From positions 26,691,849 through 26,755,848 of the forward strand of contig NC_091147.1 of NCBI RefSeq assembly GCF_041381155.1: 64,000 nucleotides of DNA, given 5' to 3'. The stretch's first letter is position 1; every line of letters begins with the position of its first letter. This DNA is from Argopecten irradians. Taxonomy: Eukaryota > Mollusca > Bivalvia > Pectinida > Pectinidae. Positions 1 to 64,000 of the stretch are shown piece after piece. The translations under genes and the position numbers were made by a program. The notes below the pieces were generated by a model that was not told the origin of the DNA, searched no databases, and worked only from the letters and a program-made list of their open reading frames with translations.

Positions 1-1242
1 CTCCTCATCTACAAAACGATTTACAATATCCATTACGTCATCAGCTCTCTTTGGTGGTGACGTCACAGATATAGCCTAAAACAGGAAAGTAGAGAGTGAG
101 TATACACATTTCGGCAAATTAATCCATTTGGAAATCGTACATTAAACGTTTTCTTAGTTTGAGCTTTTATTTGTTTGTTTGTTGTTGTTTGTGTGATTTG
201 TTTGTTGTTGTTTGTGTTATTGTTTTATCATTATCAATTATCTAGCTTACCCCAAACGTCAGAGACTTCGTAAAAACAGCTTCTCCCATTCTCTGTGACT
301 TTGATGATGGAATTGGAGAATCATCTTCTTCATCTCTGGGACGCTTGCCAGAAATCAGTTGCCTTGTGAAACTATTGCCTTTTTCCCTCCTGGTCTGAAA
401 ATGTTATACCTTTTCCCATTAACTGTTATGTCAAACAACTTGTACAATTTGTACAAATATGACAATTCAGCAAACAATATACACGCACTTTATACTTTAT
501 ATACCCATTCATAAATTTATGTTGGGACCCAATTTGAAACTTTTTTTTTTCTACGACGAAATGGCTTGACACACCGCTTCTTACTTATCTATATATGTGA
601 AAAAAAAAGTTAATGACCTACTTTGCGTAACGCCAAGACAACTCTGTAATATTAAAACACACGACTATTTGTTAGATTACATACCATTATATTGCTGGAT
701 GAATCGGGGTTGAGCAGCGTGTTGAAATTCAGGGGCGACAACTCTAGTAATTCATCGTATTCCGGCGAGAGCTGTAAAAATTATAAGAATTATAATGGCA
801 TGCTTTTTGTTTCATCAAATTAAAAAACAACAACTTTGATTTGCTTTCTAAATGCAAGATGGCGACCATTTTGCATTATTGTTATTTTATTGTTATTTTT
901 TATACATCTAGTTTTACCAATGCAGCATGTAGAACATCATGTTCGAGATTGTTTGTGATTTTTAATACCTCAAATCCATCATCACAAAACTAAACAACAT
1001 AATTATATTCAATATCAATGTTTACTTACATTCTCATCATCCGTTCCAAACCCTGAATCCTCGCCATTAAAAAGTTGACGGAACCCCTTTTTCACTTCCG
1101 GGGTCATCTCGGATTCCACCTCATCATCATTAAAGTCAAGGCTGCGACACGGGGTGAATGCAATAGGTGATGGAGTTCGGAAAGGGGCAAAGGTCAAAGG
1201 TGATGGTATACCACATGGGCTAAAGGTCAATGGTGAATCCAT
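1..1242 (-). CDS. cdc25: CDC25-type dual-specificity phosphatase, copy A (5' exons only, cut by window edge)
   Basis: N-terminal regulatory part of a CDC25 phosphatase, which activates cyclin-dependent kinases by removing their inhibitory phosphates. Four minus-strand exons are visible: 1030-1242 (71 codons from ATG), 685-771 (29 codons), 251-394 (48 codons) and 1-75 (start of the exon that leads into the catalytic domain, truncated by the window). All junctions are phase 0 with GT-AG sites. The first exon is dense in proline-directed sites (SPLTF, FSPC, PSPL, RTPSP, FTPC), typical of CDK-regulated CDC25 N-termini. It is nearly identical to the copy at 9553-10879. The readable differences are Ser14 here versus Leu14 there, which keeps an extra Ser-Pro site here, and a Met for Lys change in the 251-394 exon. 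The catalytic exons should lie left of the window. It could be a genuine paralogue or the other haplotype of one locus. Confidence 0.8.
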
Positions 1243-1689
1243 CTGTTATAAAAAATGACATTTTTTTTTTGCAATCAAATCACAACAATTATTGAACTTC
1301 TTTTTTTTTGCGAAAGGTGGTTTTCCCATTTTAAGAAAATAGAAAGCTCCTATGTATATTACCTTAAATAGTAGATTTCTTTGAATGAATAACAGGGTCT
1401 TCTGCAGTTAACTTGCATATGTTTGTATGTTTGTCTGGTCTCCGTTTGAGGTTTAATTTGCAGTAAAAGATTAATGTTTGTTAATCATGTCTTAAAACAT
1501 GATACCAGAATATTGACATGTTAAGTTCTGTTACTAAACATCGTAAGTCTGACATTAAACCCCAAGCTGACTACACTGATACGAGAATTGTGTTTAAATG
1601 TTTATGATTTAGAGTTGGTTATTTTGTTTTTGAGAGACTGTCACTGTTAGGATTAATCAGTGTCATCTGCCTGTACATACATATTTATG

Positions 1690-1722
1690 CGAGGGGGCGG
1701 GGCCGATCTGTAGCCACGCCCC
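1690..1722. promoter_or_regulatory. Paired GC boxes, copy A
   Basis: GGGGGCGGGGCC followed 10 bases later by CCACGCCCC on the same strand, an inverted pair of Sp1/KLF-type boxes in AT-rich DNA. The pair is preserved in copy B at about 11331-11362. Confidence 0.35.
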
Positions 1723-2079
1723 TTCATAGTTTGAATATGACAAACTGTCAAAGTAATTGGAAATGCATGTAAAATTGTCTGTTGTCAAACAATAATTCAC
1801 ATCTCTTGTGTGTTTTAAACATTCTTACTTGAATGCCCAAGTAATATATGAATCAGGAAGGATTCTTGTAAATTCACATTCCTTTAATTTCTTATTTACC
1901 ATTTCATTATCTACCACTCACTCCCCTGTCCCTTCAAAATACACATTGTAGCAAAATACATGTAATTCAATTCATTTTACAAGACACGGATTATGATATT
2001 ATTTCAATTGTATTATCTTAAATATTTTCAATTATACTCGGTTGATAAAATGTACATTTGATTTAATGGAATTTTAACA

Positions 2080-2450
2080 AACCTTGTCAGCCGGTTCTCG
2101 CGTTCTGTTTTTGTGCAAGTCTTGAAGTCTTCAATGTAGACGTAATTTCTTTCACTTTCTCTTTGGAAAGTTATTGCAATGTACACGATGTCTGATGCTA
2201 AAATATTGAACGTTTCTCGTATATATGATAGGAAGGAAATACATTTTACTCAGTCGATTGACACCCTCACTAAGTAACACAGACATTTACCTTAACTACC
2301 AGTGATGGTTAATTTACCTGTGAAACTGACCAGTGCTCACCTTTAGGCATTAATTAACATTGTTAATGACGAGTATCGACCGGGAGAGCGCGTGCCACTA
2401 ATTGGATTTCTAATTAATTACCGCCGCCGGGGAACTCGATATCGAGTTAA
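2080..2450 (-). promoter_or_regulatory. Candidate promoter and 5'UTR region of CDC25 copy A
   Basis: Equivalent of 11720-12090, with the same CCAAT and CCGCCGCCGG core at about 2361-2450. The putative 5'UTR segment near 2085-2200 has small substitutions and indels relative to copy B. Confidence 0.35.
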
Positions 2451-3155
2451 CACTATCAGTAAGCGATGTTAATCACTTATCACACCTAGACTAACTGCCG
2501 AAATTAGAGTTTATTTTACAAATAATTCAGAGCAATTCTTAATTATCTTTACCTTATCAAGAATAAGACGGTTTTTGTAGTAAGTGTGCTTTGAGTGAAA
2601 TTTAAGACGAATATATCCTTCAACGTAATACGCTAAATATAAAAATGTAACGGAAAATGTACAAAGAAGTACTGCTGGAATATAAGATAATAGATTTGTT
2701 AAGAGTAAGAAATATAAAATAAAAACTTAAATTGTTTAGGAAAATATATAATACATTGTATGAGGCAACAAAATTAATAAATAATGAAGGTATCAATTGA
2801 TGTGTTGCAATTGTATTTATTCATTAGCATACATGTACATATGTTGTATTGAATTGAAATTCTTTGTTACATTTGTATCTTTATGTCTTTCCGTCAGATC
2901 ATGTTTACTAGTTCCGTGCCTGTCTTACCTGATCCGGTACTGTCTATAGACACCTGTTTCCGTTGAATTTGACAGTGAACTTTAAAATCATTTTTTTTCT
3001 TCAAAATACATGTCTTAGCAATGACTTTATTCTCGTATTCTAACATTACGCAATGTAGCGAAAGGGTCATACATAATTCCATATACCCATTAACCTGCTT
3101 TTCTGTGATACACAGTACCCTATTTTGTCTTTGCTGACATTGTCTTAGTAAACAT

Positions 3156-3161
3156 GCTTGC

Positions 3162-3196
<35 letters not shown>

Positions 3197-3200
3197 TTGT
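3156..3200. repeat. (ATTT)n microsatellite
   Basis: About ten TTTA units in copy A. At the same place in copy B (about 12784-12815) the array is short and degenerate. Confidence 0.9.
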
Positions 3201-4497
3201 ATTCTTACTTTGTTTGTCGCAGTAATAGCTCTACAGAGCTAATATTTTTTGTAACTGAATATGCAACGTTAACGTTAAGTAAAAGTTCTGGTAGCTTGTA
3301 TCTTGTACCAATATCCAGGAAAATATTAATAATGTTCCAGACAGAAAAAAATTGTTCTGAGTCATGTGAACAGCTAGTTACGTAACACGATAAACAGTAT
3401 GGGGAATTCATAGTATTGTTACATAAATCTATAATGTACTGCACTTATTTTTTGCATAAAATAAAGTTTAAATATTATATTATGGTGGTCCGGCATGTTT
3501 GCTTTAATATGATTTTTGAGAACACAAAAATAAGAAAATGTCCTTGTTTTTTTCCCTCGAAAATCATATATTAAAAACCGAAAATGCGTTCTTTTTTGTC
3601 AATATTTATGAGCTAAATTATTATTTTTTCACACCATCTGAAAATAACTGAATTAACCTTTTTAAAGTTGTCTTCCTCTATTGAACTACTTAGAACATAT
3701 AGAGAGAGAAAAAAAGGGGGGGGGGGCTATGCACAAAATGCGTTATATCTAGATATGCATGCCAATCGTATAAACGGCAGTGTTATCTGTAGTAAAGTTA
3801 TATTTCATGCTAAATTCACTGTAACGATAAGTCGCTTAAACATTTGATATTTGAGTATTGACTGTAACTTGATGATAAAGCTCCCCAAAAGCATAATAAT
3901 TATGTCGGTCTATAAGAGAGCCGAAATATAGGAATCATATATTCCTGGTTTTGAATAAAGCGCCTGACGTCGACACGACCTGCACGTAGTGGTGTATTGT
4001 AATGTGCGAGTAATATTTTCTTTGTAGGTCCAGTCTGCTGAGGCCGATCACATGGGGTTTTTTTTCTTATAAAAATGTTGATATTTTCTCTTGGTTTCAC
4101 AACTCTCGTGTTACTTCGAGATTGTCGCGACGATGTTCGGAAGAGTCCGGAATGATTCGGCATATTTCGAGCTTACATGTATACACCTTAACATTTGTAA
4201 TTAAAGCTATTTCCAGTGCTACAACTTTATAACTGGAAAAATAAGAAATTTTAAACCTCAGACAGACGCAAAAATGTGTACAACACTTAAACAGTTTTCA
4301 CTATGGCAAAAAGAGTGACAGTTATAGACCATAAATACAACTGTAACTGTGTTTCTCGTCGATCTACACTACTTGTTTAACAAACATCTGGGAGTTACTT
4401 CCCCTTGTATAAAGAACACGAATAAGGTAAACATCGCATTGCGGTTACCAAGAGTTTTTGTGATAAGTGACTTCTGTTAGTGTGTAGTGTGATATTC

Positions 4498-5676
4498 TAA
4501 AAAGCCCGGTCCCACTGGCGTTTAGGAAGATTTGCGAATGCATTGCGCACAAAATTGGCTGATATTTGCTGAACATACGCAACATTCGTAAATCGTTTTG
4601 TATCTGTCGCCCAACATCCGCACACGTCCGTAATTATCCGCAATGGCGTGTTTTTCCGTTCCCAGGATTTTTGAACTGCACAAAATTATGATTGCGGAAA
4701 TCATTCGCTTTAGATACGCTATTCGCTCGCAATATATACTCGATACATGCTTATTATATGCGCTGTATATCCGCAAATGACAGGGTTTTGCGGCTTTATA
4801 GCGAACTACATGTATATTTGTAGGACAGTGTGTAAATCGAATATATAGCGTACCTATCACGTTGACATCACGAATCAAAATAATTTGTAATGAATGTATT
4901 TTGAGTTCATCGTTTGTATTGCGTCTGTTTTGCATTTGATTTGAGAATAATTTGCGAATGTATAACAAACGTGTTGCGTAAACCAAAACTACTGTATGAA
5001 TATGGCAAAAACTCACATATTTATCTATTATTTTCAGTCCGTCAGGTACAGGTGTAATAATGGGTCCTCGGCAATAATACCAATGCAACATAACAATGGT
5101 ACCCAACAACATATCAATCAACTTTTTCAAATCATGAAATTAATTCAAAGACAGAGAAGAAAAAAAGTTTTTTGCTTTGATTTGAATTTGAAGCAGAATG
5201 GACGTTCTTTGTATTTGGGGGATGTGGGATGAAAGTTGCAGCTTGTTTATCTTTGTAGCAGTCGTGTTGTTGTGAAAAGCGATATCCAAAGGCCCGAGTG
5301 CACTTCTTTTCCTACCGTAATTCAGATGCCCAACATGCGCAATACAACCGTTCTTTCCGCTACATCTGCGCAATGCATTATTAATAGATTCGTAATATTT
5401 CCGTAACAATCGCAATACTGAAGATCTGTTTTCTCAATATATGCGTTATATATTCATAACCCTCACGGGAGAGCATCCGTTATCGTATTCGTTTTTATTC
5501 GTGAAATATCCGCATTTGTTCGTAATAACTTCGCAGAATGTTATTAACATATCCGTAATATATACTTGAAAATTTGTTATTTTTAGCCAAGTTTGTTGCG
5601 GATGACAACGAACGGCCAAAATTTGTAACCTAAATTCATTCGAAATTAATCCGCTCTTCAGTGGGACCGGGCCTTA
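4498..5676. mobile_element. Non-autonomous DNA transposon with TIR AGGCCCGGTCCCACTG
   Basis: The terminal inverted repeats are AAGCCCGGTCCCACTG at the left and CAGTGGGACCGGGCCTTA at the right. The corresponding site in duplication copy B (about 13198) is empty. TAA/TTA next to the ends would suit PIF/Harbinger-type insertion, but the target duplication is not clean. The interior has no recognisable transposase. It is filled with short related motifs in both orientations (TTGCGAATG, ATCCGCAA, CGTAATAT, ATTCGTAA), resembling subterminal transposase-binding arrays. Confidence 0.75.
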
Positions 5677-6097
5677 GTAAGGAGGGGTGACATAGTTTTT
5701 TTGACAGTCATTTGTTACAGTTTTAATTAAAAGAATACAATTGTACAAGCTCTGTGTTGATTACATGGAACAAAACGAGAACATTTTTTAAAAAATGTAA
5801 CGTCTACTCCAGGCCAAACATACATCAAAGAAAAAAAAAATCAATAAACGTGGCATCACCTTGGGTACAGGGATTTAGATATTGGCCACGGCAACGAAAC
5901 TAAAATGTTCTAAACACTTACGTGTACAAATGTACATTAATTATAAATTATAAGAGGAATGTAAATGTGCATGGCTGCTACACGCACACCATATATTTCT
6001 TCACGTGAATTTTTTCGCGTGATATTCACGTGAGCTTCATGTACGTGATTACATAAATGCTGTTGAAGGTGAAAAAAATATTCATATCAGCAACATG

Positions 6098-6133
6098 CTA
6101 AACGGAACTAGGAACTCGCAACCAGCCTTCTAA
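6098..6133. repeat. Half-copy of the AGTTCCT hairpin element at the duplication boundary
   Basis: AACGGAACTAGGAACTCGCAAC and flanking bases match the right arm of the element at 8986-9130. It starts exactly where homology between the two duplication copies ends. Confidence 0.6.
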
Positions 6134-6344
6134 GCCAAACGCGTTTTGCAATCAAGGTAAAATGGGGGGAAATGAAAAGTTTGCGTAATATGACATTTTT
6201 GGCTCTATATGTCAAAAAATGTATTACCGTCAAAACAGCATTTTCATGGTAAATACTGTGTTTCGATTTGTCAATATAGAGTCCAAATATCAAAGCTGTG
6301 ATTTTCAGTCGAGAGGAACATATCACAGATCTACCTAGCATACG

Positions 6345-6920
6345 TATTTCGATGTTTGTTTGTTTGTTTGATTAATTAACGTCCTATTAACAGCTATGGT
6401 CATGTAAGGACGGCCTCCCATGTATGCGGTGTGTTGTGTGTATGTTATGCGAGGTGCGTGTTTTGGGAGACTGCGGTATGTTCATGTTGTGTTGTATAGT
6501 GGAACTGTTGCCCTTTTTATAGTGCTATATCACTGAAGCATGCCGCCGAAGACACCAAGCAACACACCCCACCCGGTCACATTATACTGACAACGGGCGA
6601 ACCAGTCGTCCCACTCCCTGTATGCTGAGCGCTAAGCAGGAGAAGAAACTACCACTTTTATAGACTTTGGTGTGTCTCGGCCAGGGGACAGAACCCAGAG
6701 CCTTCCTCACAGGGGCGAACGCTCAACTCAAGGCAAAAAGTGAGGCGGTGCCAAGGGAGGCATTAGGAATGATAAAGTTAGTTAGGAAGAAGAGAAAATA
6801 TAAGATCCTAAATTTAGTCGCCTTTTACGATCCTGCAATAGGGGCAGCAGGTACAATTCTTACGCCCTACCTGCAGGGTTTTCGAACCCGTGGCCAAGAG
6901 ATGGAGTCCTATAGTGGTAA
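6345..6920 (+). repeat. Dispersed repeat, about 570 bp, family also at 36826-37215
   Basis: Starts after a (TGTT)n run with TTAACGTCCTATTAACAGC. It shares long blocks with 36826-37215, including CCGAAGACACCAA, CACCCGGTCACAT, CAGTCGTCCCACT and GGGACAGA(A/G)CC. It ends with a TTTAGTCGCCTTTTACGATC module that recurs elsewhere in the window. Open frames across it are not gene-like. It is probably a SINE or MITE-type bivalve repeat. Confidence 0.65.
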
Positions 6921-7057
6921 CATGTCGGTAAAATCCAGCCATGTACTGCAGACTGCAGCCCTAATCGATATAATGTCGACTAGGAAAATTCTACACGATT
7001 TTGAAATGCTGTTAACATTGGAAATAATGACCAAATTGACAAAATTTTTTACGATGT

Positions 7058-7063
7058 TTTATT
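7058..7063 (-). other. candidate poly(A) signal of CDC25 copy B
   Basis: AATAAA on the minus strand about 380 bases after the stop codon, the first canonical hexamer noticed in a plausible position. It lies just beyond a repeat-rich stretch. Confidence 0.4.
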
Positions 7064-7444
7064 TGCATTCATCACACAAAACTACATATATGACAGTAAC
7101 ACAACGATACATAATCATTACATATACATTACATAGCACTTAAATACATAGCACTTCTACATAATAATAATGTCACGTGATCTTCTTAGTACGGTATAAA
7201 TACACTTGTCAAATGATCAAAAATCACAGGCTATCAATTATATAGTCATACAGGCACCTCCTTTTGAGTAAATACTTGGATCGATCAAGATCCGTGCGTT
7301 CCATTTGCAGATACAACTGGTACGAACCCGCTGTATCTGTAATGGAACGCGCTGTACCAGAAACTAAAGAAGTTTGTCGTTTGTCATTGTGAAAGTAACT
7401 AGATCTCTTATATTAATTTGAACGATCCTTTGGTAGATTCATGA

Positions 7445-10400
7445 CTAGATATAAAGCCTGGATTGTTTCTGGTGCTTTTCGCCTGCTGTCCAGGATTTGG
7501 ATCGAGCCCGGAAGTGACGTAATTCGTCTGAGTGACCTTGATGTAGCATTGGCTTGTAATCCATCGGTTGGCATAAAGTCTGCAAGAAAATGAATTACGT
7601 CACAGTGTTAATAAATGCAAGCTAAGTCGTCGTGTTTCGTAATTACAGGAGGATTGGTAAATTTTATTTACACTTTGTCCTTTTGGGTGTTGTAGTCAAT
7701 ATTTAATTGTGGATGAAAGATGCTCATCACTTGAAGAAAGTAAATAGTCTACAATTGATATCTAATGATTTTCTTAAATATCCAAAATATGTAGATGGAC
7801 ATGGTTCCTGGAATCTGACAAACAACAGGTGATAAGTACACAGCTGTCGTAACATAGATCGGAATGTGTCATTTCGCCAATCCTTGTAACCAATTTGCAT
7901 TTCTTTTAAATAAGATACTGAAAATAATTTACAAATACGGTATGCTTTATCAATTCGCCTTGTCAAACGCACGGAATTGTGATTAATGATGATATAAGTG
8001 TAATCTAAAATATTTTCTCTGTGAACAATGATAATGCAATACATATGTATATAGGCCTATTAGCGGGTAATCACCTTTTCTGTGTGGTAGAAAGCCTTGT
8101 ATCCTCCTTCCAGAAGGTACACTTCGGGGTAGGTCAAGGCCGGGTAGTTGGCCTCGTTTTGGGCACGGTCCTGTGTCCTCAAAAATCGCATCCTGACAAA
8201 AAATAACAATATAATTCAAATAAAAAATTTGATCACTTTTACCTTACTTTATATAACATGTATATCAATACATTTATGTAAATATCATTATTTTATCTCT
8301 AATATGAAACACCATTGACATGTATAGATACACATCGTGGGCAGTCCGTGCCCAGGCATTCACAATAATTACGTCATTACGACGTTTAGCTTATCAAAGC
8401 TATGAAAATAAGTACAGCTTTATATTATGTAATTTCATACCCTTAACAGCTAGTCATACGCCGCATTACGTTGGCTTAACATTAAGAGATACGCTTACAT
8501 TTTAGGTCCTCTCTCTGACGAAAATTCACAGTGAAAGATGAGGATGTTTCTTCTTCCGGTGACGTCATAATTCCGACTATTATACAGCAGCTGCTGGACC
8601 TGGTCACGTGTGTAAAGGTTCTCGGCGTTCTGCAAATTACAACAATATTTGCCATTACAAAAGATAGCTAAAAATTGGTACAGTGAGAGTTTAAATGCTT
8701 CTTTGTCCTTTTCTTCTCAAAATTCTTACTTTTTTGTGCTTCTTCGTTGCTGAGTTTATACTAACCTTGATATGGCCTCCGTTGTACTCATATGGGTATC
8801 TGCAGTCAATGATGCGGAAACTGCCGATGACGTCATCATACCTCCCTGTCAAGATATTAACCATCTGTATGTATATATATAAAAAAAAATAATAATAAAT
8901 TTTATCTTATAAATCGCACGAGGCATTTCTGTCCCGGTCAAAATTAATCATTTAATTTGCAGGAACAAAATAATGCTATGAAAAAGGAGGGCTGAAGTTG
9001 GTTGCGAGTTCCTAGTTCCTAGTTCCTAGTTCCTAGTTCCGTTTAATAAACGGAACTAGGAACCAGACCCGAGTTCCGTTTAATTTAAACGGACCTAGGA
9101 ACTAGGAACTCGCAACTAACTTCAACCTTCCTATGAAAAAACCTAAGTAAAAAAACTAAGTAAAAAAAAAACAAAGTAAAAAACCTAAGTAAAAAAACAA
9201 AGTAAAAAACCTAAGTAAACCTAAGTAAAAAACCTTAGTGAACAACCAAAGTAAAAAAACTAAGAAAAAAACCTAAGTAAACCTAAGTAAAAAACGTAAG
9301 TGGAAAACCTAAGTAAAAAACCAAAGTAAAAAACCTAAGTAAAAAACAACTTAAGTAAAAAAACCTAAGTAAACCTAAGTAAAAAACCTAAGTAAAAAAC
9401 CAAAGTAAAAAACCTAAGTAAAAAACAACTAAGTAAAAAACCTAAGTAAAAAACCTAAGAAAAAAAAACAACTCCTGACTTTGTTACTTCTTGTACATAT
9501 TTGAGATAAATATGAAAATATACATATAACAGAAAACAAGAATACCACATACCGTATCAGGCGATATAGATTTGAGGTCCTGGTGTTTACCCCTGACGGT
9601 CGGTAAACAAAACTGGTCACTTCCGTCACCTATCAAATCCTCCTCGTCTACAAAACGATTTACAATATCCATTACGTCATCAGCTCTCTTTGGTGGTGAC
9701 GTCACAGATATAGCCTAAAACAGGAAAGTAGAGAGTGAGTATACACATTTCGGCAAATTAATCCATTTGGAAATCGTACATTAAACGTTTTCCTAGTTTG
9801 AGCTTTTATTTGTTTGTTTGTTGTTGTTTGTGTGATTTGTTTGTTGTTGTTTGTGTTATTGTTTTATCATTATCAATTATCTAGCTTACCCCAAACGTCA
9901 GAGACTTCGTAAAAACAGCTTCTCCCTTTCTCTGTGACTTTGATGATGGAATTGGAGAATCATCTTCTTCATCTCTGGGACGCTTGCCAGAAATCAGTTG
10001 CCTTGTGAAACTATTGCCTTTTTCCCTCCTGGTCTGAAAATGTTATACCTTTTCCCATTAACTGTTATGTCAAACAACTTGTACAATTTGTACAAATATG
10101 ACAATTCAGCAAACAATATACACGCACTTTATACTTTATATACCCATTCATAAATTTATGTTGGGACCCAATTTGAAACTTTTTTTTTTCTACGACGAAA
10201 TGGCTTGACACACCACTTCTTACTTATCTATATATGTGAAAAAAAAAGTTAATGACCTACTTTGCGTATCGCCAAGACAACTCTGTAATATTAAAACACA
10301 CGACTTTTTGTTAGATTTACATACCATTATATTGCTGGATGAATCGGGGTTGAGCAGCGTGTTGAAATTCAGGGGCGACAACTCTAGTAATTCATCGTAT

Positions 10401-10879
10401 TCCGGCGAGAGCTGTAAAAATTATAAGAATTATAATGGCATGCTTTTTGTTTCATCAAATTAAAAAAAAAACTTTGATTTGCTTTCTAAATGCAAGATGG
10501 CGGCCATTTTGCATTATTGTTATTTTATTGTTATTTTTATACATCTAGTTTTACCAATACAGCATGTAGAGCATGATGTTCGAGATTGTTTGTGATTTTT
10601 AATACGTCAAATCCATCATCACAAAACTAAACAACATAATTATATTCAATATCAATGTTTACTTACATTCTCATCATCCGTTCCAAACCCTGAATCCTCG
10701 CCATTAAAAAGTTGACGGAACCCCTTTTTCACTTCCGGGGTCATCTCGGATTCCACCTCATCATCATTAAAGTCAAGGCTGCGACACGGGGTGAATGCAA
10801 TAGGTGATGGAGTTCGGAAAGGGGCAAAGGTCAAGGGTAATGGTATACCACATGGGCTAAAGGTCAATGGTGAATCCAT
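7445..10879 (-). CDS. cdc25: CDC25-type dual-specificity phosphatase (M-phase inducer), copy B, complete coding region
   Basis: Eight exons give about 362 residues: 10667-10879, 10325-10411, 9890-10033, 9553-9714, 8766-8864, 8499-8629, 8075-8192 and 7445-7579, ending at TAG. Reading phase is continuous through every GT-AG junction. Residues 1-148 are a Ser/Thr-Pro-rich regulatory region. [13 protein letters not shown] near the end of exon 4 matches the sequence that precedes the CDC25 rhodanese fold. [10 protein letters not shown] and GGHIK follow, then the catalytic loop HCEFSSER (Cys about 269, Arg about 275: the CX5R phosphatase signature), [14 protein letters not shown] and PMLHQGH. At 362 residues it is shorter than vertebrate CDC25s, mostly in the N-terminus. 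An acceptor-like AG lies directly before the ATG, so a 5'UTR exon upstream is likely. The usual Met-Cys after the catalytic loop reads Met-Met here. Role: activates CDK1/2 at cell-cycle transitions. Confidence 0.93.
8986..9130. mobile_element. Palindromic MITE built of AGTTCCT units
   Basis: The left arm (GGCTGAAGTTGGTTGCGAG, then repeated TTCCTAG) is mirrored by the right arm (CTAGGAACTCGCAACTAAC). The ten bases CTATGAAAAA directly flank both ends (8976-8985 and 9131-9140), a target-site duplication in the 8-10 base range of hAT/Mutator-like elements. It lies in the CDC25 copy B intron next to the catalytic exons. Confidence 0.75.
9133..9470. repeat. Minisatellite of AACCTAAGTAAAA-like units
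   Basis: Over 20 imperfect units of CCTAAGTAAAAAA with CCAAAGTAAAA variants run through the intron between CDC25 exons 4 and 5. It is strongly purine-rich on the plus strand and follows the palindromic element directly. Confidence 0.9.
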
Positions 10880-11329
10880 CTGTTATAAAAAATGACATTT
10901 TTGCAATCAAATCACAACAATTATTGAACTTCTTTTTTTTTTTTTTTGCGAAAGGTGGTTTTCCCATTTTAAGAAAATAGAAAGCTCCTATATATATTAC
11001 CTTAAATAGTAGATTTCTTTGAATGAATAACAGGGTCTTCTACAATTAACTTGCATCTGTTTGTATGTTTGTCTGGTCTCCGTTTGAGGTTTAATTTGCA
11101 GTAAAAGATTAATGTTTGTTAATCATGTCTTAAAACATAATACCAGAATATTGACATGTTAAGTTCTGTTACTAAACATCGTAAGTCTGACATTAAACCC
11201 CAAGCTGACTACACTGATACGAGAATTGTGTTTAAATGTTTATGATTTAGAGTTGGTTATTTTGTTTTTGAGAGACTGTCACTGTTAGGATTAATCAGTG
11301 TCATCTGCCTGTACATACATATTTATGCG

Positions 11330-11362
11330 AGGGGGCGGGGCCGATCTGTAGCCACGCCCCTT
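11330..11362. promoter_or_regulatory. Paired GC boxes, copy B
   Basis: Same inverted GC-box pair as at 1690-1722, located between the putative promoter core and the first coding exon of CDC25 copy B. Confidence 0.35.
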
Positions 11363-11719
11363 CATAGTTTGAATATGACAAACTGTCAAAGTAATTGGAA
11401 ATGCATATAAAATTGTCTGTTGTCAAACAATAATTCACATCTCTTGTGAGTTTTAGATATTCCTACTTAAATGCCCAGGTAATACGTGAATCAGGAAGGG
11501 TTCTTGTCAATTCACATTCCTTTAATTTATTATTTACCATTTCATTATCTACCACTCACTCCCCTTGTCCCTTCAAAATACACAGTGTAGTAAAATACAT
11601 GTAATTCAATTCATTTTACAAGACACGGATTTTGATATTATTTCAATTGAGTAATCTTAAATATTTTCAATTATACTCATTTGATAAAATGTACATTTGA
11701 TTTAATGGAATTTTGACAA

Positions 11720-12090
11720 ACCTTGTCTGCCGCTTCTCTGATTTTGTGCAGGTCTTGAAGTCTTCAACGTAGACGTAATTTCTTTCGCTTTCTCTTTTGA
11801 AAGTTATTGCAATGTACACGATGTCTGATACTAAAATATTGAACGTTTCTCGTATATATGATAGGAAGGAAATACATTTTACTCAGTCGATTGACACCCT
11901 CACTAAGTAACACAGACATTTACCTTAACTACCAGTGATGGTCAAGTTACCTGTGAAACTGACCAGTGCTCACCTTTAGGCATTAATTAACATTGTTAAT
12001 GACGAGTATCGACCGGGAGAGCGCGTGCCACTAATTGGATTTCTAATTAATTACCGCCGCCGGGGAACTCGATATCGAGTTAACACTATC
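11720..12090 (-). promoter_or_regulatory. Candidate promoter and 5'UTR region of CDC25 copy B
   Basis: About 12000-12090 is a CpG-bearing island in AT-rich DNA. It holds GAGAGCGCGTGCC, a CCAAT on the minus strand and CCGCCGCCGG, and is almost unchanged in copy A (2361-2450). Between it and the coding exons, 11723-11850 could be a 5'UTR exon with a donor AAG|GTTTGT. That stretch has more indels between copies than the core. The assignment rests on position, composition and conservation between copies; no TATA box was seen. Confidence 0.4.
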
Positions 12091-14558
12091 AGTAAGCGAT
12101 GTTAATCACTTATCACACCTAGACTAACTGCCGAAATTAGAGTTTATTTTACGAATAATTCAGAGCAATTCTTAATTATCTTTACCTTATCAAGAATAAG
12201 ACGGTTTTTGTAGTAAGTGTGCTTTAAGTGAAATTTAAGACGAATATATCCTTCAACGTAATACGCTAAATATAAAAATGTAACGGAAAATGTACAAAGA
12301 AGTACTGCTGGATTATAAGATAATAGATTTGTTAAGAGTAAGAAATATAAAAGACTTAAATTGTTTAGGAAAATATATATACATTGTATGAGGCAACAAA
12401 ATTAATAAATAATGAAGGTATCAATTGATGTGTTGCAATTGTATCTATTCATTAGCATACATGTACATATGTTGTATTGAATTGAAATTCTTTGTTACAT
12501 TTGTATCTTTGTGTCTTTCTGTCAGATCATGTTTACTAGTTCCGTGCCTGTCTTACCTGATCCGGTACTGTCTATAGACACTTGTTTCCGTTTGATTTGA
12601 CAGTGAACTTTAAAATCAATTTTCAAAATCAAAATACTTGTAGTAGCAATGACTTTATTCTCGTATTCTAACATTACGCAATGTAGCGAAAGGGTCATAC
12701 ATAATTCTATATACCCGTTAACCTGCTTTTCTGTGATACACAGTACCTTATTTTGTCTTTACTAACATTGTCTTATAATACATGCTTGCTTACTTACTTT
12801 TTTATTTTTTTTTTGTATTCTTACTTTGTTTGAGGCAATAATAGTTCTACAGAGATAATATGTTGTTACTGAATATGCGACGTTAAGTAAAAGCTCTGGT
12901 ATCTTGTATCTTGTACCAATGTCCAGGAAAATATCAATAATGTTCCAGACAGAAAAAAAAATTGTTCTGAGTCATGTGAACAGCTAGTTAACACGATAAA
13001 TAGTATGGAAAATTCATAGTACTGTTATAGACCATAAATACAACTGTAACTCTAAATCTTGTGTTTCTTGTCGATCTATACTACTTGTTTAACAAACATC
13101 TGGGAGTTACTTCCCCTTGTATAAAGGACACGAATAAGTTAAACGTTACCAAGAGTTTTTGTGACAAGTGACTTCTGTTAGTGTGTAGTGTGATATTCTT
13201 TAGTATGGGCGGATGACATAGTTTTTTGACAGTCATTTGTTACAGTTTTAATTAAAAGAATAAAATTGTACTTGCTCAGTTTTGATTACATGGAACAAAA
13301 CGAGATCATTAGTTTCAAAAATGTAACGTCTACTCCAGGCCAAACATACAATAAACGTGTGGCATCACTTTGGGCACGGGGATTTAGATATTGGCCACGG
13401 CAACGAAACTAAAAATGTTCTAAACACTTACGTGTACACATGTACATTAATTATGAATTATAAGAGGAATGTAAATGTGCATGGCTGCTACACGCACACC
13501 ATATATTTCTTCACGTGATTTTTTCGCGTGATAATGTACGTGATTACATAAATGCTGTTGAAGGTGAAGAAATACTTATATCAGCAACATGATTATGTTA
13601 TAATATCGACTGTCCATCGATGATATACTTTTAGCCGACTTTACGAAAAACATTGAAATCCGCCATCCCAGTTACAAATGTGTATAGTACTATACGTGTA
13701 TAGTAATATGACTGAAGGCAAGGCCTTACAGGGCGCCGCCAGATGGTTCAGTAAGCATTAATTATACCATGTTTAAAAGCTCAATTTATTAAAATAATAG
13801 AACCGAATTTTCTGTTTATTTTTTATTCATATGTTCACACATTATCTTTGTCCCAAACCCCCCATTTGAGAAGGAAACTAACATTAGAGAAGAAAGAAAC
13901 TTTTATTTCAGTAACAGATATACCGTTTTTGGTCAAGTGAGTATATCGGACGGCAGTCTATCACTTTTACGCTTGCAAATAAAGAGCAATAGCACTGAGC
14001 TTCTGCCGGATGAAGATTACGTTCGTCGGATCTTAAAAGCGTTTGAATCGCTTGATTATATAATCAGCTTACTTCAAGCATCGATGGGATTTTTTTACAG
14101 CGGATAAAAAAAAAATGGCGGCCGCAAACTGAAGCTGTCAGTGTGTAGGATTGAATTTTGAAGATAGTGATTTTTCTTATTTTTTTTCATGTATGCGTTA
14201 CCTTAGAAGTGCTTTGCACTTCGTGCCCGAAGGGCTGCGCCCTTATTATGTAGAAAATGATTTTTACCGATTTTTGACCGAGACCCATAAAACGCCTTAA
14301 ATGGTCTTACGACACTCTGGGGGGTCCATTGATATTAATGGTAACTACTTCTCCGATCCCTCCGCGGTAAACATATACTCTCTTTTATATATCAATATGT
14401 CAAAGAGAGTAGATTTACCGGGACAATGTGGATATCAAATACATTATATTTATCAGATTTCGTCGACCTCACGCAACGTCTTTTAAAATAATAAATTTAA
14501 TCGTTATTCTTTAGTGGTGTTTTTTTATGTGTGTATTCTAGGACCTAGATCTCCCTTA

Positions 14559-14838
14559 TTCCGTATTTGCATATTACAGAGTTATCTACTCTTGCGGGTA
14601 GGTATTGATTGTGACGTCATGAGTTTGCAAGCGTAACGCCAATCTCTCCGAGGGTGCATTGCGGTTCCCAAAATATCACCTTGAGGTGAATGTGGGGACC
14701 ACAATGAACCCTGGGAGAGATTGGCGTAACGTCATACCTTTCGGAGATAACGACGTGAATTGCGCTCACAAGATAATGACGTAACAATCGATACCTGCCC
14801 GCAAGGGAGCTAACTCTGTAATATGCAAAGACGGAATA
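14559..14838. mobile_element. MITE of the GCATATTACAGAG family, copy 1, with a nested insertion
   Basis: The ends TTCCGTATTTGCATATTACA and TAATATGCAAAGACGGAAT are inverted repeats, followed inward by CTTGCGGGTAGGTATTGATT and its mirror. It is related to 45344-45520 and 51689-51853. Unlike those two, it is interrupted at about 14637-14729. Confidence 0.85.
14637..14729. mobile_element. Small palindromic element nested in the MITE
   Basis: GCCAATCTCTCC at the left and GGGAGAGATTGGC at the right are inverted repeats. GTAAC flanks both sides. The sister MITE at 45344-45520 shows the unoccupied sequence, which fixes the insertion point and a 5-base target duplication. Confidence 0.75.
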
Positions 14839-15169
14839 CAATTCTTACTGTATTATTATTGTCTTGTCGGAACATTTCCTTCACGAAAAATAAATATTAA
14901 AAAGATATTGTTTTAACAAACCCAGCTATATGTACACAATGTGTATATGTTATGAGCCTGTTTAGTCCATTGCACCAGCGTTCGAAATTAACGCCTGTCC
15001 GTCTGCCCATGAGCGCCAACTTTATAAAGTAGGGCAGACATTTTTTGCTATGCAACTGGTCCTTTGACCGGCAACTTTTTGGTCCAGTTCTGATAGACTA
15101 CTAAAGAATTAACATTAGCATTGAAGAAAGGTTGAAGGGTTGAAAACGTTGTTATTTTGAGTTACACAA

Positions 15170-15420
15170 CAATGTGCCGATGGTTTGAAATAAAATAAAT
15201 TAAAGCTCATCTCAGCCATTCCAAATCGTAATATTTTTCTCGAGGGAGATCCCCGGACCCCCCCCCCCCCCCCCCCCCCCAAACAACAAAATCTTGCGTC
15301 TTCGGCGCTCGCAAATTCAACAAAATACATTGTAAAGCTCATCTCAGCCATTCTAAATCGTATTTTCTTTCCCGGGGGAAACCCCTGGACCCCTCAAACA
15401 TCAAAATTATTCTCCTACTT
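15170..15420 (-). repeat. Repeat with AATGGCTGAGATGAG motif and long poly-C tract
   Basis: On the minus strand two units each read GGGGTCC(G/A)GGG, then ACGATTT(G/A)GAATGGCTGAGATGAG. A C-run of nearly 30 bases lies at about 15257-15284. A third unit with the same motif is at 63298-63450. Confidence 0.6.
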
Positions 15421-16274
15421 TCCACATCATTTTGAATTTTCAAAAAAAGTTTAGTATTGCAAAATTTATTACTCGTCAAAGTCGGGACATGTTTTTGGGA
15501 CACCCTGTAAGTACATCGAATTGTCATCCGATATAAAGCCCAAAAACAAGAAATATTCGTGAATAAGTTTTTCCATGGTTTGGGGATTCGGATTAAAGGC
15601 CCACTGGCTTTTAATTTCTAAAATGGGAATGTAAAACGAGATCGATAATTTTGTAGAGTCGCAAAAGTTATTAACTTACAGTTAATACTACATTTATCAT
15701 CACCTTCTGAATAATATCATGAAAATAAATAAAATATTAATTTTCATAACGCGGGTCGTCTTATGTTTTCTGCTGTCGTCCTAAATACCGCGCGGTATAC
15801 GTAGTTGACTATCATTGCGTCAGGCGGCAACAGTGAAATGACTCTTCACTGAATCTTATATTACGCAGGAAATCTAGCATATGTTTGGTGTTGTAACTTT
15901 ATCGAAGGCCATCGGTATATATACCGGTACATATCGGTATATATATATATTCTGATGTTAATATAAATGTTTTTAAGAAACCTTTATATTTTGTTGCGGA
16001 TATATATATATCGACTGTTAGCCGATTGACCAATGCTGACCATATTACATCAAGCAATTCTTGTTGCTTTTATATTCGTGGCTTCACAGCAATCAGGAAA
16101 ACATCGAAAGGTTCTACAAAGCGAATATTTCGTGCGATACAGTACTGGCGCCTGAGAGCCATTCGTCGCTATTGCTGTGTTTGTGCTCCTGCATAACTTC
16201 GAGATTCCTCGTATCATTTGGTAATCATAACGCTTAAAAACAACAACAAACTTTGTGATGATTACAAGAACTAT

Positions 16275-16280
16275 TTTATT
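16275..16280 (-). other. Candidate poly(A) signal of the iGluR gene
   Basis: AATAAA on the minus strand about 300 bases after the TGA of the last exon. Confidence 0.45.
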
Positions 16281-16577
16281 TGTCAGTATATAACCATATG
16301 AATGTATGAACTGATTTTCTAAATCAATAAAAGCGATATTTTGTATCGGGAACAGTGAATGATGGAGCAATAGTTTTTTTATGGAGGTTGAACTACAGAA
16401 TACTACAGCATCCAAATAACGTCCAAATTTGAATTTCTCGAAATTTCTACATTGCTAGACGTATAAGACGAGATGTTCCGAACGTTCAGAAGTGGGCGAG
16501 GTCTTCCGATTGAGCCAATGCAATACCCAATGTATGTAGATGATGGATGACGGAAGCTCTTTATGGCTGAACCACGA

Positions 16578-19500
16578 TCATGTATGCATTTGTCCGGCGA
16601 ACAATGTGTCATCAGACGTTCTCTTTACGTGAAGTTGCTGAAAAAGATAAACGTTGACAAATGAGATCATACAAAACCATTTTATTCTGTTATGGAATCA
16701 GTATGTTTGGAAACGATCGCGTTTAAAAGGCTTTTGGTAAAGTTTTTAAATGTTTTGAAAAAAATTAAGTAATGTCCAAAAGAGTAAAATTAAAGAAAAT
16801 ATTCCATGATATTACTGAAATGTTCACCCTTGTTATTATAGTGTGATTGGGTGAAGTGTGCTGTTCGGTGTCTTCGGTACCATGCTCTATAAAATGCTAC
16901 GCTATCACAAGGAGACACACTCCGACATGATATCCAGGGACTATAAGAATTTATTCAGGAAATTGTATGTACTTACCCCTGCAAATTTCGGAAGATAAAT
17001 TTCTATTAGTAGCATCACAACACTCAACACAACACCTAGGACAAAGATAATCAAAGGAAAGGTAAAACGCTTCAAATCTATTGGGGTTCCCAAAGAGGTC
17101 CCGCTGTCGGAACTATCCATCGAGTTTGTTTCTGGAAATCCGCAAGGCCCGCTCCACCATTTCCTCTTTAACTCGTCCATTTTCCCGTTCATTTTCAACT
17201 GTAGAATGGCTATGTTCAGTTGGTCACAGATGTTTGTGTTTTGTCGACAGGCGAAATTATACGTCGTCTCTCTGATAGGATTCCCAACGACCATCAAATC
17301 ACAGGACTTTGAGGCCATGTACTCGGCACTTCCCGATTCCATTATAAACGCATACTTCCCATTGCGTACTCGTTCTACACCCGCTTGTGTATTTGCCACA
17401 ACGTTGTTAGGATTTAGCCTAAGATAGGCTCCGATCTTCATCTCAGTTTTGCCTTTCGATTCAGTAAAGAATTTATAGGTACTACCTCCACCGAACGTGC
17501 CGTATTGATATTCTCTCTGCTCGACTAAATCCCTAAATGTTCTGAAAGGTAGCTTGCCGTTGTTGTTCTGTGCCGAGACGAATCCAACCAGCGATGCTGA
17601 ATACATCGATACAAGAAGGAGTGTAAAAAGGAGAGAACAGGACACCAGGATTTGGCCGGAGAATGACGCTGGCATATTTCGCATTCCTATAAAAATAAAT
17701 GCCATTTGAATGTATTGTATGCTTTATTAAAAAGGTAATGATATAGGTTGTGCCAATCTTCAAATACAAGAATAATGTGCCAGCAATAGAGATTTTCTAC
17801 TAAAGTGTCATTATCAATATATGTCCTGAATGGGAACTTGTTATCAATTGATGCGAAAACCAAAAAAGTGCAACAAAAATATTTTTGACCTTTTCAAAAG
17901 AAAGTTATGTACATCTGCATACATTAAAGGACCGTTAAGATATAATGACCGGTTGTTGGCTAGGTTACAACCAAAGGCATTTTATTTGTATCTAACATTC
18001 AATTAAATATCATAGAAACACAATTTAACAAAGCATGACAATTTATTGACTCTTGCCCTATCCGGGCCTCGAACTCACGATCTACGGCACCCAATCGCCT
18101 AGCCAAACATATCTGCACCTTCTACCACTGCGCCACATTCCCGTGAGTGATCGTGAGTTCGAGGCCCGAATAGGGCACGAGTGAATAAATTGTCATGCTT
18201 TGTTAAATTGTGTTTCTTTGATATTTAACATTCAGTTAACATAGACGATATCAATGCACGTTGTTGTGCAAGTGGTTCGTTTTTGAAGTGTACCACTTAG
18301 ATCCAAGAGAGAGAACCCTATGTATTTTTATTTGTTACCGATATTTTTAAATGATCGTAAAAAGCGACTTAATTTGGATCTGAATTTCACAGACAAATAC
18401 TTTAATTTTTCAACCATTACAAATCTTTAAATGATGTTTAGCTCTTGATTTGTATTATCCTACTTCAGTTGATTACATCCTAGGGTCACATTTTCTGGGT
18501 CACTTTAAAGCTGTTGTCGTCTGTGTTTAGATGTAAAGAGAACATCCTTCATTGCCGGTATGATGTTAGAATTGTGCCTGCAGCCTCATTGAATGATCGG
18601 AAAAGGCGACTTAATCTGGGAACTCAATTGTAGTGGCTACTGTACCTAGTAAAACATCATAGAGAAGGTTTCTTTCTCAGGAAGGCTTTGCTGTCACTAT
18701 CAACCAGTTATTTGCAAAATAATGCTCTCCTGTGGTGAACAGTGGATTTTGAATACATGGTATTATTTATTATTAAGTCGTGAAATAAAGGTTCCACATT
18801 TTGTGGCCTTTTACGATCATTAAATGGGACAGCAGGCACAATTCTAACAACACGCTTGCAATGTATGTGTTGCTTGAGATTCTCTCATAAGTAAAACTTA
18901 AAAAGCTTAAACACTTGCTTTAAACATGGAAAACCCAAACACACAGTTTACAGAAGACACCTTTCATTGAATATTACTAATTAATCGCCCTCATCCAGCT
19001 CATGTGACCCTAAGATACAATCATCTAAAGCAGAACATGTCAAATCCACATAAAGCTCTACTCTAAACGTCGCTCTAAATCTGTGAAATGGTTGAAACCA
19101 CTAAATTAAGATTCCAAAGGAGACTTATCACTTTGAACGGTTTAGGCCATCCAGTGATATGCAAAATATTTTGCAGAAGATACCTTAGGGTCGGCTGCAC
19201 ATTGTATGTTATTTAGAATATCCGATTTTTTTCTGGGCTCATGGTAATTTTAGATATCAAAAGTCATAAAATATGCACATGGTTCTAAAGTATCCTCATA
19301 TTGTATCTTGCTTAACACTGAGTGATCGTAAAATGGCCTAAAGTGATATCTTATCTTTCATTTAAAGTTATATGTGGCGTAACTGAGCGAAAAATTTGAC
19401 ATCTTGTTTTTTTCTTCAGTAATCTATTGACAAGAATTCCACGGAAGTGGATGTGTCGCCTGCGCAGCATCACAAAAATAGTTATTTACAGTTAATATGT

Positions 19501-22500
19501 TTTGTTAATAATTAGGTGAAGTTATCAAGTCCCGTAACTCTTGCAAATATTTATGAATTTTGACTAGTATCGAACCCCTCTAAGATCTCATTAATATAAA
19601 GCAATATACCAAGTTTGGTTGAAATCGGACAATAAATACTAAAGTTATCGAGCTGAAACCATGGATTTATCTGTTTTGACGATTCTAAAGTCCCGTAACT
19701 CTTGCAAATAAGAACGGATTTTGACCAATATCAAACTCCTCTGAGATCTCATTGATATAAAGCAATATACCAAGTTTGGTTGAAATCGGACAATATATAC
19801 TTTAGTTATCGCCGACGCCGACATAGTGATACCTAGGTGTCGCCCTTGCGTTGCAAGCGACACAAAAACCATAGGTTTGATTAATTAAGCTTTGAAAAGA
19901 ATTGAAACAGACAAACAAACATGTATGATGTTTAATGAACAATAGTTAGCACACAGAATTTATGCACGACAAATAAATTGTGACTTATGCATTTTTAAAA
20001 TCAAACAGACCTGGAGACCACTTTAAAATTACATTGTACTAATAACACTGTAAAAATGTGGCATGAAATTGTACACCAAAAAATGGCTTCACGATTTTAC
20101 TGTATGTACTCATTTCACTCCAATGTAGATGAACATATAATGATTTTTAGCAGTACTGCCAAAAGTCATTTTTAGCATTTATTCGTCCTTGCAAAATTAA
20201 AGTATTGGAATTCTCAAAATGTTGGTAACTTTTGGAGGTGAATAACATATTAAAAGCGCTCCTTAATTCGTGAGTATGAAAATTACGGCACATATAACTT
20301 TAATATGCATTATGAAACTTGTTAGGAAATGCTCTTAAAGCTGACAATGCAAGTTAAAATTATTAAAATGATTTTTTTTAAAGTAAGTATAGTGTTCAAG
20401 AATCGTTTATGAGATATTCCCCGGTTGAGGACAGCCATTTTTGTTTTACATTCCGACGACTCACCGACCCCTATATAAAGCGCGTGAATCGACACACGTG
20501 CGCTCATTCATGTACCTATACACCTAGCAGTCCACAGTATATATCACCTACAAATAGCTAAACAAACCCTCACCTGTAAAACTATATGGGACTTTTTTAG
20601 CAAGAAAACATGTCAACTCCTCTAAGTTGTCATTTAGAAGTTTCTCAAAATAAAATTTCAACGCAAGTGAATAGAAATCCAAACAATAATCCGTCCACAT
20701 ATCTCCACGTATGTCATCGTACTTGTTGCACTCAACTGACCATATACACCTGACTACGTACCTGACATGAAAGAGCGACAACTATCAAGGACACACACGT
20801 GTCGATGTACATGTACGTGTAAAACTTAGTGTATATTGAAGTGTTTTATTAGTTCGTATTGGACATATTTTGAGATATAGCTGACAACACATTCACCTAT
20901 TACTTCAATGAAATATTGCCAGGTGAGTGCAATGTTGATTTTCAATTTGACATTGTTATTTGCAATATCGGGGCATGTGTATCTGAGAAATGTTTAGAAT
21001 AACACACTTGTGTCAAGTGTCCCGTGCTTTATATAGGGGGTTGGTCAGTGAAGGTTACTAAGCAGAGCAAAAGAAAAATGGCTGCCACATCCTTAGATAC
21101 CACACTGTCATAACTAGGGGATGTCTCAGAAACAATTTTTGAAAAAAAATATTTCGTTAAAGTTGCTTCACCGCCGACAGAGCATAAATGACATTCATCA
21201 TTTGAACAATAATTGGTGTTTAATCGTGTATATATATGTCTAATTAACAAAAAAATCAAATAAAAAAGATTATTTTTCCTTTGATGCATGTACAATCAGT
21301 ACTTCACTCCATACAGGATATAGTGCCATGGAGTTTTTTAGGGATGCAATTAATTATTTTTCATATCTTGAAGTAAAATTAGAAGCTAAAACTTCTCAAT
21401 GTTGGTAATGGCGTAAAGTAAGTAACTTTTGTAACTGAAGAAAAATACTAAATCGTCTGCTACTGTTTTTGATAGTGAAAAAATACTATTTGTCAGCGGT
21501 GGAGCATCTTTAATAATTTTTTTAATTTCAAATGCATGTTTTTAACTTGCATTGTCAGATTTAAGATAGAATTAGTTTTTGAATTCGAAGCGTACTCGCA
21601 TTAGTCGGTGTGTATCAGTGCAACTACCAAATTTGGCAACAGGAATGAAGGGTAAATGAACAAGACTAAGTACTAACCTTGAAGCGAAGCAATTCCGCAC
21701 GTGACACACATTGCCCACGTGACTCCGCCCTCAGACAGCTTTTCTTGTATAGGACTATATCTGTACAAAATAAAAATCCTCCAAGAGTTACAATCACTGA
21801 CTTTATATCCAATTCCACGGTAGGGAATGTACATCACAAACATTACTAAGAGAACAACGTAATGGCTGCCGTGAGGACCGCCTTGCGGTAAGTTTTCCTC
21901 GGTTTGTATCTTTATCAGTCAACTTATTAAATATCAATGCCGTCTAAAGCACTTTAAATGTATTCAAGATTCATCGGCTGTTAATGGCATTCATACAGAA
22001 AGTGCCGTTTTTTTCCAAACAGATCGCAGATCAAACGTGGTTATCGTTAGGACTTTTATGTGGACATGCAGCAAATTACCCCTAAATCCCCTTTCCTAGC
22101 ATATTTCGATATTCTAAATTGATTGTTTTACAAGCCATACCAAACTCGTTTAGAACAGAGTTTGCTAAATGTCGAGCAGGAACAACTCAACTTGTATAAA
22201 TGACTTTAGAGAAGGGGATATCGTTAGGACACACACAAAACAGTGTTGACGTCAGGACATGTTTCATGAGTGAATATTCTTTTTTGTAGGATCTTTTCAA
22301 AATGTTTTATTTGTGCTCCATATGTCCAATTAATGTATAAATATCGTTATCATACAATACTTCTTTATAACATCCCTTCATAGAAAACACTTTAACGAGT
22401 TCTCTGTTACAGCAAACATGGAGATGGAATTTGCTGAGAAAGTCCAAATTTGGAACCGTTCTGAAAACAAGAATCAGAAAAAAGAATACCATTGGAGGGC

Positions 22501-25500
22501 GCAAGGGTAAATGACTGCCATTGACGAAGTTACTGAAAAAATAAAATTCACTCATATTTACAATACATATATAATAAATATGTGTAAGAAAGGTCTGAAC
22601 ACGTTAGCGAAATAGAATTCCGTGTTGATATCTTTATTTTTACTATATGATATTATATTCATGTATTTTTACAGTATTCTATACTTGTTTCATCCATAAC
22701 ATAAAGTTATAGCCCACTAATTAGCAACAAAAAGGTTTGTATTTTACTAAAATAAAAGTGTTTTGTGGCAAAATATCACTCTGGCTTTCTTAATTATGGA
22801 AACGACTCTTATACAAGGAATCATCAAATTTTAAAGACACGTAAATCCAACATTTGTAACTTATATAGATACTGAAGTCTATCATCATTGTTACAAACTC
22901 AGAATTGGCACATTGAACATGTGAATATACGGTACATACATAAACTTACATATCAATCGTAAAAGCAAAGAAATGTATGTTACAAACTCTAAAATATATG
23001 TCAACATCATATGTTTTTGTAATGCTTACATAGAAAAAGAAATGCTGGTTATTTTACGAGATCGTGAACCACCAGAGAACAAACAACAGATTATATAGAT
23101 TCTTGATACTCACATATATTTCTGTCAAATTAATTATCTTTTCTGTCTTCTCGTCTTTTCTGTGCTCGTAATTTTATCACAATTAAAAAAAAAATAAAAA
23201 AAAATATGAACAACAAGAAGGTCCAAGGTGGACCTATATGCAATATGATCCCTTAAATTCTTTCTGGGAAATAACATAACTATCAAAGCCGCATATGCGC
23301 ATGGAACGAAAGGGTACTACGATCCCTTTTAGTACTTTCTGGAATACCAGTAGCAAACTCAAATTGACAAAATTCAACATGGCTGTCCGGCGGGCATGTA
23401 TGTGTTATTTTTGTTTTTTGTTTTTGTTTTTTATCACAACACTCCGGAATGACATACGACACATAAAGGTACCAAGAGAACCTACATACACTATACTCAT
23501 TCTCTATATATCTCTCAATCTATGCATTATACCACATTTATTGTTCCATTATAATATTCACCGTATATTGATTAAGTTATAAAAACATCCTTCCTATGCT
23601 GACGGCGTTGGAGAAATGTATTTTTAAAGAAAGCAACCTTGGAGTGACAAGGAGAAAAAAACTAAAGAATAGAATGATGGACAATCGATAAAGTAGCAGG
23701 ATAAAGAATGTGTGATGTGTAACCACTGTCTTCGCCATCGGAAGTGATTTCTGTCTTAGAACAATATTTATTAAATCTTTCGGAGTGAAATATAAGGTTT
23801 TACGGTGAACATAAAAGCAATATACTTTACTCCAGTGATATTTTCACACGCTTTTAACCAATCGGAATGCAGCATTGACAGTGAAAATATCATTTTGATT
23901 TTTACATTATTAGTTTCAGCGCGAAAATGACATCATATTGTTGTGTAGAAATATGACGTTATGCTCACAAAAATGCGAAGAAATAATCGCAAGGGCAAGT
24001 TACTCTGTACCATACAATGGCGGAATGGAATAACCTTCGGCGGAAGTAGTAGTGTCAGTGATAGTCTAATGTAAATGGAAACGAGAAATCGATAATTACT
24101 AAATAGAATATTCCTTCTTGATGAATCGAGTGAGGTAGAAACTTTGATATTTTCACGAGTGCTTCTCCCTATATGAATCGCGAGTGAAATACTAAAATTT
24201 GGTGAAAAATGATCACTCCCTCTCTCTTTACCTTATTCCTCTCTCTGTTTTTCTCTATTTTATTATAAATTGACAATAAATTATTCATTTTGTCTCCCTT
24301 TCCATGTCTCAACATTTATATATGAAAATATCTTTACTGCTATATTATATTGTACATGCATACTTATGTAAATAATTATTTGTGAGGAAAAGGCTCTCTA
24401 AGTTGTGGAAACTTGTACCTAATACTTATTTTTAAATTTTGACAATAAAAAGAGGTTTAACATAAATTCATTCTGATGCTATGCTATGACATGTCTTTTG
24501 ATTTAAACCATGAATTACATGAGCCATGTTTCTGCTCGTGCCTTTTCTTATAACGTGCCCGAGAATTTGGTTGGAATACGACTTTTTTCACATTTAAAAG
24601 TGACATTTCCTGGTTCCATTTTAAGGAATCTGCATACATACTATTCAGTCTGGTTCTGTAAGCTAATTCCATGATGGACCATCAGTTATGGGTTTTTTTC
24701 CAAAGTTCATTAAGCACTGCCTACATCTTTTACGCATCCTGATTACACAATTATATTATTTAAGTAAGCTATGTTCTATCGATAGCCGCACAATTCTTTG
24801 TCCTAATGATATCCCCCTTGTTGAAGTTCTACAAGTTGTTCCTGCATGGCATTTAGCAAGCTCTGTTCAAACGAGATTGGTATGGCTTACAATCAATTTA
24901 TAATATCGAAATATGCTAGAAGAGTGAATTTAGGTGTAATTTGTTGTATTTCAACGTAGAAGTCCTAACGATAGCCATGTTTATCTGCGAGCGAACGATG
25001 AATGTCCTTGGATGTTTGAAATAATGACACATTCTGTAAGAAATCCACTAACAGCCGATGAATCTTGAATACATTCAAAGTACTTTAGACGGCATTGATA
25101 TTTAATAAGTTGACTGATAAAGATACAAACCGAGGAAAACTTACCACGAGGCGGGTCTCACGGCAGCCATTACGTTGTTCTCTTAGTGATGTTTATGACG
25201 TACATTCCGTGAATTCTAAACTATCTCATAGTAAAACCTGAGACAGTTCAGGAACAAAAATATGGATGTGATGTATGATATACATGTAAAGAATTAAAAA
25301 CGGTACTCTATGGTTGAATGTGTGGTAATTTTAAAGGAGGTCTTTGCAGACCTTTGATGGGCCATTTTTATCTCATCATGAACAGCCTCCAGTTATGCTA
25401 TGACATATCCCAGGGGTGAATATACAACAGAAGTGATGGTAACCCATGGATTATAAAGGATGCCATTTTAGGTTATATTTAAGAAATATACATTTTCTTT

Positions 25501-28500
25501 TTTATAAGAAAATTACATAGATTATTCTTTAGGACACACACCTCCCGATGATGTAGAGAACAATACAGACAACCGCAAATCCTGCGATCACCGATATCCA
25601 CACTCCGGCGGAAAGTGGCTTGAAAAACAACGCAGCATCGTCGTTCATGAGTTTTGATAGAATGTCCATGGACGGTTTCTTTACAAGAATTTTTAACGAA
25701 TTTTCTTGAAAAGGATGTGAAAAGTGGACGGCACGTTGTCTTTCTACAGTTAGTGTTAATGCTGCAGCAGCTATGTCGCTTGTCTGAAACAAAAGCAATC
25801 ACATGGTATTATCATTTAACACAGTATGCATATAAGGACACCAACACACAAACACTTGTATACACACTCACCCGCAACACTCAGATATCAAGGTGTACGT
25901 TTTGTGACATAATGTACATATAAAACATGACAAAGTATGCCAAGGTGTTACCCGCATAACATATGCATATATGCATAATCATTTATTAATATTTGGTTGT
26001 GTATCATGTCTTATAGCAATAGTTTTTATTTATTAAATATAATATCTAAGGGTAAAAAAACGAAAGTCAAGGCCTCGTAAATTACACGAGTGTGCGACAA
26101 ATAATCATGTAGGCTAGTGGTAGAATATCACATACACTATTTTAAAAACTAATAACTGTATGATGGCATCCACTCACAATTACCCTTCCGTAGATGATGC
26201 AATTGTATAATGTGACACAGCAAAAGAACTCCGGAGCAGGAAGTTAGTTGTGATCGAAGTTCCTGGTCATGAAATCTGTTTTAATTCAGATGATACCGTG
26301 CATTCTTATGGTAAGGGAGACAGCTCAATCGACATGTGACACATATTTCCTAGACTTCCAGATTAAATGATTGCGACTAAAAAAACTACATTATGCTGAA
26401 CAGGGTAAACTCGAAACTACATTTACAAAGTAGTAACTAGCGGCCAATTTTTAAACTTGCTATAAGAAACAAGAAATGAAGTACTTCCGATCGAATGTAA
26501 GACATTATATACACGAAAGATTGCAGATTAAGTTACTGGCCTGCACTTAATGTAAAAACTTAGAGCGTACATTTGAAGTGAGTTCTCCGATCATTCCGAT
26601 CCAGTCTCCTGCGGGGTTTTTCGTGCCAAACTTGTAGTCAGCAACATGATTTACAACAAAGGTCGCGTTGGAGATGGCCGACATCTCATCCAGTAAATCC
26701 GGAATAAAACCTTTCATTGGAGAAATACCAACCAAATAAGGTTCATGCTGCAAAAAAAAGATAGATTGTAATTCATTATGACACAATGGCTTGATTTCGG
26801 CCATGTCAGTCCATCGTATAATGCCACAGAGCAATATGTGCAGTGTTAGTTACTTTGACACATTATCAGCGTATTTTTGTCGTTCTGCGAACTGCCGTTT
26901 CTCGCAATGTCGAACCTGGCACTATCGCATCACTGATCTCAGCCCGCCAATGTGTCAACACAATATTTCCGAAATCAGCCACATTGGTTTTACATGTAAC
27001 TCCCCGGGTCATTTAAACTTGCCAAATTAAAGATGCTCAACCGCTGACAAATGGTATTTTTTCACTATCAAAAACGGAAGGAGACGATTTAGTATTTTTC
27101 TTCAGTTACAGAAGTTACATTACACTATTACCACCTTTGAAACGTTTGAGCTTCTAATTTTACTTCAAGTTAAAATTATGGAAAATAATTAATTGCATCC
27201 CGAAAATATTCCGTGGCACTATATCCTATATTGAATGAAGTACTGATTACGCATGTACCAAATGCAAAATAAATTATTTCATATTATTTTTTGTGTTAAT
27301 TAGACATATTTATACACGATTAAACACCAATTATTGTTCAAATGATGGATATCATTTATGCTCTGTCGGCGGTGGAGCATCTTTAACGAACAAAGGGAAA
27401 TCCAGATTGTTTTTGGAAAACATATACATGCAAATATGAAATTTGATTGCACAAAAGAAATGTACTAGTTTGTCACGTGACTCGATAGTGATTGGCATAC
27501 AATGTTGACAATATTTGTTTCATTGTTATGACAAGACAAATTGTCATTTTTTAGAAACATTTTTTAATAGTATAAATAAATGAAATATCTCAAAAACCTA
27601 TAGAATATCTTAATACGATGTATTCTTTCATACCTACACGTGTAATACTGGCTGGTCCAGGGCAATACACTCATGTCACCTGAGGCTGCATTGCATGACT
27701 ACCCATGCAGTAAAGCCTTGTGACGTCACGGCGTTAACAAAATCTCTATTTCCACATTTTTTTCCACAAATATGACTGGTTTTACTTAAAAAAAAGATGC
27801 AAACAACGGAATTTCTGTTGAAAGTATCACGTGATTTTTCATATATTGAAAATTATCTTCCGGTTGTGGATTTCTTTGAATTTATTTCAAAATGGCGGGA
27901 AATTATAGTTGAAAAATTGCAATAAAACGTCGAGGTATGAAAGAAAAATACTCTTTCATAAGTGGATATGAAGGATAGGGATATTCTACCCGAGGAATCA
28001 CAAAATGTTGCAAAACCCTCGGCAAGCCTCGGGTTTCACTACATTTTGTGACCCTCGGGTAGAATATCCCTATCCTTCATATCCACATATGAAAGAATTT
28101 ATATTATATTACCCTCGGATAGACGAAACATGGAATAAACCCCGTGGTCATCATCACTATCATTTAGGTAGTGTGTTCCAGTTGAGCGTTTTTATCCCCG
28201 AAACTGTTCCGTGTCATTTTGTGTTTCACATGCTTTTGTGTCTTTTGCTTCCCTGATCGACAATTCTTGGCAATGAGTCCTTTCTTTCCACAAGAAAAAC
28301 ATTCCGCATCCTTGAATTTGCATTTAGCCCTTGGGTGTTTACCCCCACACCCTGAGCACTCATACTTATCATCATTGCTTTTGATAACTTTAGCACCATG
28401 TTCATGCTTGCATTTAGACCTGTTTCTAATCTTATGTAATTGGGTGGTCGCTGATTTGGTTTGCCGTAGATCTGCCACATTCTTGCTAGCCATTTCCGTT

Positions 28501-30190
28501 ACCTTGGCTGTGTCCAGTGCCATTTTGAACGTCAATTGGCCCATCGATAACAGACGCCTCTGAATCCTGTCATCGTTTACACCACATACCAATCGATCTC
28601 TGAGCATACTTTCAAGAGTGTCCCCAAAATTACAGTCTTCTGTTAAGCGACGTAATTCTGCTACATAGTTAGCAACTGATTCGCCATTTTGTCGGAATCT
28701 ATTATGGAATTTGTACCTTTGTACGATTTCTGAAGGTTTCGGATGTTGATGGTTTTATACGAGAGTTTTCAGTTCATCAAATGTTTTATCGCCCGGTTTA
28801 GCCGGGGCTACCAAACTTCTTTTCAGTTTATACGTTTTGCCGCCATAACGATAACAAAGCTGACCTTTGTTTTTCCTGCATCGGTAATCTAGTTGGCTGC
28901 GAAGTAATGTTCCAACCGTTCAACGTATTGGCTCCAAACTTCCGTTTCACTTTTAAACTCGTCCGGCGATTTTCCTAAAAGTAGCCATCCTTTGTGTTCT
29001 GGGTACCTAATCCACTTGCTCGTCGCCAATTGTAATAAACGATGGTTGCCTCTGTGGGTTCATGTGTTGTTTATTTTAAACATAGTACCGTACAGCAGCC
29101 CACCAATATGGCTGGGGCGGAACACATGTCTAATGTACAACTCAATGACACTATCGGTGCGTTCGTTTTACAATACTTATTACATATAGCATATCTTATA
29201 AATACAGGAGATAGTTTGTATATACATGTAAATGTTGCATGTCCTAATAATAGATTATAATAAAGCTGAATTTCTGATCGCTTTCGTAGCTGTTTCAGCT
29301 TATCCGCTAATAAAGTACAACTTAGTCTTGCATAAAAAAAACCCAAAAAACAATCCGGATTGTTGCAATATCAGGAACGGTTTTTAAAATGAGCTAATAA
29401 GTCAACAGAATCCGGTAAACCGAAATCCGGACGGTTTGAGCTGAAGCAAAGGTGTTCGAATTTTAAATAAGGAAAACTTACCAATATGGTAGTGACTCTG
29501 TATACCGGGCCATCACACATGACCTGTAAGCAAGATATAAAACATTTGATAAATGAAAATATGCCAAATGTATTATCATCGAACTGCTGATACTCGCTAC
29601 ACTAAATATATTTCAAACAACGTTTTATTGATCATTATGCCGAAAATTATCAGAGACCCTCGTCTTTCATATTGTGATCTTGTAATTGCACGTGTATTAC
29701 GTTTGTTGTTACAATTAGCTGTATATGCTAATACAATATGTATAGCGTAACTACCACGAACGCATAATTACATATCTAAATTGTTCATCACTAGACACTT
29801 GTCTATTGGTAGTAGTATATAACTTTCCATCGACACATCCTTTTTACAGATTAACGTAACGGGCATTTAGAGGTTCCCTCTAAATAAGCTCTGAAGGGGC
29901 GAATTCAGGATTCAGGATTTGTGCGGGGGTAGGAGATGCATGATACCAAACACTCAAAAGAGCGATATTGGGGCAGCCAAGTGGGTCCTCAAAAGCTCTT
30001 GCATAAACTTATACATGTATGTATTGTCTCTAAAGGCAATTTCAGTGATTCATTTCTCTCCAATCACTATGGTTAAGGATTACCTACATATATGCTTTAC
30101 ACATGATTGTCATCCATCCGTACATACCTGTGAAACGAGAGTAGTGATGGACACCATTACCACAAACCACGTGTTTTCACCTGTTGCCAT
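16578..30190 (-). CDS. Ionotropic glutamate receptor lacking the amino-terminal domain
   Basis: Seven exons join in phase into about 458 residues: 30128-30190, 29482-29523, 26571-26747, 25542-25783, 21678-21760, 16977-17686 and 16578-16637 (TGA). Exon 1 is a signal peptide. The S1 ligand lobe then begins at once (VYRVTTIL, HEPYLVGISP, GDWIGMIGEL), so the large amino-terminal domain is absent, as in kainate-binding proteins and 'probable glutamate receptor' genes. The agonist contacts of the family are kept: Arg about 109 in LTVERQR, Ser-Thr about 271-272 in GGGSTYKFF and Glu about 319 in AFIMES. TM1 is about 154-173, the re-entrant pore about 186-203, TM3 about 214-240 and TM4 about 410-434. 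The tail is short, about 24 residues. The pore reads TCGIASLQG, and the SYTANLAAF gate is degenerate (MYSASLVGFVS). The subunit probably forms or joins a cation channel gated by glutamate or another amino acid. Confidence 0.92.
17998..18236 (-). repeat. Foldback enclosing a tRNA-like (SINE-type) promoter
   Basis: Two arms of about 85 bases (ACACAATTTAACAAAGCATG and its mirror) flank a spacer. On the minus strand this reads as a tRNA-like head, with TGGCGCAGTGGTAGAAGG for box A and GAGTTCGAGGCCC for box B. It lies in iGluR intron 5. No target duplication could be fixed. Confidence 0.65.
18290..19345. repeat. Degenerate relative of the long foldback at 58036-59702
   Basis: It shares ATTACATCCTAGGGTCACA, CATTTTCTGGGTCAC, GCAAAATATTTTGCA(G/T)GAAGATAC and TAGGGTC(A/G)GCTG with 58036-59702, in both orientations. 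It lies in iGluR intron 5. Confidence 0.65.
19515..19865. repeat. Two tandem units of a roughly 160-bp repeat
   Basis: AAGTCCCGTAACTCTTGCAA occurs at both unit starts and ACCAAGTTTGGTTGAAATCG in each. The second unit runs into GACACCTAGGTGTCGC-like termini. The wording resembles common molluscan dispersed repeats. Confidence 0.75.
20331..21565. mobile_element. TTAA-flanked foldback element carrying a second MITE
   Basis: Termini are TTAAAGCTGACAATGCAAG (20334 on) and CTTGCATTGTCAGATTTAA (to about 21562), with TTAA at each outer edge, as in piggyBac-type insertion. The inner arms mirror each other too: CCCCTATATAAAGC at about 20467 is repeated inverted at about 21028. The right arm is split by the MITE at 21157-21514. 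No coding capacity was seen. Confidence 0.7.
21157..21514. mobile_element. TTAAAGATGCTC MITE, copy 1 (nested)
   Basis: The inverted termini are TTAAAGTTGCTTCACCGCCGA and TCAGCGGTGGAGCATCTTTAA, with TTAA outermost at both ends. It is related to copies at 27027, 31446 and 36494 and is inserted in the right arm of the foldback at 20331-21565. Confidence 0.85.
21800..25215. mobile_element. About 3.4-kb element with TIRs of about 430 bp filling iGluR intron 4
   Basis: 21803-22245 is the reverse complement of about 24785-25212 with point changes. Shared landmarks are AAGAGAACAACGTAATGGC, CGAGGAAAACTTACC and its mirror, CAGTCAACTTATTAAATATC and GAACAACTC/GTTGTTCC. The left TIR begins only about 40 bases from iGluR exon 5. 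No transposase was recognised in the 2.5-kb core. It is a long-TIR non-autonomous transposon or a foldback. Confidence 0.8.
27027..27386. mobile_element. TTAAAGATGCTC MITE, copy 2
   Basis: Full copy with termini TTAAAGATGCTCAACCGCTGA and GGCGGTGGAGCATCTTTAA. It lies in iGluR intron 2 in inverted orientation relative to copy 1. Confidence 0.87.
27630..28112. repeat. Dispersed repeat shared with 55259-55635
   Basis: The two loci share GTAATACTGGCT/GTGATACTGGCT, ACACTCATGTC, GATGCAAACAACGG and CATATCCAC with CTCGGG palindromes. The right end at 27960-28095 is itself a palindrome, in which GGATATGAAGGATAGGGATA is mirrored. Confidence 0.7.
28150..29030 (-). mobile_element. Ty3/gypsy-type retroelement fossil: gag remnant with zinc knuckles
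   Basis: The minus strand holds part of a gag-like protein of the K02A2.6-type gypsy group. A capsid-like stretch (LRDRLVCGVNDD) precedes a region with two cysteine-rich zinc knuckles (CSGCGGKHPRAKC and CFSCGKKG). TTGGCGACGAG near 29016-29026 resembles the primer-binding site of such elements. No protease, reverse transcriptase or integrase was seen. It is a broken, truncated, old copy in iGluR intron 2, in the same orientation as the host gene. Confidence 0.75.
29031..29450 (-). mobile_element. Possible 5' LTR remnant of the gypsy fossil
   Basis: This stretch directly adjoins the primer-binding-site-like motif and ends in TTTATTACA on the minus strand, as an LTR would. It contains an AATAAA. 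The outer boundary is a guess because no second LTR is present for comparison. Confidence 0.35.
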
Positions 30191-31445
30191 GGTAATATTA
30201 TAGCAGAATAAATTCCGTCCAACTGTACGGCTGTATTCTCTAAATTTAGGTCCAGGACAATACCGCGTCCGTATTTCACAAGCCAATGCTGGTACCCGGA
30301 ACGCAGTCTTTACCCGAATACACGTGTATCCGTCGACTCGAAACTTACACACACACCTCTTTAGGAATCACGTGATTTGGTTTGTCATATGACCCTCCGT
30401 AATCAAATTAGATTTAATTGAAAGTTCGGGTCATTCATTAATTACAGTAATTTTCTTATGAGGATCTTATCAGCATGTCGAGGGAGGTATCGCATTACGT
30501 ATAATGAAGACTGTGCAGTAAAATACAGCTATACATGTACGTAATGATTCCATATGCATAGTGGTACTACAACTCAATTTAAACATACATTTTCCCTAAG
30601 GATCATTTAATTGGTAGAATAAAATGAGTAAGAAAGAAAAAAATGACACACCAAAGGAGTAGGTGCAATAAGGGCCATTTTTGGCCTCAACACAAATTCC
30701 TTTTATTTTCTTGACATATTTTAACCAATATATGAGATTTATGTAAAAGACTAATGCCGACACAACAAAATTTCCGGATTGTTAAAATTGTTAAAACTAA
30801 TGTAAATGCAACCAAAACACTTTTAAAAACTACACTAATATACAGTAACATATGTATTGTTTTTGTATTATACTAAACGTTACTAACATCCGAAAAATGA
30901 ACATAAAATAACCGTTTTAATTATGTCGTGCTTCCGGACTTGAAGTCGTTTTTCAAATTAGAAAATCACCGCAACAATATCGTCAAATTTGAATTTATAA
31001 TTAACAATTAAAATGTAATTTTAATATATTTTATACATGCTGAAGGGGTTACATTTGTTAGTGTAGTCCCTAGGCTATGTACATGTACTTTACATTGTAC
31101 AGTTTGTAAACAAAAGTAGGACGCAATGTTAAGGAGGTAATAGGTCACGCGCACTAATTTGCCTAGGTATATAACCTAATTTTCACCCTCTGCGTTCACC
31201 AATATGGACACTGGTCAAGGTCAGTTTGTTGCATGATTTTATTTGAACCCGCCTTCCTCCCCTGCTTCCTCCTATTGTTTTGTTCAAATTCATTGTTTAG
31301 GTGGGAGGTTTTTATTATCCGCACCTAGGACCTAAGAATGCTAGATACAATTTTATGTTATTGAAATGTTTGCATTTCAACATAATTTTAAACTGTCGTT
31401 TTGTAATAAACGGCCAATTTCAATTCAAACTTTATTTGTAGGATT

Positions 31446-31766
31446 GTTTTTCCAACTATCCAAAACAAGGGCATGTGATCTTGTATTTTTCTTCAGCTAC
31501 AAAAGTTACTTACTTTACACCATTACCTCCATGGAAAAGTTTGAAGTTAAAAATATGAAATATAATTAATTGCATCCCGAAAAAATTCCTTGGCACTATA
31601 TCCTATATGGAATGAAGTACTGATTGCGCATATACCTTAGGCGAAATAAATCATTTCATATTATTTTTTTTTGTATTAATTAGGCATATATATACACGAT
31701 TAAACATCAATTATTGTTCATATAACGAATATCATTTATGCGCTGTCAGCGGTTGAGCATCTTTAA
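31446..31766. mobile_element. TTAAAGATGCTC MITE, copy 3 (left-truncated)
   Basis: The right end CAGCGGTTGAGCATCTTTAA and most of the interior match copies 1, 2 and 4. The left inverted terminus is missing. Confidence 0.75.
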
Positions 31767-32020
31767 CCTTATGAAACATTCACGCGAAATATGAAGTTGA
31801 TACAACGTTGCGACCAATATAAAATACATCATTTTGTGTAACCAGACAACGTCCCACTATCGCGCCACATTTCTCGGGCGAACAGGACACTTATCGTGAC
31901 TGTTTTGTTTATAAATTAATATTTTGTTATCCAATTACACATTAATAATAAAAAGATTTTATTCGATTTAATTTCACAGGGTTTTGGGGTCATATACCCC
32001 TCTTACCGCACCTACTCCTT

Positions 32021-32262
32021 TAGGGGGCCGCGGTGGCCGAGTGGTTAAGATGTACCGACATATAACCACATGCCCTCCACCTCTGGGTCGCGAGTTCGAA
32101 TCCTATGTGGGGCAGTTGTCAGGTACTGACCGCTGGTCGGTGGTTTTTCTCCGGGTACTCCGGCTTTCCTCCATCAACAAATCTGACACGTCCTTAAATG
32201 ACCCTGGCTGTTAATAGGACGTTAAACTAAACAAACCAAACCAAACCTACTCCTTTAGTCAT
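32021..32262 (+). mobile_element. tRNA-derived SINE
   Basis: The head has a box A-like GGTGGCCGAGTGGTTAAG and a box B-like CGAGTTCGAATCC at tRNA spacing. The body reads GACCGCTGGTCGGTGGTTTT and CTCCGGGTACTCCGGC. The tail is GGACGTTAAACTAAACAAAC, ending in a CAAAC repeat. It is a typical molluscan SINE layout, with a Ser/Leu-type tRNA the likeliest source. Confidence 0.85.
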
Positions 32263-33466
32263 TTTCTACGATCATGCAATGGAAACAGTACATGCAGATA
32301 CCACACTTCATCTTGTATTTATATATACATTGTATATTGACAGTCAGAACTGAATTGATAGTATAAACTCCGTTCATTTCAACCAAGGGCTACTCAACTT
32401 TATTTCTTAATATATTGAGTATGTCACGCATGTTAATCCATGTGTTATATATACCGTGTGCGTATTTGTTACGTGCAAGATTCATATATATATACATTGG
32501 TAAAATGCTGCGTAGTGCAAGAAGAAAAATATGTAAACTTAAAAAATTACCATCAGTAAAATAAATAACCCTAGACGGAAATTTGAAAGTGTACACATTT
32601 TTCGTCTTGCATTCGTACGCAGCATTTTATAGGAATTAGGTATTACACGTACCATTCGAACAGAAAAATTCTAATTATGCCTTCAATACGATTACATTGT
32701 AAGCCATTCGCAACCTCTCAGAGTATTTTTCCGGCAATCTTTGGAAATATTTCCAGAGAATGCCGTAAAATTCTTCGCGATGTTGCGATTGTAAAAAAAG
32801 GCGTACACATGCACATGTACATGTCTTTGTTAGCATAACCGCTAAAATATGAGCCCACGGCGATTGCTGCACCTACAGTATACGCAGTATGTGTACGTGC
32901 AGTGACAACCTAAGGCTGGATACAATTACCATGTATAATTAGGTCAATCACGCGCTGTTGTATTTATCTTAAACTGTGAGTCTGATACGACGTCAGTCTA
33001 TTGAAGTTATTAATACGTACGTACGACTCGGAGACTTTAAGATGCTAGACGCTTTGAGAGACAAAACACATGTGCATAAGGTTAACGTACACATAACTGC
33101 CAGTTACGGCTATGTTCCACACAAGATGCACATCTGTTTGATGATATTCACCAGACTTTCCACGCAATGACATGCGTATATTGATTTTACACTCGTGTAC
33201 ACTAAATTCTATTTAACACACCATTAGTCTACTAAATACCACGTATATATATGTGTATAAAATTATGATTTTTACTCGATATTATATACATATTGTACAA
33301 TGTGTAAGTCTCCATAAGGTATTTAAAGCTGTTTATTACATTCAGCATGGTAACTTACACTATGTAATGTACAAGGTTTTTAAGATGATCGTGCGCCGTC
33401 CACCGTCCGCCGTGCATAAACTTTTCATTCAAACGTCTTCGTCTCATTAACTATAAAATACAAAGA

Positions 33467-33985
33467 ACTCATATTTGGCATGTAGCATGCTGGGATAAAG
33501 GGCTACCAAAGTTGTGAAAATGAATGACCTTGACCTACTTTCAAGCTCACAGGGGTCAAATAGGCTAAAATATTTGAACGACTTCTTCTAACTAACCGAA
33601 AGGTCCAGGTTACTCATATTTGGCATGTGGTATGCTGGGATGAAGAATTACCAATGTTGTGAAAATGAATGACCTTGACTTACTTTCAAGGTCACAGGGG
33701 GGTCAAATAGGCTAAAACCTTTGAACGTCTTCTTATAACTAACCGAAAGGTCCAGGGTACTCATATTTGGCCTGTGATATGCTGAGATAAAAGGCAACCA
33801 AAGTTACGAAAATGAATGACCTTGACCTACTTTCAAGGTCACAGGGGTCAAATAGGCTAAAATCTTTGAACGACTTCTTCTAACTAACCGAAAGGTTCAG
33901 GATACTCATATTTGGCCTGTGGTATGCTGGGATAAGGTGCGACCAAAGTTGAGAAAATAAATGACCTTGACCTACTTTCAATTAA
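33467..33985. repeat. Tandem array of about 145-bp units rich in TCAAGGTCA
   Basis: Units start near 33467, 33612, 33759 and 33904 (ACTCATATTTGGC). Most contain TGACCTTGACCTACTTTCAA followed by GGTCACAGGGGTCAAATAGG. The last unit is cut short. The family is shared with 50086-50660. Confidence 0.85.
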
Positions 33986-34755
33986 AATGTTGCTGATACA
34001 CCCTGTCAAAAACGATCATCGATCAATGAATAACTCAACCTGCTACATCGTTTGATTAAGACATTATGAAGCATAGGAAGACTGTCATTGTAATGTGCTG
34101 TGATGACCATGACTCATATTCATTTTTATGACATTCCACGTACACTGTATCAGCATATACGTCATTTAGATTTCAACTTTAAATTCCAAGATAAACTCGA
34201 TTGCATATTTCATATAAAATATTTTTTGGTAGTTTTAAGCATTGAGTCAAATTCAAATTATTTTATTGCATTAAGTTTTTTCCTCTCCCATTTTTTCCGA
34301 TGGCTCACGCGCTAATAGCTTGCATGGTAACCGAAGTGGAGAGGACGACGTTACGTTGTAATGAGCGATGTCTATATATGAATTAATGGGCCACACGATC
34401 CGTGACGATCGTTGTCACGGTGTATGGAGGCGAGACGTGATGTGTTGTCAGACTCACAGCGACAAGGATGAGTTATGACAGACTTTGACATTCACAGGTA
34501 AAACACAGGTAAAATAATAAATCTAATTAAAAATTCAGGTGTTTAAACAAACGAATCGCATCACTGTATACCAGTACATCGACGCCACACCTGTAGAACT
34601 CGCGTCCCAGACAGAAACCAGATGAACCACCATTATGATCTAACCGATCGGTACATGGCTAATTCACAAAGGTATTAAGGATTTATTAATGGTGTAGATT
34701 TTCTGGAAACGGTACTTTTTTTAAGAAAAAATACCGAAACCTCCGCCATTCCTGG

Positions 34756-37700
34756 ATGGATAACCCGGTGCCTGATGGTCGGCCATTGTGGACGCTATTT
34801 TTCGACGGAACACTCTTCAAGCGTTACCAAGACTACCTCCGGAGTCATGACCTTACTAAGGTAACGCCTAAAACGTTATGTGTGTAATTACATCTAATGG
34901 TTTCTCCTGTCAGCGTGGCTATCGTAGTATGTTGGAATGTCCATTCATAACATATACCTAGCGCGTGTGCTTCGTCTGCATTGAAATGTTGTATAGTGCA
35001 TGTAAATAATTTTATATTCAGCGTTATCCTATGAAGACAATGACGTATATATATCAAAATGTATACAGGCATGTGACGATCTAGAAAACGAAGCAGCTGG
35101 TAATCAACAAACTATGTCTATTGCAAGCAGGGATTACTGTACGTTTGCGTTATTAAACAAAAAAAACTTATCTGTGATAGGCATGGAGACAATGAGTACG
35201 TAGCCTCATTCAAATTGGACATATCTTATTAATTTACGGTCACAAAAGTATACTAGAAATTGTCTTTGTGCAGTTTGACGGGCTTTTCACCAACAATGAA
35301 TTTCGGTCAAGGTCATTCATATTAACAACCGTGGTAACCCGTTATCTCAACATGCTACAGGTCTCTAGGCCTTTCTGAACGTGACAAGAAGTTGTTCGAA
35401 GATTTTAGAATACTTGGCCACTATGACCTTAAATATAGGTCAAGGTCACTCATATTAACAGACTGTTGATAGTCAGTTATGTGAGCATGCTACAGGCCTA
35501 ATATTAGGTATCTAGTCCTTCTAGAACTTCCCAAGAAGTCATTTGAAAATTAAAGGATTTTTGGCCTATTTGACCTTCATTGAAGGTCAACGTCATTCAT
35601 ATTAACAAACTTGCAATTTATTTATTTAAGTTAAGTCGGTAGCAATTTACATCAGCATGTTAAGGACTCTATGACTTCTAGAACTCATTAGAAGTCCTTT
35701 GAAGATATCAGGTTGATTTGGCCCCGATGACCTTGGATATAGGTCAAGGTCAATCATATTTGAAAGCTTAGCAGGCATTTATGTCAGAATGCTAGCTGCC
35801 AGACATTTGGCCTTTAGACCTTCTAGAACTTCACAAGAAGTCATTTGAAGATTTTTGGCCATTGTGACCTTGAACGAGGGTCAAAGTCAGTCATATTAAC
35901 AATTTGTAAGCCATTTATGTCTTCATGCTACAGGCCTAATATTAATTCTCTAGGTCTAGATTTTTTAAAAATCGCACTTTTGAACTTTGACCCTTATTCC
36001 TAACCGAAAGGTGACGTTTTGCAGAAAAGTGTTACATTAGTTATTTGTTCCGGTTTTAATTATACATAATATATCCAAAACAAAGTCGTTAACGAGAAAT
36101 TGACATAAATTAAAAACCGGTAGTGAGGTCATAGCGGCCATATTGGATGTTTGACCAACATAAAAATGCTGCTGTCACACCTTCAACTCAAGCCCTACAC
36201 TATGGTGACACGTCCATTGGCTTACCATTTCGGAAATCCTTTTTATACAAATTTCTGTGCAAAAGAATAATAAAACAGAACAATAAGAAGATGTCATCTG
36301 TAGGTGGAAAAACCCTATTTATTACGCTGCATTTTTCATAGCTTCTCTATCCCAGCAACTCGTACTGCTGTTATGCATGTATAAATCAGTTTTCATTTAT
36401 TAGGATTTGTTTGTTAATTGATGTAGTTTAACGTCCTTTTAACAGCTACATGTATACAAGGTCATTTAATTACGCTTACTGTTGGTTGCTTTGTTAAAGA
36501 TGCTCAACCACTGACAAATGGTATTTTTCTTTATCAAAAACAGGAGCAGACAATTTAGTATTTTTCTTCTGTTACAAAAGTTACTTACTTTACACCATCA
36601 ACACCATTGAAACGTTTGAGCTTTTAATTTTACTTCAAGATAAAAATATTAAAAATAATGTATCGCATCCCGAATAAAATCCATGGCACTTTGCCTATGT
36701 GGAATGAATTATTGTTTGCGCATGCACCAAATTGTGTTTACACATGTATACATGATTAAACACCAATTATTGTTAAAATGATGAGGTTCGTTTATGCTCT
36801 GTTGGCGATTGAGCATCTTTAAAGTTTAACGTCTTATTAACAATTAGTACCTTAAAGGCTGACCTCCTGTGTGTGAAATGTGTTGCGGTATGTGAATGTA
36901 TGGTTTTAAGGCTGTGTCTCCTTGTCAAAGTGTAGCTGTTGCCCTTTTTATACCACTATATCACTGAAGTATGTTACCGAAGACACCAAACAAGGACAAC
37001 CCACCCGGTCACATCATACTGACAATTGGCAAAACAGTCGTCCCACTTTTTTAATGCTGACTGCTAGACAGGAGCAGAAACAACCAATTTATAGATTATT
37101 GTGTCCCGACCTAGGGACAGAGCCTAGAGCCTTCATCACGATGACAAGTGCTCAACTGGAGGCCAAACCTTAAGCTGTGTCACGGAAGAGAAGCTATAAG
37201 ATTCTGAATTTAGTCCGTTCAATATAAAAGTTTATAATTTTTTTCCTAATCAATGTCTGGTTGATTTAGCAAGAAGAAGCAATTTTAAGTATATATCCTG
37301 TTAAGAAGTAAATGCAATACAAATTGGTCCTTTTAGGCTGACAAAACCGTTAAGGAAGGTTTCCCCGGTGTGCCTTGTAATATATGTAGACCTTACTTGT
37401 TTGATTTGGCAGACTGTGGAATGTTCATGTTGTTTTTTCCTGTGGTAGTGCACCTCTTGTAAATGGTAACGTTGCAGTGCTATCACACTGGAGCAACCTA
37501 TCCATTCACATTACACGGAGAACAGACAAAACCATCCGTCATTCTCAATAATGTTAAAGCTATGCGGGATGGGCTTTAAATTGCATCTCCTTTCAAGTTG
37601 CATGATCATTAAATGCGACTGAATTTGGGATATTGTTTTCTTCCTAACACCTCTCATTAAACCTCAACAACACTTTAACCTTAATCTAGTGTTCGCACCT

Positions 37701-40404
37701 ATTAGTTCGGTAATATTTTTTATGATGAATTTACAGTTAATGAGTTTCCCTCTGTAACGGGAGGTTTGTGAAACTAAAGCGATGACTACAAATGTAGTAA
37801 ACGTGATTAATCAAAGTCTTTATTTTTATTTACATTTTTCAGGTTTATTTTTTTTACAATCAAGGTTAATTGCCTTAATGAGGACAAAATTTCATTATTT
37901 AGAGGTGACATTATCGACAAGTTATTGTATAGAATTTTTCATGTGCGAAACAAGGTTGGATCGATAAAAAAACAGGCAAGGAAGGATAGAAATAATGATG
38001 TTTGATCTGTGTAACTCGTAAACAATTGGAACATATAGTCATAAATGTCACTATCTAACGTCACTCCCTGGGAGAGACAACTTACATTAACAACGACTTT
38101 GTCGATGAATGAGAATTACAACTTAATTATAGGTGACGGGAATCACTTAACATAGGTGAATACGGAAATATATTTTTTATTAGTGCGCACAGGGAAACTA
38201 CACCAGGTAACGACAAAACGACACGGGAAGGTATGCATAATATTATTTGCATAATATGTATAGATGTTCATTGTATTTCTTCAATGACATTTACATTTGT
38301 ATAATTTAACGGTTAATTTATATTTTGTAAAGAATTTAGGCTTCAGCGAGCAAAATAAGGTCAGCGAATTTGTGATATGTACACAACATAATCTCATAGT
38401 TGGTATGTGTCGCAAGAAAGTTAACAATGAACATAGTTCACATGTCTATTTTACATATATCTATCCAATAGATATTATCTAGGTTTATTTGCCTATTATA
38501 AGGACAACAAGCATTAACATTAAAGTGTTTTGCATAGTTACAAATTAGAAAACTTATTGAAAGTACACTAATGTTTATACAAACAACTTCATGGTGTATT
38601 AATTTTGCAATAAAGGTTGATACACAATACAATATAAGCAAGCTTATCGTGTACATGATTTGTTGTATCGCAAACCACCCTAACCCCCCATCACACCCCC
38701 CCCCCCCCCCCAAAAAAAAAAAATAATAAAAAAACCCAAACAAACAAACAAACAAACAAAACTTTCACACAAACAATCAAACAAACAAAAATTCGAAACC
38801 GTAAACAAAACATTTTTTTGTTTAATGAAATAAAGGGAATATTTCCCTATACTTAAAACGCACTGTAAAACTCTGCTACAATGTAGATCAGTATCACATT
38901 TAGGTTATACTGTCGATTTGCCGTTGATACAATTCCATGCTGTCATGTTCTAATAACCTTAATTCTCACTGGTTCGGAACGCAGCCAATGCATACATGTA
39001 TAGCATGATATTTATAGACTAATATTTACGTGAACGTGGCTTCATTATGATGTAAAGTGATAGAAATAGTAAAGTTAATTTAAACACGAAAAATGCAAAT
39101 GAATGTTTCATCCTTGGTGGCGTCATAATTTTGATATTTTATTATCTTAACATCCGGAGAGAAATTAAACGACGGCTTAATGAGGGATTTTATCTATGTC
39201 TTCCTAAGTGACTTCATTCTTTCGTTTTCATTGACGCTGCCTCAATTTTTGCCAGTCGTTGAAGGCTCTAGTTTCTGTCACCTCGCCGAAACCATATACC
39301 ATTGCCTATAAACGTAATAGTTTCTGTTCCTGTTTAGTGTTCAGCATTAAGATGATGGGCTGGTAACGTTTGGGTGGGGTGTGTTGCTCAGTGTCTTCGG
39401 CTGCATGTGTCGGTGAGCTAACACTACAAAAGGGAGAACAAAGACAAAATTGTTATTAAACCGTAGTCTCCAAAAACATGGTTGGCGGTTAATAACTCTC
39501 TTAATAGGATGATTAGCGCCTAATGAATAAACCAAATTATGTATGTCATATATATCATAGCAAATCTAGTTAATTGTTCCATTGCTTAATTTAGTTTTAA
39601 TATAACATGAGGAAGTGGAATTTTCAATTATACAGCATGTATTGCCTTAAAATATAGACATAGAAGGAACTAAAATTGCACCCTGCTGTAGTCCAGTTAC
39701 TAGTATATTTAAATTAAAGGGGTATCATGCACTAACTTCGAATTCTATGGAAATAGATCAAATGTTAGAATGCTTACAACTTTTGTCATTTTATAAACAA
39801 TCGGGAATTTTTTTAAAGTCTAACAAATATTTTATAAAGGGAGGTTGGTATGTAGCGGACTAATGCATCTTGTAAGTCAGATTACCGCTAAAATATAATT
39901 AAAATAACGAAAATCTTAATTGGCGTAAATAACCAGCTACATGTGGTAAATGTTTGTTTTTTTAAGAGCTTCATTATTTCACCATTTGTTCAATAATTTT
40001 TCATTTTTCAGATCCTGAACAGCCGTGCTAGCGTCATCAGTAACAACTCTTTATCGTCTGAGCCCCCGGTACTAAATGACGAGACAAACTGGCTACCTCC
40101 CATGGGGAGTAAGGACACCAATGGCGCAACGCCTGTCTCTCGGATGACGTCAACTAATTCTGAGAATTTCCTGACGGCAGTTGAGAAGAAGCGACGGACC
40201 AGGCGGACTACAGGATGTGTCGTGTTAGGTATTCTTTGTTTAGGAGCAATAGCCGCTGCCGTAGCCCTTATCATCCATTTCGTCTTTGTAAAAAGTAAGT
40301 ATTTTGTTTATTTTTTAAAAATGTTTTCATGTAAAGAACATTTTTATTTTCCTTTAAAATCATTCATATATGTAATATGCTTTTAAATGAAAATTTTTAA
40401 GTAT

Positions 40405-40448
<44 letters not shown>

Positions 40449-43400
40449 GGGGGGGGGGTGCATCCCTCGAAAAGATATGTCTAAAGTCATAGCTTTATTT
40501 ACAGTACTATCTAACAATGGAAATTTATGAGCAGTGGTCTCAAAGGGTATCGTTAGCTTTGTGATGCAATATATTGAGCTTGGTTCCTCTAATAATTGAG
40601 TTGCTGCATATTAATTTATTGTAAGATAATCTGTTTTAGACATATATATGAAAGTCAAATGTTGAATTAAACTACTATCACTTACGTATCAACTAACAAA
40701 GTATAATGTACAATATATATACAAACACTAGACGTAGCCTTTTTGGTTGATCATTAAAGACATGTGTCTGACGTTTCACGAGGCTATTTTGATTATTTTT
40801 AAATTTTAATGTATAAACCTTCAGGTATCAATTAATGGAAACGCAACAATCAGTTAAAATACATATCCTTATTGGCTAGCTATTACATAAATCCTCTTGC
40901 ACAGTTGTTAATATCAGGCTATGAACCCATATTTTGGCAACACTTTGCTTACCTCTTGGCAACCATCGTTAGCAATTTTCTAGAACATCACTAAATTCAG
41001 ATAACGACATAAGATATATATTTTACATTTACCAGGTAAAGAACACGTGTCGAACAGTGCCCCTATCCATATCCCAGGCAGTGACACACATCACCAGAAC
41101 CTAAGCGGCCTAGGTAAGTATTGTACCAGTATATATCACACATTTGGTGTAGTGCTACCTATGATTTTATAAATAAAAATTAACCCCTTTGGATCACTGT
41201 TTTGTAAACCCTAAAGTATTCCAGTAATAAAATATCATCCGTGTTGAGCCGCTGTCATTGTCAGAGTCCGGTGAAGATTAAATTTATCCGTAAGACGTTC
41301 CAAAAACGGTAGTTATATTACTGAAAGTGCTTTGGCAAGACTTTATCAATACAATTGTGAAATAATTATATATCATTTTGTGGCGGTTCATTTTTGTGGT
41401 ATTCGTATTTAACCAGAAGAAACGAAAATTTATCCGTACAGAACTTGATATGTTTAAAAGGACATATATACATGTATGAACATAAACTTCGGAAATTATC
41501 ATGTTAATGGTATAATGTTATTTAACAGGAAGAAAGACTTATTTTCAAAGCAATCATATAATAGTTTATCTTTAATCGAAGTCAATCTAATATAATTACT
41601 GTTATATTTAAATCCATACAGAAAACTTGTCTCCCACGAAAACTGAGCCCACCAAATAAAAATCGTTTCACAGCAGAATTAAGAACTTTTAGGTTTGAAA
41701 AGGTATCAAATACGTACATATATATGCAAGAATTACTATAATTTTTGAATGCATTGTACAGATACAAATAATATTTTCACAAATGACTAGTCTTCAAAGA
41801 TAGCACTGCATTGAAATGAGTACATCATATATGTATTTACGATGGTAAATGTGAAATAGTGGTTTAGGAGTGCGTTTAACATAAGTACATATATGTACCT
41901 TTAAAATAAAGCTCACCTTAAAACTGTTTATCCATTTGACTCGCAAATGGTTTAAAAGGCTATATTATTACATTATTGAGGGCAATACATTTTTGTCAAG
42001 ATATTTAAATGCAACGTGAAATAGTTCCTAATAGTTATGTTACTGGATCGGTTGCCATGGTAACAAGGCCACAGTACACAGGTGTTGTAAAGTGGTTAAT
42101 AAATGATTATGTAGTCCCTGTATAAAATTCAAATTTAGACAAATGATAAAACATATAGACGCTTTATGTTTCGCATATCTTTATCACATGGTCACTACGG
42201 ACATATATATGTACAACGGAGGCTCTGGAATTGTAATAATTTAAATATTTTACGATCAAGCTGCAATTGCTGTTTATAGGTTTAATACAGTGGTTAGAGT
42301 TTTTAAGGCAACATATATCATTTGGTTGCCATGTTAACCACACCAAACGCCAAAATGAACACAAATTAAAGTGTCTGGATTATAAGTGAGCTCATTTGGT
42401 TATATTGAAAAAATAGCATGTCCCTTGGTTGTCATTATATCATATCAGGAGTAGCGTGGGCATCATTTAGCGATTGACTTGCAATTCAAATGATTTGTTT
42501 TTTCTACATTCTTTTGACATCTAGCAAATATCCATGCATGCCCGTAATGTTTAATACATTCAAAGATGTATTAATTATTAATAAAACATACTTTGCATTA
42601 TGATTATAACATTGTTGGCGATTTAATATATGAATAATCTAATGAATTGAGGAATGAATCATTTTGGCGATCATTACAAAATGATGTAATTGCAATTGTA
42701 ATAACAGACCCATGTCTTGTTATTTAATGGATGGTAAGGCTAATTACAAATTAACTGTAATTTTCAAATCCAAATGAAATGATTTCTTGTCAAACTAACA
42801 TGATAGACTTTTATAGAATTCTGAATTATTACTTTCCTTACCTACCTGCCCTTTTGATGTAAGCAATATTCAGATGTTTTGCAGCAAATGAGAAATTCAG
42901 ATGTCGACATCCAGGTGATTCAGCTGATCAAATATTGACCAAACCTTGTGACATCGTTACGTAGTGCCAGCAAACAATGTTCAGTGAATCAAAACATAAC
43001 ACTAGATTCCTTGTTTATTAATACAAATGTTTTGCGTTGGCGTTTTAGACTCATTGACATATGCCCTATTTAACACGTTACGTGTAATACAATTTTCCCT
43101 GAAAAAGAAACCCCAGAGGCAAATATTACCTTGAATTATATGAACATTGCATTTGATATATTGATAGTTATCATCATAATTATGGAAAATGGCCATCATG
43201 ACATGTCATAGGCTTTGAAGTTGATCTGGTCCTTATACGGTTCATCTGGGTGTGTTCTTGATGTGTTATACACTTTTGTAAACCAAATGTGCACAATTTG
43301 GCAAATTTCTGAACGAATTCGTTTGATTATCAGTTGCTCTCTAGTGAATTTACACGCAAAAAGGTATATCTAGCATGGTTTGCAGTAAATAATAGCTATT

Positions 43401-46400
43401 TGCTATGCTTCAAACAACTTCACAGTTTGCGTTTGCGATAAGCTTACAGCTGATGTCAAAAAATAAACATGTTTACGGAGAACGTCACTTGAACTCCTCT
43501 TTAATTAAAAAATATGGTTCATGAAAACAATTTAATATTGAATTGCAGTGAACGATTCTCGGCGCCATGGTCTCTCTACGATATCCCCCCGTATACCACA
43601 ACTGCAGAACATCCCTACCATCACAGAGAAAGATGGCAAGCCTCAGTTTATACCTCTCAAGCCTTTGCAACCAGCTCAAAACACACCAAAACTGGCACGT
43701 AGGTATTTGGCAGATGGAATTTTATTTATTTTTGGAATGTGGATTTTCTTTGATTTTACAAATTTTAGGGTGAACATATACTGTTAAGAATTTGTTAAGA
43801 AGCGTTTCACGCTTTATCAAAAATGATGAGAGAGATTAGTTTATTGATTAAGACATCCTCATATGAGTTACATGTATTATACATGTACTGTAATAGCATA
43901 CATTAACCCATCCACGATACTCCAGGGCTTCGAATCACTTACGATATGTAAAATTACCATAGAAAATATTTAACAAATGATAAGGATGCATGAATTATGT
44001 ACTAAGCATTAATTGATTTATTATATAATGACTGGACCAGCGATGGCAAATTTCATTTTAACACATTTTATTGATCTGACGTCAAAAGAATTTAATAACA
44101 GGCGAAGACTGTATGAATCATTTTCTTATGTTGATAAAGTGATTGTATTTACACATATTGTGAAATTGATAATTATATAGCAAAAAAAAAAAAAAAACAT
44201 AGAGGAGGTAACTAATTAGGTCAAATATGCATATAACATACATACATGCACTCACATACAAACTTAAGGTAGACGTAATGATTTAAATTTAAGGTATCAT
44301 ATTAAATATTAAACATGTGTTAAATAGTTTTTTTATTGAAGTTAATACACAGTTAAGTGGTTTGACCAAATGTGCATTATAGAATGACTAAGTACGTGTT
44401 AATACACATTAAGGATAGCGTACTTTCTCTCACTCGCATAAACGTTCCATAGTAACAGGAAGAGAAATGAGAGAAACTGAAATAGAAAGGTAAATGATCT
44501 TTAACATTGAATAACATTTTCGAAAATGGAGTCAATGTATTTTTGTATAATCAATTAGCACTATGTTCAGAGCTACGCATCACGATTTTGACGAAGAGAT
44601 CAGGTGTAAGATTAACAACACCTGTACAGGTCTGTATTGACATTTGGAGCGAACATTTATAAGGTGTGTAATAAATTTGATAAAAAAGTTTCCATATCTT
44701 TGATATAACAAAATTAATGTTTCACATTATCATGGAATCTGCATACAATCACACTACATCTTTTTTTTTTCTTTTTTTTTTTTTTTGGGGGGGGGGGGGG
44801 GGGGTTTTGGGAGGGGATAATTTATCAGAAAAGTTTGCAAACTGGCATAATGTCTTCAGGTAAATTAAAATCAGTTCTTAGTCAATTTCAAGTCAATAGT
44901 ATATTTATACTATTATACTCAATATACTATTTAGATAATTCTATTTTTCTTACAGTATCGATTGAAATAAAGGACATGTACACAACTATAGGAGCTAGTG
45001 GTATCTTCACGTGTAATATCAATGGTATTAAAGACTGGACATCGGTATTCATACGCGGAAAACGGAAAACACAGCCACCTGGTATTTTTGAATTCATCTT
45101 GACTTCATCAGGACAATTTTCATTAAAGGGAAATAACTCCGACATGGTTGTACGACACAATAAACAGAAAAATCTTGAAAATCTGAGCCTGGATAATGTA
45201 TTAGTTTATATAGCCTACACTAACGTTAAATGTGAAAATCAAGACACTTTGACGTGTGGCGTCCAGGCGGGCGGAGAGACGGATAGTCGGACGGCAAAGG
45301 TCATAATCACAGGTAAAGAAATCCGTGCTGCGTGTTACATGTGTTCCGTCTTTGCATATTACAGAGTAAGCTCCCTTGCGAGTAGGTATCAATCGTTACG
45401 TCATGATTTTCTTACGTCGTTTTCTCCGAAACGTATGACGTTACGCTCGCAAACACATGCCGTCGCAATCAATACCTACCCGCAATAGCTGACAACTCTG
45501 TAATATGCAAATACAGAATATGCAATGATTTATGTACCTAATATTAATGCAAATACGCATTGTGTAAAATAAATTTGCTTTTGTTTTCCTTTTGATGTCT
45601 TTAGTACGTACCGTATATCCCGTTATTTTCGCAGCCCAAAAAATTGCGATTGGGACCTAAAAAAGAAAGTTATTTTTTTCGAATCAAAATTTCCCGATTA
45701 CGCTTGAAGAATTTATGAAATCCAAGCGATTCTTAATAAATGGATTTCACGAACCAAACTTTCTTAACCAATGTGATGGGCCGCGAAATCGCGAACATAT
45801 CAAAATATCGGCTGTACGGTGTCATCCATACGAACGTATGACACTTGTTTTCATTCGCAGAAGCAGCATGGAACAAATCTAGAATGATTTATAAGTATTA
45901 TAAGCTATCAGAAACTTTATTATATTGGCAACAAAGTTTTGAAAAATGAACGACAAAGACGTTTGCCATCAGGAGTGAATTTCAGGTTTGTTTATATAAT
46001 TATTATAAGGGGTTAAGTGCTTCTAGTCGTTAGGATGAATCTATTGTATATGTTAGCGTTCATTTATACGGAAACATGTAGGCTATCTTGTTATAACGAG
46101 ACTGAAAGAAACTACATGACACGTACAGGGTTCGTTAAATTTATACAACATATTTTGTTTTTATTCATAAATCTTGATAGTATCAACACATTTTTAATGC
46201 CGTTCACATTCAACGTGCAAACGTTCAATTCATCACCGACAAATAAGTGGACCAAATAAAATCGAATCTGTTTATCGACTGACTTTCGTTTTGTTACACA
46301 GTGGACCCCGATCCGGAAGTGAAAATGACAATTCCAATACAGGTTATTGAGGAAGAAAAACTCCGAATTTCTGCTTCCTGGATGGCAGGTTACCCTGCCC

Positions 46401-49400
46401 CTCATGGAAATTTAAGCTGGGCAATTATCGAGCCAGGAGAAACAGAAACCTCTGATTTTTTCTCAAGTGCTCAAACGACATGGACATTAAAACGTCAGGA
46501 GAGCAAGTGTAAAACTATTATAGATACTCAAACAACATTTAAACCCAAATTAAATTGGAACGGGACAGATGTAATCGTCAAACCGGAAATAACGCCAGTG
46601 GCAGGAGGGGATATTCCGGATCTAAAAATAGAGTCGTCAAGGGAAACCCTTTATGTCGTTCCAGGTGAGTTATTTTGTGATGCCTAATTTTCAAATTTTA
46701 CTCTTTGAAAAAAATGAACAAAATTTCGAGCTTATTGTCTAATGAAATTATTTCGTTTGATAAACTGGTTTAATTCTAAACGTAACTGAACGAATTTTCT
46801 TTAATCAACATTAATAAATTATTTGAATTAAGCACCTGCATTTGACTCGCATGACTGCTAAGTTGTTAAGATTAAGTTGAGTTCATGCTCTAATGCTTAA
46901 ATGATTTCACAACACAACTGAAAGCTTTTCTATGCACTGCAATTTCTGTTCTCCGCACAGCACCGTTTCTTTAAGTAGTTGTACGCTATCTTATCTACTA
47001 ATGTACATACCTGGCACATTATATGCTCTATGTTACGTCAAATACGAATTCAACGCCAACAAAATGATTCCGTAGTGATAAATATTCAGTTGAATTTGTT
47101 ATATTGATTCCAAACTTAATGCATACTGTACCCATACGTGCCTTACATCAAGCAGAAGAGCGGTGACCGATGCGCAATTTATCATTATTAAACATGGTAC
47201 AGAATCTTTACAAACCAACAGAACCAGGAACAAATGGTATTTTACTGGTGCCTAAGTACGCTATGATCAGTCATGTGTATCGTACAAGGTAACATAAACC
47301 AAACGTAATTCATCTTTGCGTTATCTAATATGTTCTGTTAAGAATAAGCTAAAAAGACAAAACGACCTTATTAATTCCTTATACTTCAGCTTTCACAGAT
47401 TAATGCTAATTGAACCAACGACTTGCTTAAATACTAGTTTAGAAAATTATTTAATAAAAAATAAATACTAGTTTAGCGAAACATAAAAAAGGCATTGACG
47501 ATCGGTTTGTAGACAGACTTGGTCTATTGACAGATGTAGATAAAACAACATTTAGCAGGGTCAGGAGCAACATGCGCGGAATAAGATATATCATTAAGCT
47601 CAATTAATATATACTGAAGTTATCGTGTTTACAAGGAAATGTTAATTTACAACGTGAAATGACGGATAAAATACACAATCCTATACAAATATAGGCCACC
47701 ATGACCTAGAACAGATGACCGAAAAATGGTATTAAACAGCTTTATAATGTAGTTGTTACCAAACTATTGTTATCCTGAAATTAGTTAGATATGACAACTC
47801 AACCACATTACTTTCCAATCAGTTCCAATTACGAGCCTATGATAAAAAATATGAACATTGAACGTATAATTATGGTGGCCATTTTGAATTTGAACCGAAA
47901 ACGAGGATGGCCATGGGAGGATTTGATTTTCCATGGGGTTTGCTGTACCTTTATTGAACCCAAAACAGTTGAAAAACCTTTGTTAGCGTTTATTTCTAAC
48001 CTAAGTTGTTCATTGCCCGTCCTTTACATATACGCTGACCATTGAATGAAGTGAATCGCCTGTTTATGGATCAATTTATTAATCTATATGTCATGATTAA
48101 CATCTACTTACAACATTGATGGACATTATTGTCTTTTTTACGTTGAAATTGTAATCTGTGAGATGCATAGATTTATATTGCTAGGCAGGGGTATGCCTTG
48201 TGCGTGTTGTTCGCAAAGTTTACAAAAAGGAAGAATGGATATTAGTATTCCAATTAGTTTCTACCATAACACTAGCTGTATAATAAGGTAAAGGTATGCA
48301 TGACTCCTCTAAACTGTGTGTAGTCCGCACTAACCACCGAACATGTTAACTATTGTCAGTGTAAAGAACTCATACGTTGAAGATGGAAATATTATTTATA
48401 TTCAAAGGAGAAACAGGTTCGATAACTCTGACTAGACAAATAGTCTGAGATACCATCTGTTATAAGCATTAGTACCAGTATTCATGCCATGTTTCCTGGA
48501 CTCACACTGTAGGCGGAAAGAAAAAGCGTAGTAGACGGAGGTCAAGACGAAGGAAAACTAAGCGAGGCCGGGCAAAGAACTAATATGTTAGTCAACAGAA
48601 TGGTCGTGTGGTAAGTCGCCGGCCACAAATCCCAATTAAATATAAATCAAAATATCTCAGCAAGTGAACGATGATTTTTGATGGAATGAACTCGTTTATG
48701 GAATTGAATTTGAACTGGGTTATATATTAATCATATTCATCATAAACATTAAATAAAATTCCTTTGGCATTGTAATCATATGTCAGATATTAGATTTAAC
48801 TTCATCAAATATACACCTGGCTTTTGGTAGCGAATTTCTATGCGGACACGTCACTCACTGTGGTCGCGCAAGAACATTGTTAATCCCTAGCTTCCATGCA
48901 CTCTGCTTTAACAAAGACATGACATACAAAATGTCCACTCCAGCTTAGCCAACGCTTTGAATAGCAAACTTCTATGGCTTATTATGTCCCCCTAACGAAG
49001 TTGGGGGACATGTTGTTTTTGCTCCGTTTCTCATTATTATTGTTATTACAAGCTAACCGATACTTACATTATATATATCATTGGCTTCTTTGGCAAAATA
49101 TGTGTTTTCGTTTAAAACTCACATACAGTGTATATAACAATAATGATGATAAAAAAAGCTAACCGAATTTTATAACATATATGTATAATTCATTTTTCAC
49201 AAAAAATAATACGGGCAGCCACATGAAACGTCATGATATACACGTGCATATCAAAAGGTCTCCAATACTTTTAAATGACATACGTATCAATTTACTAGTA
49301 AACGTTTCTGTCATAATTTGCGTGCCCCTGTGTTTTGGCTGAGGTGACCAAGATTTGCATTTTACGGTCTCGGAATAGCAGTTGAAACTGCTTGTTTTAC

Positions 49401-52026
49401 ACATGTTCATAGAAATTTAACTGTCGAAAACAGATATATCTAGAATTAATATCCCATGAAAAGTTACATAATATAAGACCACGATCGAGAGCATCGTGGG
49501 TAGCGATAGGCCAAGGACGTCTCCTTGTAGGCGGTATATGGGATTTGCAAATTATTTAGTCTAGATGAAATAAATGATTATTCTAATTACTGATTTATGT
49601 AAATAATGAATGTACTTGCAATATTTCCAACGTTGGACATTTTTATTTTGCTATAATTAATATCGATGCTGCTATCGTTTGTGCGATGATATGAGGAGGT
49701 TTTGCAGAGTCATTTCGGTTTTCACTGTCGACACCAAAATAAAACTTGTATTGTAAGATAGTGAACGTGTATCATATTTCTCCTGAACTTTTTCATTATA
49801 CATACAGAAGATGGTATTCAAAACGAAAGCAAATTGCCTGTTATTTACACAAATTCGCTCAAAGCAAGTTTTCATTGCCATAAAATCTTATTTGTTCATA
49901 TATCACAAAACCTGATCTTTGTGATCATTGCCTACTGCACAGTTCGTTTGGGGGACATCTGTAATGGTCCTCCATTACAATCATTACTTGTCGCTTCTGC
50001 TTTCAACGTATGACCGTTTCCTTAAATGTAGAGCATTTGTTTTCATAGACTACACTACAAATTGTTTAAGTATACAGTCAAACCCAAGGAACTCAGATAG
50101 TACAAAATCCCATTTTTGGGTCATCATGTAGCGTGCTGGGATGAAAGGCTACCAAATTTATTCAAATGAATAACCTTGACCTTAATTCAAGGTCACAGGG
50201 GTCAAATAGGCTAAAATCCTGTAAGCGACTGCTTCTAAAGAATCGAAAGGCTCAGGGAACTCATACTTGGGCTGCAACATGCTTGGAAGAAGAGCTAAGA
50301 AGTTTGTTCAAATGATAACCTTGACCTTCATTCAAGGTCATGGGGTCAAATAGGCTAAAATCTCTAAACGACTTCTTTTCAAGAACCGAAAGGTCTAGGA
50401 TGCTTATATTGATATTGCTGCATACTGGGATGAAGGGCTACCAAGTTTGTCCAAATTAATGACATTGACTGTCATTCATGGTCACAGCGGTCAAATAGGT
50501 TCAAATCTTCAAACGACTTCTTGACAATAACAAGAATGCCTAGACCTGATTTTGGGCCTCTGACATGCTGGGATGCTAAGTTTGTTCAAATGAATGACTT
50601 TGACCTTTATTCAAGGTCACAGAGGTCAAATAGGCTTAAATCTTTTAGCGACTAGGTTGTTTTGTGCTAATAGTCAGATGACCGTTATGGCCCATGGGCC
50701 TCTTGTATACGATTGGAAATTGTAAATTGTATTCATTATCCTTGTTTTTATAACCCGTTGAGTACGAATCGTTTAATATGAAAACCCGCGTGATATGAAA
50801 CGATATTCGAATCCCCTGGACACTGTTTGTAACATATATCATATAATTACATATTAAGATCAAGATAAAGTTTTCTTATGTGTATGTAAATGGACATCTT
50901 CATTTGCAAAAGGAAAAGGTTCTTCTAAAATTGGAATTAAATGAGTCGATGAACAATGTATCAACCGACTGCAATTATCAAAGTATTTTTATGTCGTATA
51001 CATTAAAAACAGCGCGAGGAAAAACTATTACATATCCATAGATAAAATCTATATTTGAAAAAAGTACCAATGATAAAATCGGATGCAATTATTAAAGTAT
51101 TTGATGTCATATACATTGAAAACAGCGCGAGAAACAGCTTAAACTTAGCCAAAGATAAAATCAGTAATTAAAAATATAGTACCGAAGATAAAATCGGCAA
51201 AATCTCCCATGTATCTAGTGAAGACGAGGGAATCCGGCAGGAACATAATATATTTTTGAAATCAACTTCAAAGTTCGATTATGATATAATGAGAACATCA
51301 ATGAATATTTAAATTTATTGTCACATCCTTCTTATAATCTTACAATATTCATCCCCTGTATGAATTGTATAGGAACATATTAGATGATATTCATGCACGG
51401 GCTTTGAATCAGAAATCTTGTTTTCGTAAGTGCAAGCGTTATCCGTAAGAACATCTTATGAGATAGACCTAGTTTTCATTTTAATCTTTACTTACTGTTT
51501 GAGTATCAAGTTGAATATGTTATTGTATGGAGATAAAACGTCAAAATGTGAGTATGGAAAATATTACACTGCCGTATCAACTTATCAAATATGACGTTCT
51601 AAACGCCACGTTAAAACATTTTATGTTATTGGCTGATAACATAATCTTTCAAACCAAGGAAAAAAATGTTAAATGATATCATCCCATATTATACATTTGC
51701 ATATTACAGAGTTATCTGCCCTTGCGGGTAGGTATTGATTGTGACGTCATGTGTTTCGGAAAAAACAACGTAAATTGCGCACATAAACGAATGACGTCAC
51801 AATGGATACCTACCCGGAAGGGAAGTAACTCTGTTATATGCAAAGACGGAATACATTTCTTCGTTTTTTTTTTGCAGCTGATCACTGTGATGGTTTCACC
51901 AACGATACAAGGATTGCCCATCCGTACACCTGTACTAAGATTGTCCGCTGTATGCCAGAGAAAATGCTCATCTATCCATGTCCAGAGGAGACCTGCTTCC
52001 AGGAGAATACCAAGCAATGTGAATAA
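34756..52026 (+). CDS. Type II membrane protein with two Ig-like domains and a C-terminal chitin-binding type-2 domain (VCBP-like order)
   Basis: Seven exons give about 494 residues: 34756-34860, 40012-40294, 41036-41113, 43549-43698, 44956-45312, 46302-46664 and 51878-52026 (TAA). Exon 1 (ATG, start MDNPVPDGRP) joins exon 2 in phase 0; every later junction is phase 1. Residues 1-102 are probably cytoplasmic and end in KKRRTRR. One membrane helix spans about 103-127, and there is no signal peptide, so the C-terminus should face outward. A Ser/Pro-rich stalk follows to about 205. Ig-like domain 1 (206-324) has Cys in GIFTCNI and in DTLTCGVQ about 80 residues apart, a V-type spacing. Ig-like domain 2 (325-445) keeps GYPAPHGNLSW but lacks the first Cys. 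Residues 446-494 have six cysteines (spacing 14-5-9-4-7) and end FQENTKQC, matching CBM14/peritrophin-A. Likely role: surface binding of chitin or another glycan. Exon 1 is the least certain; Met at 40102 is an alternative start. Confidence 0.82.
35280..35905. repeat. Second array of about 135-bp units with AGGTCAAGGTCA
   Basis: About five diverged units, each with a TGACCTT...GGTCAAGGTCA(C/T)TCAT core followed by CATATTAACA or CATATTTGA. They lie in intron 1 of the Ig/CBM14 gene. The sequence between motifs differs from the 33467 and 50086 arrays. Confidence 0.7.
36494..36822. mobile_element. TTAAAGATGCTC MITE, copy 4
   Basis: Termini TTAAAGATGCTCAACCACTGA and GGCGATTGAGCATCTTTAA, outermost TTAA at both ends. 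It lies in intron 1 of the Ig/CBM14 gene. Confidence 0.85.
36826..37215 (+). repeat. Dispersed repeat, same family as 6345-6920
   Basis: Begins TTTAACGTCTTATTAACAA directly after MITE copy 4. It matches 6345-6920 in CCGAAGACACCAAACAAG, CACCCGGTCACATCATACTG and GGGACAGAGCC. A more diverged piece follows at about 37400-37620, and an inverted fragment lies at about 39355-39445. Confidence 0.65.
38690..38765. repeat. C-run/A-run junction plus (CAAA)n
   Basis: About 17 C bases lead into about 12 A bases (38695-38722), followed by a (CAAA)n microsatellite to about 38760. On the opposite strand this is a T-run followed by a G-run, as at 40410-40459 and 44761-44805. Confidence 0.85.
40408..40460. 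repeat. T-run followed by G-run
   Basis: About 38 T bases directly followed by about 11 G bases, 115 bases after the donor of the transmembrane exon of the Ig/CBM14 gene. Confidence 0.9.
44760..44818. repeat. T-run followed by G-run
   Basis: Two T-runs separated by one C, followed by a run of about 18 G and then TTTTGGGAGGGG. It lies in the intron just before Ig-like exon 1 (44956). Confidence 0.9.
45344..45520. mobile_element. MITE of the GCATATTACAGAG family, copy 2
   Basis: TTCCGTCTTTGCATATTACAG at the left is mirrored by CTGTAATATGCAAATACAGAA at the right. It starts about 30 bases after the donor of Ig-like exon 1 and shows the unoccupied form of the nested site seen in copy 1. Confidence 0.87.
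48513..48584 (+). CDS. Candidate alternative last exon encoding a basic tail
   Basis: It follows the acceptor CTCACACTGTAG inside the intron after the second Ig-like exon. The phase matches the phase-1 donor at 46664. In that phase it encodes 23 residues, 16 of them Lys or Arg (GGKKKRSRRR then SRRRKTKRGRAKN), and then TAA. AATAAA lies at 48752-48757, about 170 bases on. Using it would give a 468-residue form without the chitin-binding domain. The composition stands out from the AT-rich intron. There is no transcript evidence; it could be a chance open frame. Confidence 0.5.
48752..48757 (+). other. Poly(A) signal for the candidate alternative last exon
   Basis: AATAAA about 170 bases downstream of the TAA at 48582-48584, a normal distance for a short 3'UTR. 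Confidence 0.4.
48985..50712. repeat. Composite bivalve-type repeat, TGTCCCCCTAACGAAG to GGCCCATGGGCCTCTTG
   Basis: Opens with TATGTCCCCCTAACGAAGTT, has GGGGGACATCTGTAATGG near 49950, contains the tandem array at 50086-50660, and closes with GCCCATGGGCCTCTTG, a motif common at the ends of bivalve dispersed repeats. The limits are approximate. Confidence 0.5.
50086..50660. repeat. Tandem array of about 145-bp units with TCAAGGTCA, related to 33467-33985
   Basis: About four units. Most contain ACCTTGACCTT(C/A)ATTCAAGG, then TCACAG-GGTCAAATAGG and a CGACTTCTT spacer. They lie in the intron before the chitin-binding exon. Confidence 0.85.
51689..51853. mobile_element. MITE of the GCATATTACAGAG family, copy 3
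   Basis: TTTGCATATTACAGAGTTATC and its mirror, ending CAAAGACGGAATAC. It stops about 24 bases before the chitin-binding exon, so the polypyrimidine tract and acceptor of that exon begin right at its edge. Confidence 0.87.
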
Positions 52027-52050
52027 TTGGCGACTTTCGTACCTAGTTGT

Positions 52051-52235
52051 ACAGTAAACCTCGTTAATCCGAGGGCAGCGACACCATAGAAAGCATGGTT
52101 TCCATTCGAGTTATCCGAATATCTGAGTTAATTCATTTTGAACATACAGTGAAAATATAGTTGTGAGCAACAGGGAATTACGAATTAAGCATGGCATTCG
52201 AGTTGGTGAGTTCCTGTTGACGAGGTTCAATTCGA
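52051..52235. mobile_element. Pogo/Tigger-like MITE in the 3'UTR
   Basis: The left end TACAGTAAACCTCGTTAATC is mirrored by GACGAGGTTCAA near 52219-52230. The CAGTnnAACCTCG start next to TA is typical of pogo/Tigger termini. It lies directly after the stop codon of the Ig/CBM14 gene. Confidence 0.55.
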
Positions 52236-52720
52236 TTTTAATCTCCATGCAAAATGCTACATCAATAGGCATACTGTTACCTCACATCCGGTTTTACATG
52301 TGTGAATTATTATTATGATATATTACAAAGATAGGGATGCCGCAAATCTAACGTTGCATTAAATGCATATTCTAAAAGTTTCCACGAATGGTCTTCAAGA
52401 TGTCGGTAAGAAACGAAATGAATAAGAAAGAAATAATGTTACATTATTTGACTTATGTTAAGTGCTTTTCACTTGCGTATTTTACATAGTGGTAAAGCTT
52501 TCAAGACGCCAAAGAAGACAACACATAGATTGGCAATATTATATAAAATCAGGCTATTTTACTGATATGCATCTAGAAATAGAACAGCGGTGACAACATT
52601 TGTTTTTTATCGTGCACACACGTGATTCAATGCTGACACTGTAATCACGAGTATATTCAGGAATTGATTTTCCCCATACGTTGGACTCTGTTAAGCAAAG
52701 AAAGCTAAAGCTAATTTTAA

Positions 52721-52726
52721 AATAAA
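52721..52726 (+). other. Candidate poly(A) signal of the Ig/CBM14 gene
   Basis: AATAAA about 700 bases after the TAA at 52024-52026, the first canonical hexamer noticed. Confidence 0.35.
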
Positions 52727-54908
52727 TTGTTAAGTGCAAATAATTACGAGCACTGTTTGTGCATGTATCGATACTTTCTATCAATGGAGATCGTATTCGC
52801 AATACAATGTGTTGTTTATGGTAAGTTTCAATCACAGAAAACATTTCAAACTGCCAAAGTGTACTCTTATTATTACTATTGAAAGGGGATTACATTTAAC
52901 ATCTCAGATGCATTGCATTACTAGATAAGGACGGTTTGATGATTAAACTTTGATTTAACCGTTTAAAACGGTGTAATATAGCAGATATCGAAGATGAAGT
53001 TGTGTTCTTAAAGATTAATTTAATAATAATATTAGAAAATAAATACAAAAAATATGACAATATATGATATTGAAATCTATTATACATGTTCCTTTATATG
53101 TAGGATCAATATTTTGAAAATCACCATTTTTATGTCAAAAGTTTATTTTTCCATTGGCAATTCCCTATCAAATATGATGCTTTTAAGTTAATATAGTCTT
53201 TTAAAACAACATTTATTTCTCGGAAACATAACAATTGTAAATATTTGAAGATTGCCAGCCAAAAATAGATCTCTAGAAATCTTCTTTTGGGCAAAAGATT
53301 TTATGGAGAGGTGAAAATTTCGATGCCTGCTGGTTGTGTATTCAGGGTGCAACAGTTTCAAATGTCTAATGTGTGGGTTATGCAATACATGTGGGTGTAA
53401 CTGTGTAAAGGAATATTGAGGTTCCTTTAAGTTTCTGACACCGGATATAATCAAGATTGCAATTGTATGAAAACTATGGTCGATATTTATAGCGGAAATC
53501 AACACAAGATGGAACATAAATATAGCTACCCTCTTAAAGTATAGGAAGATGATACTTCTTTAATAATTCATATTCACACATGTGTAAGAGGGCTTGTTCA
53601 AAAGTAGTGATGAATGACCTGACTGTAAACCTTTTCATTCTACGGTCTTTGAATGTACAGTCACATAGTATACTTTTACACAAGCGGATTAACGTATACT
53701 ATTTCCGTTGTTCGTTGAACCTGAGCAAAATTAATTTAATATATATTAATTAGAATTATTATTTTAGTATTTATTAGATACTATTAACTATTTACAACTT
53801 CCGTGTTTGCTGTCAAAAACATAATGACACTTTAAATAATTGAGTAATTCTTTTATTAGGCGAGAAACCAACTTCAGTTGAAAACATCAGTGGTTCATTA
53901 TTAGAATCAAATATGTAAATGTTTAGGAAAGCAAGCTTGAATAGTGACGTTTCATGGTAAGACTATATAATATGAAAATATAGATCTATATTCCCTTGTT
54001 ACTCTCAGGAGGTCGGATGTTGAACTCATTTGGTCATGTGTAATAATTAAATGATAATTCAATAAATATTATGATATTGTCCTTACACAAATAGTCCAAA
54101 CCTTATTATTGCAGTATGCATTGATGCATTATTTTTAGCAGCATTGATATTTTTACATTACGACAACAGTTTAGATTTCAGAGACGGTAGGCCCTAAACC
54201 TGTCGGACAATACCAAATAACCGCTCGCATTGTCATAATATGGATTACAAATGTGTGCTATTGTTACTCAGAAACAGTTAAATGATGTATGTATTGCATT
54301 GGAGATCGTATGTTTAACCTTTCATTCCATTAAATGTTTAAATTTATTTAAAATTGTATAGAAATAATAAATATATCTTAAGTTATTTTTCGTACATATT
54401 TCTATAAAATATGTCCCTCAGACAATTATTTGAGTGAAAAGAACACAATGATTAATGCTCACTGTTGACTTGGTGATACATCAAATATAATGATGCTTGA
54501 AATATCAAGTGTTTTATCAAAATGTATGCGTTTGATGGATAGCTGAGAAGGATGATACCATGATGAGAAGCCAAGTATCAGCTATTTGCTTGATTACATA
54601 AATAATAATTTTTTCGATGCAAATGTGATTTCTTACGACGATCGAAAATTATTTTTCCAATTGATATACTTAACAATCTCATTCTGAGTTACTTTTTATA
54701 TAGTCACTCCGTCAGTACTGAGACAGTGAAGCGAAGGAAAGTAACTCTAATAGGGCAGTGCATAGTAAAGGGAATAACTCTTATATATGCCATAATGCAA
54801 GCTGCTGGCGGATTTAAAAAAAAGCATATATACCACCATAACAGTTGTAATTTGGGACGATATTCAATTATTTTTTTCAATCCGTGTGCTAATACCTCCA
54901 ATTAAAGA
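52727..54908. other. Gap between convergent genes
   Basis: AT-rich DNA between the end of the Ig/CBM14 gene (plus) and the stop codon of the GCNT gene (minus). It should hold the 3'UTR of the latter. No exon or recognisable repeat was identified. Confidence 0.5.
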
Positions 54909-57900
54909 TTAAGTGTGTTTTGGTGGTCCATTGCCTTCTAAGGTTTGAAAATATTCATTTCTTGTTACATTATATAACGTCTCCTCTAAGCAGTCTAGTG
55001 CCAATGGTTCAAAGTCCAGATGCAATTTATTGACGAAGAGTTCCTTTCTATTAATCAACAAAGGTAGGTCCCCGACACCGTATACACACACTCGTCTAAC
55101 GTATTTGCCATGACAAGGCTTCGCTGTACCCTCCCATGTCTTGAATCTAGTTATGTAGGGTGGGTCGGTAGAGTTCCCTTGATCGTCTGAAAATATTTGA
55201 TACGACAATAAATTAAAATCGCCCAAAGTACTTAAAATACAAACCAGTATTCTCTCATACTTACAGGTGTGATACTGGCTAGTCTCGAACAATACACTCA
55301 TGTCGTCTGAGGCTGTATTTCATGGCTACCATGCAATACAACCTTGTGACATCACAGCGTAAACAAAATTACTACTCTCGGTATATATGCAGGCTTTACT
55401 TAAAAGATGCAAACAACGGGATTTCCGTTGAAAATATCACGCACTTTTTCATGCATGGGGAATTGAATTTATATCAAAATGGTGGAAATCGTACAACTGC
55501 AATTAAATATCGAAGTATGAAAGTGACATACTTTTTCATATGTGGATATAAATGATAGGGGTATTCTTCCTGAGGGTCACAAAATGAACCCGAGGCTTGC
55601 TTCATATCCACTTATGAAAGACTCTTTATATTTCTACATTTCATCACGTTAAATCTAATTAAAATTCTATGTTCATTATCTACTCCGTAAACTCCGTGTT
55701 CATACGGGGTTTACGGAGTAGATAATGAACATAGAATTTTAATTAGATTGAATTGTGTTGGAATTATATTGACTTATTATATTATATAATTATTTACTCA
55801 ATATAGAGAGAATTCAGAGCGCGTAATGGAATATTCAACACTTCCAACATTTTGTGACAAAACGCTTTATTGCACGAAAAAATGTTATTGTGAATTAAGA
55901 TACTACACAAGAAATACGAATCTACCTAACATTGTAAGACTGATATTTGATGATGCAATTAGCAGTGGATAAGTTTTATTTTTTTTATCGCATGACTTAA
56001 ATTATAAAATGATAAGAACAAACCTGTGTATGATCCCCCAATCTTTAGGTGCTTGTTGTAATGAAGAGAAACAAAAAACGTTTCATCAGGAACTTTTGTT
56101 TTGCTACACCACTTCAGAAACTTTTTCGCTGTTTTATTATGTAAAACATAATCGACAAACTCTCGGTTAACAGCGATCTGAAGATCTCCCTTCACTGGTA
56201 TGATACCTGCAGGGGCTTTCCCTGCCTTCTCCCAGCGTGTTGCCCATCTATTCCTATGACACATGCAAGCAAAAAAAAGTTTTAGAATCGATTATGGAAA
56301 CATCCATGCTAAAATATCGATATTATAATCAAATATTTGACACAACTTATCTGCACATATACATAACGATGACATAGAACACTTTAAATTAATAAACTGG
56401 TGTTTCCATGTTCACCTTATTCTTAAGGAATAAATTGAACATATTTTAATGTTATGGTTGTATGGAACAGATATCTTTTTTTTCTCAGTACAAATATTTT
56501 ATCCCCCCAGCTGTGTATGATTTGTATATACATTTGTGGCATTGCAACAAATGTATATACACATCGGTAATTTGGTGAGAGCTGCCAGGGTTGGGGTGCC
56601 CTGGGGTCAACTCCCCGAACAATAAAGTCCTCGTACAGGAGGGCTCTCGCACAGCATACATCAATTTAAACAATAAATATAATTTTTTTAAAGCCATTAT
56701 AGTTAAAGGAAAAAAAGGAAAAACTTTTTTAAGAAAATTACTTGTGTATTGACTTGTATATACAGTGGAACCTCCCAAAACCGAACCTTCTCAAAACCGA
56801 TCACCTCTAGAAACCGAACATGAATGTCATGTACGGAATGAATTCCTCTTTATTAATAGTATATAAGACTTCCCAAAACCGATCCCTCCCAATTCCGAAT
56901 ACCGGACCAATTTTGAGATCGGAATAGTCAAATGTAACTTAAATACACTTCTGAAAACCGGCCTTACCTGAGCGACACCGATAGATTGCATTGAGGTCTG
57001 ACCAATCGACCGTGAAATACACACGTACCTGTACCATAGTTGTTGCATGCCATGTCCTTGGGCATGTATGCAGATGTGAAGGCTATAGGTACACGGTAAT
57101 TATACCCGAGATGGTGGTGTAATTATTTAATCATGCCTATTGTTTAGATATCTAACGAAAGTCTACCATGTGCACGCGGTTTGTTTACTGTAGGAAAACA
57201 AGCAGAGCTTGTAATAAAGAGAAAGTTTCGTATTCAAATCACACGTTTCTTTTTTATTTACATATGTAGTTGTCGGATAACGTAAATTATCTGTATGAAG
57301 AAGCCGAAGCCATGTATTGTTTTAGAAAATGACTATGTCATATAATGACCGGCATCGACTGATCATCGTGTAATTAGACCATATAATTTGATTCTTGACG
57401 TAACCGGAAGCGATCGGTCGTATGTACTGTAGCTATAGGTTGCAGACGAGAACATCCCCAAGAACATTCACGCAACTACATATGTAACTAACTAAACTAC
57501 GTTTATAAGCGGTAACAAAGTCATGTTTGCTGTAATCCATTCCTTTTAAACGTATGATTCTCTCTTTTGTCACACATATCTTACTGCACTCTAATTAAAC
57601 CGCGTCAAACCATATAAAAAACTATATGCAAACTATCCTTATAACTTTACAAAATAGATAATCTCTTCAAATTTACGAATTCATTAAGGAAATATATTCT
57701 TTCCCTATTAAATCATTACCCAATGCTATGTGTAATCAACCAATCAGACGTGACGTTTCGAACGGCAAAGTCATGTTAGCTTGAGTGTTTTAAGGTATAA
57801 GTATTTGTGCCAATGAACATGATCGGTACAAACCAAGACTAAATTTTGGACATTTGATAAGGACATTGTCATTCCAGTTCCACAATGGGTTTGGGGTATT

Positions 57901-60694
57901 ATCATAGCATTTTTTTTTCTCCAGATACCATTTTTTCTTTTTGGATGATTTTTCGTTGCCAAGACATTGATTTTTTATGAAACAATAACCTACGATAAAG
58001 TCGTGTAGTTGATAGGAGGGGTATCACTATGAGACGTTTTACGGACACTTGGTGATAAGCAAAATATTTTGCATGAAGATACATTAGGGTCAGCTGATCA
58101 TCGTATGCTATTCAGAATATCCTACTTTTTCTACGCTCATGTTAATTTCAGAGGTCAAAAGTCAAAGGTTCGAAATTCACATTTTCATTGTTTAAGTAAT
58201 ATTCAAATAAATATAAGAATAGAGATAGCACTTAACACTAACCCTAGCGTTATTGAATAGGTACGTGTAAGTGTAAGGTTAAGTGTAATTATAAAGTTGC
58301 AGATTTTGCCTGTAAATATTGGGTAAGTTCAGTTCAGAAAACTCATCAAAAATTCAAAATGAAGGTCACAGTGACCTAGTTAAGCTTTTATTCTCTTTTA
58401 GCATTAAAAACTTTAATGTTTTGCTGAAAACTATGATTTTTCAAAGATTTGATAGTTTGCAACTGATGTTTAGTACTGCGTAAGGATCTTGACATGACCT
58501 GCTTAAGAAGATTACATCATAGGGTCCTATTGGTTATAGGTCACGTGCATAAATTAGGTCATATTCGATGAATGGTATCATCATCTGTCCAATAAACATA
58601 AGCTGTTTTCCATTTTTTAAGTCGGATTTTAAATTATTTAGACTTGTTTTATTATCTTGATTTCAAGCAACACCTACACTTAAGTAGAAATTTAAAATCA
58701 TGCCTGCTGCCCGACTGCATGATCGTAAAAGACGACTAAATTTGGAATGTTATTTCACAGATATTGAGATGAAATTATTTGATTTTTTTTTCAAGCATTT
58801 CAATGCTTTGGAATAATGTGTAGCACTTGATCTGTATTTTGTCACGATCTTCTTTAGATTATTACATCCTAGGGTCACATTTTCTGGGTCACATGTATAA
58901 ATTAGGTCACATTCAATTAAAGTTATTGTCTGTCATCTAAGTATCTTCTGGATTTTCCCTGTTTAAAGCAAGTGTTTAAGCTATTTACGTTCGTTGTAAG
59001 AGAAAATATTAAGCAACACCTACATTGCAAGTATGATATTACAATTCTGCATGCTGCCTTAATGAATGATCGCCTTTCTCTATCATACAGTGGGACAACA
59101 GGCATAATCCTATAATCCTACCTTAGTGAAGGCGTTGCTTGAAATTAAGCTCATAAAAAATGTCTTAATAATTTAAAACCCTACTTTAAACATTGGAACA
59201 CAGCATATCCTTAATACACAGATGATACCATTCCTTGAATATGACCTGATTTATGCACGTGACCTAATCAATTTGACCCTAGGATGTAATCATCTTAAGC
59301 AGGTCATGTCAAGATTCATGCAGTACTAAACATCAATTTCAAGCTATGAAGTCTTTGAAAAATTCTAGTTTTCAGCAAAAATATTAGAGTTTTTAATGCT
59401 AAAATGGCATTTATGCTTAACAAGGTCAATGTGACCTACTTTATGAACTTTTCATCAGTTTTCTGCACTGAACTTCACAAACCCAATATTTACAGGCAAA
59501 AAATGCAAAAAATGTTATCTCTATTCTAATATTTAATTAATTAGGACTTTAACAATGCAAATGTGAATTTTCACCCTTTGACCTCTGAAATTACCATCTG
59601 CGTAGAACAAAAATGGATATTCTGAACAGCATACAATATGCAGCTGACCCTAATGTATCTTCATGCAAAATATTTTGCTTGTCACAGTGTAGCCGTAAAA
59701 CGGCCGAAAGTGATACATCTCCTTTGGCAAACATAGTGATTGAGTCATTATATTATTTCAATAAATATTATTTCACCATATTCAAAATTGATAAAGGATT
59801 GTTCGACCAATGATATACTTAACGATTTCTTAGGCAATGTAATAGTCAATGTCTTGTTTTGTTTTTTTTTGGTTTTTTTTTTCAAAGATGTCATCAAAAT
59901 AAAATTTCAAAAGGTTGCGGCAATGATACTTACAAAACAGATTTGCGGATGTTGTTCTTCCCATTGAGATTTTTGAGGATTCCAACAATCTCCGCGTTGG
60001 TTTTAAGCGGGAACTCTTGTCCCGTGAGGTTTATGAAATATTTCCAGGATTTATATTTCCATAATTCATGCATACATATCAAGTCGGCTTCAAGTACAGA
60101 CATGGTACCCCATCGAACGTCTAATGATTCTTTTGAAACGAAAACATTTTGAAAACAATTGGTGATTTCTGTTAACGTTTCCCGAAATTCTGGTTCACTT
60201 TTGTTGTCCAAGTGGACACAGTAAATGTTCTGGGGTCTATATATGGACCTTAATAGTCGTTCCACTTGTTCTACATCTTTGTATACCACCATACTGTAAG
60301 CAATGGGGAACTGCTCTTCTTCTAAAGTCAATGAACTTGTTATGTAATTTCTCCGACTTTTAAACAAACTACAGTTCTTTGCAAGATATGAATAGTAAAA
60401 AGAGGGAATACGTGTTGTTCTTTTGAACGATTGTGCAACCAACATCTCCTGCTTATTTCCAGACAGCAGTAAAGGACAACTGACTGCCATTGGAGTTCCT
60501 TTACCGAAAACAAACCCAGATATCACATTCTGATCGTAAAAGTTAAGGTTGGCAACTTGAGTATCAGGTAAAAACATATACCGGTGGGATATTGGTTTAT
60601 AGTATGAAACCATTATGGTAAGTCCACACACAAGTACGAACGCTAGCACTAAATATTTGCGTTTAATACTTTGCGTAAACACATTACAAATCAT
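54909..60694 (-). CDS. Core-2 type beta-1,6-N-acetylglucosaminyltransferase (GT14, GCNT family)
   Basis: Three exons, 59934-60694, 56024-56253 and 54909-55186, give about 422 residues with splice phases 2 and 1. The protein is type II: a short cytoplasmic tail, then a membrane anchor (KRKYLVLAFVLVCGLTIMV, about 12-30). Family landmarks are IAYSMVVYKDVEQVERLLR, YCVHLDNKS, ESLDVRWGTMSVLEADLIC, YFINLTGQEFPLKTN, PCHGKYVRRVCVYGVGDL and DFEPLALDCLEE. Nine lumenal cysteines occupy places typical of core-2 enzymes. It should add GlcNAc in beta-1,6 linkage to core O-glycans in the Golgi; specificity (core 2, core 4 or I-branching) cannot be told. The start is set at 60694 because no earlier in-frame ATG follows the upstream stop. 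Length is close to human GCNT1 (428). Confidence 0.93.
55259..55635. repeat. Dispersed repeat shared with 27630-28112
   Basis: Begins TTACAGGTGTGATACTGGCT inside GCNT intron 2 and ends CATATCCACTTATGAAAGA. It is collinear with the copy in iGluR intron 2 but lacks most of that copy's terminal palindrome. Confidence 0.7.
55668..55752. repeat. Perfect-looking hairpin
   Basis: ATTCTATGTTCATTATCTACTCCGTAAAC is mirrored by GTTTACGGAGTAGATAATGAACATAGAAT around a short loop near 55698, with flanking AATCTAATTAAA also mirrored. The arms are about 40 bases. Confidence 0.85.
56762..57010. mobile_element. Pogo/Tigger-like terminus with AAAACCGA repeats
   Basis: Starts TACAGTGGAACCTCCCAAAA and has CCAAAACCGA/CTCAAAACCGA/AGAAACCGA repeats at irregular spacing. 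It resembles the end of a pogo/Tigger-type transposon. The second terminus was not found. Confidence 0.45.
58036..59702. mobile_element. Long foldback element (arms about 0.8 kb) in GCNT intron 1
   Basis: The left arm from 58037 (TTTTACGG, then GCAAAATATTTTGCATGAAG) is the mirror of the right arm ending at about 59700. CATTAGGGTCAGCTG, TTCAGAATATCC, ATTTACAGGCAAA and GACCCTAGGATGTAATCAT each occur once per arm in opposite orientation. The centre is near 58900. No coding capacity was seen. The family is shared with 18290-19345. Confidence 0.85.
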
Positions 60695-60778
60695 GACTGT
60701 CACTGGATGCCTTGAATTAGTCGTGATAGTATTGTGTAAACTACTTCTGATCCCGCTTGGCAAATGATATCTGAATAG

Positions 60779-60832
60779 TTAAGATCTGAAGTCAGAAATC
60801 GGAGTTTGCTTTGAGATATAGTTCAGGGGCAT
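60779..60832 (-). promoter_or_regulatory. Upstream ORF in the 5' leader of the GCNT gene
   Basis: An ATG-to-TAA frame of 17 codons (MPLNYISKQTP...) ends about 85 bases before the main ATG. It lies on the same exon if the acceptor TTTTATTTCAG at about 60857 is used. It could lower translation of the main frame. Confidence 0.4.
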
Positions 60833-60856
60833 GACGGGACACTGTTCGGTTAATGG

Positions 60857-63800
60857 GCTGAAATAAAAATGAATATATTAGAAAACAAGTATTGTTTTTT
60901 TAAACGTTTGATGTTATACAGTTAAATTTTGGGGTGTAGGGATGTAATAAGTTTCTGGTTTCCCGAGACTTTTCTATTTCCGAGGGAAACTAGAAACTTG
61001 CTATGTCACTCACCCCTGTACTTTAAATGTTTAAAATAGAAGCTGTAATTAGACTAAATTTTATATCTCTCATACGCTAAGCTTATATTCCTGTCGCGTA
61101 GGCCATGGTCATTAGAGATTGATATAATTTTACATTGTAATAGATCTACATAAACTTAGCTAAAACATTCAAATTATTTCGAGATGATCATTGTGATTCT
61201 CGGGGCATGTTCGTTTTGTTTTGGTTCTATTCAAACCGCAGGTTATAATTTGATTCCGCCATGATTTCTCCATTTCAACATTGTATACCACTAGGCATAA
61301 TACTAAATTTATATAAATATATGCTATAATTGAAATTCCGAGACGTTAATCACTTACAGGTAAGCTAAAATGTACTTAACAACTGTACGTACATGTGCTA
61401 ATAAAAGGTATAGTCCTCTGAACCCATTACATTTTTCACATACCTCTTATTTACAAGATAAACATGACGACGTGTCCGGTAGACTAAGTTTCCTATCGAT
61501 ATTACATCAACGGAGATGGCGTGGTCGAGAACTAGCCCGTCCAATTGTTACGTCGCATGCAACTGATGAGTTGATAGGAAACAAGTCCCGCCCACCTCGA
61601 ATCTGACTGGTTAAACGGAAATAGCCGAGTAGAAACCTGAACACTGCCTACCATCACCCCTCGGTACATGACAGTAACCCTTGGTTTAAACTTTGATGTT
61701 ATCATGATACTAGGCACTGTAAAACGGGTAGTACCGTTGAGCTATTGAATGTTCGTCATGGATGTATAAAACGACACGATATAGATCTGAAGACTTAATT
61801 CCTCATAGTCATAACTTTAACTTTGATTTTTTTTGTACGGAGGATAGACAAGTGTTAGCATGGTACATTGTATGTGTAGGCCTATTTTGAACGCATTGTT
61901 TCAAATAATTTGTTTTTTTTTCTCTGGAAACCTGTATGTGATCTCGTAATCAATTATTCGCTTAGAAGCTCCCATAACTGATTTCCAGTCAGGTATTCAC
62001 GTGAGAGGAGTGACCCTTCACGTATAGTGACGTAACTATGGAATATGTAATTACCCAAACATTCCTGAGAAAAGCCCCCACAATTTGTTTACATTTAATT
62101 GTTAAATGTCCTACTTTCAACCGAGTACTGACAAGCACAGCATTGTCTGCGCCCCCTAACGGTCAGTTTTGAGATCAATAAATGACCGATAACGTCTTTA
62201 GTTTATTACGAATTAAAAACAAACCTGCCATCTGTGAAAAGGTGAAATAGAAATAATGTTTTTAAAACTGATTAAGATTACCATATGACGCAAAATCTTA
62301 CCGAAGCTTGAACTAAATAGGCTATATCACAGTAACTTTCCTCGGTTGAAAATCAAATATGGCGCGTCGCTCCATTTCGAACCGCATCACCACTCAGCGA
62401 TAAATAGTCGTTTCGCTTCTGTTATCTCCATTTCTTTGAAAGAAGATTATTGATATATGATCAAATATTCTCCATTCCGACAATGGACACGTCACCGATC
62501 CATATCTCATATAAATACATTCATTAAGGATTTAAATTGAAATGCCTTTTAAAAAGCTCCGATCAATAACCTATATCGGACAATAGATATGACTAGTGCA
62601 TTGCATTTGCTTCGTACATTTAAATTAGAAAGGCTTCTGCTGACTGGTCACGTACGTACTACACGGTGATCACGTGAAGGGGTGGACTTACACTACGGTT
62701 AGTCACCGGCCGGCTCCGTTTTAATAGCTGTGTGCCTGTACATGTATATCAAATATTTATATAGGATTTCTAGTATTACCTCCTTACATGAATATATATA
62801 CAAATGTATTATGCCAATAAATTAAATGTATTCCCTAAAGGAATATCAGAATAGCGTTCTGATTTTCGAGTGTCACTCATCCGAACGAAAATTCCTTATT
62901 ATTCCTAATAACGATAGTGATTCTACAAGGAATTATACTATCCATAACTAAATATATTCACTAAGGTATATTTTGTATCCTGATTTGAAATGAAGACTAT
63001 CGCCAGAATACCAGTTCACTAGAGAAAAACATAGCAAGATGTATATATTTGAACCGAAGCGATTTACGATACAATTTCAGTCCAACATTATTTCTTTTCT
63101 ATTTGAATCATCGGATTGCTTATGTGCATACAAGACATACACGAATGTATTTTAATGGATTGAGTTGTCAGATCATATGGCAGTACGTAGTTACGTCTCT
63201 ATATAGAACCTATAGTCCGGAGGCTAAAGCATAAAATCGTGCACTTTGTGAAACAATAATAAGATTTGGTACACCATTCCTATGACCTAATACAACCAGT
63301 GGCGTCGCTAGCAGGAAAGTAATGAGTCCGACCGCCTCAGGCGCGAGAATATCATTGTTGGAGGGGGGTGGGTTGTCCGGGGGGTGGGGGTTGCCCCCCC
63401 CGGGAAAAAAATACAATTTAGAATGGCTGAGATGAGAGTTTTACGATGTATTTTTATGATTTTAAAGCGTTCTTAACGTGGTAATGCTGCGAAGAAAAAA
63501 TAACACTGAACTGGATTAATTCATATTGCAGATTGAAAATTACCTATATTTAGAAATTCTAATTGTAAATGTCGCCATATCTGTATGTAAGCATATGTTT
63601 ACATATTATTTTTGCCAACCGCGGCTGTGTCTTTGGTAATTTTCCTACTACAATGCGAATAATGGTAGAGCAATTTTGATAATTTTGTAAGAAAACAGAG
63701 TTTAAGTTAAAGGACATGTAAGTGGTGATACTCCATTGGATCATTTGTATGCATGAAAACGCATAGGACCCAATGAAAATTGAATGTATAAATGTGTTCT

Positions 63801-64000
63801 TGATTTGCACACAATTTCATTGTGATAGCGACAAAGACTATAGTCACACATCAAAGTTCAGTGTAACAAAATCCTCCTGGGTTTTTGCAAATCGAAAATA
63901 TCAAGCGTGGAAACGGAACGGAAATACAATTTTCCGAAAAAAAGTAAACCTAAAAATCAAAAGCGAGCCGGATAACAAATTTAATAATGTTAGTTTCGGT
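60857..64000. other. Upstream region of the GCNT gene, no coding exon recognised
   Basis: It should contain the promoter and any 5'UTR exons of the GCNT gene. A GC-richer stretch at about 61480-61690 is the best promoter candidate by composition only. A repeat fragment lies at 63298-63450. The rest looks unremarkable. Confidence 0.4.
63298..63450. repeat. G-rich repeat fragment with AATGGCTGAGATGAG
   Basis: CCAGTGGCGTCGCTAGCAGG is followed by G-runs, GGTTGCCCCCCCCGGG and AATGGCTGAGATGAG, matching the minus-strand units at 15170-15420. Confidence 0.6.

Follow-up and report, generated by a model that had tools for sequence, protein, structure and literature searches.

Does a scallop gene that places two immunoglobulin (Ig) domains and a chitin-binding domain behind a membrane anchor belong with the VCBPs of protochordates, or is it a counterpart of independent origin, and what might such a protein do? 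This question is raised by a 64,000-nucleotide stretch of the genome of Argopecten irradians, here called the window, which lies on contig C14. The genome searched for relatives of the gene comprises 845.8 Mb in 1,508 contigs; a search of it for COX1 gives no match.

Gene structure and membrane topology

The gene runs along the plus strand of the window from 34756 to 52026. Its model, rebuilt from the sequence with the exon boundaries set so that the frame stays open, comprises seven exons with a frame of 1,485 bases, equivalent to 494 residues and a stop codon. All six introns are of the GT-AG type, with phases 0, 1, 1, 1, 1, and 1. The predicted protein consists of a cytoplasmic tail, a basic stretch, one membrane helix, a stalk, two Ig domains, and a domain of the CBM14 (chitin-binding type 2) family.

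The putative exon 1 (34756..34860), an open reading frame (ORF) with a GT donor in phase 0, supplies the start codon and residues 1 to 35, with which the cytoplasmic tail begins. It is the least certain exon, recognized by its ATG and donor site, and a search of the scallop's own genome gives no other place matching it at an E value below 1. Were it wrong, the methionines of exon 2 would still give a type II protein. Exon 2 (40012..40294) encodes the remainder of the tail, the stretch KKRRTRR, and the membrane helix (residues about 104 to 128), with an acceptor in phase 0 and a donor in phase 1; the membrane exons found in three relatives have these same phases. The stalk is encoded by exons 3 (41036..41113; sequon at residue 151) and 4 (43549..43698; proline rich, sequon at residue 157), and no relative is known for either. 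Exon 5 (44956..45312) contains the V-like Ig domain 1 with the cysteines C225, C298 (the extra one), and C306, and exon 6 (46302..46664) contains the constant/C2-like Ig domain 2, in which C394 is kept. The CBM14 variant, with cysteines at residues 449, 464, 470, 480, 485, and 493, and the stop codon are found in exon 7 (51878..52026).

Strong hydrophobicity is confined to one segment, which begins near residue 104, behind KKRRTRR, and reaches a hydropathy of 2.97 at residue 105; the hydropathy scan shows no hydrophobic N terminus, and 7 of the 8 sequons follow the helix. The protein therefore looks like a type II single-pass protein. Both the seven-exon order with continuous splice phases and the single helix with type II signals had been proposed in the earlier note, and both are reproduced here.

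An inverted-repeat element resembling a MITE (45351..45511) lies 38 bp after exon 5, and a second copy (51696..51844) lies 33 bp before the acceptor of exon 7. Both copies are outside the protein and end in TTTGCATATTACAGAGT.

Relatives in the same genome

A search of the genome with the whole protein finds no close paralog of the window gene, returning the gene itself and two weak CBM14 matches. The second Ig exon faintly matches a place at 36.08 Mb of contig C14 (E value of 0.21), which marks a distant relative. The order Ig-Ig-CBM14 on one strand occurs at six of the eight other loci that were widely opened, five of them on contig C14, a count to be taken as a lower bound in view of the 122 CBM14 exons in the genome. 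At C14:36.08 Mb, the triplet is present twice. At C14:4.33 Mb (locus B), it is preceded by a long series of exons rich in cysteine, and at C14:6.21 Mb, where domain 1 is weak, it adjoins a tandem-repeat array. All three exons at C14:10.59 Mb were found by profiles naive to that locus, and the triplet at C14:10.31 Mb is a recent duplicate of them. The sixth locus, C10:34.35 Mb, is the only one off contig C14. The two other widely opened loci show no full triplet: C3:19.88 Mb has a domain-2-like exon only, and C14:6.55 Mb has CBM14 domains only, the 9.8 kb read there having yielded no family Ig exon. Since no family Ig exon was found within 1.5 kb on each side of the eight best CBM14 matches (L001-L008) either, many CBM14 genes of the genome may belong to other kinds. 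The predicted window protein is not an isolated case, as the genome encodes several divergent relatives of it.

The relative at C14:36.08 Mb has a complete frame of 970 residues, with a tail, the stretch KKRKRN, a type II-looking helix, and a stalk rich in threonine and proline, followed by Ig, Ig, CBM14, Ig, Ig, CBM14, and CBM14. Its membrane exon is preceded by a phase 0 junction, and 1 of its 10 introns is of the GC-AG type. The C10 gene repeats the plan of the window gene from the membrane exon to the stop codon, which in both genes follows one residue after the last cysteine; its upstream stretch yields no convincing first exon. The first family profiles found domain 2 and CBM14 at this locus and missed domain 1, which was recognized by eye. 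The junctions after the membrane exon, at sites picked to keep the frame, are in phase 1 in 5 of 5 cases in the window gene, 9 of 9 at C14:36.08 Mb, and 4 of 4 in the C10 gene. These three are the genes spliced into frames. At C14:10.59 Mb, a membrane exon and a threonine-rich exon lie upstream of the triplet as separate exons, with no joint frame built. A type II-looking membrane exon is thus seen upstream at each of the three triplet loci, of six, at which one was sought (36.08 Mb, 10.59 Mb, and C10), making four genes together with the window gene. The net charges before and after the helix in these four are +5/+1, +5/−4, +6/0, and +4/0; the flanks were delimited by eye and differ in length.

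The C10 relative also bears on the last intron of the window gene, which is 5.2 kb long and contains repeat arrays. The assignment of exon 7 to the Ig exons across this intron is supported because the C10 gene has both parts 0.4 kb apart, in a predicted frame that runs to a like-placed stop.

The duplicate triplets at 10.59 and 10.31 Mb differ with a pN of 0.029 and a pS of 0.100 over the three domains (Fisher P value of 1.3e-4). By part, dN and dS are 0.036 and 0.134 for domain 1, 0.022 and 0.107 for domain 2, and 0.033 and 0.053 for CBM14, which shows that the Ig domains of this pair are constrained, with no clear constraint on CBM14 by itself. This one duplicate pair argues against a fast change of the V domain.

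Several other features accompany these loci. In the large relative, the predicted cytoplasmic tail (C14:36098555-36098286, minus strand) contains tyrosines and a stretch, RPLPDIP, that fits an SH3-binding pattern. At C14:4.327-4.351 Mb (L036-L038, minus strand), the cysteine-rich exons, EGF-like by eye, run into an Ig-Ig-CBM14-CBM14 end. The long tandem array at C14:6.218-6.228 Mb (L040-L041, minus strand), which lies next to Ig and CBM14 exons, encodes DVSKPRQTQYSHRPQYLIP-like repeats, and a second tandem array (GTSMSNKPGQSQAVALDIW) follows an Ig-like exon at L048:716-2641.

Immunoglobulin domains

Because Pfam gives no Ig match in either Ig exon of the window protein, profiles and folds were used for these exons. 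In a held-out test, family profiles built without the window sequence were run on 1,132 ORFs of the window and 5,660 shuffled ORFs, and each of the three domains ranks first among the window ORFs. Ig domain 1, with the smallest margin of the three, scores 19.5 bits (E value of 5.5e-5; best shuffled ORF, 15.7 bits) with a profile for which no relative was picked for similarity to this domain. Ig domain 2 scores 37.7 bits (E value of 1e-10; best shuffled ORF, 7.5), and CBM14 scores 41.2 bits (E value of 8.5e-12; best shuffled ORF, 11.1), both with partly dependent profiles, as some relatives had been found via the window's own copies of these two domains. In leave-one-out runs, all 23 of the 23 aligned rows score above all 2,000 shuffles of themselves, the weakest being domain 1 of C14:6.21 Mb (9.7 bits; E value of 0.009) and domain 1 of C10 (14.3 bits; E value of 2.8e-4). 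A Pfam match to UL45 over the window helix, from a list extending to an E value of 1, is at chance level and was taken as chance.

The earlier note had made its Ig-like reading depend on the fold predicted for residues 206 to 445, and the AlphaFold2 models of this part match solved Ig domains. Domain 1 is modeled with a pLDDT of 82 and a pTM of 0.76 and shows ten strands, including C′ and C″; domain 2 (pLDDT of 80 and pTM of 0.73) has a shorter strand layout. With these models, Foldseek retrieves 343 solved chains for domain 1 and 31 for domain 2 at E values of ≤0.001. Antibody V domains, CAR D1, and myelin P0 make up most of the matches listed for domain 1, and some I-set proteins, e.g., telokin, are also among them. 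For domain 2, the best seven are SYG-1 and Roughest D1-D2 chains, after which come mostly antibody V domains and nanobodies, as well as MAG, CD22, VEGFR2, and nectin-like proteins; for domain 2, the Foldseek rows are thus mixed and leave the C and V types unseparated.

The class of each domain is further indicated by searches with profiles and with the relatives. The domain 1 profile matches solved chains of titin, contactin, NCAM, VSIG4, and the T-cell receptor mu chain, and among four relatives, Pfam places one domain 1 above the V-set cutoff (26.1 versus 26) and one above the I-set cutoff (23.9 versus 23.7), with no Pfam match for domain 1 of C10. The domain 2 profile matches nectin-4 and the constant half of antibody light chains, and two of three relatives exceed the cutoff of 21 for the CD80-like C2-set_2 family in domain 2 (23.8 and 25.9; the third scores 19.7). 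Domain 1 is accordingly read as V-like (V/I), and domain 2, with less certainty, is read as constant/C2-like on the basis of Pfam on the relatives, strand layout, and profile.

Each domain type carries an additional cysteine. All 7 aligned copies of domain 1 have it between strands E and F, besides the core pair, and all 9 aligned copies of domain 2 have it between strands D and E. In the alignment, the core pair is gone from domain 2 of the window protein, which retains only this extra cysteine, C394. In tandem Ig domains, the E-F and D-E loops sit at the touching ends. As the two loops would face each other, the extra cysteines (C298 and C394 in the window protein) probably form a disulfide at the V-C elbow, a bond deduced from two separate single-domain models. 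The extra cysteines also provide a signature by which the family can be sought in further genomes.

Chitin-binding domain

Pfam gives the C-terminal domain of the window protein a CBM14 match of 19.8 bits, below the cutoff of 22.1 (E value of 9e-4; profile positions 1 to 45 of 53), and three relatives score 39.7, 47.6, and 13.7 bits. The window domain has an additional cysteine 5 residues after the fourth, and its Pfam match ends at position 45 of 53; the usual last cysteine is absent, giving a spacing different from the standard six-cysteine pattern. Where the earlier note had described a six-cysteine chitin-binding type 2 domain, the six cysteines are confirmed, in a spacing other than the usual one. 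Locus B lacks both the second and the extra cysteine, and since these are missing together, they presumably pair with each other. Of 7 aligned rows, 5 have a tyrosine between the second and third cysteines. It is missing in the window and C10 genes, the two of one shape, in which chitin binding may for this reason be weak or lost; this counts against a role on the animal's own chitin and on foreign chitin alike.

Proposed function and alternatives

The reading regarded as moderately probable is that the gene product is a type II surface receptor with a V-C arm and a CBM14 end, one member of a multigene family whose members are divergent, that it has a barrier role on the animal's own chitin, and that its resemblance to VCBPs is convergent. 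In this mechanism, the membrane helix with its basic flank and the stalk with its sequons would hold the V-C Ig pair off the cell, with CBM14 outermost, and the elbow disulfide from the extra cysteine of domain 1 to that of domain 2 would stiffen the arm. Through its CBM14 end, the receptor would attach the cell to a surface bearing chitin, where the V domain could hold or read a second ligand. That surface would most likely be the animal's own chitin in its extracellular layers (mantle or periostracum, gut lining), and the receptor would serve adhesion and surveillance at the chitin barrier. On indirect grounds, own barrier chitin is ranked as the likeliest target, with fungal or other foreign chitin next, because of two observations in bivalves. 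The mantle rim of the mussel Mytilisepta virgata is described as enriched for CBM14, C1-set, CD80-like C2-set, and V-set domains, each listed by itself and not as part of one protein (PMC5549309), and Ig domains appear in bivalve responses to shell damage (PMC8382897).

The proteins could instead be cell-bound pattern recognition receptors of hemocytes or gut, with the V domain binding microbes and CBM14 binding fungal or other foreign chitin. VCBP-C of Ciona has the same functional parts; its chitin-binding domain is reported to bind fungal chitin and its V domains to act on bacteria (PMC6414549). The divergence of the multigene family, in which one duplication is recent, would be in keeping with an immune role. 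However, the Ig domains of the duplicate pair are constrained and do not change fast, and the window gene is single copy as far as the genome search shows. An immune receptor of this kind is considered possible at a probability clearly below even.

A receptor at the barrier of the animal's own chitin also has to be weighed against decay of this family member, in which the frame would still be open while binding features are being lost. The loss of the Ig domain 2 disulfide and of the CBM14 tyrosine would fit such a process, but all seven exons are open, the splice sites are intact, and the extra cysteines common to the aligned relatives are still present, which makes decay unlikely. It is very unlikely that two adjacent genes, namely, one for a type II Ig protein that stops near 46700 and another to which the CBM14 exon at 51878 belongs, have been misjoined across the long, repeat-bearing last intron by a model drawn from sequence, as the same exon order in an open frame recurs at C10 and C14:36.08 Mb and as frame and phase fit.

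Comparison with VCBPs

In the comparison of exons, splicing frame 0 means that codons are uncut by the intron. VCBPs are described as having two tandem Ig domains followed by a C-terminal chitin-binding domain (PMC2632668; PMC7947342). The Ig domains form a V-V pair, and the proteins have a leader peptide and are secreted (PMC7947342; PMC2632668). All exons of amphioxus VCBPs use splicing frame 0 (PMC2632668).

The window gene shares with VCBPs, one of which serves gut defense in sea squirts, the order Ig, Ig, C-terminal chitin-binding domain, and in both, one molecule could bind chitin plus a second ligand; the family may thus work in a VCBP-like way in joining Ig and chitin-binding parts. 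The single C-terminal chitin-binding domain of VCBPs is also seen in the window and C10 genes, whereas the relative at C14:36.08 Mb has three CBM14 domains. In contrast to the two tandem V domains of VCBPs, the window protein appears to have a V-like domain followed by a C2-like domain. Its domain exons and those of the two spliced relatives are in phase 1 instead of the frame 0 of amphioxus VCBPs, and its CBM14 has a shifted cysteine. Instead of a leader and secretion, the sequence predicts an internal helix with a positive flank on its N side. The difference in membrane topology stressed by the earlier note thus stands, a type II-looking anchor being set against a leader. That note had left the choice between convergence and ancient kinship, of which convergence is favored and kinship disfavored because domain 2 reads as C2-like and the domain exons are in phase 1 rather than frame 0. 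The order is VCBP-like, but membership in the VCBPs fails.

True kinship would mean that the common ancestor of protostomes and chordates possessed an Ig-Ig-chitin-binding gene whose product was later secreted in protochordates. The same order of domain types would follow from it, and the numerous antibody V domains that follow the first seven Foldseek matches of domain 2 would allow a V origin of that domain. Against this stand the C-type assignment of domain 2 by Pfam on the relatives, layout, and profile, the different exon phases, and the leader of VCBPs versus the type II anchor here; moreover, no row named VCBP is found among the matches listed in the solved-chain and fold searches, which would count only where the searched sets include a VCBP structure. 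Shared ancestry with VCBPs is therefore held to be highly improbable, and a convergent origin of the type II receptor is favored.

It is proposed tentatively, with a probability put only a little below even, that a protostome lineage independently evolved a membrane-bound counterpart of VCBPs in the form of a type II multigene family with a disulfide-locked V-C arm and a chitin-binding end. If so, cells could read what sits on chitin, and recognition by Ig plus chitin-binding domains would have arisen on at least two separate occasions. The described VCBPs come from protochordates, and the literature consulted names no protostome counterpart. A family with the same order and another second domain, gene structure, and topology would show that the pairing of Ig and chitin-binding domains arose repeatedly, and it would offer membrane-bound receptors for separating chitin binding from binding by the V domain.

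Comparison with other known systems

Ig domains coupled to a carbohydrate-binding domain are likewise found in the VIgL family of snails (FREPs, CREPs, and GREPs), which is described as having one or two Ig domains (PMC12074976). The BgFREPs are soluble, with an N-terminal Ig part and a C-terminal fibrinogen domain (PMC12074976). Whereas the VIgL proteins contain a fibrinogen, C-type lectin, or galectin domain, the window protein has a membrane anchor and CBM14. Its C-terminal domain is a CBM14, apart from which Pfam lists only the chance-level UL45 match, and this places it outside the VIgL/FREP group. The genome has 159 fibrinogen matches (counted only).

Siglecs are type I proteins that bind sialic acids through the V domain and carry a V-C2 interdomain disulfide at cysteine positions other than those described here. 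They are composed of an N-terminal V-set domain followed by C2-set domains (PMC5877582). Siglecs, including the oyster protein CgSiglec-1, thus share with the window protein the succession of V and C2 but lack CBM14.

The CBM14 protein at C14:6.55 Mb (L049:2857-9570, plus strand) resembles the family in having a type II-looking helix exon, a threonine-rich exon, and three CBM14 domains, and is perhaps a related receptor type; it differs in the lack of a family Ig exon in the stretch read, and its exons are not joined in frame. Judged by titles and the beginnings of abstracts, none of the openly licensed papers listed in literature searches points to a type II Ig-Ig-CBM14 family.

Other features of the window and the genome

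Dense clusters of CD80-like C2-set Ig exons lie on contig C3 at about 0.15 to 0.51, 7.87 to 7.95, and 10.13 to 10.26 Mb and account for 36 of the 65 matches listed for the genome. Weak matches to Ig domain 1 occur at C7:16.25 Mb. On the minus strand of the window, the gene is flanked by exons of an ionotropic glutamate receptor (16947-26849; Lig_chan and Lig_chan-Glu_bd) and of a Core-2/I-branching glycosyltransferase (55962-60778; Branch).
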